The notes under the pieces are model-generated. The model searched no databases. It saw only the letters and a program-made list of their open reading frames with translations, and had not been told where the DNA came from. Shown here piece by piece: positions 1 to 64,000 of a stretch of 64,000 bases of DNA; within the stretch, counting starts at the first letter, position 1, and each line of letters opens with the position of its first letter. The DNA lies in assembly GCA_025642075.2 (NCBI GenBank), contig JAODUO010000159.1:80001-144000 (forward strand), given 5' to 3'. The stretch is from Ridgeia piscesae (Eukaryota > Annelida > Polychaeta > Sabellida > Siboglinidae). Position numbers and translations under genes: made by a program.

Positions 1-1149
1 GTTGCTCCGTGTGGGGTCTAAGTTGGTTAGAAATTATTAAAATAAATAAAGAGTAAACAATTGCTTGATTGCAGTAAGTATTACAGAAAATAGTGCAAAC
101 AAAGTATTTTAAATATGTTACATCCCCCCAAAATGTAAATTGTTTAAAACTTTAGGACTGTCATCTTTGGGTATTTTTGTTTAGCATTTTTATGGGTGCC
201 TGCATTACACCACAGTCAGGCGACTATATTAAATTTCATGCTCAAAGTTACCAAGAACACTGTTGTCGATATGTTTTTGTTCAGATTTCCTGGAACTGCA
301 AATTACGGTCTTTTCACATGATTTGTTGTGTTTAAATGAGACACTGGTTAAAAAGTTGCTGTTCCCTGTGTTCTTGCGAGATATAGGTATGCGAGTTTGC
401 ATGGCTTTTGTGCGAATTGTCACGTCACTGGTGTGGCATTACCAAGTGTCCTTGGAAAATTACAGGCTTAAGCACAACCAAGAAAACATATGGCACTGTT
501 ATTGTCTGTGGACACACGTGAATTGTTAATTTAGACAAACATTTAATTATAATAATTTTTTTAATAACCCTAATAACATGCCACGTAAAATAACATTTTA
601 CAGTGTACGTAGACACTGCATGGGCAATGAGAGTCCAGTTTCAAATTTAAAAAAAAAACAAGAACATGTATTCTCCAAGAAATGCTGTCAAACTGTGTAT
701 TTATTATGTATTACGTGTACAGGTTATGAATGAATTAACAAATTACACAGTTACTCAACATACAGCAAATTATCAACATCACAGTATATTAAGTTGAGTT
801 ATCATGACTTTTTTATTTGCATTATGTGGGTTTTCATGACAATTTTGTATGACAATCATAACCTCGATTTATATATTGATTTATATCTGGAAATATTTTT
901 CTCAGGACCGAATGGATAAATAACTGTTAAATTTTTTAAAATAAATATAACATTGATGCTTATGTCAAGATTAAGACATTTGTAAAGTATATTGTACCGA
1001 ATTTATTACCTATGATGAAAGATATTAGGTGCTATTGAAATGTTAAAAAGTACAAAAATAGTAAAACATTATAATTAATACACAGAAAAGAATGATAAAA
1101 ATGTAAGTGTGAAAGATGTGTGTCTAAGGAAGACACTTGTCTGTTTTAG
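1..1149 (+). other. CBFB: CBFB intron (part), no feature seen
   Basis: AT-rich sequence with no open frame that looks coding on either strand. It ends in a polypyrimidine stretch and the acceptor TGTTTTAG at 1142-1149, directly before the first CBFB exon of the window. The upstream CBFB exons, which encode the N-terminal part of the heterodimerisation domain, must lie to the left of position 1. Confidence 0.7.
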
Positions 1150-1266
1150 GTGCATCTCAAGTCGCAGTTTATCATGAATGGGGTATCAGTGATTTGGCGA
1201 GGATGGATTGACCTCCAGCGATTGGATGGAGCTGGATGGTTGGAGTTTGACGAAGAAAGAGCACGG
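1150..1266 (+). CDS. CBFB: CBFB internal exon (conserved beta-domain core)
   Basis: 117 nt, 39 codons, phase 0 at both ends. The acceptor is TGTTTTAG|GTG and the donor CGG|GTAAGT at 1267. It encodes [19 protein letters not shown], then [20 protein letters not shown]. This aligns without gaps to the vertebrate segment around VYLKAPMILNGVCVIWKGW and probably corresponds to vertebrate exon 4. Confidence 0.96.
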
Positions 1267-4038
1267 GTAAGTGGCAGCCAATCACTGCTGGAAAATGTGT
1301 TCATGGAGAAATGTGGCAGTTAATGTTTTTGTATACAGGCTAATTATCTCGCAGAAATGTGTGCAAATGTGCCACAGAGAATGTGTGACCGTATTTATTT
1401 TGTATTAAGGAGTTGTAGTAATAAATATAACAAATCTGCAGTTTATATAAGATCCATCCGTAATTAATTTGCTTGTGGATATATTAGTAGGTTTATGTGG
1501 CAGTTACATCGCAAATAGGGCCAGTTTACTGTTGCCCTTTCTTGCCAATTTTTTGGTCGGTCAAAAATACTGTAATCGTTTATCCAGAAACTAACATAAA
1601 ATGTAAAGATCCCTAATATACTCTTTATTAATAAATGTTTTTCCATTTGTTTCTCAGGTGGAAGACCAGATCCTTCGGGAGCAGATCGAACAATACAACC
1701 GACACTTACATGGCATCGATGACCAGCAGCGCCACCTACAGGAGGAGCGCGAGCAGCGGGCGGAAGTCGAGGCTGAGGTAGCTGAAGCTTTGTTACACTT
1801 CTCTGGTAACATGCACAACAACAACAACTACCACAAGTGATGATGTCATCAGTACATGTGCACTTGTACCCAGTCCTCCCGCATGGGATGTTGTTGTGGC
1901 CCTCAAGCACACACCGTTGTCACGGCGATGGCGTCCATGTTGTTGCCGGGGGGTCTTTGGAGAATGACAGCGTTTCTTTGCATTTTGGCTGCGCTAGCGG
2001 TGACAAATTTGGTGGAAATGTTGGAGAATACTTGCTGTGGGTAAATCTGCCCAATCTTGAGCAGAAAGACCTGGGAATGTACGAAGAGCGGGAAAAAGCA
2101 GACATCAGCTGCAGATTGTTGAAATGGTTTCAATTGTTTGAAACAGTTTTGATAATTCATCCGGGGGAAAGATGTGAAAGCAGTATTTACCAAATCAATA
2201 ATTTTGGCATATTACATGAGATAATATTCAGTGCGAGACATGGGATTGCTGGAAGCAGTGCATTCTGGGATATGTGCATGGCTTGTTCTTGGTTCTTGAC
2301 TCCCTCTCCAACTCACCACTGTTTCCAGGCTTGCATGGTTTTCCAGTGTTCTCTTATTAATTCGGTGGTTTTGTTTGCATGGCTGCAAATTTAGCAACAA
2401 CCTGTAAACTCCAATGAAAATGTTCACATGTTGTGAATATTTCTGGATGTAAAATATTCTGGGATAAAATAAAAACAAATTAGATTGCTGCTTTAGTGAA
2501 CAGACATTTAGTGTAAAGTAGAGGATGTCTTAATCGACTGTGGCTGTACAGCTGTGAATTGTTGCAGACCTGAATACCAGGTATTTCACCTGGGAATGGA
2601 ATGGTTTTTGATCTATTAGATTGTGAAGTTTGACAGTGTTTTTTTCTTGCGAGAAAAACAAAGTCAAAAATATTTAATTTTCGTGCTTGTTGTAGTGGCA
2701 TTGATTGTGAAATGTTGTCTTGATGTGTACGATGTGTTGTCTGTTTGTGATGTCCGTGTGAGAAACAGAAATTGTATGCACTATAGCTTAGCATTTATTG
2801 CACATTTAGGAATGAATGGTTGATCGCTAGTATTTATGTATCTTGCCAAGATTTTTTGCAAAACTAATAATATGGCCAACATTGTATGAAAGTTAAAAAA
2901 GTAGGCGTTCATTACCTCTTGCTTTCCATCCCATCCGTGTGGAATAGTGTGTAATCTTCAATTTTGTTCTGCAAACATGTTTAAATTTCAAGTTTTTTCA
3001 GTGTGAAACGTATAGAATCATAGTTTACCAAATTCATGCAATTTATTTTAATTTTTGCCTGTAGTGTTTGGTTAGTGTTGTTCAAGTAATATTTGCGATA
3101 ATATATAAAATAGGAAGTTCAGTTGTATGACAATCAGTAAAGTAAGCGGAAATGATGTATAGCACTTTGGAAATTGATTGGTATCAGATCTCTTGCAATG
3201 TGAACTTTGACATTGTTTTACCTCTCAACCTATCATCAAAAGCGATCTCTAGCTAGATTACCGCAAATTTACTGGGAGGTAAAACAAAATCAAAAATACC
3301 TTAATGCGGTTGAACATGCAAAATGGTAAAATGAAACAATCTATTCAATCACATTTCAGGTCTCGACCACCTTAGCAGAAACTGCCATAACCACAAGTGG
3401 GTCGTGATGTTAACGCGCCTCTAATAACTACCATATAGAGTCTGTAGCACTGTTCGTTGGCAGTCTAAACTGAAACCGAAACCGAAACCAAACCCAAACC
3501 AAAGACACCGCTTCTTGTCTGGTATTGTTTTATGACATTTCTTGCCCTGGCAGGTCCAAGGAATCATCGTTAATGTTATTTTTATTTATTAAATTTTATC
3601 TATCAGTGGCAGAGCTATTGAGGTTGTTAACTAGGAAATTGTGAATCTTGTATTTTATCAAAGATATATGATGGTTATGAGTTATTGTCGGCGTTGAATA
3701 TACATTGTATACCCAGGTATACATTGTATGCACAATTGTGTCTTGTGTGCAATGAATACATTGTGTGTTGTGTAGACATAGTTGTGTGCACATATTTACA
3801 AATATACATTGTATACAAAGTGCATATGGTATACAATACAAAGTGTACATTGTATACAATACAAAATGTGCATTGTATAGATAAGTGTATAATGTATTCA
3901 CAAGTATATGTGGTATAAAAAGTATACATTGTATACACAAATATGAAATGTACACACTTAATGTATGCTTGTGTATACATGTGCATATGTGTATGCACTG
4001 CATACACATGTATACAAAACTATACATATTCATACAAG

Positions 4039-4131
<93 letters not shown>

Positions 4132-6269
4132 TATTATCGATACCATACGTATTATACATACAAGTATATTGTATATACATGTATACATGATATACACAAG
4201 TATACGTGGTACACACAAGAATGCATTATATACACACGCAGCAGTGGAGGTGTGCGTTAGAATCGCATACAAAAACCACGACTGGTGAGATTCAGTCTTC
4301 AACTGTGCAGCTCGGGCTTAAAACCAATGAAAACGCACACTTGTTCAAGGAATGTACTTTGCATATATGCAGCTTTATTAGATGTTTAGTGTTTATGAGG
4401 GTGAATGTGTTATTGTATTCAATGAGATCTCAGGGATTAAGCAAAAAATTAGCTGGTAATTTATTTTGTATTAAAGAATGAGCATTCACAAAGGGGTATT
4501 TTGTTTTATGATTGATTGATATATATATTATTGGGATGATTAATGTACTAAGTTTTCTGAAAAGAAATAGTATTAATATTTTCATAGTTTTATATGGGAT
4601 CATTTTGAATGAAGATTTTAAGGTAGTTTAAATTATTACAATTCATAAAAATTATGTTGGGTTAGTTAGGGTTGAAATAAAAACCAACATTTTTACATCT
4701 TGATTGTATTTATCAAGGGCTGGTTTGGAAAGAATTGCATTTATGAAGAGAAATTTGAGCAAAGAAATGTCAAGGCATTGTGTACGGTTTCTGTCTTCAT
4801 AGACAATATATATTAGAAGTTGAGGTCATTGAGCGGTAAATTGCCCTACAATGTTTTATATGAGCCATCTATCTTACAATTGTCCCCACGTCAGAATGCT
4901 TACCAAACGCCCCACGTTGTTTCCACGAAAACAAGGCACGCATCCACCAGTCCGAGAAAAGATCAATCCGCCCCACAAATGTCAGTTTCTTTGTGGTGTT
5001 TAATTTGTGATGTGGAATGCTCAGCCACATAAACGGGTGAATAAACTGAATCACCCGGCGGCTGAGATGTGTGCAGTTCACCGCTGAGTCTGATGTAAAG
5101 CGTTGCTGACCACAACCAAGTCTGCAGTTTATCGCTTCTTAGAAACACTGCAGATAATTGAGTCAGAGAACTGTGGAGGCAATTAGAATCTTCATTGCTG
5201 AGGGGGGCCAGCTGGTCAAGGGGGTCCATAGTCTCTGGGTGTACTCAATGACTTTGCTATTAATCAAATTTGTGACATGTTGTTGGGCAACCATTTTTAG
5301 AAAGTCCTGCTAATTTCAGTACTAGACTGTTAGTGCGTGGGGGCATATGACTGCATTCAAGTTGATTGGCATTGGCTTGAAACTGTGAGTGTTGTGGTGG
5401 TAAAAACATATTTTGTTATCGCTTAGTATCAAATGTATGAACAATCGTTGAACTGCATAAATTGCTATATTACAATTGTGGAAATGACCTCGGCACAAAT
5501 CCAAAGAAATTTTTTTTATACAGTTTTGTATAACATTGATGTGTAATGTTAGGCAGATACTGCTGTCTGATATTAATTAATAAGTATTACTAAATTCAAT
5601 GTTAACAATGGCCACTTTAGGTGACATAATAATTGATTAAACCAGCATGCATATTTATTTACTATTTTCATGAATAAATTGGGATTGCTTAAGTGAAAAA
5701 TCTTTCTTGGAAGGTGCATATAGAAACCAGTTATTCCAGAAGGGCGGGAGGCAGGGGACTATGTTTTACACGTTTGTTAAGGTCATTTAGGCAAAACGTG
5801 AATGTTTTTCTGCGTGAGGTTGTTTGTCTATGTAGGTGCAGCGTATTCAGTGTCAGTCATAGTGGGTTAGTTTTTCCAGTCGGTGCTCATTCCATAGAAT
5901 AGCCACTCCCACTCTTGTCTCGTACTCATACTTCAACTTCTAGCTGCTTACGAGGTATTGCCTAATAGTTTCTTAGTCACGGAGTAAGGCAGGCTTTGTT
6001 TGCCCACCCCATCAGTGACAGTTAGCGGTAACAGTGAAACTGCTCAATTGTGCCATGCACTGAGTGGTATAGATGGGCTTAGCCATAACCTTTTTACGAT
6101 GTTGCGTAATTCTATTCTGTATTGTGGTTTTTCTTAAAGTCAACTGTGGTTTTCTGTCTTGAAAGTTCATTTCAAACTCAGCTTTGTTTGTAGCAGCAAC
6201 AAGCTTAGACAATCAACCTCTTGTCAAACAATATGGAGAAATAGCTATACATAGCATGTGTCGTCCCCT

Positions 6270-6305
<36 letters not shown>

Positions 6306-9300
6306 CTTATTTAGTTAATCGCCAGCATTTTCCTCATAACCCCTGCACTCATAGATCATCTGTTTTCAAGCAACATTTTGTTCCTAAGGTTAAGCTGAAT
6401 ATTGGCAAACGTGGTCTGGAATCAACTTCCTATTGCTATAAAACCACCTGAAATAATACAAATTTTTCTCAAAGAATTTAAGTTATTTTTGTTTGAAATT
6501 GCATTCCCACACAAAACATTCAGAGTTCCTATGCTTCGGTGATGACGCACTGTCTTCATTCACGATTTTTGCTGAATGATTTTGCTCAAATTCCTGAGGA
6601 TAATCACGCTGTAGACATTTTTATATATACCTATGTATAATATATTTATGCGTGCATGCAAAGCAGTTCATACTTACTGTATGTAAGAGAGAGATGTAAT
6701 TGAGCAGTGTATAAGGAACAAATATTTAAAGTGTTCTGTGTAGAGGTAATAGAGTGTGTTATTGTCTGGAACAGGTATTATTTTTATCGAAAATCCGCTC
6801 TGCAAGTTGTTTTCGTTGTCTTGTTATGACTAAGCCGTCCAAACTACTCAAACCCACAAACCTCACCACTTGTGTTCAATCGCTGGTTGTGTGGTTGTGT
6901 GTTATGTGAAGTAGAAGACATAGCATGAATGCCTTCGTAGTCGAGCAGGCATTTACTGCGTACATCTAATATGTGACATCACTGAGTTTATCATACATGT
7001 TTTTAGACTGGATTTGTGACAAATTAGTATCAACAGTACTGCCTGTTCATTTGTGCAGATGTTATGTAGTTTTGGGTCAATCATTGGGGGGGAATCTTTA
7101 TTAGAACCATATTACAAAAACTATTAATTCCAATAGAAACAATTAATGAAACATTAATAATAGTATAAATAAAACTAAATTTTTAAGGACTGAATCAGCT
7201 GAGAAGGTTGTTATTGTTAGATAAGTTATGAAGCTGTTATTATTTGGTACAGTGGTATGCAAATATTTATTACCATGGTATTTCTTTAATATAATTTTTT
7301 ATTGTGTAATATTTAATACATTTGTCACGAGAAACCAAAGTCAGTATTGAACCTGTTTGCCAGTTTTCTGGTTGCTGCGTGGGAATATTGAATATCTGAC
7401 TGTATTTAATGATATAGCTAATTATGTACATGTGTAGCTATTGTTTGTTCGTGAATTCATTTCAATACTTAGCGATATATAGTTGGTCGGTTTGTTGAAT
7501 TAATATGCTGCATATATTGACTGAATGTAGCATCTTATTTCATGTCAGATATTCAAACTCAAGAAATGTGTTGTTGAGTGGTGAAGTTAGATAATGATAG
7601 AGAGTGCATGTGTTGTCGTACCTACAAATGGGTAGTCAGTGGTTTTACTTACTTATCTAGCTATAGGTGTCCTGTGAAATTGTTGACTTGTATATCAACA
7701 GGTAGTCTGCGAATTTGTTGACTTATCTATTTATAGGTAGTCGGTGAATTTGTTGATTTGTTTAACCACAGAACACCATTGAATGTGTTGACTTGCTTAT
7801 CTGCAGATAGTCACTGAATCTGCAAGTCTACAATGTTGTATTGCGAATGCGTTGGTTTGTTTAAGTGTACTTCTATGTGACCATACTTTTGTTGGTTATA
7901 ATTCATTCCGATGGGAAGGTATTTATGTAAAATAGCATCTTGTTTGTGTACACAAAAATGCACAATGTATAACTGGCAACTGGTAAATATTAAATTTATT
8001 TTCGACAGTATTCTGACAGTTTGGTTTTTTACTGAATAGATCCGTGGTGTGGAATCATTGTGTAGGCCGTTACCAGGGCTGCAGTACAACTCTCACTTTT
8101 GGGATAACGCCCTCCTGTGCTTCACCCTTCTGTGCTCTTATTCACCCTGCTTCCTGTGCCACTCATACCACGTACACCCCTGCACACACTGCCCTTCTTA
8201 TCTACCCCATCTTTGACTCATGTTTTATCCAAATACAACTACCTCATTCATTCGTCAGTCAATGAACCACAGACGACTCACGTACTTACTCATCAAACAG
8301 TTCACTTACACACTTAACCATCAACCTGTCCACCTGTGCACTTTACTCCCAATCAGTCTACACACACACTTATCATCAACCCTTCCATCCACCCACTTAA
8401 CGATCAACTGTTCCACTCACTTATCAACATTCCACCTACCTGAGTCACATTTACCCATCAACCAGTCAACCTACACACTAACTCACCAATCATTCCAACT
8501 ACACACTTAACCGTCAGCCATGCCATCTACACACTTAACCGTCAACCATTCCACCTACACACTTAACCGTCAGCCATGCATCTACATATTCCACCTATAC
8601 AGTTACCCATCAACCAGTCTGACATAGACATTTAACCATCAACTATTTCAACCCTCATTTACCTCCCCAAACATTTACCAGTCAAACATTCCACACGCAC
8701 ATTTAATCATCAACACATAGATTTACCCATCAACCGGTCCGACTACACACTTATCCATAAATGCACATATCCAACTGCATACAAACCATTTCACTTACCT
8801 ATCAACACACCTGTATACTTTCACATTAACCCAGCCCACACACACTGAACTTATCCACCCACATCCACCCATCCACCTGCACAGTAAATCAGATACCCAC
8901 ATACACTGACTGTATTCCACATGCCAACATCTACACTTAACTTTCAACCTATAGACACACCTACGTGAACATCATATTTTCTGTGTGCAGATCCGCAACT
9001 ACAGTTTAGCACTGCTTCGTTGTGTTTTATTTTCTCTTAATTCTCGGAACAGATTCGCAAATATGTACTGCTTTCTTTAAAAAAAAGGTATTTCCAAATG
9101 AATCTAAATTAACGACGTTTGTGAAGCAGTCTAATTTTACAAACAATGTAAACGGACAGTTTCCGGTTGCGCTGATACATCGGTGTTGACTGTTTCTTTT
9201 CATCGAGTTCGAACCTCTTATTTAAAGGAACGTTTAAATCCGGCAAAAATAAAAGAATGAGAAGAAGTGAAAAGAGAAAAGAAACAAAGACTGGATGAGT

Positions 9301-12300
9301 TGGGGATGAAGATGGGTGACAGACAGTTCCAGGCAGAAGCTGGCAATGAGCTGGATAGAAGGATGGACATGTGAAGTGAATGGAGGAGGATTGGTTGATG
9401 AAGAGAGCGGATGATGAGAGAGCAGGAAGAGCAGGAAGAGAAGGCCTCAACTGAGTGGGGAGGAGACAGGATTTGGTGGGATTGAAACAGGTGTAGTAGA
9501 AGAAGAACACGAGGTGGGAAGTGGAGATGGAGTAGGTGACTGTGTTGGATTGGGGAAAGGAGAAGGAAAGCGACATGAAGGATAAGTCTTGTCTTGTCTT
9601 GTCTTGTCTTGTCTTGTCTTGTCTTGTCTTGTCTTGTCTTGTCTTGTCTTGTCTTGTCTTGTCTTGTCTTGTCTTGTCTTGTCTTGTCTTGTCTTGTCTT
9701 GTCTTGTCTTGTCTTGTCTTGTCTTGTCTTGTCTTGTCTTGTCTTGAAGCCAACCACACCTGCCCCCAGACACAAAGAAGACAACAGTCAATAATGTCCT
9801 GCGTGTATCCCTCTCTACTCATTGTTTATTGGCTCATTTAAAAATGGCAAAATACACAGGCAGGTGTAAGAGTAAACTTAATGCACACAGTGCTGGTCAG
9901 TGATGTTCACAGAAGGTTGTATGAATAAGTTTAGTCACGGTGGTGTGGTGGTATGATGTTGGTCTAAAAGTAGAGAGCTGTGTACCAGTAGGTACTTAAG
10001 ATGGGGACAGACGGTTGTTTCATTTTCATATGGAAAGTATACAGAGTTTTTGGTGGTGTGGGTGGGTGAGTGGGTGGTGATGTGGGCGGATAGTGTGAAT
10101 GGATAGTGGTGTGTGGGTGGATGGTGGTGTGTGGGTGAGTGTTGGTGGATAGATGGGTGTGTGGGTGGATGGTTGCATGTAGGTGGATGGTTGTGAGTGT
10201 TGGTGGGTGGATGGGTGTGTGTGGGAGGGTGGTGGTGTGTGGGTGGTGGTGTGTGGGTGGATGGTGGTGGGTGGATGGTGGTGTGTACCCGGGTGGATGA
10301 TGGTGTGTAGATGGGTGGGTTGTTGGTGATGTGGGTGGGTGGATGGTGGTGTGGGTGAATATGTGGGCGGATGGTGGTGTAGGTGAATGTGTGGGCATAT
10401 GGTGGTGTAGGTGGGTGGTGTGAGTGGGTAGGTGATGGTGTGGACGAATGTTGATATGGGTGTGTATGGTTTGATGGCTGTGTGAGTGAGTGGATGGGTG
10501 GGTGGGTGGGTGGGTGGTAGATGGAGGTGTTGGTGGGTACCAGTATGGATGGATGGTGATGTAGGTGGGTGGTGGCATGAGTTCGTGGGTGGGTGTATGG
10601 TGGTGTGGGTGGGTGGGTTGTATTAAGGATGAATGAATCCCTAGAGTAGCACCACCTGTTGTGTGGCACAGATACTAGTGCTCATTTATGCTGTTGCTAT
10701 CAGAACTGGCCAGTGTCGGGGGCAGTGTTTGATAACCAGGTCACACCAGTTGATTGAAGTAGTTATTGGTTGTAGTAAGGAAACCCATTTGGGTTGTTCA
10801 TTGTCTCAAGCAAACCACATATCGGTGGGATGTTTCATGAGGGTTTCAGCCAATGAGAAATACTGACAATATTGACTGCGAACATGTGAGATGACCACAT
10901 GGTTTAGAGACAGCACTGTGGGTTATTTGTGGAATACTAGGCGGGCAGCTTTAGTGTCAGGCCTTTGCTGTATGCGGCAACCCATTTAACAGACATTGGC
11001 CTCAACTCAACAGACATTGAGACTGTAGCAGAAACTTTGTTCACAATAAGAAAACATTGCTGTATAAACAGTCTCATTTTTTAAGTTCTTCAAATATCAA
11101 ACCTCAATGCAGCCTCTGCACTTCATTGGTTCTGTTGATGTGAACAAGGTTCTGTGAAGGAATGTATTCACAACGCTGTGTGAACACCTGACGGTTTAAG
11201 CTGTATACGTCTGCAGCTGGTTAAATAAATGTGTATACTTTTGGTGACGTCATTGACAAAACAGATTGAGCATTATAATGGATAATCTGCAGAAGAGTAA
11301 ATAGCTTGGTGTAATAATGTTATTTAAGTACACACTCAGGCAGGCAGTGTAAGGAGAGCTTCAAATAGCAACCTTTATCTGTTTTTTTAAAAGTTTTGAT
11401 TTGATTAAGCATAAATTAAATTACTGGTTTATCCAGTGATTTAATGAAAACTAAATAACAGCTTTGTACACTTGGCTGGCGGATACAAACTAGCTCATTT
11501 TTTTCTTCTTCAGAAGATGGTCCTCAAACGAGGAGAAATTCAAACTGCAAAGCAACTGTAAAGACAGTCTGTGTTTGAGTTGCCTTCTGTGTTGCCATGA
11601 ATGCATGTCATGTGTTGTCACTAGCCACTCACTGCTCTGTCTTTGTAGCTTGTCAAGTTGAACTGTTCCTCAGGCTTGTCGCCGTTGTCACTGGTAAGGA
11701 ACTCAGAATGTCCTACGGTGTTGTCTGTTTTCACCCCAGTGCTGTCCATTTCCCCTTCCTGCTTGTCCTTGTTGTTACGTTTGACCTTGAACTTTGGCTG
11801 TTGTCACCAAAATGAATAATCCTACTGGTGGAAATAATTGTGACTGTTTTGTATCTATCCTTGTCTTTCTTGTTCTTCCTTGTCCTGAATCACCTTTAAT
11901 CTCAGGGTGTTTGTGTGATATCCCTTGGTCTGACTCGTGGCTTTCACCCCTCTACAAGCCACCTCTTCCCCTGCGATCTTTCCTACTCCCAACTCGTTCA
12001 GAAGGAATGTAAAGGGAAGTAGCTATTGTAGGTCTGAACCTGTCAGTTATCCCTTCCTTTTGAGAACTACCTTAAAACCATTTTCCCATCTTGTTCGTGT
12101 CTTCCTCATCTCACCTTTATCCATGCCCTCATTGTTGCCTGTTCCCTGTACAAGTCCTGCCTATCTTACTATTTGCTTCCAACAACTCCCTTTTCCAGTG
12201 CTTCTTCAATCCAATATCTTCTTTGTCTCTATATTGTTGTTGCCATTTTCGGCAGTGAAGATTAGTGATCCTACGTATGTTGTTGTCCCTAATGGTGATG

Positions 12301-15300
12301 TGGGCATGTCTTGATTTTGTTGTTGTTATTCTTCTTGTTGGTGTCTCCTTTTTCAGGTGTTGTTGTGGTTTTATACGTCGGTCACTGAGCATTGGTTCAG
12401 TACACCTAGCACAAAGATGGATGTCATTGGGGCCGTCCCCTCACAGGACTGGGCTAGTTTTCTGTCTCTTTCATTGTCCCTCATCCACAATAATTCAATA
12501 GTTTGCTATTGTCACAAGCTGTCATCCTGAACTGACATTGACACTTTCATGCAGCCTGTTCAGCAGTACTCACAAGAGTGATGGTTCACTTGGTGACCAC
12601 TAGGTGGCAGTGCTATCATAGTCTGTGGAAAGTTCAAAATTACCAATGAACCATGGTCTGTGGTCACACCTATATATACCAACCAAACCTTGTGATTATA
12701 GTTACCATAGAACAGTTCAAACTTAATTTTGGAGAAAAATGTAAGACGTTAGTTTCATTAATGTAGTTACCATGTTGTTAAGTAAGAGAGAACAAATGTG
12801 ATCAAATATGCTTGCTGGGAAGCCAAGATCACCGGCTGACAAAAACAATGCAAAATGTCATGTCTGGAAAGAATATATTATACAATAATATTTACTGTGT
12901 AATTCTAATTCTTATGATGAATCTGTCTGTATATTCAACACAAACTTATTTGACGATATCGGGTTATGGAATTTATTTAAGGGCATACAATGTCATCTTC
13001 TCCACCCAGCAGTGTTTGATTGACGTGGATGTTCATATTTCGCAAACATCTGTACATCCGTAACAACAACATGCTTAAATATCAGCCAGGAACATTTGGC
13101 CACTTGTCGGGACGGACGGACGGACGTGGGGCATGAGATGTTATCCAGTTGTCATATTAACACCATCTCAGATGTCTTCGGCAGCATCTGTCTCCTCTCC
13201 ACCAGCTGCTCTCTTCAGGTCTGTGTCACCAGGTGTCACAGGAAATGTTTGACCACCAAAACTTCAGCTGGATTAACACAGACAATTGGAACTAGTGTTG
13301 TGAAATCCCACACCAGATCAGTTTCAAAGGAGGTTTTCTGCATTTCCTGTTGTTTGTTCTCACAATAGTGAAACATTTCATCGTCTCTTCTTTGAAGTGA
13401 TCCTAGTTTAACTTTTTTGACATATTATGACTTGCTCAATTATGCAAAATCAAAAACGTAAAGTCTTTAATTTTATTCAGACAATATGTAGCACATTCAA
13501 GCAGAAATTTAGTATGGATGTGATTTTATTTTCGGAAAAAGTACTGCTAGCCTAGAACTTTACTGGTGCAGAACTTAATAAATCAGATTCAAATCCAGCA
13601 ATAACTACTTTGTCATAGCCAGAACACTGACTTAGGAATTTTAGCAAAGTGAAAAAAATTATGACTGAAAAAACACACTTTGCAATGTATTGGTGCTTGT
13701 TAGTTGAGAATAGAATTTCTAATACACACAAATGAAAAATTTCTAAAATAACACATACAAAATATGTTTATATATGTTGATTAAAAACTATCTTAAAAAT
13801 ATGTACATACTGCAAAACAAATCTTTAAGAGGTGTTTTATTTTCTTTGCCAAAGATGTAATGTAAGCTCGGAATCCGTATGCTGCTAGTTCAGCATAGTT
13901 CCTTGAATGGAGACAGGAAATCTGTGTAGTTGAAGCTTATCTGCAGCAGTAGCTGTAAAAGACTTGGCTGGTTAGCCTGGCAGATGGCTGTCTTATCTGT
14001 ATAGCTGCTCACTGGGCTGCAGTATATGTTTATTTAATTGAGCGGGTAATTAACTGAGTGGAAACTGTCAGGTGTCTGATAGCAGGGGATAAGGAAGATG
14101 TTGAGGGTGATTAGAGCTTGTTTAGTCCCCCACAGGGCACGTATTGCTTTTTATTCAGATTCTTGGTACAGATTCTTGGTGCCACTTTCTTCTGGGTGGG
14201 TGCCACTGGGTGGCGTAATGAAAATGCATAATTTCGCTGACAGTCGTGAACAGTTTTTATAGTTCTATTTTGGTGATGAAATGGAAAAAATTACCTGCTA
14301 ATTAAAAAGGTTATTTGGTAATTGTTTGAGTTTAGTGAATGACAAATTTACATTTGTTTCACTTTGTGATTGTCTTATTTCGTTTGGATGTTTTAAAATG
14401 CATTGGTGAATTCTTGTATGTTTTCATGAAAAGAACTATAACAATGCATCAAACTTTTGATGATTTTTTATTGTATAGATGCATAATTAGTGTGAACATG
14501 GATTATTACTGATAGTAAAGTTAACCAACAGTAGTGCAAACTTGTGTATGTAAAGTGTAAACTGAATACGTTAAACCATGCATTCTTCAGTGCATAGTCA
14601 CTTTGAAGATAGAATATTGTTTGTAGTCAATTAAACTGTCAGTAGTTATAATTGATAATTCACTGAATTACCAACAGTAATGATAGCTTGGTAAAACAAA
14701 TCAGCTACTACATTGCTGCGCCAACAGTAATAACAATACATTAATAAGAATACAGTAATAACAATACATTAAAAAGTAATAACAATACAGTAATAACAAT
14801 ACAGTAATTAGAACCGTTCTGTTGCACCTGTTCCTTGAACAACTAGTTCAGAGGAGCATCGAGGCAAAATGGCTGATCAATCTTAGTCAGTAAATATTTC
14901 AGTTGTCAACAGATGGATTAATATGACAGGGAGTTGACTGCCAACTCATGGATGTGTTCATGTTTGTGTTTACATCTCTGCGTTTCACGCACTCACTAAA
15001 CAATATAACATAATAATAGTAAACTTCTATAATAGTAAACTTCTATAATAGTAAACTTCTATAATAGTAAACTTCTATAATAGTAAACTTCTATAATGTC
15101 TCAGTCCTGAGCTCAGAAGTGAACAGACAGTAATCATTAGGTTAAATCATAAATTGAGACAGGCAAGGGTTGTCATTGTAGTGTGGTTTAGGTGGGAAAA
15201 CAGTTTCAAACAAATAAGTTTAATTTTGTGTGTGAAAGTTGACTATAGTTTCAGTTAATTTTAAAAATGATAGGGAGTTGGTTCCAGATTTTGGGAGTAG

Positions 15301-18300
15301 CTTCAAAGAAACTGTGTATACCAGTGTTGGAATAAAATGTTGTTGGAAAACAAATGATCTGAAGGTCCTGGAGAGATATACCGTTCTGGGGATATACCGT
15401 TCTGGGGATAGCAGGAAAAAACGGGAGTCTAACTGAATAAACCATTATTTCCCCTCTGCTTTCACACAATCATGCACGTTGTGAAGTCCAACAGCACGTT
15501 TGACTTGCTTAGCACATTTTCATAAACAAGATATTTGATTACCCATACGACAGTGTGATGAATGACCCCGTCTCTTTGGAGACTCATCGGAGACTCATTC
15601 ACAGAGCTCAACGGTCAATCTTGTGGTCAGAACAATCGTCCCTGCTTCCTGTTTTTTCCCCTCAACCCCTCTCAAGTACTTAGTGGTTTAGTGCGCTCTG
15701 CCCCAGTCAATGGAGCAGGAACAGGTTGAAAGGCCTCGTTGCATTCCTAAAGTTTTGTGGTCGGCGCTACGCATCCCTCTTGGGTGGCAGCGCAGCCGGC
15801 TGGCCAGAGCAGGATTCATCCCTCCTCTGACAATATAATTAGCAGGCGACAACGTGTGTGAACTGATGGGGCAGGGCATTGATGTTTCTGTCCCGGTCTG
15901 GTATTATATGGAGACGGTTGGCCGAGGGTTCGGCCTTCATCTGCCCGCACTCACAGATGCCTGCAATGTTTGTGGTCAGGAGACAGGCTGGGAGGGAGCC
16001 CCTCTCCCAGTTGGCGACAGTCAATGAGAAGGCACTCAAAGGACCCCACCACATAAGTGACATCTTCAGAATTGACAGTCGCATAAACTGGCGATGCCCA
16101 TCCCCGGATGACATTCAATTTACCCCGGTATGTGGCACTGATGTGTGAGAATGCCCCCCAAGAGGCAGTCGTCATGGCGATGGCGGTTTTTTATGCAAAA
16201 TTTGTTTTCCTGTTGATTTATTTATAGTGCCATGTTGGTGTGAGAAGGTGCAAGAATGACTACTTTTATCGAGATATGCAACGTAAATGGTCATTTCTTG
16301 ACTCCTTCTGCATTAATGTTTGGGGTGAGGTTTACGACCTCTATAATCACTCCTACGTCTGCCTGTGGGCGGCTTTCGTGCCTACATCTACTTTGTCCAA
16401 CTCTCATGAATGGGAATAGATCTTTATTTTATTTCTCGTGCCATGGTACACATATATGAGTGATATTTATACCTTTTATATATGTTAACTTCCATTGTCC
16501 AAAAATAAGAAGCTTTGAATAGAAATATGGATATATTTGAGTGTATACTAATCAGAGGTTTAACTTTGTTGACAGTTTGACACAAGTTAAAGATGGAAGG
16601 ATCCCTCATACAAAGCATTCACTTGTAAACCCAGAACTGCAATAATGACCCGTCCCTAGGCAGATTCACATTAGTCACTAGGCAGATTCACATTGCAAGT
16701 TTGCTTCTCTTTTTGTAGTTGAGCTGAGGGGGCGAGTTAACTAAATGACTGTTCTTGAAAAAGACAACGTTTCTTTTTAGGCAGGATGCGTGGGTGAATG
16801 TGTCTGTGTGTCTATCTCTGTGTGGGTGCACACATTGTGGAATCTGTGATTGTGTGCATGTTCACATGTGCAGATTGTTCTTTGTACCACAATTCCGAGT
16901 TTCTCTTTTTACACTTTGTCATCTAGTGAAGCTTCGAGATTGATGACGTGAAACCATTTTTATAGTTTTCCAAGAAAGAACTTAATAAGCAGTGTGTGAC
17001 GATAGAGCATGACGTATCTTGTAATCCGTGCATTGGTATCTATAAATCACAACTAGACTGGTTTGCTTGTAATAAGTAAATTTTTATTGTTATGACATGT
17101 GCTATTTAGATTAATTTGAACAGAGCAGTGCAGTTACTTATGTAAGCTGACTCTTGTTATTTGCACACAGTGTTACCCTTTCATTGAAATATCTGTTGCA
17201 ATCTTAGAGGGTTTACACACCCCATGTGTGATGTGCCCCCCCCCCAGGCTAAGGGATCACCTCAGGACTTGTAATGAATATGACAATTTGTTCTCATATT
17301 TTTTAGATGACTGTCACGATTAATCTTAAGCTACCCGGTGATATAATCTCGGATCCCATCAAGAGAAAGTCTTTTATATTTATTCCTGTTTTTCTATTTG
17401 CATTCTAAGTTTATTTTATGTAGCGTCAAAGAGCCAGTTATCAGACAGTATCATCTATTGTCTAAATAATTATAATAAAATATACATGAAAAAGTGAAAC
17501 CAACAATTTTCCAGCTTGGCATCACGTCTTTAATTCTACATTTTTATGCCGTCACCTGGCAAATAATATTGGCATTGTGGTGATGCACTAACTCATTGAT
17601 AACTGGTACATTTATCCTTTTTTCCTTAGTACCATGTAAATTAATCATGTTGTAGCTGTTAGTCACAGCCTGCTGCACTCCACAATGACAGTCGCTTTGC
17701 AACGGGGTGTAGAACGAGTGGCGCGATATTATTGGCTGATTGCATTTATTAGTTATGTTTATCTGGCTCCTATCACACGTCTCTGTTGGCCTCAGTGTGT
17801 AGGTAGCTGGTGGGAGGTTGGGGGCCAGGGGGGTCAAGTGATAATCTGAGGAAATGAACCCTGGCTCCCACAGCCATTTGATAGTATGTGCCTTAAGCAA
17901 TTCCAGGAAATACCACCAGGTAGCCGTGAAATTGACTTAGTCATGACACTGAGTTCAGTTTGCTACTAGGCCAAAATGTTTCCGTTGAAGCTAAATAGGT
18001 CAGGACATAGTTCATTGTCTCTGTATTAATGATAGTTTCACACTCTTTTCTTAACTTTATATTCATGTTAGCTGATAATAGTTTCCATTCGTTCGATATT
18101 ACAACAAAATAAGTATTAATGTGCGATGCAATGTTAACTGTTTTGTGGAATTTAATGGGATATGACAGAATTGTAGCATGCAATAATGTATAATTTGTTA
18201 AAATGTATTTTTAATTGTGTAACCTGTTTAGTAAGTATTACTGTAACATGAGTGCATAGACATCAAACATTTTGAGTTTAAAAACATAAACATCTAATTT

Positions 18301-21300
18301 TGGTAAATTTCAAAATATTCGTAATTACAGTTTTTTAATCACATCTGGGTTGTTGGTAGGTTCTGGGTGGGCTCTTAAATATGGAAATGTTTATAACGCA
18401 GCCAGTTACTTGGTAATAAACTGTCTTCTATTACCTGGGGGGGGGTACTATTTGAATACCAGTTTTATATTTCATAGTGGTACCATTACTGTAACTTAAT
18501 CACAGGTGTCAATTTAAGGTTTCATGTTAGCTTGGTTTCAACATCTGTGTCGGACGTTGTCAACAATCGCTGTTTGTCATGCTGAAATATTTCGACAAGC
18601 ACCCTCCCCTTTCTCCCAACTCGAAATCACTTCTCCCATTATTCTGCCCACAACCTTTTGATCCCGCAGATGTTCTGGACAATATAGTGACATATTGCGG
18701 GGAGATAGGGAAGTATCATCCTTGCCACATGAGACAGTGCGATGCCATCCTGTGCATGGTGGTTCAGATTGGGTGTCTGTGGTCATCTGGGTCATAGCGT
18801 AGTTGCCAGAGCCAGTTCTCTTTTTCCTTGCGATCAGATTTCAGTATTGTAATCCAACGCGGTTCCCGTTTTTACCATGCAGGTTCTTTTTCGTCGAAGA
18901 TAGAAACAGGTGATATTCAATCAAGCGTGACTGTTCACGCTTGACCGCATAAGGACAGGGATTTGCTTCTGGGGCAGTCTACCTAATATGGCTACTCGGA
19001 TTATTGAAGCAGTTTGAAGGACTGCACATGATTTAGAAGGAGAAGAATTCTTGAACAATATTTGCATTTGTTTATTTTGTTATTAGTTCGGATATTCATA
19101 AATAGCAGCTTAGTACAGTGCTTGTGTTTGTGTACAAGTGTACTTTTGAAATAATAATTTTAAAGATATTTTCATATTTAATTTTAATCATCACATATGT
19201 CAACATACATCTGCTGATGCATTCGTTGAAACATGTCTTGGTCTGTTAATACGTTGCCAGTATAATATAGTATGTTCTGGTATTATAATTCTGGTATGAT
19301 TCATAATGGAAAGCATTAGCAAATAACTACGTCAATTAAATACAAATTTTTTTCACATTTTAGCAAGAACATTTTTACTCGTCCCTATGGACACAAATAT
19401 TTCATATGTGTTTGGATACTTTTATGTACTCCAATAATTTATACTAGCAACAATCTAGGGCAATATGGAGTTGTCACAAATTGTTTGCCACCAATAAACT
19501 GCGTAGTTCAATTCTGTTGTTGGTCACCAAAGCTTCCAGATCCAATGTTCCGAAATGGCTTCATGCTCAGAGAGCCACCTACTGGCAAATGATTGGTTGA
19601 AATGCAGACTGCGCAGTAAGTCCCCCCAGTAACGAAGTAAATACCGGAGATCCAGAAATACCACAAGAGCCCCCTGCGAATCTCATTCTGGGTTGTATTT
19701 TAGGAAATTGTTGACTATTTGAAGGACGTGTTTTTTTACAAACGACATCGGAGGAGACAAGCGTATCCCATGCTCGGTGTAGCCACCGGTATTGGGTGGT
19801 GCGGGTTTTGCTTCACCCTGTAATTGCTTTGAGTCGGCGTAGGAAATGATTGGGGCAGGTAAATGGGTCAAAATAACATGTTGCCAGGCAAGCGAGAACC
19901 ACTTTGAAGGACAATCGCAATGCCAGATGCCGTCTTTGTGCTCGTACGCACCAGCAGTTGCCCAAATGAACATTTGTTGCGCAAAAAAGTTTTCTCGTAT
20001 TACTTAGGCCGTAACCGTGACTGCAAACTTGATTCAGAATCTAATTTGGGATCTCCACGGCCAGACCTTGTGTGTCTTCTCAAAGGTGCAGATGTAATTC
20101 TGCTAAACAAAATTGTTTGTTGAACTTAATTAAAGTTGCGATTTCTGTTGGCTCTTGTTGTCATATATACTGTAATCATTTACCGTTCATTACAGTTGTG
20201 TAATGTTACTAACATCAGCACTGCATTTCATAGACTTGGGTATTGCTTCCAGCATTCTGACTTTTGGGTACTACCTCGGCACTAGGCACTAGGCACTATG
20301 CACTGGCCATTATTGTTTGATTTTTACAAATGGCTGTATATTGCTGCCTTAGCTTGGTGTCATTTACACTGCCTGTTGCTCTTCCTATACGTCTGTTTTC
20401 TAAGTGTATTCAAATTGTATACCGCACGGCTTTAAACTAGGCCGGTTGTTTGTAGCACAGACGTCAACTGTTTTGTTTCCAATCTCGTCATTTGACAGTC
20501 GTCCAACAGATTCTACCCAATTTAGTCATTACAACCGACGCGGTGGGGTGGTGCACTGGCCAAGCGGCATTTAGCTGATTTACCAGCCACTAGCTTTTGT
20601 AGGGTTGATTAAATTACACTATTCCGAGGGACGCATTATCTGTGATTCCTTTCAAAGAATCGCTGTCAAAGCATCTGTGTCACGTGAAATTTAATCACCC
20701 GTTAGTTGTGTGGATGTCCGGTACATTGCCCCCCAGTTCACTTTTTGCGTATTATCTTTGAGGGGCGCAAAGTTTAACCCTCTCTGCACCATTTCCGTAT
20801 ACTGGTATATCTATATAATATACAAAAGCCTAATAAATATCATAATATAATAATATATAGTATATTATACTATAATATTTATTATATTGCATTTGTACTG
20901 TACTGTACTGTACTGTACTGTACTGTACTGTACTGTACTGTACTGTACTGTACTGTACTGTACTGTACTGTACTGTACTGTACTGTACTGTACTGTACTT
21001 ATACTATACTATACTATTATATATACACAATATTATGAAGTGTTTTACATTTTTATTATTAGACACAGATTTATCATCACCATATGTGATTTTATTGATA
21101 AAATACATTTATCCATTATATGAGGATTAGCACTTTTAAATGTATTACTGGGTTGTAAAAGAGTAGATTGTTTAAGAATTTTCCGTACTTGTGCCGTCAC
21201 ATTTTCTCACTGTGTCTTTTAATATTTCATACTTACTTTTCTGAGGCATGTGCCACATAGCTAAGTAAATAATAATGATTGAATTCATGATGAAAGCATA

Positions 21301-22219
21301 TAAAATATATATATATCCTGCACATATGCATAATATTTAATTAATGATGCTATTATATTAGGCATAGAAAATAAAAATACTAATAAAATAATCAAAATAA
21401 GTAACAGCAGTTCATGAAAATAAATATAAAAAAGTGCTAACAGCTGTGATCAGGTCAAAGGTCAGCAGAAATGAACTAAAAGCTGATTGCTATCTTAGCT
21501 TCCTACATTAGCACAGATGACATTTTAACAGCAACACGTTACAACGCAATTATCACGTCTTCATTATTTGCAATTCAAACTGTCCACGCCTCGTTGTTTA
21601 GCCTAATAGCTGCTATGTGTTGTTCGCCTCCCACAGTGTTTCCTGTGCGCTCTTTTGAATTGTTCCCGGTATCCTTGTATCTTCACAAAGCCGCGTAATC
21701 TCGGTAACCTTGATGGCAGATAGTCTGTAGCAAATTGAATGGTGTAGATAGAGCAGGAAGACCCATGGAACGTGACTGCCTCCAGTTGTCAGGGTAGTCG
21801 CCAGCCGGGCCCTTGTTACTTCACTCACAGATCACAAGTGGTGATACGGGGAGGGCTTCGTGTAGGGTCACTTGTGTAACATAGGTTAGCATAGGTCACA
21901 GCGCTTTTTTCAGTTTTTTTAATTAAAAAATAGAGTTTTATTCCAGATAAATATCTGGCAGCCCAAAGTAGATGTGTGATTCGATAGATGCGGGGTTATA
22001 GAATATACCCAGTGTCCGACCCTATAGTCATAGTTCAGTCAGTTGAATCAACAAATAATGATAACAAATGGTGTAATATTGCCTCAAGTATGTTGCTGAG
22101 TAGTGTACATAGTGGCTGAATACTTTCCAGGGTTGTTACAGTAGAATGCCTGGATATAATGTGTTAAACTGATGTTTGCATTATGAAATACTACTGATTG
22201 ATTGCCATTACTACTACTG

Positions 22220-22317
<98 letters not shown>

Positions 22318-22318
22318 G

Positions 22319-22407
<89 letters not shown>

Positions 22408-22558
22408 AGCTGTGATCTGACATGTGCTCATTCAAGCTGTGCTGTCACCAGTGACCTTTGTGATGATATACTCATTTAGTCACTCTTTTCTCTTGTTGTA
22501 GTCACGGAGATTCTATGCCGAAGGCAGCCCCAGCATCTCAAGTGGCAGCAGTGAATGA
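1150..22558 (+). CDS. CBFB: Core-binding factor subunit beta (CBFB), 3' part of the gene
   Basis: CBFB binds the Runt domain of RUNX transcription factors. It does not contact DNA itself but raises RUNX affinity for DNA and stabilises the protein in the nucleus. Three exons are visible: 1150-1266, 1658-1777 and 22502-22558. The first encodes the most conserved stretch, including [18 protein letters not shown] and LEFDEERAR, nearly identical to vertebrate CBFB. The second encodes the charged helical tail ([19 protein letters not shown] onward). The last encodes [18 protein letters not shown] and a stop. All junctions are GT-AG and phase 0. About 97 C-terminal residues are here; the N-terminal portion is outside the window. 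The last intron is about 20.7 kb. A second donor 28 nt into the intron at 1806 allows another C-terminus. Identification is very secure; the distant last exon is well supported by its resemblance to the mammalian RRQQDPSPGS end. Confidence 0.93.
1658..1777 (+). CDS. CBFB: CBFB internal exon (charged C-terminal helix)
   Basis: 120 nt, 40 codons, phase 0. The acceptor TTTGTTTCTCAG ends at 1657 and the donor GAG|GTAGCT starts at 1778. The product is highly charged ([18 protein letters not shown], then [13 protein letters not shown]), as in the vertebrate exon that encodes the arginine/glutamate-rich helix. Reading through the donor stays open for 20 more codons ([10 protein letters not shown]... 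then TGA at 1838-1840). Its first ten codons resemble the mammalian read-through VRVSQLLAVTG. Confidence 0.92.
1778..1805 (+). CDS. CBFB: CBFB alternative exon extension to a second donor
   Basis: 28 nt between the first donor (GAG|GTAGCT) and a second donor (TCTG|GTAACA at 1806). Inclusion adds VAEALLHFS plus one base. That base switches the last exon into another frame, reading [17 protein letters not shown] and ending at a TGA inside the same exon. As I recall, mammalian CBFB uses two donors 31 nt apart (also 1 modulo 3) to produce its two long isoforms. The extension is inferred from sequence alone. Confidence 0.5.
1778..2490 (+). other. CBFB: Possible alternative CBFB 3' end (retained intron and intronic poly(A) site)
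   Basis: If the donor at 1778 is ignored, the frame runs to TGA at 1838-1840. Downstream there is an AATAAA at 2468-2473 followed by T-rich sequence. The stretch is less AT-rich than its flanks and carries no repeats, so a terminal exon with its own 3' UTR is possible. No transcript evidence is available. The longer open frames seen here on both strands look like chance frames. Confidence 0.3.
2491..3689 (+). other. CBFB last intron, first segment
   Basis: AT-rich intronic sequence without a recognisable gene. A short (GAAACC)-type run lies at about 3468-3503. Nothing else stands out. Confidence 0.6.
3690..4240. repeat. TATACA-rich palindromic low-complexity block with (TA)n core
   Basis: Dozens of degenerate copies of GTATACATTGTATAC-like motifs flank a pure (TA)n run at 4048-4128, about 40 units. 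GTATAC and TGTATACA are self-complementary, so either strand can fold extensively. Open frames full of Tyr, Ile, Cys and Val on both strands come only from this repeat. Confidence 0.9.
4241..6271 (+). other. CBFB intron, no gene recognised
   Basis: Unique intronic sequence. The stretch at about 4800-5230 is richer in G and C than its surroundings and could be a regulatory island, but I see no specific motif to support that. Confidence 0.5.
6272..6304. repeat. (TA)n microsatellite
   Basis: Uninterrupted TA dinucleotides, about 16 units, just upstream of a LINE fragment. Confidence 0.95.
6334..6505 (+). pseudogene. Non-LTR retrotransposon ORF2 C-terminal remnant
   Basis: After one frameshift the + strand reads [20 protein letters not shown], then [20 protein letters not shown] and [10 protein letters not shown]. 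The WNxLP core followed by a basic helix ending in a KxFLF-like motif is the typical end of reverse-transcriptase ORFs of LINE clades such as CR1, Rex and Jockey. Only about 55 residues remain and the frame is broken, so this is a dead fragment. AT-rich sequence at about 6600-6660 may be its 3' tail. Confidence 0.6.
6506..7630 (+). other. CBFB intron, no gene recognised
   Basis: AT-rich intronic sequence with no coding signal, repeat array or RNA gene that I can identify. Confidence 0.5.
7631..7870. repeat. Diverged 35-bp minisatellite
   Basis: Units start at 7631, 7666, 7701, 7736, 7771 and 7806, exactly 35 bp apart, with a weaker seventh copy. The shared core is GGTAGTCNGTGAATTTGTTG followed by ACTTATCTAT-like sequence. 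Copies have diverged by substitution but kept their length. Confidence 0.7.
8220..8960. repeat. Degenerate minisatellite with CACTTAACCATCAACC-type units
   Basis: Tandem units of about 28 bp built on ACACACTTAACCGTCAACCA and CCACCT. They are well conserved at about 8490-8580 and degenerate outward. The + strand is rich in A and C. Open frames here with repeated HT, LT and STHL residues are artefacts of the repeat. Confidence 0.75.
9586..9746. repeat. (TCTTG)n pentanucleotide microsatellite
   Basis: 161 bp of perfect TCTTG repeat, about 32 units, with no interruption. All frames on both strands are open through it (SCLVL-type or KTRQD-type repeats), which produces several spurious ORFs. Its purity suggests recent expansion or high instability. 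Confidence 0.97.
10045..10625. repeat. TGG/GGTGGA-rich low-complexity tract
   Basis: About 580 bp of degenerate GTGGGTGGATGGTGGTGT-type units with strong strand asymmetry: G and T on the + strand, C and A on the -. Runs such as TGGGTGGGTGGGTGGG near 10497-10516 could form G-quadruplexes. The long - strand frames rich in H, P and T are repeat artefacts. Confidence 0.85.
10870..14700 (+). other. CBFB intron, no gene recognised
   Basis: Long intronic stretch. About 11600-12500 is rich in TTGTC/CCTTGT motifs and pyrimidines and may be an old, decayed simple repeat. Open frames of 60-125 residues have no recognisable domains and no flanking splice sites that I can support. Confidence 0.5.
14730..14812. 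repeat. AACAATACAGTAAT-type tandem repeat
   Basis: Imperfect tandem copies of CAGTAATAACAATACA with small indels. Only a few units are present. Confidence 0.7.
15013..15096. repeat. 16-bp tandem repeat ATAATAGTAAACTTCT, 5 copies
   Basis: Five essentially identical 16-bp units follow one another, then a partial copy. The low divergence indicates a recent origin. Confidence 0.92.
15251..15469 (-). pseudogene. Non-LTR retrotransposon ORF2 C-terminal remnant
   Basis: The - strand frame contains [20 protein letters not shown], then [20 protein letters not shown] and a stop. This matches the pattern of LINE reverse-transcriptase ends, in which an r-F-x-x-AxPxxWNxLP block follows a variable spacer. 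The frame is intact for about 70 residues, but no upstream RT domain is present, so it is a truncated insertion inside the CBFB intron. Confidence 0.6.
15550..16180. other. GC-richer island in CBFB intron, function unknown
   Basis: This block stands out from the AT-rich intron. Three overlapping open frames of 74-91 residues occur on both strands, none recognisable. I see no good acceptor and donor pair in frame. Candidates are an enhancer, an unrecognised mobile-element fragment or a noncoding exon. Confidence 0.3.
16200..20890 (+). other. CBFB intron, no gene recognised
   Basis: Mostly AT-rich intronic sequence with a few GC-richer patches (about 17700-17900, 18550-18950, 19500-20100 and 20500-20770). 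No family is recognisable in any frame. Confidence 0.5.
20894..20999. repeat. (TGTAC)n pentanucleotide microsatellite
   Basis: About 21 perfect TGTAC units, followed by a short TATAC-type run to about 21016. The GTAC core is self-complementary, so a palindromic tetramer recurs every 5 bp. Confidence 0.97.
21017..22207 (+). other. CBFB intron, no gene recognised
   Basis: Unique AT-rich intronic sequence with no feature that I can support. Confidence 0.5.
22208..22407. repeat. (ACT)n trinucleotide microsatellite
   Basis: About 200 bp of ACT repeat with three small interruptions (TGCTAC near 22218, TTCTAC near 22260, TGACTAC near 22317). It ends about 95 bp before the CBFB terminal exon. Poly-Thr, poly-Leu, poly-Tyr, poly-Ser and poly-Val frames here are artefacts. 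Confidence 0.97.
22502..22558 (+). CDS. CBFB: CBFB terminal coding exon
   Basis: The acceptor is CTCTTGTTGTAG at 22490-22501. In phase 0 it encodes [18 protein letters not shown] and TGA at 22556-22558. The RR...SPS...SG pattern resembles the mammalian ARRQQDPSPGS end. When joined to the alternative donor at 1806, the same exon is read in another frame as [17 protein letters not shown], ending at a TGA at 22552-22554. The 20.7-kb separation is the main uncertainty. Confidence 0.75.
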   Translation, partial: SRRFYAEGSPSISSGSSE

Positions 22559-23144
22559 CTAAACCGGTAGCTATAGCAACCACTCGTCACCATGGCGACG
22601 CGAGTGATGGAACGACATGTCGAATGTACATAGTGTAACGCAGAAGACGTTGGTGCGTTAGGACATTGGATAAAAGCAGATAATTTATTTTTCTAAGCGC
22701 TGAGAACATTTAATGTTTTGTGACGAAAACGATGATTGCACATGTGCAAGCATGCTTGTGGCATGCACGCACGAATTCTAATGTTGATTCTTGTTGATCT
22801 AGTCATGTGGGGCGTGTCTAGGATTAGACGTAAGACTGAATTGGTGATTGCTATGACACGTTTAAGTCACTGTTTCTGTTTCACACCGAAACAGGAGGTG
22901 TGATTGAAAACAATTGTTTGTTCCCGTGAATGCATGTTTGTTTACTTGTTTACATCCGGTATGTTTAAATGAGTAGTTTATGATACTTGGAAAGTTTATT
23001 TCAGAAGTGTTTTATGCTCTTGCTCTCTGTCTCTCTGTCTCTGTCTCTGTCTCTGTCTCTGTCTCTGTCTCTTCTCTTTCTCTTTCTCTTTCTCTTCTCT
23101 TCTCTTCTCTTTCTCTTCTCTTCTCTTCCTCTTTCTCTTTCTCT

Positions 23145-23194
<50 letters not shown>

Positions 23195-23425
23195 GGTAAA
23201 TATTTTGTTTTTAACTTTTATGGTAAAACAGACTAAAATCCTCACTTATGTAATTCCAGGTGATTTCTTTAAATAGGCAGAAATTGCTATCTTGGTAGAT
23301 GGTCAAATATTTTGTGTATCTATGTTTCAAAAGAGAACATTTCAAATAGATGTCTTGAAGACTTTGTAGGCTCAACACAGACAAAACTGTAATTATGATT
23401 GAATAAATGTGTTAAGTTTTGTAGA
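22559..23425 (+). other. CBFB: Probable CBFB 3' UTR
   Basis: The first canonical + strand AATAAA after the stop is at 23402-23407, followed by the GT-rich TGTGTTAAGTTTTGTAG. The interval contains a palindromic X-box-like motif (22586-22599) and the CT-rich simple repeat at 23018-23191. The end point is inferred from the poly(A) signal alone. Confidence 0.45.
23018..23191. repeat. CT-rich compound microsatellite
   Basis: Consecutive (CTCTGT)n, (CTCTTT)n/(CTTCT)n and pure (CT)n blocks, entirely pyrimidine except for G on the + strand. Poly-Leu/Ser and poly-Glu/Arg frames are artefacts. Confidence 0.95.
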
Positions 23426-23429
23426 TTAT

Positions 23430-25234
23430 GCATACTATATAAATTTATATTATACACATTATATAAATGGATAGTCTTAACTGGAAAAATGCCTGAATTC
23501 ACTGTATCATATTAGAAAGAAATACTGTTATGATAAGCACAATCAAACACCAAAAGGCAGTCAAACACAAAGGAGAGAACATCACAGATATCACAGTTGT
23601 TCAATGAGCGCATCATGTTATTTAAAAGTATTTTCTATGCAGATTCAGGTTAATCTGCTATGCGTGCATCATCAAAACTAGTAGTTTGAGATCATCGTAT
23701 AAGGGTAGATGTACGCGAGGGCGTTGAAAGAGTTAAACGCTGGTTTTTGGAGGACACACCCCTCTTACCCTGGGGCAAGAGACAGGGTGACAGAACAGAC
23801 ATTGTTACCATCGTGCGTGCAGGATCGACAGAGACATAGACGCAGGCAAAAACACAGTAAACTGTGCTGGAGTCACACATGTGGACATTGTCGGCGCCGC
23901 AATGTGATGCCCGTTTGAGGCACAGCCAACTTGTGACACAATCTAATGACTGCCGTGTCGTGACACGATAATGTGTACTTATTGTGATGTCGTTTGTGCA
24001 GCTGACGGGTGACTTTTTGCACCTATTATACTTGGCGACGGTTTGTTGAGTGCGTGCATTGAATGTTACTTTGTGAACCAATATGTCCTCGTAGGAGTGT
24101 TTCATCTCAGAATTGGGAATCTAATCATGATACATTGTACTGGCTTCTTTGGGGAGCGTTTCCATTTTACAGCGAAATAGGAAAACCATGCTCATCTTCC
24201 AGAGTGCCATCATTTTTGGTTATTTTATACGTGTAATGTGGAGTGAGATCGTCTTTTTATTGTTATCGTTTCTGATCGTTTCGACAGGATTTTAGAATGT
24301 TGAATCTTTGTGACAGATCGACCGGTTTATAACGCAGACAATCTTACTGCAGGCAACAGATGAGCATATACTTCAATACTTGTTTCTCGTAGATGCATTA
24401 CTGCAACTAACACATGGGCAAAATATCTAAGAAAAACACACCTACTTGACATGTTGCATATAAAATGTTATAAGAAGTGTCTGGTGTATATAGAAGATCT
24501 TTCACAGCTAAATAACAACTGTAATTACTGGCACAATGAACTGTAACTAACCTACTAATACACGCATATATACACATAATTATATATAATTTTAGCATAG
24601 AATTTAACAATATATCTGACGTTCTACATCAGAATTAATTATTCGCTCCGTAGCGTGGGCACTTTCTAATTGCAAGGTGTGATTAGAAATTTGCCAGATG
24701 ATTTGATGTAAAATAAAATTAACGAATTTCTTGATCAATAATAACACGTATGTTTGTAACCGTGTTAATAATTTGTTCTTAAATCGTGCAATGCTCATCA
24801 ATGCAAATGTAGTATAAAGTGTTTGGCGTGCCGATTCTCGCATGCCCCGCGGGTGCGTTTCTGCAGCTCAGGCATCCAAATCTCTTCCTAACTTTGTGAT
24901 ACATTTTATTTACACATTATCTTTATGTACGTTTATGGAAACCGACTGTTTGTGACTGAACTTTGTGTTAGTTTCTGACTGAACTTGGTGTCATTGCATG
25001 TACCAGATACAGGTTGAACTAGGAAGCTTTACGTTGGACGGTGGGAGTCGAACGGTGTAATGTTATTGTGGGGTACGTGGTATTCGTGCTGTAATCTTCG
25101 AGACATTTTTGCCATTAAATGTTGTGCAATTTCAAGTGCAAAATCTTCTGGGGTCTCACCTGAACGTTTTGTCATTGTAGCACTGCAGCAATTAGTGTCT
25201 AAAAACAACTTGTCACCATCATCAACTGCAAGGC
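23430..25234. other. Intergenic sequence, no gene recognised
   Basis: Lies between the CBFB poly(A) signal and the 24-bp minisatellite. The longest frame (137 residues, - strand, 23692-24105) has no recognisable domain, so I do not call it a gene. Confidence 0.5.
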
Positions 25235-25553
25235 AAGTACAGTAATAAGCTGTTATGCTAGTACAGTAATAAGCTGTCATGCTAGTACAGTAATAAGCTG
25301 TCATGCTAGTACAGTAATAAGCTGTCAGGCTAGTACAGTAATTAGCTGTCAGGCTAGTACATTAATTAGCTGTCAGGCTAGTACAGTAATAAGCTGTCAG
25401 GTTAGTACAGTAATCGGCTGTCAGGCTAGTACAGTAATAAGCTGTCAGGCTAGTACAGTAATAAGCTGTCAGGCTAGTACAGTAATAAGCTGTCAGGCTA
25501 GTACAGTAATAAGCTGTCAGGCTAGTACAGTAATCAGCTATCAGGCTAGTACA
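25235..25553. repeat. 24-bp minisatellite, about 13 copies
   Basis: Unit TAGTACAGTAATAAGCTGTC plus AGGC. Thirteen copies with a few substitutions (AGGC versus ATGC, AATAAGC versus AATCGGC and AATTAGC). Because 24 is a multiple of 3, the - strand reads an eight-residue repeat (LTAYYCTS), which is a spurious ORF. Confidence 0.93.
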
Positions 25554-26175
25554 GGAGGCACATTGTGCCAATCAGGGCTACTGGCTAATTCATGTGTCTT
25601 GTTTGTTTAAGTTATGCCTAAATTCACACCATTATTCTGTGTTAATCACCATACACATATGGTACCACACACAAATGATGTAAAATTATCCACTCTAGAA
25701 CGTTGCTCCACTTTCAATGTTGGCAATGTATCTAGATGATTTACTTCAGCACAACGTTCTCTGTATGCCGTAGTCCGAACAAAAATCACAAATTTCTGCT
25801 TTCTCAGAAATAATATAAGCTCATAGTAGTGCCATGTTTTGTATGGATTGGTTAACTAACCCGTGTATTACTACTGTTTCCATGTCAGTGATCAGTCATT
25901 TAGATTTCCAGAGAATCGCTGTACATCTTTCTTAACCTTAACCGAGATACAGATGTCGTTAGCCGAGGCTAGTAGAACTTAAGCATATCGTGCAGGTAAC
26001 AAACAGACCGGCTGGTTCGGACGCTGTTTAAATATCACTGTAGGTGTTTGTTGAAATACAGATTTGTCTGAAAAATACATACTTTGTGTTACTTTTTTGT
26101 TGGCCTACATATCTGTAACATTGACAGTGAGTGACAGGAAGTCTGTTTTCCATTGTACTAATTCACACAAATGAG

Positions 26176-26622
26176 TCCCTATTTGGGTAATCTTATACTT
26201 AACTGGCCTAAATTATTACGGCCTTTTAAAACCGTTTTTTCCCACCTTATATCGATGTGTATGTGTTCGCATTGTGATTCTACATCACTTCCGATACAAA
26301 GAAGTCATATTTAAAAATAAATATTTGTGTTTTTGAATAATTTAAACATGCTGAGTCAAAGTAAACAATGTGATGTCACCGCTGCAAATATGGAGCGAGC
26401 TTTAGGCCCTCCCAGAGGCGCCTCCCATTGCGTTGTTTACTTCGACTCGGCGTGTTTAAATTGTTCTAAAACACAAATTAATTTTTTTTATCCGACTTCT
26501 TTGTTTCGGAAGTGATGTAGAATCACATTGCGAACACATACACATCGATATAAGGTGAAAAAACGGTTTTAAAAGGCCATAATAATTATGGCCAGTTAAG
26601 TACAAGATTACCCATATTTGTT
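26176..26622. mobile_element. Foldback MITE with long terminal inverted repeats
   Basis: A near-palindrome centred at about 26399. Matching arms include GGGTAATC at 26185 against GATTACCC at 26606, AAACCG against CGGTTT, and ACACATACACATCGATATAAGG on the right against its complement on the left. Arms are about 215 bp with small differences and leave a short central loop of about 45 bp. There is no transposase. Exact ends and target-site duplication are unclear. The 62-residue frame inside it is not a gene. Confidence 0.75.
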
Positions 26623-26689
26623 CCAATCTGTTCATTCCAAATTTACCATGATATACATTTTAAGTCTTTTTTAACTTTTGTATGATTCC

Positions 26690-26785
26690 CTGCATATTTT
26701 ATTGTGTGTAGTAGTGTGTATGCGCCTGTGAATGGGCTGGTGCTGGAGATATGGCGCTCTAGAAATGCTACTAATAATAATTCCA
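26690..26785 (+). mobile_element. SINE/LINE-like 3' tail
   Basis: The segment TGCGCCTGTGAATGGGCTGG, then ATGGCGCTCTAGAAATGCTA followed by CTAATAATAAT, has the form of interspersed-repeat 3' ends common in marine invertebrate genomes (GCGCTNTANAAATGCTA plus TAAT repeats). It sits directly beside the foldback MITE. The family is not determined. Confidence 0.4.
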
Positions 26786-27248
26786 TTTGTTTGGCTTGAT
26801 ACAGTACATGTAGTTCTCAACATTCACCTAATTAAATTACAACATAAACATTATATTAATATTATGCTCTAATTTACACCCACTATGTAGTCTAGTAGCA
26901 CCCATAGTAATACAAGTTGTGCAAAATTCCAGTTTCCCTCTGTACACTGTTGTAGCATTTTAATAAATATTCCACTTTTGTTATAAATGTGAAAGTGTAC
27001 ACACTAGACCACCCACATATTTGAAAATAACCTAATCAAAGTGTAATTAAAATATGATCAAAATCTTGCCTGTTTGAATCAACAGTCTATTGTAACGTCC
27101 ATTGTGATCATCACACATGGAAACCATCTGGAGAATAACTAAAGAATACATAATACCGACATCACGTGTAGTAAAAAGTGACAACACATTGATCAGCGGC
27201 CCCTAACATGATGAAGTGTGGTGTCTGGGACTGAGCGATCAGAAGTAG

Positions 27249-27296
27249 ATGGGAAGGGAGGGAGGAGGGGGAGGGGACAAGTGGGAGTGGGAGTCC
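27249..27296 (+). repeat. G-rich purine tract, G-quadruplex candidate
   Basis: GGGAAGGGAGGGAGGAGGGG and following GGGG, GGG and GGGAG runs give more than four G-tracts separated by short loops on the + strand. Confidence 0.6.
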
Positions 27297-27654
27297 CAGC
27301 CAGATGGGGATGAGTCAGCGAGTGACCTCCAAGTGGCACATTCGGACATCTCATCACATCACAAGGCTCCTCATACCAGTCTGACTCAGCCTTGGCCCTC
27401 CGCCCAGCCCAGCCCAGCCTATGAGCCCTGCCTCTGACCACGCCAGCTGACAGCACTACATCTACACATGAAGTGGTCCAGTGTCATGGCATCCTCAGAT
27501 GTGGTTGTCGTTTGCCGATTTCCTTCCAAGAATTTGGCATCTGCTATCTACAGCGTGGTTCGCCTGTCTTTATGTGTGATGGTGTCACGCCGACAACCTG
27601 GAAACTGCGATAAGGAAAGGATGGGTGTGTAGAGTCTTGAGGAAATAACTGACA

Positions 27655-29900
27655 GCAGTGTTTATATACATTCTTTATTCTATGGTAAACAACAGATGCT
27701 AGGTATACATTGTTGTATTTGCATAAATTAACAATAACACACAGGAAAACCACAAAGTATATTACATCATTGCCTTTGTGTAACGATGACAACGTGACAG
27801 GTGTTCCGCACCGGCCAGATAAAAGAGGAAAAAAGAAGCAATGTTGGTGATAACACGGCGCATGACTTGTATAAAATTGCCAGTGTGGACATCAGCAGCA
27901 GATTCCTGTTGGAATGAACCTTACAAACCACAACGCGATGCAGAGATATGTCAAACACTGCCACTGCTGCTGTTTTTCACACCATTTGGTGGCACATTAA
28001 AAACATTTGACTACCCTGGTCACTGGCAAACGCTGTGTGATGATTCACCATTATATGAGATGTACATCGTGTGTATCCGGATGAAGCATTAGTATTAAAC
28101 ATAGCCAGGTAATCGCTACAATTCAAGTTCCTTGCAGCTCACTGCATATAATTTCCTAACACTGCCAGTGCCAAGCGTGACTACAAACATTTTATGACAT
28201 CACTATAAGATTTTCTTGCCCTCTGTTTACAAGAATGTTTTTGGGCAACCACTGAATAACATCCGTACATCTGCGAGGCTATACTCGACTCCCAACAAAT
28301 GTTCCCAACTGTATCACATAGACCACTGCCGCCAACCGCAGCATGTACCACTGTGTGTAATCCATCCTAAACCCTGTGAATAACCCTTATTCTGTCTTAC
28401 TATTCCACCAGATTTGATTTAATCTAACTTCAGGCCATCCGTGTGTCAATACTCCGGCCACACCATTTTCTCCATCCACTTTTTACCTTTTTCTTCCTCA
28501 CCAAGTTACCAGACAGCAGCCTGAACCAAATATAAATTCATGTACAGTAAAACATGATGAAAAATGAGAGTCACACAAAGTAAAAGGCACAAATGATGAC
28601 GACTACAATAGTGACGAAACGTGCAACTTTCACCGAAGGAAGGCAACCACAATGTGGTCCACATTTGTGTATCACAGAAATATCACAGTGCCAACAACTG
28701 ATCTGCATAGACCCAAAATCACACTGCGCTATTGTGACTGTACTACCGGCTAGCTAAACCAACACGCAAGACCACACACACACATGCACGCACTCACGCA
28801 TGTATACACAACACAAATTACCAGGCACGCCATAATGGCACGCACATACAACCTCACCTGCCTACTTTACAAGCCAGGCTCATTGATGCGCTTTGGTGGT
28901 TCACTGGCAAACGAACAGCACCAAAAACAACAGATGTATTCAGTGACACTATTCTCCCTCTCCCTCTCTCTCTCCGAGTGATGATGGGACTTTGGTAACC
29001 CTCATAATCGTAACTATATTCACCAGAAACACACAAGCTATGCATACTATGAGCCGGTGGTCTATGTGAATTTGTTGACACTGACAAAACGTATTACAAT
29101 GGCAAGTCCCTGTTAACTGTTAACGTCATTAAACCTATCAGTAAACAACACTGCCTGGACACTATGCCGTGCACATTCCTGGCTGCCGAGTCAAAGCGCT
29201 ATAGCAATCGTTAGGGATGCGTTGATACAAAACATTTAATAAACATGATACATACCAATTTCATCAACACAGCGGTTGTCAAATCCCTTCCTGGGGGAAA
29301 ACTGACATATTGCAACACAACCACGAGGATGTCGGCAAAATCATAACCACCCACTAGTTAAATATATCAATTAAACATCTACATAAAATGTTCCGAAACG
29401 CACCACTGAGGGCTTTACATGGCGATAAACTCATTGTACTTCACTTGCACCGGCAATGGATGGCGTTGTGATGTGAATCGTCGAGCCACGAACCCACACA
29501 GTGCCGAAGGCAGCTAGATGAACTTCCATCTTGTGAATGCACTGCACGGATATGCTTTGTGAACATGCGCTCAACTGACACCAACTACCTGAGACGTTGT
29601 CCAGCTGCAAAACGAAAACTACATCAGGTCACGAGCAGCTGTCGTGGAAACACGCAGTCAACTGCGCAACATCTGTATCACTGTCACCGCTGGTCGTGGT
29701 TCACCGAACACCATAGAACCAGACACGACAACACGGGACAAGTCCCATGGTCTCTCGTCTCGGCCACCAGAGATCTCCAAAGTCTGACTGCTGTGAAACC
29801 GTTACGAGCTGACGGCCGGTGTTCGTACCTATAAATATTGGCTATCCTGTCACTAGGCGTGTGTCACCAAATGCGTACTGCTCCCACTGGAGTGTCGTGG
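27655..29900 (-). other. KATNB1: Possible KATNB1 3' UTR
   Basis: Downstream of the KATNB1 stop on the - strand, a canonical AATAAA lies at 27679-27674. A variant ATTAAA lies nearer the stop at about 29240-29235. The interval has no convincing coding frame and no large repeat. Either signal could end the transcript, so the length is uncertain. Confidence 0.35.
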
Positions 29901-30033
29901 CTAGTCGAGCTGCGTCATGAGAATGTTGAGTTCACGGAAGGTGCTTGCCAGTTTGCCCTGATTCGTCTGCTTCTGACCGAAGCCCGACCGGATGTCCATC
30001 AGCACTTTGTAGCACAGCTTGCACTTGTTGTAG
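29901..30033 (-). CDS. KATNB1: KATNB1 exon 21 (last, con80 C-terminus)
   Basis: The acceptor GATGGTTTCAG precedes it. It encodes [20 protein letters not shown], then [20 protein letters not shown] and QLD-stop (TAG at 29903-29901). KCxLCYK and STFREL are highly conserved katanin p80 C-terminal motifs. Confidence 0.96.
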
Positions 30034-33000
30034 CTGAAACCATCAGCAGTGGGGCACGGTGAGTACAACGAAAAGTAGGAACACAAATTCTTAAGATGTA
30101 AAGCAACATTTCTGAGGGTAGGTAGGTATAAGTTGCTATGTTTTAGATAAGGTTTAATAATAATTAAAATCCTGCAAAGATGACCGTTGAAAGTATACAA
30201 GCAATTATTCTTTATATCAGCAGACATCTAGAAAAACTGCCACGTCTAATGTCTGCAATGTGATAAGATAATGGTAATTCATGGAAACAATGCTGAGAAG
30301 GAGCATATTGGACAAAGATAGCGAGCCAGTGAACCAGCCAGTCATACTACCATTTTGACAAATGAAACATCAACAGAATAGCAAGTGCAATCATTGATAC
30401 AGCTTCAAGTATCTGACATTATTATAGGGCAACTGATTGAGCAACCAAAACCCCACCGTTCTTCTCGAGTGATGTCAACGCCGATGGACGGGGGCGCAGT
30501 GATGTTGGCCTTGATGACTGATGCAAAGTTCTTGAGAATAAGGCGGAGAGCCGAGCAGCCTGTGTGGACGTAGCTGGAATTACATCAACACAACAACATT
30601 TACAACACAACACAGTCAAGTCAGTCACATACTAACATATATGCCATTCGGTGTACTAGCATTGTTTTATTGTGTCTAAAAATATTTTTAATTAATTCAT
30701 AATTTTTTATTTTATAAGATGTAAGATGATTACTTACTTAACTTACCGGGTATTTCAAATCTGCACTTGCAACATAAAAAACTTATCTTAATATTATTTA
30801 CTCTGAAGATACAACAGAGATAAAAATTCCCAACCAATTTGCTTCCTTAAATATGACTTTTTAGGTACATTGTCAGGAAAGTAGACAAGCATCATGCATA
30901 AACCCAATTCATCTGCATTCCAATACACAGCACAAGCTATTCGTCTATGGCAGCAACTTAATGGTTTAGAGACACAGATTCTAGAGACAACTGTGTCACT
31001 TCAGGCACATTTATCAGAATAGCCAACAAGTTCCAAGGCTCCGGACAAAATCCATGTATTTTAATGAATTTTTTTTAGCCTACTTTACAAAGAGTGGTTA
31101 ACTGTTTGGTTTTCAATGCTATACAAGATCTCGCGACGAGATCACGTGATGGAGATAACTAAGGCACATCTGCCAAATGCCCACTGGAACACTGCCCAAG
31201 ACAGCTGGCCCTCTCCTGGATCATGAAACATGATGAGATCACTCAAAAGAGAAGGACAGTGAAGAAGAAAGGAAGGCCTGTGAGCCGACTTGAAATACAA
31301 TCAACACACAGACTGCTTGAGACTGAGGCAGAGCTGAGCAGCCCGACAGTGGCACCCTCTACTGGATGTCTTTTGTGCTAGCCGGGCAGGAAGAGGACCG
31401 AGTGAGAGTGAGCTTTGCTAAGCCTACATAAAATGGTGTAAAAATGAAGAAACAGCCACATTCGTATCCTGGTTTCTTGACACACTTACTTTTCGTATTT
31501 ACTCGTAACCAGATCTGTCAAGCGCGGCAACATTGATGCACAGAGGTCTAGATTCCACATGTTCCTATGGTGAACAGAAGAAAACAGTATATTGTTAGAT
31601 CGTCTTAGTGAAAAAGCATGTCATATTATATAAAGTATTACACAGTAAATACACATTTGTATGTGTCTAGATTGATTCAACAATTCTACATATTCACACA
31701 TACCATCCTTGTGGAAATTCCAGTGTTCCACCAATTGTGTTTACATGCCAAACTACTCATTAAACCATTAATCAAAATGTCCCTCTGTTAGCTTAGTGTT
31801 TTATTTACTCATATTAACGTAAGTCCAATTTTATTTATCCAACATTTAGGATGGCCTAAACTTAGGAGAGTTAAACTGTTCAGTGCAAACTCAAGATAGA
31901 TTGCAAAATGAAATGACTCAACCCAGAGAGCCTTGAAGATACGTACGGTTTCTGCAGGAGAATATTGAGAATGTCAACAATGACGGCTTGGTCATTCATT
32001 CCTATAGCAGAATCAACCGCCGTCTGCAACATCACCAACATACACCTGTGAGAATACATGATACACCACAACCAGCCCAGACAACTAGCTAGTAAAACAT
32101 GAAAACATAAAGTAATGATATCATGCAAGTATGTCTTTAATGAGCCCTGTTTCAGTTTGAATTGATATTTAAAAATGTTACACCATGCTTGCTGATGAAT
32201 GGCTAATTATTATAGTAAGTATGCAAGTTTATTTATTTCACATTAACTAAAATAAACATGTCAATTACTGGAAACTGGACATGTGAGCATGCCCTTAGTA
32301 CTAATATATGGTGTGATTCTGACACACCTAGCAATGTCTTTGTGTCCAATGATCCGACTGCGGCCATTTCTGTGATTGAGTTTTTGACAGTGCAACTGAT
32401 CTGTTTTATATGAAATAAACACCATAGAATGCTAGAAAACATGTGAGCGTGAGACGTAGACATGCGACGCACCTTCATGTTGCCACTGGTCCACAGTGCT
32501 CGCACCACCTGCAGGTTCTTGTTCCTGTTTGTCATCACAGCCATCATCGACTCGTGTCCCTTCACGATCAGTGACACTGCCTCCGTCTCTGACATGTCGG
32601 TCGGTATATGCCGCTGGTTGCCTAGAGATGGCGTTACCTGTTTCTGTAGCAAAAACGTATCGAATATATAACACAAACTTTTACACTGAGCAATAGTCAG
32701 TTCTCGATACGTCTCACAGACTTGGTTACTCAAACATCATCCTAGCTCATGGCACAGGAATTAATCAACTGTCAAACGAAGACCAACTTTCCTAAGAACA
32801 GTTAATACGGCATTATTCTGCAGTAAGGCTGTAGTTAACATTGTATTCTATATAAGGGCCTGACTGTTGCCACAACAATTATCACATTTTAATGCATTTA
32901 AACCTCAGAGTTACATTTCTCCATTTCTACATAAAACATATAGCCTATCACCAAATGCGGTATTACTTTTAATATCTGTACTGTTACCTATCAAACAGTT

Positions 33001-33208
33001 TCATAAAATCTACCAGCATATTTGCTTTCAGAGTTAACTAGGATAAGAAATTATGAACAGCTTCAATCATCTATTTCTGATCTACTTATCTGTTTGGTAA
33101 AACCAGATCTGAGCTAGAACAAACACTGGAACTAGGATTTTCTCAACTGCTGCTCAAACTCTTTGGAATTCACTCCCTATCATTGATAAATCATTAGGGA
33201 AATAATAG

Positions 33209-33272
<64 letters not shown>

Positions 33273-36200
33273 GAATATGTACTAATTAGATGCAGCATAA
33301 CATATCTGCCAGTCCAAATATTTTTTGATTGATAAATGAGTGTTAACTCGTAACACACAAGCCGGTTGAGATATATGTTATGTCATCAAATAAACAAAAC
33401 ACACACATTTGTCATCAAAACAAAATTAAAAATATTTTTGGTTCCTGTAGAAATTTTTGTTCCTAATTCCTCTCCCCATCCAGTTAGATTCCTACCCATT
33501 CAAAATGGATGTTTACCTGTTCAAACGGCAGGTCTGTAGAAAAAGCTACGAATTAGACATGCTTTTTGATTGAGTCTATACGGAAACAACGACTCACTGG
33601 GAGAAACTCTTGCATGTTGATGTCGGCCGGCCTGTCCCGCTCCGACGGGATGATCTGTTGCAATGGAGGACGATGATGTTCCCGTACGACCCTGGATGGG
33701 GCATGAGACACACTCGAGTACGACACCTTCACCGGCTCCGACGGCACTGACATGACAGGGGTAGCCACAGGTGTGCCTCTCTTCGACGCAGACGACATGG
33801 GCGCCGACGGTAACGGTGCCGCACTTGGAGCTGAGATAAGTGGCTGATTCGCTGCAGAAGAGATGAATGATTATTTACGCAGAGTTAGTGTAAGTGAACT
33901 AATAACATCGCAGCTGGGTAGGCAAGTACGGTTCTTATTCGTGTTTCATCTGTCTGTATAGAATACTGCATAGTATTCCACTAAACATAACAACCGATTT
34001 TGTGTGAACAGATTATATAAATGCCACAGAAAGATTTCCTGTTGTTGCTGCATTAGGGCTGACCCAGCTAAGTAACATCAACTTCAACTAATATTACTAA
34101 GTCAATTGGAAAATATAAATAAATGTATACAAACATGAATTTAGTTACAAAATATTTCTCACACCACACATTTATACTATAGTGTAAGTATTTTAGACCT
34201 AACTTATTACTAGTGGCATATATAAAACTTGTGTTGTATATACATTACCTTAGAGGTATTTTATAAAAAAATCAGACAATCATCAGAAACCGTGGCATGT
34301 AAATGTCTGAGTATTATTCATACTGAATGCTGTACGCAGAATGGATATAACAACTATTCCTTTATGAAGTAAAATTGCAAATAACCAGCTATACACATAG
34401 TATCACAAACAACAATGCAATACTGATCTTGCTCATTAAACCAATTTTACCCCACAATTATTATTGCTTCAAATAGGCTCCGGTTTTGTACTACAAGTAA
34501 CAACACTGTAAATAAGTACTTTATCTAAATTCTATGTGGTTAAAGTGAACAACACATAAGATGCAGCTACAACTATTAGTATGATTAGGATGCAATATGC
34601 AATACAGTCAACACCACTGCAGAGGTTATGTGTCAGTATATAGTCAGTGCTACACTTCAGTTAGGAAATAAATCGGTCTATCATTTTAAAATTCCCTTTC
34701 AAAATAAATGTTTGCAGGTCCATACCTATTTAAAACATAAATGATTTTGTTCGCTGTTTTACAATACTGTTTTACATTCCAAGTCTGTAAACATATACAA
34801 TATAAAACAGTCACTGGTTTGTTAAACATCATACCTATAATTGTGTTACTGTTAATGGTAAATTTGAAAAGGTAGCAACAAACTTGTAAAAATGAGGAGC
34901 AGTTATGCAACAGGTTGCTTTATAAAATAAACAATAGTCTCCTTTTTAAAATTATCAATCACATACTCCGGAAACTAGAAATAAATCAGTACATATGATG
35001 CATTTATGGATGAAAATACTTCTTTGAGAAAATGCCTTCATGAGCGTCCTAAAATACGGAGGAAGACACTTCAGTTCGGCTGTACTGAGTGAATGATGCA
35101 TTGTGTTACGGTGTCCTAACTGTCCTTACCATCTGCTGGAGGTGCAGGAAATGGCTCGACAGTCCGGGGAGGTGAGTGGGCTGTTTGAACAAATTAATAT
35201 CATTGTAAGCTTGTTAGTGGAACGTTCTCGCAAATAAATCAATAAATAAATAAAGAAACAAACAAACAATGACTGTGTCAAAACACAACTCGACAAAGCA
35301 TTCACTTAGACAACAAATAACAATCAAATTATATCAAAGAACAATCAAATTATATCAAGCATTCGTTCTCTCCGTTGATCGGTGACAACACGAAGCAACC
35401 AGTGTTCTCTCACTTACCAGAGTGTTAGTCAGTCAAAACAATCGTGAAAACAAGGATGCCCTTTCGATCACTTTAAGTAATAATAAATGAATCAATAAGT
35501 CTACTTATAAAAATCAACATTGTTGTGTATGCATGAAAACTGCTTTAGTATCCACCTAAACCAGGCACAAGTTTTCTCTTTCCTGGAAGTGTTTATGCAA
35601 GCTGTTTTGTTCATGCTGCTCACACATACACACGCACACGCACACGCACACACACACACACATGCATGTTCACACAAATTGAAGCAACAAACTGAACTTG
35701 CATGAAAAACAAACATGGGAAGGTGGATTTATAAATAGTTGTTTTGCCATCTGTCCAATATATAAATCACATAAACACATCCACATTTGCTACAATAGAC
35801 TAGTACTATTCTTGATAAACAACACTACAGTTATCAAAAGAATGTCTGCATTTAATCCCACGCTGATAACACATCTATAAAAAAAAAACTTTCAGCACAG
35901 TTAAAATGGCAAGGTTGTGTAGTATGCCTATGAAAACCAGAACAAAACAAATAATACACATGATATTGACACCTATGTAGCATTTGAGTTTGGCAGAAAT
36001 ACAAGTCAACTGTGGTTTGTGTGCTCTGATGAGACGTCAGAACACCTTAACCTGAGGCTGTTGGATCACATACATTGTAAACTTGTACTATATTAGTATC
36101 GATCAGTAGACTTTATATGCAAGGAAGTATTAGATGAAATGCTACGTTTCCACAGGGTACTAACAATTAGAGAATGGTTGTCAATTTGACAGACAGGCCG

Positions 36201-39200
36201 GCATATGAATTGTAGAAACTGATGTGCAACAGGTGGAATACTTGAACTACCTTTGTTATGTGTGTATATGTGTGTAAGGAACAATGCACCTCTTGTAATA
36301 CTTCTGGTATTTAGCAAACATATCAAAGAAACCACTAGTAAAGTAATCAATAAATGAGCATGTACTTCTTAAAAATAACCATTTCCTAAGTATGATATAT
36401 CACTTAACATCTAAGACAATGTAAAATGAGATTCTAATTGCTGTCAGGTTTTATTTAAGCAGAAGTACTGGCCTCCTGGCCTTCCCAGGATGAGAACAGT
36501 GAGTGGAATGGTCAGTCACCCCACAGAAAGGGCTTGACCAGACCGTGGTCCACTCTCCAGTCACAGGGACAATATGAAATGACATGTAAAATTACCAAAA
36601 AATTCAAGAAACAAAATCTGAATTATTCCATTGTGCCTTTAGCAAATATAATGAAATTACTATAATTATATGATACAGAGAAAGGAGTGTCTAAGCGGCA
36701 TCTCCTCGATGTGCCACAACTGCTCATGTGCCATACACCGATGCAGTTTGTGAGTGTGAATCTTACATTACAAACAATTTCATGTGATTTTGCATTGCCC
36801 TCATGACTGGAGTCCAAAATGGCACGGGGCAACTGTCTAGCAGCGTTGCAAGCAGAGGTGACGGGATGACAAGATAATTGAGGACAGGTGAAAGGTGTCA
36901 AGACTGGAAGCCAGATGACAAGAGACTGTAGGACAGATGACAAGAGACTGTAGGATAGATGACAAGAGACTGTAGGACAGATGACAAGACATTGGAGGCC
37001 AGGTGACAGGGTGACAAGACACTGGAGGCCAGGTGACAGGGTGACAAAACACTGGAGGCCAGGTGACAGGGTGACAAGACAATGGAGGCGAAGTGACAGG
37101 GTGACAAGAGACACGAGGCCAGCTGACAGGATGACAAGACATTGGAGGACAGATGACAATAAACTGTAGGAGTGGCAATATGGTGACACGAGATTGGAGG
37201 CTATGTGACAGGGTGACAAGAGATTGGAGTATAGGCGACAAGAGACTGAAGACCAGGTGACAGGGTGACAAGTGACTGGATGACAGAGGTTAGACTTAGA
37301 GGCGATGTGACATGGAGGGTGATTAAGACCTGAGGCCAGGTGACGTTGACAAGAGATCAGACACCAGGTGACAGGGTGACCAGAGACCAGACAGCAGTTG
37401 ACAGGGTGACAAGAGACCAGACACCAGTAGATAGGGTGACAAGAGAGCAGACACAATGACAAGTGACAAGAGGCCAGTACTTGGATGCAGCTAGAGGAGA
37501 CAGAGACAATGAAACTGATGACAGCAGTTGACTCACCCGGCCCGTCCGCAGCTGTGGAAAGGATCAGACACAAGCCTACATTAGAGTGCGACATAACCAC
37601 AGCAGGCAGGTCTGACAATACACTCAGTGTGAGTGTATGACACTGACATATACGCCTCTGGACACGAGCGATTAAATGTTTGTGAGATGCATTGTTTCTT
37701 GAAACAACAATGTGTATTTAGACAATTCATCTGTTGTGTGGACCACAGGGAAGAGATGGCAATGTTGAGGTCTGTGCAACAACAAGAACTGTGTAGCTTT
37801 GCTCACAAGAATGCAACTGGTCGACAGAACAGTTCAACAAGGCCGCAAAACAGTATAACAACAGGTAGACAACATATGAATAACTGCATTTTCAGGCTGT
37901 GCAAACTCCATGCATACCCAGTGTCTAGGTGGCATGGCAGTTTCCTCTCATCTACGAACCAGTTGATAATTGCTAATCACAGGGCATCAACGTGCATAAC
38001 TCATATTCAATGTATATTTTTTCTACATAATAAATAAGCCCCTTCCAAAAATGTAAAATGTACAAGTTGTAACAATAGAACATATTCATCACTGATGAAT
38101 GAATAACATAAGTATTTAATGTGTCACCCACTAAACGATCACTGCCTTGTAACAATGCAAAGCAGAGATCATCATGTGGCTGTTGTCAAAACAGCATATC
38201 AAATTCATTGTATATAAAGGTAATGTTGGTTTATTATAGGAAAATGTTGCACTGTGAACATGGATAAGAGTCAAGTTATGACCGTCACGCCACCTAGTGT
38301 GTAAGATCTCCATATCTCACAACGGCACACATGCACACACACATACACTAATCTCGAGCCAAATGAAGCAGGCCAATTGCCAGGACAAACAGCAGCAAAT
38401 TGAACACGACGACAGCCACATTAGCTGTTGTTAGCATCAGGTGTCCATGCAACGTGCACGACTCACACATTCCCACCACGGCCACCGAACAAAATCAACC
38501 CTCAGCCACCAGTAAGTCGTGGAAGCAGGGACAGTGACTCTACTTACACAGGTTGTGTGATGGCTGGAATATTTCCCTGTAGTTGTAGTGCACTTTGATG
38601 TCCCCGTCATCCCCCTGCTCGTCTGGGGAGGACGAAGGCTCCTTTGTCTGCTTCTGCACCTTCACAATCCTGCAACAGTGCGTTAAAATGGTAGGTTCTC
38701 ATACAATCCCCAGGATGCTTAAAGCGCTTTACATTTCACTCCCTGGCAGACCTGTTCAACCGAACACCAGCTCAACTTCTCTGGGAAGTATCCAGCCACA
38801 CTGCAATTAAAGCGCGAAGATTTCTCGTGTACAAATACCCACTTCTTATTTGTACAGCTGAGTTTACTGGAGCAATGTATAGCATGGCATAGCAAAGTCT
38901 TATATATATATATACGTTAAAATAATATATAACTTTCAGCAGAAATGTAGTTGTTTATAAACTTGTTACTATTAATAGACACAATTTGTATTTTTAATAG
39001 TGATTCAATTTTCCAATAAATTACAACTGATTAAAATTAATAATCATACAGTATCAATAACCATGAATACGCATTATCAGTATTAATTATTTAATCTAAA
39101 ATCACATCAACACAATATTTAATAATAAGCAACTTTACTATATTAACAAAAAGATTAAAGCAACAGTAAACTTATGCTTTACAACTTTAACATTTTCGAT

Positions 39201-42200
39201 TACTGTGAGTCAATGATGCCAAGATAAAACTGCGTCATTCCCTACTGCTATGCCACCTGGTGGTGCTACTTACTGCGCCTGTTTCGTTGACTGCGTGGGC
39301 GGGCGCTCTGTGACAAAGCTCCGCCTCCCACTGCAAGATAAACGTTTGTCATTAGAGCGATGCGGGAATAAAGACACTTTGGGAGACAAGACCTATGTGG
39401 CACCTGGAGACCAACAATCACTTAATGTTGTCTCTGGTACAGCAGATGTTGACAATCGGCCACGGACGACTGTGTCAGGTCAACAGAAACGCTTTGACAT
39501 CATATAAAATTTACATCTTTTCTGAGGCCAAAAATATGACATATAAAATTATGAATGATTCCATTAAATGCTAGATCTAAACCATTACAGCATTCCAAAT
39601 TTGAGGATTAAATTATTTTTTACAGGGACTAGTATAATTGTTAAAAGGTGGCTCAAGATGTTGAGGCAGTGACATAATATTTAAAGCAACACAGGATACA
39701 ACCACAGAGTTCTGCACAAATTACATCAAACTTTATTCTTTTATTTAATTCCTGTTTTAACTCTAGTCATAATCATGACTTGAAATAATTAGCATTGGCA
39801 GAATGGCAAAGTTTCCTGATTTCTGTTTATAAACAAGCACATAAATGTAGTTTATGGTCTTGCCTGTGAAGACTGTTGTAGGATAAGGATGTAATAATGC
39901 TAATTTGCTTAAAGAAGTACTGGAAACATTTATGTAATAAAGTTTAATGTATTGTTTCTAAAAGCCAGGCAAGCATGAAGACATGGTTATGTGATTAGGC
40001 AAAAATTAACATGGCTATTAACAAGCACAACGTGGTTAGATAAAAACAGATGTGACAAAGTATGACCACTATATATAGTATATACATACACATAGCATAT
40101 CATTATATTCATACCACGCCAGAACTATATTTTAGAATTATGTCAACGCATTACAATTCTACATGTAACCGAATGCATTGTAACCTACTGCCTGTTCTTG
40201 AGACCATATAACATAAAAACATCACATGAATGATTTTTTTTAGTGGATATGTGTTATATATAATGTATTATTACCATAAATACAAAATGCAAATAGTCGA
40301 ACAGAGGAAATTGCATTTTTATGACAAAAACATTGTAAAGAGCATCTGTTAGGTAAATAAAAATATATAAAATCTTTCTCTAGCTCCCTTTAAGTGTGTG
40401 CTTCACTCGTGGAAGCGCCAAACATTTCACCAGAAACACTGCACATAACCATTCCACCATAACCAGTACAAACTTTCAAGAGTTGATTATAATTATAAGA
40501 CACCCATGCATGTTACCATGTTACCACAGCTTGTCAACAAGTCATACCAGCTAGCAAAGCAATTCAGGGCCAACAACAGCAAAAATTTCAACAGTGGCAT
40601 GACCATTTGGTCATGTGCTAAGCGCTACTCAAGCTGAAACATTGCACACGTACCTTATTACTGGATATACCTGACTGAAAGAGGCATTGACAACAATGTG
40701 TATGTACAGGGTGCAACAAAATATAGGTAGGAAATTGCAGGTTCACGCCACAAAATAGACAAACGAAAACCAACTAACAAAATTAATGTCTTCTGCCTTG
40801 TCTTTACAGGAATATTCATTCAAACAACAGCATATGTCAACTAATATACAATTAAATAAAAATCAAGTTAGCATCATCAGAAGCAAAGCATCTACCATGT
40901 CTACATACTAACACTGACCAAATAATTTTCGAAGGGCATTTGTTCAAGCTTCCCATTTTTTTAAACTTCAACTATTCTCAGGGTTAATGCTTCTAAGATA
41001 TGGTAATACAGACAGAAAGAATAATATGACCAAGTAATTACGGGTCCTACAACAAAACTATTGTCTAATAACCGTACTATGTAAGCTGTGATGTCATTAT
41101 CTGTATGAAAACGCCACACCTCAACACAAGTCCTTCTACAATGACATTATTTCAGAAGTTACAGCAGTCTTACCTGGCTGTCATTGGTGGTGACATTTCT
41201 GTTGTTTCCGATGGCAGGTTTCCAAGTGGTGGTATCCTCTGAAACCAATGTAACAATTACCACAATTTTTTAATTTAGGCCTGATATTCTACTTGCCCAA
41301 CTTAAATTTCTATGCATTCTGTTGTTGTACCATATTTTAATAACTTACAAACTCTCTTTTTTATTTTATTTATATAGTTGTTTGTTAGATGTTTATTTTA
41401 CATTTTCAACACAGAATTATAATGGCACATGATGTAGGTAATAATAATCTTGAGTCTAAAACATGCACATACAGATACATGCATGCACAGAGAGAAGTTA
41501 GTGGCTGTCAGACTCACCTGTATGTCAACAACGTACACTGACACATTTGTTTGTGAGAAGCACGCACCAATCTGAAGAGAGCAAAAACAAGAGTAGAGGT
41601 ACATAATGTTATCACACAGTTCGCAAGTAATCATTGTATTTCATTGCGGGTCTGCCAAATGCAGAAACTATCATTACGGCCAATTACACCCCAACAATTG
41701 TCGTATATTTGCATCTCAATAACCCTTCAATTGATCTTTACCAAATTGTCAACAGACGTCGTTTGTGTGAAATGAAGGCAAAATTAGAAAATTCAAGTCA
41801 TCTGCATATTGGTACTCAATGTAACTACATAAAACCTTGCATCTTGTGTTAAATAAAAAATTATTATTGCATTTCCATTTGCGTACATTACTGACATGCC
41901 GTTCGTTACATGTTGTGAATTTTACACGACATAGTTCTGAGAAATGTTATATTGTTCCCATAGACAAAGAAAATGAAAAAATGTCCAAATGTTTTTTACG
42001 TTGTTCTATGAAGATAGAAGCTTAGATGGTTGTGATAATCGTGACAGGTGACATGTTTGGCAGTTGTAGCTCGCCAATGTCATGTTGGTGACTGCATTGT
42101 AAACCAGAAAATTCACAATGCACTCTTGAATTCTCAAATTCTAATGGTTTCAAGTTATGCCTATGACCATACCCACCCACAACAATTACCACACTCCCAT

Positions 42201-45200
42201 CCACCAAAAACTGGATCTGAATGATTCTTGGAAATGAATTTAGAAAATACAGAATTCAACACAGAACTCGTGCACCACTGCTTTAAGTAATGAAGTTTGC
42301 AAGTGTGTGTGCGGATGCATTGATGCAAATACATATTTGAATACGGGTATGTATACACACAGCCAAATAATTTCTTGATACCCGTAAAATTGCATGACTG
42401 ATTGTCGTACCAGTTGGTTTTGTGCGATAGATATGTCTGCGACTTTGCCCCAGCCCATTGCGACGGTGTCGTAGCTGCGGGCCGGCTCCCAGCCAAACAC
42501 CTTCAATGAGTCCTGCATGCCACTGTATAGACACAGGCCCTCCGAGTGGAAGAATATACACCTGCAAGCAGCCACATGCCATCTGAACCACACGAACATC
42601 ATTTCCATGGAAAAATACCCACACTAATGTGTACAGATGACACCCAAAATAAACAGCAGCAGGACTAGTTGTCAGGACCATATGCAGTCAAGACTATGGC
42701 ACAACGCAGGTCAAAGTCAGTGTTGCATTAAATGTGTCACTATGAAAGTTATTGCATTAAACATGTCACTATGAAAACCTTAATGGGGCCTGTGTTGTTC
42801 TACACGAATTAGCTTAATAATGTATAAAGGTAATATTATGTTGTCGTTTTTTACCAGACCAGGCAACATTGAATATGTTGTAAGATTATTATACCAGAGC
42901 AGAATAAATAAATTCCAATGAGCTTGCATGTTATAGTCAATACTAAATAGATATTTATGGTGAAATGTCACCGAGATACCGAAAATGTGACGGTTATCAG
43001 ACACTTAGTGGATTAAGACAGATCAGTGACATCGTCTTGACCCCAATTTTATTCCTCGGTGGTCATAGCAAGATGTAGAATTAAAGAAGTGATGTTGCCA
43101 CTAATTGGCACCACTCATTCTTAGATTGTTTACTGGAGTTGTTAAGACAGTGTCTGATAGATGGTACTTGCAATAAAAGGTATATTTACCCTTGAGGGAC
43201 CCTTTTCATATTCCTCAATAAATGTAATCGACTTGTCAAAGAAGACTCACCTGACAGGAGTGGCATCGTTGTCCGTAGAACAAACTAGCTGGAATGTCTC
43301 CAAGTCCCAGAACTTCACAGTCCTGCAGAAAACAAGACAATCTGAAGACTGCAGGAAACAAGACAATCAGAAGACTGCAGGAAACAAGACAATCAGAAGA
43401 CTGCAGGAAACAAGACAATCAGAAGACTGCAGGAAACAAGACAATCAGAAGACTGCAGGAAACAAGACAATCAGAAGACTGCAGGAAACAACACAATCAG
43501 AAGACTGCAGGGAACAACACAATCAGAAGACTGCAGGGAACAACACAATCAGAAGACTGCAGGAAACAACACAATCAGAAGACTGCAGGAAACAACACAA
43601 TCAGAAGACTGCAGGAAACAACACAATCAGAAGACTGCAGGAAACAACACAATCAGAAGACTGCAGGAAACAACACAATCAGAAGACTGCAGGAAACAAC
43701 ACAATCAGAAGACTGCAGGAAACAACACAATCAGAAGACTGCAGGAAACAACACAATCAGAAGACTGCAGGAAACAACACAATCAGAAGACTGCAGGAAA
43801 CAACACAATCAGAAGACTGCAGGAAACATGCAGCTGTTTTATGCATATAAATATATGCTTATTGTGAACTCACTGTCATCAACAAATAAATAAATATATT
43901 TAAAAAGTACTGTGAATTTACAGTCATTGTACAACATGTATTTACGTGATGTGGTCTGCTTTGCTACTCGAAGTCAGGGTTGTACTGTGCAATAGGAGAT
44001 CTGCTGACTCGATTGTGATGAATGCAAAATGCAAACTTATTGTACATCAAAGATTACTTTAGAGAACCCTGTCTGAATTGCCAGTATAGCGATAAAAGGT
44101 TATTCCGAAACCGGGTGTTTTGTTTATAACACATTGAAATTCAGGATGAAGGCCAATAATATTTCCTGTAGGTATTAAACAATGTAGAAATGTCCAAAAG
44201 TTTCTAAAGCATGACCATTCCATACAAAAACCACCCTTACCTGTCTGCACTGCCCGAGGCAAGAAGGAATTCGTTTGGATGAAACTCAACTGTTGTCACT
44301 GGCCCGTTGTGAAGCTTGAGGTCTGTCAGTAATTTTCCAGCTGTCAGATCCCACAACTGAAAGACAGAATGCATGTAATGAGGCACTTTCAATACACATA
44401 TATCACTACATTGCTTCTTCCTGAATGCACATAGTTTGTCCAGCTATACATAGTGGTGTAAGTCGGAACTCAACTGAGTAAAGTGAACAAAGAGAACTGT
44501 ACAAAGTCTACACTCTATGGGTCCCCGATGCCTGTACGCATCACAGATATTCTCATGCGCAGAAGTACAATACACACATAATTTAAAAAAAAAAAAAATT
44601 AAGCAAGTGCTCTTTCATGTAAATCAAATTAATAGCACTGTATCGCAATTGCATGTTAGATCTAATTAATGCCAGTTGATTAACGGTTATTTTTCCATTG
44701 ATTCATTCCACACACACTGTAGTTATGATGTGAATTTAAACAGGAGTACAGACATGAAATGTGATAGTTCAATAATGGAATATGCCACACATGAAATGCT
44801 TTCCAACAGAATGTTGGAATGTTACCAAAGCTAACAGTCTAGGAATTTTCCAGAATTTTTTATTTTTAGCCACTCTGAAACACTAAAGAAGCATCGTTTC
44901 CATATGTCACCTGTAGCTAATTAGCTATCAGTGTGCAGTCTTACCTTGAGAATGCCGTCTTCACCTGCAGATGCGATCCACCGTCCATCCGGACTAAACC
45001 GCAAGTTGTTCACACAATTTGAATGGCCCTGTCAGGTACAAAATGAACATTTATAGTCATCAATGTAAGAATCCACACGGTCACTCACAGAACTGCTTTC
45101 TGTCATTGTAATTGATTGTATTACTTCGAATCAGAACAAATGCCAACAGTATACAGTGAGTTACAGCCTTGTAAGTCTTCAATTTCAGAGGCTAGCTGCA

Positions 45201-48200
45201 GATGTGGTGAATATTTGTAGATGGACTATGCAGTTTTGCATAACTATTGCCTAAATCACCGGAATTGTGCACAAATTGTTTCTGTGATACTGAAACACTA
45301 GAAAACTCACCATAGATCTACTTTTACTCAGGATTATTAAGTAACAGGCTGCAACTTCATTAAATAGTTTTCATCAATACAATATGATTTTTTTTATAAG
45401 TCCACATTTTATCTTAATAAAATTATCTACTTTATTTGCATTTTATATTGATAACAATTGTGATGATTGGTGTGCATATACCTACATAGCATAGCAATAT
45501 TTACAACTAATGTTCATGAATACAGGTAACAAAGACTATCACAGATACAATCAGACTTACCTTATAAGTAAATATACAACCTTTTCTTCTTATATCCCAT
45601 AACTAGAAAACACAAAAATATGATGATGTTATATTATAATAAATTAAAAACAGTTGCATTAAGAATTTGTTCTCAATACATGACAACTATTTTACTAAAC
45701 AAGTATATTTTACAATAACATAACACTAACTTCATATAATAGACTAAATAATACAAGACCAGAGGTCATCAGATTCATGAGTGGTACAACAGTAAAATAC
45801 AAAAGATATAAAATTATTTATTTATAATGCATTCATTTAGTTATAATTTACTTAAAGGAAAACCAGCAACAATACATACCTTAATATTTGTGTCTAGTGA
45901 ACCTGAAGCTACAAAGTCACCGTACGGATGGAAGTCTAAACACCGTATGTTTGACTTGTGACCTGTTAACGTCCGTACAACTGCAAAGACATAACATCTC
46001 TTGTATGAGAACTCACTATCAAGGAATCATTGTGCTAATAGAAATCAACATAATTTGAAATAACCAAACATCTGCCCATTTTTACAGTTCATTTTATGGC
46101 TACATTGTACATATAATTATTATTATAACAACAGGCCAATTGGCCCGGACGTGTTTTAAACTATATAGTGAGTTAGTAACTATAATATGTGTTTTTAAAA
46201 TAGTGAATCATACTGATGTGCTTCCGTGGTGAAACTCTGGCAAGTCTGATCTCTCGAGTTGCTCCAGTTCACTCAGCTGTTTGAGTGAGTACCTGCCTAT
46301 AGCCAGTGGTAGATATTTGTATGAATAGTCTTTGTGCATGATTGAATGGTATTTTACTGAACAGGTCTACCAGGAAATTAAATGTAAAGCGCTTTGGTCT
46401 GGACACTGCATTGTATCAGAACCTACTTTTAATGTCATCATTTGAGAAAAACCAAAATAACAAGATGTCTACAGCTACATACTCTCTACAGAACATCTGT
46501 ACCAATCCAACCTGATGCAGACAATGTCAACTTACTTTTTGCTGCTTCAAGGTCCCATATTTTGAGTGCCCCTGACATTGATCCAGCAACAACCATCTCT
46601 TCTGCATTGCCAAACCGAACGGCCTCCACTGGGCTTGTGTGCCCAGACAGGCTCTGTAACGGTTCATGTTCACCATCATGTAGTACATATTATAGTATTC
46701 AATCTAATGTAGTAAATAGTTCATAAACATGCACCGAACATGTCCTGCAGTCCAGAGAAAAAGACCTGTGTCACACTTAATAAAACCATTTGTCAACAAC
46801 ATTCGTTCTACACTTTTTGTTCACTTTTCTGCAGTTCTTCAGTCAGCCTGGTTCTGTGAAATCTCTCTTAGATTTGTCGCGAGTAATCCTTGTCTTTTAT
46901 ATATTATAGTAAAAACACAGCTTTAATCAACAATGAGAGTTTGCCAATGGAAAGACCTGTTTGTTTTAACTTTGGAAAGGACATTCGGCAGAGCAAAACC
47001 CTAAGAAACTCTGAAAACAACTCTATTAAGATTGTACACCTCAACACATTACACACTGGTTGATTGGATGAGGAAGGAAGTCTACCATAGAAGTAGGTGA
47101 CAAGTCAGTGTGAAGTGACCGTTTCTGTCATGTGCAATGCTGTTGATGTAACAGGAAACTAAAGTTGTCATCTAACAATAAGTAACACTTTTCTTTCCAT
47201 TTCTGTCCCTGTAACATCCCCACACCCTCAATTTACCCCCATGCTATCCCTACCAGTCTTCCCTCGCCTCCGCAGTGTTGAACACTTAACAGGAACATTT
47301 GATGAGCCTCCTGTAATGAGGTCGTCCTGTCAGACTTCATCTTCCCCCCCTCCTGATGCAGCTGTTACGTCTATTCACTCCCTCTCCTAGTTTCCCACTC
47401 AGGTATTGCATTCACCTGCTTTCCCCAGCTGAGTGTCATTACTCATACGCTCTCTCAGTCATAAAAAATCTAGCAAAAATAGGTTTCTGTCCATTTTTCG
47501 CAGTCTTAACAAAATCCAGATTCTGCTAGCAAGCACTACTAGAACCTACAATTAGTTCATGATGACAATGTTTGACAAGCCACAATTTGTATCAACATTA
47601 CTACATCCAAACAACTATGGGAATGCAGTTAGGTGCCACATGTAATTTTGTTGATGCAGATCAAAGAATCACTGACCATAAAATAAATTTTGATTTTATG
47701 GCCTGTTTTGCATTAACAGTTCTGAAGTTTATAATAATGTTTTTAATATTCACTATTAATCATAGCGACAGTGGTGCCAGTATCTAGTCTTTGTAGAACT
47801 ACATCACTCACAACAACTGCATCACAATGCAAGTTGCCAAAAATTGACATCTAACATGACAATTTTAACTGTGAGCATGACAACTCAAGATTCAGTTAGC
47901 CGTGACAACCATCCTTAGATGAGTGGTATACATGACCTGGCAAATCATGTGCACCATTTTCCCATGTTTAACCGAACTTAAACAGCTTTGTCCATTGTTT
48001 CTGTGCAATGAATTTTTTGAAGCACCAAGATTTTGATCTTTTTTATGAGTAATGCTTTGGTAAGAACGAATCATGAAAAGCTGCTCCAGTGATTCTAAAC
48101 AAATGATGTCGTCCACCTACCATGATGCAGTTTGGCTTGCCCACTGCCCACATGTTGACCTTTTTGTCCTCACCCCCTGTCACCATCACTCTCCCTGACT

Positions 48201-51200
48201 TGTGCCCCAGGGCCAGACAGTTCACGTTGGATCCATGCGCAACAAACTCCTCTACAACACGACACACAACACTTGCAGCCAGATCCATTTGTAAGCACAA
48301 ACTGATGTAGCATGGCCTCAATACATCCACTTAACCACTGGCTCCAATCAGGCATAAACTGTTTCACATGACACAAATTTGAATGCATGATTTTTGAGTA
48401 AAGATACATGTGTGTTAAGTATGAGTAATTTTTTTATCATAAAGTGCATTAAAACATCTTCAGGTACAAAAAATTAACACCAAAACATAAAAAAATCATT
48501 CCAAAATATGTGGTGAATTTTTAAGGACAATGAACTGTACATCTAAGAGTAAGGGTGACCTCAGACAATATGACCATTTCATGTAGAACAAAGGACTATG
48601 ACTGCTACTTTACTTTTATTTTAATCTTCTATGTATTCAGAGTAGGCCTTGGTTCATCATGTAATTGTAACATAACAAAAAACAGATGTACATAATCAGT
48701 CTAATAAATATACATGCATTTTCAATATTCTAATTTTTTCTCCAAATGACAACGAGCCGCAATATTTCCCCCAGAATAAGTTGTTACGGTATTGTTGGGA
48801 TGGAAGGGTGCCAGGTGCATGAACTGTCTAGGTCACAGAACATTTTCTACAACTAACCAGTAGATTAGAATGTCACATTGACAAATACTACAAAAACTGG
48901 TCGATCAAGCATGCAAAAGCGAAAACGAGTTACATAATAGTGCCATGGCCCCTGGGTGACAAGACAGGGGACTTTGAGTACAGGGGAGTCCACTTAAAGT
49001 AAATGACAGGCATGAACGCATCCGGTTATTTTTCTCATCTCTCATCAATAAATGTGTAACAGAGCTGCTGTTCATTGGCACATTGCCAACACTGTCTATG
49101 TACACAGGTGACTGTGCATATGCTACAGCTGTTCAGTGCAGCCCACTATGCAAAATTGAACTGTCATTTACTGAACACTTAAAACGTGGATGCAAGTGCA
49201 CGCTGCACAGCACATGTCTTCTACACAATTATTATTATTATTTATGCATCTATGCACATTAAAATATTTAAATACAGCCATCTCGGTAAACACACAGTAA
49301 AATGCATTTCCACACGAAGTATAACCAGCAATGCATATAAATTGGCATACAACTCTGAATAGTTGATTGGGATACATTTGACAGTACCTCTGGTACCCCA
49401 CATCCCAGCAAGTGTGGGGGGTGCCCTAGGCATATTGTAACCACACTGGATGTGTCTATTCATGGATACTACTCAAACTGTCCTAAAGGTCAGTGTTAGC
49501 GTTGACACGTCTCCAAGTCTGGCAAAGTTCCGCATTACACTACATTTACACTAAGCTCCAAACTAGATTAGGATCATGCCAACACTGCTAAATTATTCGC
49601 TAAACTTGCTTACTGACATTGCTTCAATGTCATGAATGGGCAACGTCAAACGTTTAATTAGTTCAGATAGAATTCTTTGAGTGCAGACTTTGGTTTACCT
49701 TTGTTATAATCACACTTTCATTTTTAACTTTTTAAATTTATATACACAGGTCTGTACTTGTATGCCATTGCTACAGTCACAGAGTACAGTGGTCTGTTAA
49801 ATTAGATCCCTGTCGAAGGAATGATCATGAATAATTCAAAGTATACAAATTATTACATCATGCCAGACCAGCAGTGTGTTGTGTGTAGTGGTTGAGTGAC
49901 CCAAATGAGCATACTGAAACAGCACAAACTATATTTTAAATAACACAATTTAGGTGCCATTTGGAGCATAGAACATTGATACACCATTACTCCATAAGAT
50001 TAACAGTTTGTGCAAGTGCTACACACGAAATCAATGTTATCTTCAGATGTATTATGTAAGTAATCAAATATCAGAATGCCTATGGCACTGACCCTCTACA
50101 TTAGCAAACAGTTGCAGGTCATAGCACAACAGATCCACTTGGCAAGTCAGTCTTAGTTAATGACAGTTCTGTGGTCTAAATGAAAGCTTGGCTACGGGGC
50201 AACAATGAGAGGTAGGGGAAATGGAGAAGGGTGTTTGGCAGATGACAGGGAAAGGGATCAGTGCCGGAAGAGGGAACACAAATACCAAGACCCAGTATTG
50301 AGGCTGGCATTACACCAGACTTCACAAACACACCAGAGCAACTAAATGCATTGGCTTACAAGAAAAAACGTGGCTTGTTTGCTGCATTTATCAATGTCAT
50401 ATCTAATGTCGTCACCAAGATGTAAACGTACAAGTACTATCTAGCTGGTGAAGTACTCATAATGTTGAGTAATGTCTTAACCTCAACCATCATAAAACAA
50501 TGGCCCCACATCAATGCGTCCAAGCAGCTCAGTTTAATCTCACAGTAGACAATGTCCCAGATTTAAGTTGGCACAGGAGAATTGTACAGGCAGGCTTGGT
50601 GTAGCAATGACTCAGGGTGCTAACATAAATCACCAGACACTTTAGGCACAGAGGAAATTTTACGCTGGAGTGCAGAACCAGATGGATGTAACTGTATGTC
50701 TGTAAACCAGGTGTTCACACTGGTACTGTCAGACATGCACGCATAACATTTACTGGCAATCCAAGGTGATTTCTATGACAAAAGCTACTCAAATTGTAGT
50801 TATATAATTTTTTTTCATAATACCACGATAATAAATTGTTTCCAATTGTTTCTAAATTCCTAAAAAAGTTTGAACTATTGCACAGTTACTTCAAAGATGA
50901 TAAATAGCTCTTTACATTAGCCAAAAAAATTCAATTCTGCACAAAACGTCGTGGGAAATATTAGAAACCATGACTTCCGTGAGAGCTACTATTCAATATG
51001 TAGACTAAGTGTGTGCTTTTTCTATCCATGCTTCATTCATACTGCTTAGCAGTGGATAGACGGCCTGATCGGTGCTAAACAATCCAACCACACACAATAA
51101 CTTCTCCTTCTGAGCCGTCTCAATATAAGTTTGCGTACAGTGAAGGACTATACAGTGCACTGGTCGATTGTTAGTATGTAGAAAGATGTGTTCAGAATTT

Positions 51201-52467
51201 AACAGTCCAGTATTACTGCAATAAATATTAACTACAATATTCACAACTTTTAGCATTATGCTTTCGTATAAAGTTATCTTTTTATGTGAAGATCAAGATG
51301 CATGTTATAAACTTAAAAGGACATATGCAAAGCAATGACTTTAACATAAAACAAATCTAACTATCACAAGTTTGAAGATAAGTTTTCAGATAGTCTTAAT
51401 TAACACTAAAAAACTCATTAATTTATTTTACATGACAACTTCCCAGAACTGTGTTTTAGAAAAGTATTTCTTTGATTTTACAATGTATCATCCTCTACAA
51501 GGTTCGAATGTTGCTGCAGTTAAATTGAACTTATAACTCACTTATTTATGTTAAAACAGTGGAACCTTATTTGAATGGAATGTTGTTCACAAAACTTCCA
51601 AACGTTGCTCATATAACCCAGTTTACACTATGCACGGGATGATTGGGGCAATGAGTTCCACATGGCTGGTTTTACCTGCCCACCCTCTTCAATCACATGA
51701 CTGATCGACGATCGTTCATATATACTCGTTGTAGCAGAAACCATGGCACTGTTGTTGCTACATTCCCCGTGACGATGATTCACAGATGCCACAAAGATTA
51801 CACTTCTACATTTTGACGACTGGGTATTGGTATTTAAATCCCATGTGTATCATATAGGCAAAATAATAGTGTTCTGTTACTACTGAATGCAGTGTAAGCT
51901 GCCTTGGAAGATCTTGGAAATTTGAATACTTTGGCCCTTTAGTTACCAGTTTGCTAAGTTTACACACCACAATTTGAATAATCATGCCTTCGGAAACCAG
52001 TTTTGTTAGGTAGACTGGTCTGTCACAAAATATTTCGTTGTTACTGTGCCCCATTGTAGACACCCACAAAGGGTCATGAGAGTACTGTGGTTATGACAAA
52101 ACTGGCATATGTTATAGTTTCCTAAAACCTAACCTAAAACTGTTAATCTAAAACTGTGGTATCAGTTCATTTTATAAGGTATTTTTGCACTGAATGAAAA
52201 CATCAAAATTATCTGTGACCATAAATTATAAAAACTTATCACACTGTGATAATGCTGCCATCACAGTTACTCATATCCCCATAGGAAAATCGCAATTTAT
52301 TTCTGTGAAGGAAATTAATATCCCTAATAGTAATGCAGTCATCTGGCTATTTCCCTGTGCCTTTGGCCCAGGGCCAAAGGCAATTTTTGTATGCTGAGGC
52401 TGCTCAAAAGTACTAACAATCATAGTGACATTTAGTTTAAGTGCAACACAAACTTCAATTATATATT

Positions 52468-52518
<51 letters not shown>

Positions 52519-55500
52519 TATATGTACAATCATTGAATGCTGAGGAACAGTGAGACAGAATACAGGATTACAGAAGAAGAGAAACCTAAATACATCTGTG
52601 TAGAGGTCAATTTTATCGATGTGATGATATGTTTTATTAAATCACATAAGTCTTGTATGCGCAATTGTAAATGTTTGACAAAACCAGTGAAAATTGAGTA
52701 AAAAACAAGTGTTTTTGTTGACCCACTGAGGGTCTGAACAAGGGTGATACACATTACAGTAAACCATGTCTATACATCACAAGTCAGTGCACTATGAATA
52801 GACACCATGGCATGTCAGTAACTAGACGTGGTACCACTCAACATCTGCTCTAAAAACCTTACTCAACACCAGGTCGAGTGACAAGCAAGGGAACTACTTC
52901 CATCACAGCCATAACTGTGTATGAAACAACTCACCTAGATGCCCGTCTAACGGTTCGGGGCTGGCAGAAGGTAAAGCAGGCTTAGCCTGCCTTACCTTGG
53001 CCTGAATACGGCTCCTCCGCTGCATGGCCGCTATAAACCACAAATCCTCACTGTCCTCATTTTGTCACCTTAACACAGTGTCACAGCGTATCCTTGTCAT
53101 GATTCCTCCGGTGGGTATAGAGACCATAAAGTCAACAAGACTGACCACATTGTACACGTAAATTGATCCTAAGTGTAGTTACATGCCAGTCTGTGAGCAC
53201 AACCGATTGCAACAGGACGTCGTCCACAACTGACACACAGACCCCAGTTTCACGCGTGAATGAGTCGACTTGAATCACCCCAGCTACCGGCATTGAAAGA
53301 CGCCAGAGATATACATCAGAGATACAGGTCAATAGACTTGAGTGACAGCTGAGACAGCCGCTCAACAAGTCAGTCTTTCTTCTCTCAGCGACAGGAATGT
53401 CTTTGTTTATGAGCGATTGTTTCAAATGAGACAACCATGTGGTACAAGGTAATTAATGTAAATGGTGGTGGCACAGATTGTTCTGTTATTTATACATGTG
53501 TTACTGAATATTTATTGCAGTGAATTAAACATGGACAGTGATTTATGTGTGCATATTAGCGGCATGGTCAAAAGTCAATCAACTCAAATCAGATACTATA
53601 AGTAGGTTCATGTAGTGTAAAACTGACTACTGGGCTAGCCCAAGCATTGATAATGACAGTCTGGAGTAAACCAACACATCTGTGTAGAATGTTCATGACA
53701 GCAACTACCAGAACAATTAATGTCAACAAATTTCTAAAATAATGGTCTAATAAAATGCACCACATGACATGTTGACTTAAGAAGCAGGTATGTTGGCACT
53801 AACGAAGACAGTTTGACCACCTTGATGCTTCCCACTGTGGGTGTTAGCTGGGCTTACAGTCTGTCCCCCATAACAGAAAACTGCAATTAACCACTGTGTA
53901 ACTGTCAAATTTATGATCAATTAAAGTTCCATTCAGATACAGACTCAGTCACATTATGTCGTTGTATACACAACTGTGAACTGCAATAAATTAATACAAT
54001 TGCTTATGGATAATGGAATGATTAAATAACAGAACATTTATCACAAACATAATCACAACTGTGTGATAGCTGCTGATACATAATTGACATGTACAGCCAA
54101 AGAATCCACTAATTACAGTTTTACCTGTGCACAATAACTTCACTCGCTCATCAGATGAGATGCTATTTCTAAAACACAGGTGCCATTCAACCTGCGCCTA
54201 CTCAGAAGTAAAATAACATCAGAACATCACAAGTGAAGTGTTCTGTTGTCAGTTATCACAGTGGTATCTTAAGATAACTAAGTCTTTTTTGAATACCACT
54301 TTGTTGTGTGTCTACTGTCTAGGTTTGATTAGAACCACAGCAGTAATTTAACACAGCACACTGGCACAGACTACACAACAACCACTTACACAGAAACAGG
54401 CCCAAAGAATGGCAGGCCTACGTGGACATCTGTGAGATTAGTCAGATTACGCACCTACAAATAATGTGTTACCCCACTCCAACATTCAAAACATAGGCAC
54501 ACTGACCCAGTGGTCACTGACCACCTGCTCTGTTGTTAGGTCAGTATTTTGCTTGGGTTGTGGCTCTGTGCGACCATTAAGTTTTCCAGGGACTTTCCAT
54601 TCACCTAGGCCTATTAATAAATATCAGCTTATCATCAACACTGGTCGCCAGAAAATACCTGATTATACAACTGTACTTTTTTTAATATTGTTTCAAAGCA
54701 GTCCATTTCCACTTGCTCATTATGCCATTGGTAACTAGGTAAAATGGGGTAAATTGAAGAGCAGTCACTTCGCTGCTGGACCAGTAAGTTTTTGAAATTG
54801 TTGGACCAGCTGAGCAGCACCAGTTGAACTGTCCCACTTCCATGACGAAAAGTTTAGGAACTTCCAACAAAAACACTAACACCTGTGCTCAACTGAAACT
54901 CAGACTGAAACAAGTATTGAAGGAGACTGAGGAGTATTCAGTATTCACATATCAGCTTGTGTGGTCAGGGTTTAATTATGCAGATGAGATGTTTATAAAA
55001 TGTTAGATGTCACCATGCAAACAGCGTGCCATCTTATCTTGCTATTGTATACTTGTCAGTCAACATGGCTCCTGTAGACCAACATCCCCAAAATGGGTTG
55101 TCTGAGAAATAAATCATCTTTTCTTAACCATCGCGGATCACTGGTCTTGTACTGTATGCACTAAGAAAACAGCAGGGGCCAGTGCTTGGGCTACATATGC
55201 AAAGGGATCAGTCATTTACTCAGAGAGAATTTCAAAGAACAAACCGCAAGTTTAGATAACATTCCAGTACAAGTGTGTGTGCAATCAAAGAACATAGACA
55301 ATGGAAATTGTAATCTGGAATTATACAGTGCAGTTGACTAAGCATTATCTTCAACTCGCAAACAATGCTATCAGTTATTACAAATACAATTATGACCCAT
55401 AATCAGATGTTGTGATTACAATGGCATTACCTAATTTTGTTGACACTAATACATTTATGACATGGACAAGTGGTCATCACATGGCATAACTAGTTATCTG

Positions 55501-58242
55501 CACGACAGTACATTTTTAAGCTTTAGGGTCAAAATTTACAGTTGTATAGTACTCCTGCGACAGTCTGAACTGTGCCAAGGGATTTAAGCATGACTGCTGT
55601 TGATATTAGTTTTGAGATGGCCAAATGTGTGGTTAACTGAATGACTTTTCATTCAATCAGACTCAAGGACAACAAAACATCTTTACAGAATGAAATGACA
55701 ATATGACCCCGTGCAGTATTCATATCATTAGTCCAGGTATTAATGCTGTTTTCATAAATTAGAGATGCCTCATTAAGCTGAACATACATACACAATTGTA
55801 GAGATAGCGACATGACACACAGCTACCTACACTTGGCCACAGAAGACCCCACAGAACAATACAAGTTAAGCTCTTCACCATCCTGCTGTGTTATGTGCAG
55901 GCTAAGGCAGAGAAACACATAATAAGCGATTCAGTCTGCAAATAAATGCCTTTGTTCTCATGGCTTTTGTTTGTTCACTGATATGCATAATCAGTTAACC
56001 TCTCAGCCAGGTCATAGACCCAACTATTGACTGCGAGTATTGACTGCGAGTAACTGCAGTAATTATTATGACTCATTGCTACCCTCCAGTCAACAAACAG
56101 TCATTATCAATGCTCTACTCACGCAGGGATGAAGCCATCAAGACCAAGTTATGGCTACACTATGCAAACCCATGATCACATCCTGGGACAAACATTTTGT
56201 AAATATACTAATGCATAATTTGATAAGTTATGTTTTTCTTCCGAGAACTACAATAAAGTAACTGTGACACAGGAAGAAAACAGCCACCAACTTTTTAACA
56301 ATTATAAAATCTTTATTCTCAACAAAATGAAAAATGTACATATTAATGCACATGTCACCGAAAAACTGTTTATATTTTATGGCAACTAACGAACAATGAT
56401 AATTGTGTTCACATAAAATTTATTATGCGCAGGAGCGGCAGCTTTCAGTGTGTCTAATTACAAGTTTTCATTTGCCAGGCTTATTCAGTGACACTGACGG
56501 TGCTTGTGAAGTCAATAAGTTATAAGTTATTGATCAGAGGACACACTAACACATGCCTATCTACCTCAACGACATGACTGACCACAGTCATTCAGCCCCG
56601 CCCTGTCCAGGTGTTATTGCTTCTTCACTGACAACGGCCTTGTTAATCGATTGTGCTAACTACACAACGGTTGACTCGACAGTGACACTGACACCATTTG
56701 GTAGGTCTTATAGAAACTCTTTAAAATGGATTGTGGAGTTATCACAGGTATGTATGACAACTTTTTTTGCATTTTTAAAGCACTTTTACTTACAATTTAA
56801 TAGCAATAACAATGTACCATAATCAATTAACCTTCTTCATTGACAAGTTTTTGATGCAATAAACTGCAAACTTTATTTTATTTTAGTCTAAACGGTAACT
56901 AAACTGGATTGTCAAAAAATCAGCACAGCTATATTTGTGTATGGTATTTTTATGCAAGCATGTGCTATATGAAAATAAATGTTGACACCACCCCTTTACT
57001 GTTTTTTTTGGTCTGCAATGACACTATGCTTAGTGACATTTGGCACACACTACTGCACCATACACATCAGTCACAATTTCTGGCTGTGTGTCAAGTTTCA
57101 GTATTTTGTTTATTAAAAAAAATTCAATTTGCATTTGACAATGCTGGTAGTAAAAAGAACAGTGTTTAGTCTGACACCTACGAGCTGTATCAATGTCCAG
57201 CCTCTTTTTCTTGGCAAGCTACATGATAATGAGAATGCTTACACTGGTGTTGTTGCGCTAGGATTTTCTAAGGATATTGGTATTGTTATTATCATATGGT
57301 GCAAATATTAAATTATCACTAAAAGCATTGCAGCCATGTCTGATCTGTTGATGTTCTATCCTGACTTGACCTACTTATCCCTGTTGTTATCTGGGTCACA
57401 AAATGCCTATAAAACACATCACTCAGTCTTCCACTGATGTCGTCCTCAGACTATTCTGCCCAATGTCTTCATCCAAACACTGAGTTCAATGAACATCTTG
57501 TCTTGTAACTCTTGAGTCTGCCACTCCACTTAAGATTCCCAGAATAGCACCTCATCTATGATCTCTCCTTTGTGGCAATCATGATGTCCTTATGCACTGA
57601 ATTGTGTGAAGCAAGTCATATGATACAGGTTGCCTGATTGATGCCATGCAACAACACTGTACAGACACAACAATGCAGCTATTGGGTAACTTGTGTACTG
57701 CTGTGTTCCAATTGTGTATTGAAACAGCTGGTTATTTTTATCCTGGTGGGCCACTCACATTCTTCTAAAGATGTCAAATCAGCAATTGGTTAAACTGAGA
57801 TCTTTCCACAGATGAGAACATTACATATACAGGCTGTACAGCTGGTGCTAAGAACACTTTGTAAAGGTACCATACAAACTTTATAACATATTTTTCACTA
57901 AGTTTGAAATTCCACATGTATTTAGTCAACCATGGCAACCTTCAAGACTGACAGAGCTGATAAACCAGTTATGCAGCAGTAATATGTTGCTCAACAGTAT
58001 ATGAAATATTATCTAACGTACACGCTAATATGGAATGTGTACCTGTAGACCTTCTATCAGATACTGACGCTGATAGTGAAACAAGTCAATCCCATGGGTG
58101 TGTAATGATCAGCTTGGACAGAGATATATTATCATAAATCAGACACTTGTTGAAATAATGTTTTTCATCACCCAATACCTTGGTACTACACCACTATCTA
58201 ATGATTCAAACCCATGATAAAGGTTTCTTATTTCAAGAAACT

Positions 58243-58290
<48 letters not shown>

Positions 58291-60587
58291 GTGCGTGTGT
58301 GCGTGCGTGCGTGTGTGTAACCACTGCCAACCAGTAATTTTGAATGAATACAATACTGAAATCAGTTTAGTTTCTTTAAAGGTATGTAAAAAAAATTACG
58401 GATGCTTTGTTAACCCTAGAATTTACCAGGGCCGAAAATCGGCCCAACTGCACCTGCCTCTGTTGTAACAATTTTCATTTCCATCACACGTAACTGACAC
58501 GCGAACATTTGGATTTTTCTGGATTGTACAGATTTTTCAATGCGTAGATTCTGTAAAAAAAATTGCAATCGAGTTTACAAAGCATGTGATGTTGTTGCCG
58601 CCCTTTTTTTGGAGATTTTCTATGCCCTGATGAATGAACTTACACACCCATTCATAAAGTATACACCCACACACATGCGGTATCAAAAGAAAGCTCTGTG
58701 AGGACCAAATTTGGAGCGGTAAACAACAATTTATCCAGTTTGAAACTTTCCTTTGGATTATCTCAAGTTTCTGTGATATTTTGAAAATGCTTGACAGTAT
58801 TCATAAACAAGGTTATTATATTAGTTCATGTAGTTAAATTGACTTTGGGGGCATTTTTTTGTGTGAAAATTCAACAAATTAGCAGCATGACATTTCTCCT
58901 GCCGGGCGCGTGGGTTGTAACAAGCGCGGCCGCAATCAGCTGGCTTGAATCAGTGTATTTTTATGTCAGAAAAAATCATCAAATAATAGTTCTCAATGGA
59001 TATGTTTCATTTTTGTTTTATTTAGGGTTAGGAGTTAATACATAATGCTACATTTGTATAAACTGCAAAGTATATTCATCCATACCGTCATTATCTGGCA
59101 GCAGGATGAAATGTTTCTTTTTTAGTTCTATTTCAGATAGAAATATCCCTATGATTTTCGTTTGTTCTATAGATATTATAATTTTACTATAAAACATTCT
59201 CTTAGCAGTAAAATGACACATCATTCACATTTTTAGGACCAATATTAGCAAAGTTATGATTTTTATAGGAACAGTATGCTAAACAGGATTTTTCTTGATT
59301 GCCCGCAGGGTTAATGATCTTTCATCGTGTGATAGTGTGAACTATATTCGAAATTGTTGACATGTCTTTGTGTACATAACATCTTGGAGCAACCTCAAAA
59401 TTACTATATTACATATATCTAAAAATTGCATAATTACACATTGTTCTTAATTATATGGTTCATCGTCAAAGGTAAAACATGTTAACAGTTTTAATTAAAA
59501 ATTATGTGTAAGGAATATTAGGTCTGAGCACCATATTAAGGTATGTGCACCATTCAAGTGGTTTGAAATACCATGTTACTGACTCAGTTTGTGACACGCG
59601 TGGTGGAAATGGTGAGTGGAGGATTTGGCTAGATCTGAGCACTGTGACACTGGATGAGCCAGTGTATTAACACAGTGTTTAATGGGTTAATCCTGAAGAT
59701 TGTTTAGATAACATTGGGTGATTGTGATCAGTTTCTAATTCTACCTACTAACATCTAATACACAACACTGAGTCATTGTCAGTGTGTTCTGCTGTGTATT
59801 GCCACTATAGTGTACTCTGCAGACTTACAAAGAAGTGTGATATTACTTGATCAGTAACCCCATCTTTAAGAGTTATATAGTGTAATAATAGTCACTAAAA
59901 CCGTCAAACAGAATTATTTTTAAGGGACATGTTCACCATGTAACCAAAAAAGCGTCCACAGAAAAACCAACATTCAATTGCATTTGTTACGTACCCCGGG
60001 TTGATTCTTTAATGAATCTAATGTTAAAAGGTTATGTGTTCCAGTAGTTATTTTTAATGGAGCTTCAAGTTTATAGTCATAAAAATTGCCTGGTTAGGCC
60101 AGAATTTATGTAGACAATTTTAAAATGAATTTGACTTAGGCTTAGCGAAAATAATTTTAGAGTGTCCTATATTATATTATATTATATTATATTATTACAG
60201 TAATACCTGGAATAAATTTGCATATTTTACATTGATATATTTATTGTTTGTAAAAATTGTCAAACAGGGTCTTATTTTGTTTGTTGGTGTATAAATACTT
60301 TATTATTATAACTGATTATGCTCTTGTGTACACTGGTTGTGTACACTGTACACCAATGTAGTATAGTATACTGTGGCACAGCACAATTAATTATACTGTT
60401 TCTTATGACCATGTCGTTTAGTCATGGTAATAAATAGTCATGCATGAAAGACCAGGGACCATCGGGCATTACCACGGCCACTGGTCCACTCTAGAGACTA
60501 GACTAGTACAACCAATGTGGGATGGCATTCGTGAAACAAACTATACTTACGTAGTTTCCATGCCTTCTTTGTGGCGGTAGTAGCCAT
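29901..60587 (-). CDS. KATNB1: Katanin p80 WD40-containing subunit B1 (complete gene, 21 coding exons)
   Basis: KATNB1 is the regulatory subunit of katanin. It targets the p60 AAA-ATPase to centrosomes, spindle poles and microtubule minus ends and stimulates severing. Joining 60587-60551, 48251-48121, 46653-46536, 45980-45880, 45602-45561, 45028-44945, 44356-44241, 43322-43251, 42561-42411, 41571-41518, 41238-41174, 39330-39274, 38669-38548, 37551-37537, 35180-35130, 33851-33598, 32643-32473, 32023-31947, 31564-31490, 30573-30457 and 30033-29901 gives 680 residues with every phase consistent. Residues about 13-302 form the WD40 propeller (VNMWAV, LKIWDL, IKLWDI, LKLWDL, VKFWDL, VFGWEP). About 303-490 is a Pro/Ser-rich linker containing EIFQP and PFPAPPAD. 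About 491-680 is the con80 domain that binds p60, ending [14 protein letters not shown], almost as in human. The start [12 protein letters not shown] matches MATPVVTKTAWKL. Confidence 0.96.
30457..30573 (-). CDS. KATNB1: KATNB1 exon 20 (con80)
   Basis: Encodes [20 protein letters not shown], then [19 protein letters not shown]. It is bounded by ATTCCAG and by CG|GTGGGG. It aligns with human YVQTGCTSLKLILQRF and PPSVGVDISREER. Confidence 0.95.
31490..31564 (-). CDS. KATNB1: KATNB1 exon 19 (con80)
   Basis: Encodes [20 protein letters not shown], then SKYE. The acceptor is CACCATAG and the donor AA|GTAAGT. It matches human LWKLDLCTTVLPQIEKLL and SKYE. Confidence 0.94.
31947..32023 (-). CDS. KATNB1: KATNB1 exon 18 (con80)
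   Basis: Encodes [20 protein letters not shown], then ILLQK. The acceptor is GATGTTGCAG and the donor CC|GTACGT. It matches human [20 protein letters not shown]. Confidence 0.95.
32473..32643 (-). CDS. KATNB1: KATNB1 exon 17 (con80 start)
   Basis: 171 nt, phase 0. It encodes [20 protein letters not shown], then [20 protein letters not shown] and K. The acceptor is TTTTTGCTACAG and the donor AAG|GTGCGT. GHxxMxxVxTxRxKNLxxVRAxW is the conserved con80 signature. Confidence 0.96.
33030..33209 (+). pseudogene. Non-LTR retrotransposon ORF2 C-terminal remnant
   Basis: With a frameshift the + strand reads [12 protein letters not shown], then [25 protein letters not shown] after an aromatic/alanine block is the LINE reverse-transcriptase C-terminal signature. 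It is followed at once by an (AT)n run that may be its 3' tail. It is inserted antisense in KATNB1 intron 16. Confidence 0.55.
33212..33269. repeat. (AT)n microsatellite
   Basis: About 29 uninterrupted AT units directly after the LINE fragment. Confidence 0.96.
33598..33851 (-). CDS. KATNB1: KATNB1 exon 16 (linker)
   Basis: 254 nt. Encodes a Ser/Pro/Ala-rich linker ([20 protein letters not shown], later [20 protein letters not shown]) ending DINMQEFLP just before the donor CCA|GTGAGT. EFLP corresponds to human DFLP at the start of con80. The acceptor is CATCTCTTCTGCAG. Confidence 0.92.
33852..35129 (-). other. KATNB1: KATNB1 intron 15, no feature seen
   Basis: AT-rich intronic sequence without repeats or coding signal that I can identify. 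Confidence 0.55.
35130..35180 (-). CDS. KATNB1: KATNB1 exon 15 (linker, PFPAPP motif)
   Basis: 51 nt encoding [16 protein letters not shown] with split codons at both ends. The acceptor is GTTCAAACAG and the donor ATG|GTAAGG. It aligns residue for residue with human RTPPRRSEPFPAPPED. Confidence 0.93.
35621..35662. repeat. (AC)n microsatellite
   Basis: CA/GC dinucleotide run (ACACGCAC variants) of about 20 units in KATNB1 intron 14. Confidence 0.9.
36895..37465. repeat. Compound minisatellite (22- and 30-bp units)
   Basis: Near 36910-36985 the unit is about CTGTAGGACAGATGACAAGA. From about 36985 a 30-bp unit GGAGGCCAGGTGACAGGGTG plus ACAAGACACT recurs and decays toward 37465. The - strand frames with [14 protein letters not shown] repeats are artefacts. 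The array starts about 70 bp downstream, in transcript sense, of the KATNB1 microexon donor. Confidence 0.85.
37537..37551 (-). CDS. KATNB1: KATNB1 exon 14, 15-nt microexon
   Basis: CTGCGGACGGGCCGG lies between the strong acceptor GATCCTTTCCACAG and the strong donor GG|GTGAGT. It inserts ADGP plus one split codon and keeps frame. Skipping it also keeps frame and gives [20 protein letters not shown], which has exactly the human spacing. It is therefore probably an optional exon. No transcript evidence is available. Confidence 0.55.
38548..38669 (-). CDS. KATNB1: KATNB1 exon 13 (linker, EIFQP motif)
   Basis: Encodes [20 protein letters not shown], then [20 protein letters not shown]. The acceptor is GCACTGTTGCAG and the donor CTGT|GTAAGT. 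YREIFQP matches human YNEIFQP. Confidence 0.93.
38690..38780 (-). mobile_element. SINE-like fragment (GTAAAGCGCTTT family), reverse orientation
   Basis: The - strand reads TGAACAGGTCTGCCAGGGAG, then TGAAATGTAAAGCGCTTTAA. This aligns with the + strand sequence at about 46354-46394, so the two loci share an interspersed repeat. The tail resembles GCGCTTT-ending SINE tails. Confidence 0.55.
39274..39330 (-). CDS. KATNB1: KATNB1 exon 12 (linker)
   Basis: 57 nt with acceptor TTTATCTTGCAG and donor GCA|GTAAGT. It encodes [18 protein letters not shown] within split codons. It resembles the human linker RRIYERPSTTCSKPQ, so it is likely a true exon. Its length is a multiple of 3, so it could also be skipped without loss of frame. 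Confidence 0.82.
39331..41173 (-). other. KATNB1: KATNB1 intron 11, no feature seen
   Basis: AT-rich intronic sequence without a coding signal or repeat array that I can support. Confidence 0.55.
41174..41238 (-). CDS. KATNB1: KATNB1 exon 11 (linker start)
   Basis: Encodes [20 protein letters not shown], then A and a split codon. The acceptor is CATTGGTTTCAG and the donor AG|GTAAGA. It begins the linker after the propeller and has low conservation. Confidence 0.88.
41518..41571 (-). CDS. KATNB1: KATNB1 exon 10 (end of propeller)
   Basis: 54 nt encoding [18 protein letters not shown], which matches human IGVAFSQSNVSSYVVDL. The acceptor is GCTCTCTTCAG and the donor CAG|GTGAGT. Confidence 0.95.
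42411..42561 (-). CDS. KATNB1: KATNB1 exon 9 (WD40)
   Basis: Encodes [20 protein letters not shown], then [20 protein letters not shown] and [10 protein letters not shown]. The acceptor is GGCTGCTTGCAG and the donor CTG|GTACGA. It matches human LYSGCQDSLRVYGWEPER and NWGKVADLAI. Confidence 0.96.
43251..43322 (-). CDS. KATNB1: KATNB1 exon 8 (WD40)
   Basis: 72 nt encoding [20 protein letters not shown], then TPV. The acceptor is TTGTTTTCTGCAG and the donor AG|GTGAGT. It matches human TIRFWDLEKFQVVSC. The intronic sequence immediately upstream is a large minisatellite made of acceptor-like units. Confidence 0.95.
43324..43828. repeat. 26-bp minisatellite, about 19 copies, built from a 3' splice-site-like unit
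   Basis: On the + strand the unit is CTGCAGGAAACAACACAATC plus AGAAGA. On the KATNB1 sense strand each unit reads CTGAT, a pyrimidine tract, then TTTCCTGCAG, closely resembling the true exon 8 acceptor TTTTCTGCAG that abuts the array. The six copies nearest exon 8 carry CAAG; the 13 distal copies carry CAAC. The + strand 199- and 229-residue frames are artefacts (26-residue period). Confidence 0.93.
44241..44356 (-). CDS. KATNB1: KATNB1 exon 7 (WD40)
   Basis: Encodes [20 protein letters not shown], then [18 protein letters not shown]. The acceptor is TGTCTTTCAG and the donor AG|GTAAGG. It matches human [20 protein letters not shown] and VEFHPNEYLLASGSSD. Confidence 0.96.
44945..45028 (-). 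CDS. KATNB1: KATNB1 exon 6 (WD40)
   Basis: 84 nt, phase 0. Encodes [20 protein letters not shown], then AGEDGILK. The acceptor is GTACCTGACAG and the donor AAG|GTAAGA. It matches human LRFSPDGKWLASAADD. Confidence 0.96.
45561..45602 (-). CDS. KATNB1: KATNB1 exon 5 (WD40)
   Basis: Small 42-nt phase-0 exon encoding [14 protein letters not shown]. The acceptor is TGTTTTCTAG and the donor AAG|GTAAGT. It matches human [14 protein letters not shown]. Confidence 0.96.
45880..45980 (-). CDS. KATNB1: KATNB1 exon 4 (WD40)
   Basis: Encodes [20 protein letters not shown], then [13 protein letters not shown]. The acceptor is GTCTTTGCAG and the donor AAG|GTATGT. It matches human [20 protein letters not shown]. 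Confidence 0.96.
46245..46400 (+). mobile_element. SINE-like element (GTAAAGCGCTTT family)
   Basis: Contains GTTGCTCCAGTTCACTCAGC, then TGAGTGAGTACCTG and, about 80 bp later, TGAACAGGTCTACCAGGAAA followed by TGTAAAGCGCTTTGG. The CCAGT-CAGCTG-GAGTACCTG head and GCGCTTT tail are typical of tRNA-derived SINEs in marine invertebrates. It shares its 3' half with the fragment at 38690-38780. Confidence 0.5.
46536..46653 (-). CDS. KATNB1: KATNB1 exon 3 (WD40)
   Basis: Encodes [20 protein letters not shown], then [19 protein letters not shown]. The acceptor is ACCGTTACAG and the donor A|GTAAGT. It matches human SLTGHTSPVESVRL and IRVWDLEAAK. Confidence 0.96.
46654..48120 (-). other. KATNB1: KATNB1 intron 2, no feature seen
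   Basis: Intronic sequence with no recognisable gene, array or mobile element. Confidence 0.5.
48121..48251 (-). CDS. KATNB1: KATNB1 exon 2 (first WD40 blade)
   Basis: 131 nt encoding [20 protein letters not shown], then [20 protein letters not shown] and CIM. The acceptor is GTCGTGTTGTAG and the donor ATG|GTAGGT. The first two bases complete the Gln codon begun by exon 1, giving KLQ-EFVAH as in human KLQEIVAH. Confidence 0.96.
48252..52934 (-). other. KATNB1: KATNB1 intron 1, downstream part
   Basis: Intronic sequence. It holds the (TA)n run at 52469-52516 and a perfect 10-bp-arm palindrome (CCTTTGGCCC, 1-bp spacer) at 52360-52380. No coding signal is recognised. Confidence 0.55.
52469..52516. 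repeat. (TA)n microsatellite
   Basis: About 24 uninterrupted TA units. Confidence 0.96.
52935..53030 (-). CDS. KATNB1: KATNB1 optional exon 1b (in-frame cassette or alternative first exon)
   Basis: 96 nt bounded by GGTTTATAG and CTAG|GTGAGT. It accepts the phase of exon 1 and donates the phase of exon 2. As a cassette it adds 32 residues before the propeller. It also contains its own ATG (53025-53023) and could start an alternative product, [20 protein letters not shown] then [10 protein letters not shown] joined to EEFVAH. The added segment is basic. It is absent from the human protein as I recall it. A 12-bp hairpin containing a strong internal donor lies within it (52970-52996). Confidence 0.5.
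53031..58409 (-). other. KATNB1: KATNB1 intron 1, upstream part
   Basis: Intronic sequence. The 100-residue - strand frame at 53132-53434, just upstream of exon 1b, is unrecognised but could be the leader of an alternative first exon. A GT microsatellite lies at 58244-58318. No other coding signal is recognised. Confidence 0.45.
58244..58318. repeat. (GT)n microsatellite
   Basis: About 37 GT units with scattered GC variants in the right half. Confidence 0.95.
58410..59314. mobile_element. Non-autonomous piggyBac-like element
   Basis: A 897-bp segment is flanked by TTAA on both sides (58410-58413 and 59311-59314). It begins CCCTAGAATTTACCAGGG and ends TGCCCGCAGGG, so the termini are CCCT and AGGG. 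TTAA target duplication with CCC termini is the piggyBac hallmark. A subterminal hairpin GGGCCGA-AAA-TCGGCCC lies at 58429-58445. No transposase frame is present, so it would have to be mobilised in trans. Confidence 0.6.
60170..60196. repeat. (ATTAT)n microsatellite
   Basis: Five copies of ATTAT in AT-rich intronic sequence. Confidence 0.9.
60551..60587 (-). CDS. KATNB1: KATNB1 exon 1 (start codon)
   Basis: 37 nt encoding [12 protein letters not shown] plus the first base of a Gln codon; donor CTAC|GTAAGT. The start ATG (60587-60585) has A at -3 and G at +4, a good initiation context. The residues match human MATPVVTKTAWKLQ, which fixes the start. Confidence 0.94.
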
Positions 60588-60606
60588 GATTAAATAATAA
60601 TCATGG
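60584..60606 (-). promoter_or_regulatory. KATNB1: Start-codon hairpin with four-codon uORF
   Basis: A perfect 9-bp inverted repeat (CCATGATTA, 5-nt loop, TAATCATGG) covers two ATGs on the transcript strand. The upstream ATG (60604) opens ATG ATT ATT ATT TAA, which stops 2 nt before the main ATG (60587). The upstream ATG has a poor context (T at -3). The arrangement suggests leaky scanning or reinitiation control. Confidence 0.6.
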
Positions 60607-61200
60607 AAAACAACCTTCCGACGTTTGATGAAGAAGCTTTAACAGTCTTCTGATGAACGTAACTTGTTTAGTTCAGAATGTGGACTGGTTGTTTCGTCTT
60701 GACCAATAAATATCGAAGCCGGTCATGCTCTGTGCAACAGGCCTGACTTAATATATGTGATCAATGCGTACATATTAATGTTTAACTATATCCTAAGCAC
60801 TTCTGCTGACGTTTACATATCTACCGTTGTCCAAGTATGTGATTGCCACACAAATGTGAATGTAAAATGTGATTATTTGAATTTTAATATCTCTCACTTG
60901 TCTCTTGCCACCGGATTCCAAAACTATGGCTGGCCCGCACTTCAAAATGTATCTTACGCTTATTGAACAATATTGCAAAATTTAAAAGTAACTGTGTATG
61001 ATAACACTGTTGCTAGATCAATATAAATAACATAAATAATACAATACATAATTGCTGATGTAGATAATGTTTATATTTGCATTGAAGCGAGAGAAACTAA
61101 TAATGTGTCCGCGATATCTGACTTCCGGTGTCATTCCAATGTAAACAAAACCAAACGAGCGCCAAACTCAACTGCTCAAATGCAAAACGTCGCTAAAAGT
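60607..61200 (-). promoter_or_regulatory. KATNB1: Probable KATNB1 5' UTR and promoter region
   Basis: On the - strand an inverted CCAAT box (ATTGG, 60707-60703) lies about 116 nt upstream of the ATG, and an ETS-type site CCGGAAGT (61128-61121) about 535 nt upstream. No TATA box is placed convincingly. ETS and CCAAT elements are common in housekeeping promoters. The transcription start is not determined. Confidence 0.4.
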
Positions 61201-61210
61201 ATAATGTAAT

Positions 61211-61288
61211 ATGTCGAAGAAAGACTACAAAGTTGTGTGTTACACAGTGCAAATACACAATCTGACACCGTTTAATCACGGTATTTAA
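61211..61288 (+). CDS. Small divergent ORF, uncertain
   Basis: ATG at 61211 opens 25 codons, MSKKDYKVVCYTVQIHNLTP then FNHGI, and stops. It lies just beyond the ETS site, so it could be the first exon of a divergent gene or a uORF. I see no strong donor (only CACG|GTATTT) and no homology. Low confidence. Confidence 0.15.
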   Translation: MSKKDYKVVCYTVQIHNLTPFNHGI

Positions 61289-61299
61289 TAATAACAAAA

Positions 61300-64000
61300 C
61301 ATCGTGGCTCGTGACGTGTTGCATGTGTTGTTTCGTTTCACTTTCAGCCGTGTTTGTCAGTGACAGTCATAGACATAGTGTCTCTGTATCAGTGTATGAG
61401 TCACATTGGATAGTGTGTCTGTGACTCTATGAGTCAGTTAGTGTCCCCTGACAATCGGTGTTATGTTGCTGTTTTGACGGTACATAATATTCACGAGCAT
61501 GTCATGTATAATGCTGGTAAAGTGGTATGAACTGGATATATCGCAAGTCAAAGTACCCCATATGCTAAATATCTTATATGTTAAAATTACATAGCTAGTA
61601 AAATTATTACTGGAATATTAACATTATTACTGGAAGAAAACCACCAAAAACAAAGTTGCAATTTAAAGGGATTCTTTTAAAGCTTGTAGTTTTAAATGCA
61701 TTCAAGGTACATACGTATGAAACAGTTCAAGCATGATGATTTTACATAAGTTCTTTCTCTGCTACTTTGTCTTGCAAATCAATGCACAAATTGGGGGTCA
61801 TCTGTGCCACAAGCCCATACATGACTGTGTTCATGCAAATTACTGAGCTTGCTGCCACGTGAGTGATTAATTATATGCAGCCCAAATATAACAAATATTT
61901 ATGCATGCAGAGTGCACCACTTTAAACACAGTGAACTGTTAAAATAAAACTGAAGGCTGGCTAACTAAACCAACTATCCATGAACATATCTTATATGGAT
62001 GGTATAGGTGGAGCCCAAATAAGAAACTCAATTATGAGTTATTTTGTCGATATGTTGTCAGGGTTATAAGTGCTTAATAAAACATATTTGTAATGATGTG
62101 TAGGCACAGAAATACATGATATAATTATGTTAACATAATTAATAACAAATGCATACATTAGACTAAAATAAAATAAATTACCCTTTAAGAACTGGACTGC
62201 TTTGGAATGGGGGACCATGGGTGGAAGCAGTTAGAAGACGACTCAACACAACACACAAACAAACTGAATATACAGTGTTTTTATTGTTTGTAATGCATTT
62301 GTATACTTTTACATATCATTTAGATGGTTTGTAATTGAAATGCTACAATTATTACCACTCCAGTACTTGGGTTTTGGTACGACTGAACAAATGGCATGAA
62401 AAGTAGAGATTTTGTTATCTGTCCAATGCTTGCTTATACGCATTTGTTAATTCTGACACCAATACAGGTAGCAAGGTTATAAATATTAAAAAAAATTCCG
62501 GCAGTATAATCATCCCCAAAATTATACATTTGTGTTGTGCTTTCCATACAGAACAAAACATGTTTTAATGAACAAGGAGAAATGGTAATAGTAAAAACTT
62601 TTTGTTCTATATCTTAATAGCTCACTGCAAATTAGTTTTGTCGAGACAGTCTATGGATAACATGTATTCATTTCAATAACTTCATATTTTTGATGACATT
62701 ATTGGACTTGATCATTTGGGTCATGGGTGGTGATTATTGTTACAATACCCTGAAGCAGCATTTGTTGAAACCAGCAGACCCAGTAACAAATAGTGTATTG
62801 GTTTTTTCTAGTTATGTTGTCAAAACTATGTACTAAAGTAGCATTTCTGCACAAACAAGCTAATGTAGTCATCGACAGATGGTTTGAATATTTTGATACA
62901 TGCATTAAATATGATGAGCAAAAATAGAATCGAAGAGGGATTTTTAATACTGAGTAACATTAGAAGTGCAACATATGTTATGGTATCCATCAAATGGTGA
63001 CTGCAGTAGGACGTTTCACGTCTGTGGAACTCAAATCACAGAGTAACCTTATCCAGTTGATACTTCTGTTAAAAAACATTTACACACGAGTGCTGTCTGT
63101 TCACACTCATCTAAAATAAATGCTGTGCTTCTTCCGTATAATTATAATATATCTGATCATGATTTTGTTGATGTCATAAGTGTCCTCTGTGCCATTTTTC
63201 TTATAAAATTTAAGGAAGTCCTTTTGTTCTAGTTAATTTAAATAACAGTATTCAAATGGACAGCACAAGAAATAGTAGCTTTCATTAAATTTTTAGCTGC
63301 AATTTTCCTACACATATCAGTGATGCTTCAGTCACACGGCAATGTTACTACCCAATAGTGTGCTCACCCCATATACCAGGGTAAGTCCACTTGTCAATGT
63401 CAACATCAATGCTGCGATCCACACCCAAAATCCATGGACGTTTTTTAAACAGCAATAATTTAAAGAAGCATTCACATTTGCTGTGCTGGACACATCAGGC
63501 AATGTATTTATACTTGGCATTGTTATCTTTATGATGAACAGCCATTTCAAATTGTGACGCTTCCATGAAAGAACTTAAAATCATACAAATCACCCCAATG
63601 GGCCCAATATTATAAGTAGGCCTATACATTTTATCCACTCAGAGAAAACCTGTTCAGATGCGGACACATGAATGTATAGCAATACAGACAGACATAGTGT
63701 TTTACAACGAAAATGTCATTATCTAGGTCTTGTCCATGTTATTGTCAGAAACTAATTACTAATAAATAAAACGTAAATCAAAATGCCCATTAACCAGCAC
63801 TATAGATAATAGTCTTGCAATTCTATGTCCTCTGGATGTGGAAGCAGGCCATGGATGCACCTTTGAAGTGGCATCTTATCTCAGTTTTTTATTTTATATC
63901 CACTTTGCCATAAGAACAGCTTCAAAATATATCAAATACCGTTACATCTCGGTCAATGTTTGAAACTAAATAACAAAAGCATCACATAATTATGCCTTTC
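61300..64000. other. Upstream sequence, no gene recognised
   Basis: AT-rich sequence without a supported gene. A 72-residue - strand frame at 63550-63332 ends in a hydrophobic segment (WVWIAALMLTLTSGLTLVYG). I see no convincing exon borders or family match for it. Confidence 0.45.

Follow-up and report, generated by a model that had tools for sequence, protein, structure and literature searches.

The window analysed here is a stretch of 64,000 nucleotides, positions 80001-144000 of contig C159 in the 628-Mb assembly of the tubeworm Ridgeia piscesae. The first 22.6 kb of the window contain the 3' part of a CBFB gene, with its last three coding exons. CBFB is the partner of the RUNX transcription factors. 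A preliminary description of this DNA had named the gene as CBFB, and this is borne out by protein matches: the joined exons 1150-1266 and 1658-1777 match the Pfam family CBF_beta (PF02312) with an E-value of 9.2e-26 and 90.9 bits (cut-off 25), and human CBFB chains in the PDB match the same joined exons with an E-value of 5e-20. The nearest proteins are vestimentiferan: that of Ridgeia piscesae is 100% identical across 84% of the query region, and that of Lamellibrachia satsuma 98% identical across 77%. Further CBFB exons are found upstream of the window at C159:63760-63840 (MPRVVPDQRDKFENDELFRKLSRETE...) and C159:63990-64079. Exon 3 was not seen upstream of the window, where C159:75001-80000 consists of N. 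The features of the CBFB gene in the window are:

1150..1266, plus strand: CBFB coding exon; acceptor TTTTAG, donor GTAAGT at 1267
1658..1777, plus strand: penultimate coding exon, short form, 40 codons; preceded by TTTCTCAG, last codon GAG
1778..1805, plus strand: 28-nt extension, retained with donor 2; VAEALLHFS plus one base, the peptide being conserved in annelids and molluscs
1806..1811, plus strand: putative donor 2, G|GTAACA; as strong as donor 1 by matrix score
1838..1840, plus strand: TGA stop that would be reached on intron retention; matches the end of the Ridgeia piscesae protein record
22502..22558, plus strand: last coding exon, open in two reading frames; preceded by TTTTCTCTTGTTGTAG, stops at 22556-22558 and 22552-22554

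The last coding exon is flanked by simple repeats, with a TAC array at about 22210-22405 just upstream and CT-rich arrays at about 23030-23190 just after it. Other long simple repeats or minisatellites are found at about 9530-9800 and 43300-43850; the arrays include one that reads as KTRQD repeats and a second repeat that codes for units of a longer peptide. On the minus strand at 31880-32736 two adjacent frames match the katanin con80 domain, one with an E-value of 1.4e-6, above the Pfam cut-off, and one with 8e-4, below it. These frames are perhaps exons of a katanin p80-type gene. Rfam has no match to the window at gathering scores.

The penultimate exon has two candidate donors, GAG|GTAGCT at 1778 (donor 1) and CTG|GTAACA at 1806 (donor 2). 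The spacing of 28 nt is 1 modulo 3, so the second donor shifts the reading frame by one. The last exon, about 20.7 kb downstream of the donor pair, is open in both frames, with stops four bases apart: 22556-22558 in frame 0, which was translated, and 22552-22554 in the shifted frame, which was read from the sequence. The preliminary description had placed the donors at these positions, had proposed that a single last exon is read in two frames with these two stops, and had given two C-termini, the second with VAEALLHFS added. On the sequence each of these points is confirmed, and both products translate as written there. With the two stops inside the last coding exon, nonsense-mediated decay is not expected for either mRNA, provided that no further intron follows.

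The two donors have almost the same strength. With a mammalian donor matrix, applied here to tubeworm DNA, donor 1 scores 4.95 and donor 2 scores 4.94, and these are the top two GTs within 1700-1960. By themselves the two donors are not beyond chance expectation, because scores of this height are reached by about 6% of the window's 4329 GTs.

Splicing from donor 1 gives a frame-0 C-terminus that is found widely in CBFB. The short ends of six other species were compared with every stop-free place in the window, 49,985 over the two strands; position 22502 gave the best match with a score of 38.0, and the runner-up, a poly-serine repeat, scored 25.8. The match of the last exon is beyond chance within the window. 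An end of the frame-0 type is present in 46 of 262 fetched proteins (48 pattern matches, with P0134 and P0142 judged false). They include chiton (ARRRGTEQSPSETSGSSE), Owenia, hemichordates (ARRQTHEPSPSGTSSSND), scorpion (ARKKQAELSPDRSGSASN), horseshoe crabs and spiders, as well as lamprey, sharks, fishes and mammals (ARRQQDPSPGSNLGGGDDLKLR). Since this widespread end requires donor 1, the comparison of protein ends indicates that donor 1 is used.

The read-through peptide VAEALLHFS was traced by the pattern V[VAI][QE]x[LIV]L. It occurs near the C-terminus of 12 of the 262 fetched proteins and, by visual inspection, follows directly on exon 5 in all of them. The named carriers are the annelids Ridgeia and Paralvinella, the bivalves Sinanodonta and Pecten, and the gastropods Plakobranchus and Elysia; the others are unnamed or transcript records (P0126, P0148, P0172, P0173, P0184 and P0194). 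The Ridgeia record (P0123) is identical to the window over its last 99 residues and is not independent evidence. P0126 is a transcript record whose start resembles an unspliced intron, so it may be pre-mRNA. P0148, P0172, P0173, P0184 and P0194 are consistent with spliced mRNA, because each is a complete protein encoded on a contig of only 1002-2723 bases. The mollusc and annelid proteins from Sinanodonta (P0127), Pecten (P0171), Plakobranchus (P0183), Elysia (P0223) and Paralvinella (P0125) share V[VA][QE]xLLx[FIL][STA] after exon 5; their tails beyond the peptide differ from that of the tubeworm, and as protein records they are compatible with either donor 2 or intron retention.

The strength of this conservation was measured with a leave-one-out score over ten distinct peptides (P0184 duplicates P0172, P0223 duplicates P0183, and P0123 is the window itself), against a null set of 5011 stop-free ten-codon peptides that begin at a GT in the window. 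None of the 5011 null peptides reaches the score for nine of the ten sequences, the window's own included, and one does so for Paralvinella. The read-through peptide is therefore very probably translated, being conserved in annelids, bivalves and gastropods. The same result bears on the idea that donor 2 is a cryptic GT which is never used, with an open frame and a peptide that are accidental. High-scoring GTs are frequent in the window, as noted above, and open stretches of 28 nt are common, but the peptide's conservation across the three groups, at a score that none of the null peptides reaches, makes this idea highly improbable.

The proteins searched are representatives of 90% clusters, which may conceal a species' second isoform, and they come from the best 120 of 471 matches, the best 120 of 1344 and one complete list of 47. 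Absences from them are provisional for this reason. Among the matches listed, the representatives from oyster, pearl oyster, Lingula, nemerteans, cephalopods, chiton, limpet and abalone have other ends only. One pearl-oyster protein (P0174) carries the name "CBF-beta isoform 2", so isoforms had been named in molluscs earlier; its end, EAEGGF, is of another kind.

A translated peptide could also arise by intron retention or intronic polyadenylation. The peptide would then be the start of a retained intron, translation would stop at 1838-1840 and the last exon would be read in one frame. The Ridgeia protein record continues into the intron and ends exactly at the intronic stop, as this explanation predicts. 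In Sinanodonta and two unnamed clusters the proteins end in SEERKS tails, which are hard to derive from a shifted last exon of the RR type and are more easily read as intron read-through. Against this, conservation among annelids and molluscs ends at about codon 10, which is the site of donor 2, and the stretch onward to the intronic stop is not conserved; a donor of the quality of donor 1 sits where conservation ends. The Plakobranchus protein, moreover, runs on after the peptide as ...SISQPQHLQQF and has the 5-mer QPQHL in common with the shifted last exon of the window. Of 20000 double shuffles, 1 produced a shared 5-mer of this type; the Elysia protein has no such word in common with the window. 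On balance retention is an unlikely source of the peptide, and splicing from donor 2 is the preferred reading.

Back-translation is a weak pointer to a shifted last exon in the sea slugs. In Plakobranchus it puts the frame-0 SPS motif at the same spot as the shared 5-mer, and 70 of 1000 shuffles equal it. For the window, used as a control, the figure is 9 of 1000. For Elysia 691 of 1000 shuffles are as good, and the other shift scores higher (21.3 vs 16.8). With a longer motif, the shuffle counts are 1 of 300 for Plakobranchus, 199 of 300 for Elysia and 89 of 300 for the window, whose own tail the longer motif does not fit, so that it fails as a control. Use of the last exon in a second frame is thus suggested by Plakobranchus, with Elysia negative. 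The tails of P0194, P0148 and P0173 had also been considered as shifted exons of the RR type; these were dropped, as many tripeptides permit such a junction and the junction was picked post hoc. GTAAG donors deduced from RKS in Sinanodonta and GKH in Pecten are plausible and unprovable from protein, and they were left uncounted.

Taken together, vestimentiferan CBFB probably has a pair of competing 5' splice sites, separated by 28 nt and joined to one last coding exon, with splicing from donor 2 in the tubeworm inferred from the comparisons above. The conservation of the read-through peptide in annelids, bivalves and gastropods makes the event older than Ridgeia piscesae, and it most likely dates at least to the annelid-mollusc ancestor. 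A claim that overlapping C-termini are an ancient feature of CBFB therefore stands as far as an age beyond the species is concerned; its other part, a single inheritance with mammals, fares less well and is taken up below.

Other CBFB proteins have alternative C-termini of different kinds. Ray-finned fish CBFB has ends of the type TTAGPQPWLKHGQR and DPVVSKIWD, the first of which, judging from the protein, is apparently the last exon in another frame. These differ from the tubeworm in that they have no LL peptide and the other sequence starts right after the E of exon 5. A second donor is unlikely for this reason, and the fish end is likely to arise through an alternative acceptor or exon. The TTAGPQPWLKHGQR type is found in P0070, P0071, P0072, P0075, P0076 and P0077, perhaps through a shifted acceptor. 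Caecilian (P0095) and falcon (P0029) CBFB end in GKKTRP and GKKTARP respectively, which is the last exon in its shifted frame; the sequence ahead of it is different. An additional molluscan end resembling PWKPxLYIL is present in P0132, P0134, P0141, P0176 and P0179, from Haliotis, Solemya, Mercenaria and Mactra, and Patella has a similar one. This type of end has no credible match in the window (tblastn, E 1). In tblastn searches with the fetched proteins the exons at 1-2 kb were recovered, and the remaining matches were weak (best E 0.027) and taken as chance; no other CBFB last exon or tail was found in the window by this search, which short tails can escape. Paralvinella palmiformis has two differing CBFB-like proteins (P0125 and P0146), so some annelids may carry a second gene copy.

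The two-donor arrangement suggests how the tail of tubeworm CBFB could be varied. Donors 1 and 2 would compete, both joining the distant last exon. Donor 1 would give the widespread CBFB tail with Ser-Pro and further serines, a plausible target for phosphorylation. Donor 2 would give the hydrophobic stub VAEALLHFS, followed by a Gln/basic tail in place of the Ser-Pro tail. The RUNX-binding domain would be identical in both forms, so the choice of donor would tune the tail, with effects on protein stability, on phosphorylation or on cofactors, and would leave RUNX binding as such unchanged. Alternative donors that shift the frame are often young or noisy. Here a central partner of RUNX seems to have preserved a dual-frame C-terminus since the annelid-mollusc split. 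In the available parts of the open-licence literature, including PMC1395345, PMC9657020, PMC10449822, PMC3316577, PMC2527000 and PMC5453546, no report of a two-donor CBFB event outside mammals was found.

In mammals the existence of two donors, which the preliminary description had mentioned, is confirmed by the literature and by the human 182-aa chain. In mouse, exon 5 has an internal donor and another at its 3' end; each is joined to exon 6, giving the forms Cbfb1 and Cbfb2 (PMC9657020, PMC10449822). Cbfb2 mRNA is about three times as abundant as Cbfb1, and donor mutants exist for each form (PMC9657020). Ossification is delayed when Cbfb2 is lost but not when Cbfb1 is; without Cbfb2 the Cbfb level falls to about a quarter of normal, and CBFB1 is reported to be more potent in DNA binding with RUNX2 (PMC9657020). 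By analogy with the mouse, the tubeworm tails may tune the level or potency of the protein. Control of the splicing of Cbfb1 and Cbfb2 has been called poorly understood (PMC10449822). The same choice in a worm could allow the role of the tails to be asked apart from vertebrate bone and blood, alongside the mouse donor mutants (PMC9657020).

The mammalian and tubeworm genes share the main elements of the event, with two donors in exon 5, one acceptor and a last exon open in two frames (PMC9657020, PMC10449822, PMC3316577). The human and mouse forms are 187 and 182 aa long, with isoforms numbered two ways within the paper describing them (PMC3316577). In both mammals and tubeworm the short-form tail begins [A/S]RR and has a Ser-Pro, and the long form has V...LL... 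ahead of the shift. The human 182-aa chain ends VRVSQLLAVTGKKTTRP, from which a mammalian spacing of 10 codons plus one base, or 31 nt, is deduced, compared with 28 nt in the tubeworm. The peptides differ (VRVSQLLAVT against VAEALLHFS), and the shifted mammalian tail KKTTRP is unrelated to that of the tubeworm.

One account of these likenesses is that the bilaterian ancestor already had the two-donor, two-frame end, which mammals or amniotes and spiralians kept and many lineages between lost. The same exon is involved, with the first donor in phase 0 and the second in phase 1 in both cases. It had also been claimed that VRVSQLLAVTG aligns with the tubeworm peptide. This holds when one residue is gapped, where the LL-hydrophobic-S/T core of VRVSQLLAVT aligns with the annelid-mollusc set (p 0.0056), but not without the gap (p 0.56); the first V is largely set by a GT donor in that phase, and the last G by a G|GT donor. 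The bird read-through aligns somewhat better (gapped p 0.0028), but the parrot variant gives p 0.034 and an in-frame insert in cyprinids (P0038 from Cirrhinus, P0101 from Cyprinus) gives p 0.15. For ten other read-throughs (carp, sucker, salmon, moray, elephantfish, Xenopus, shark, acorn worm, centipede and spider) the scores are in the range of random peptides, with gapped null fractions from 0.29 to 0.99, and that of a brittle star is too short to score.

The distribution of the amniote peptide also speaks against inheritance from a common ancestor. VR[VAG]SQL[LI] is found in 45 clusters among the best 120 of 471, of which 37 are amniote and 8 unnamed. It is missing from all 47 named clusters of fishes, sharks, amphibians and cyclostomes (45 of them among the best 120 of 471, 2 in the complete list), some of which are fragments or have other ends and so are unable to show the peptide. 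Neither the amniote nor the spiralian peptide is seen in the hemichordate, echinoderm, chelicerate, myriapod and insect proteins fetched, among the matches listed. The sea urchin CBFB gene has four introns at vertebrate positions, the last intron not being specified among them, and that of Drosophila has none (PMC1395345). Descent of the mammalian and spiralian ends from one bilaterian ancestor is therefore doubtful; if true, it would make this a rare and very old dual-frame splice choice. The mammalian event resembles that of the tubeworm in its donors, its acceptor and its two frames; a common origin is at present disfavoured, and the two possibly arose independently.
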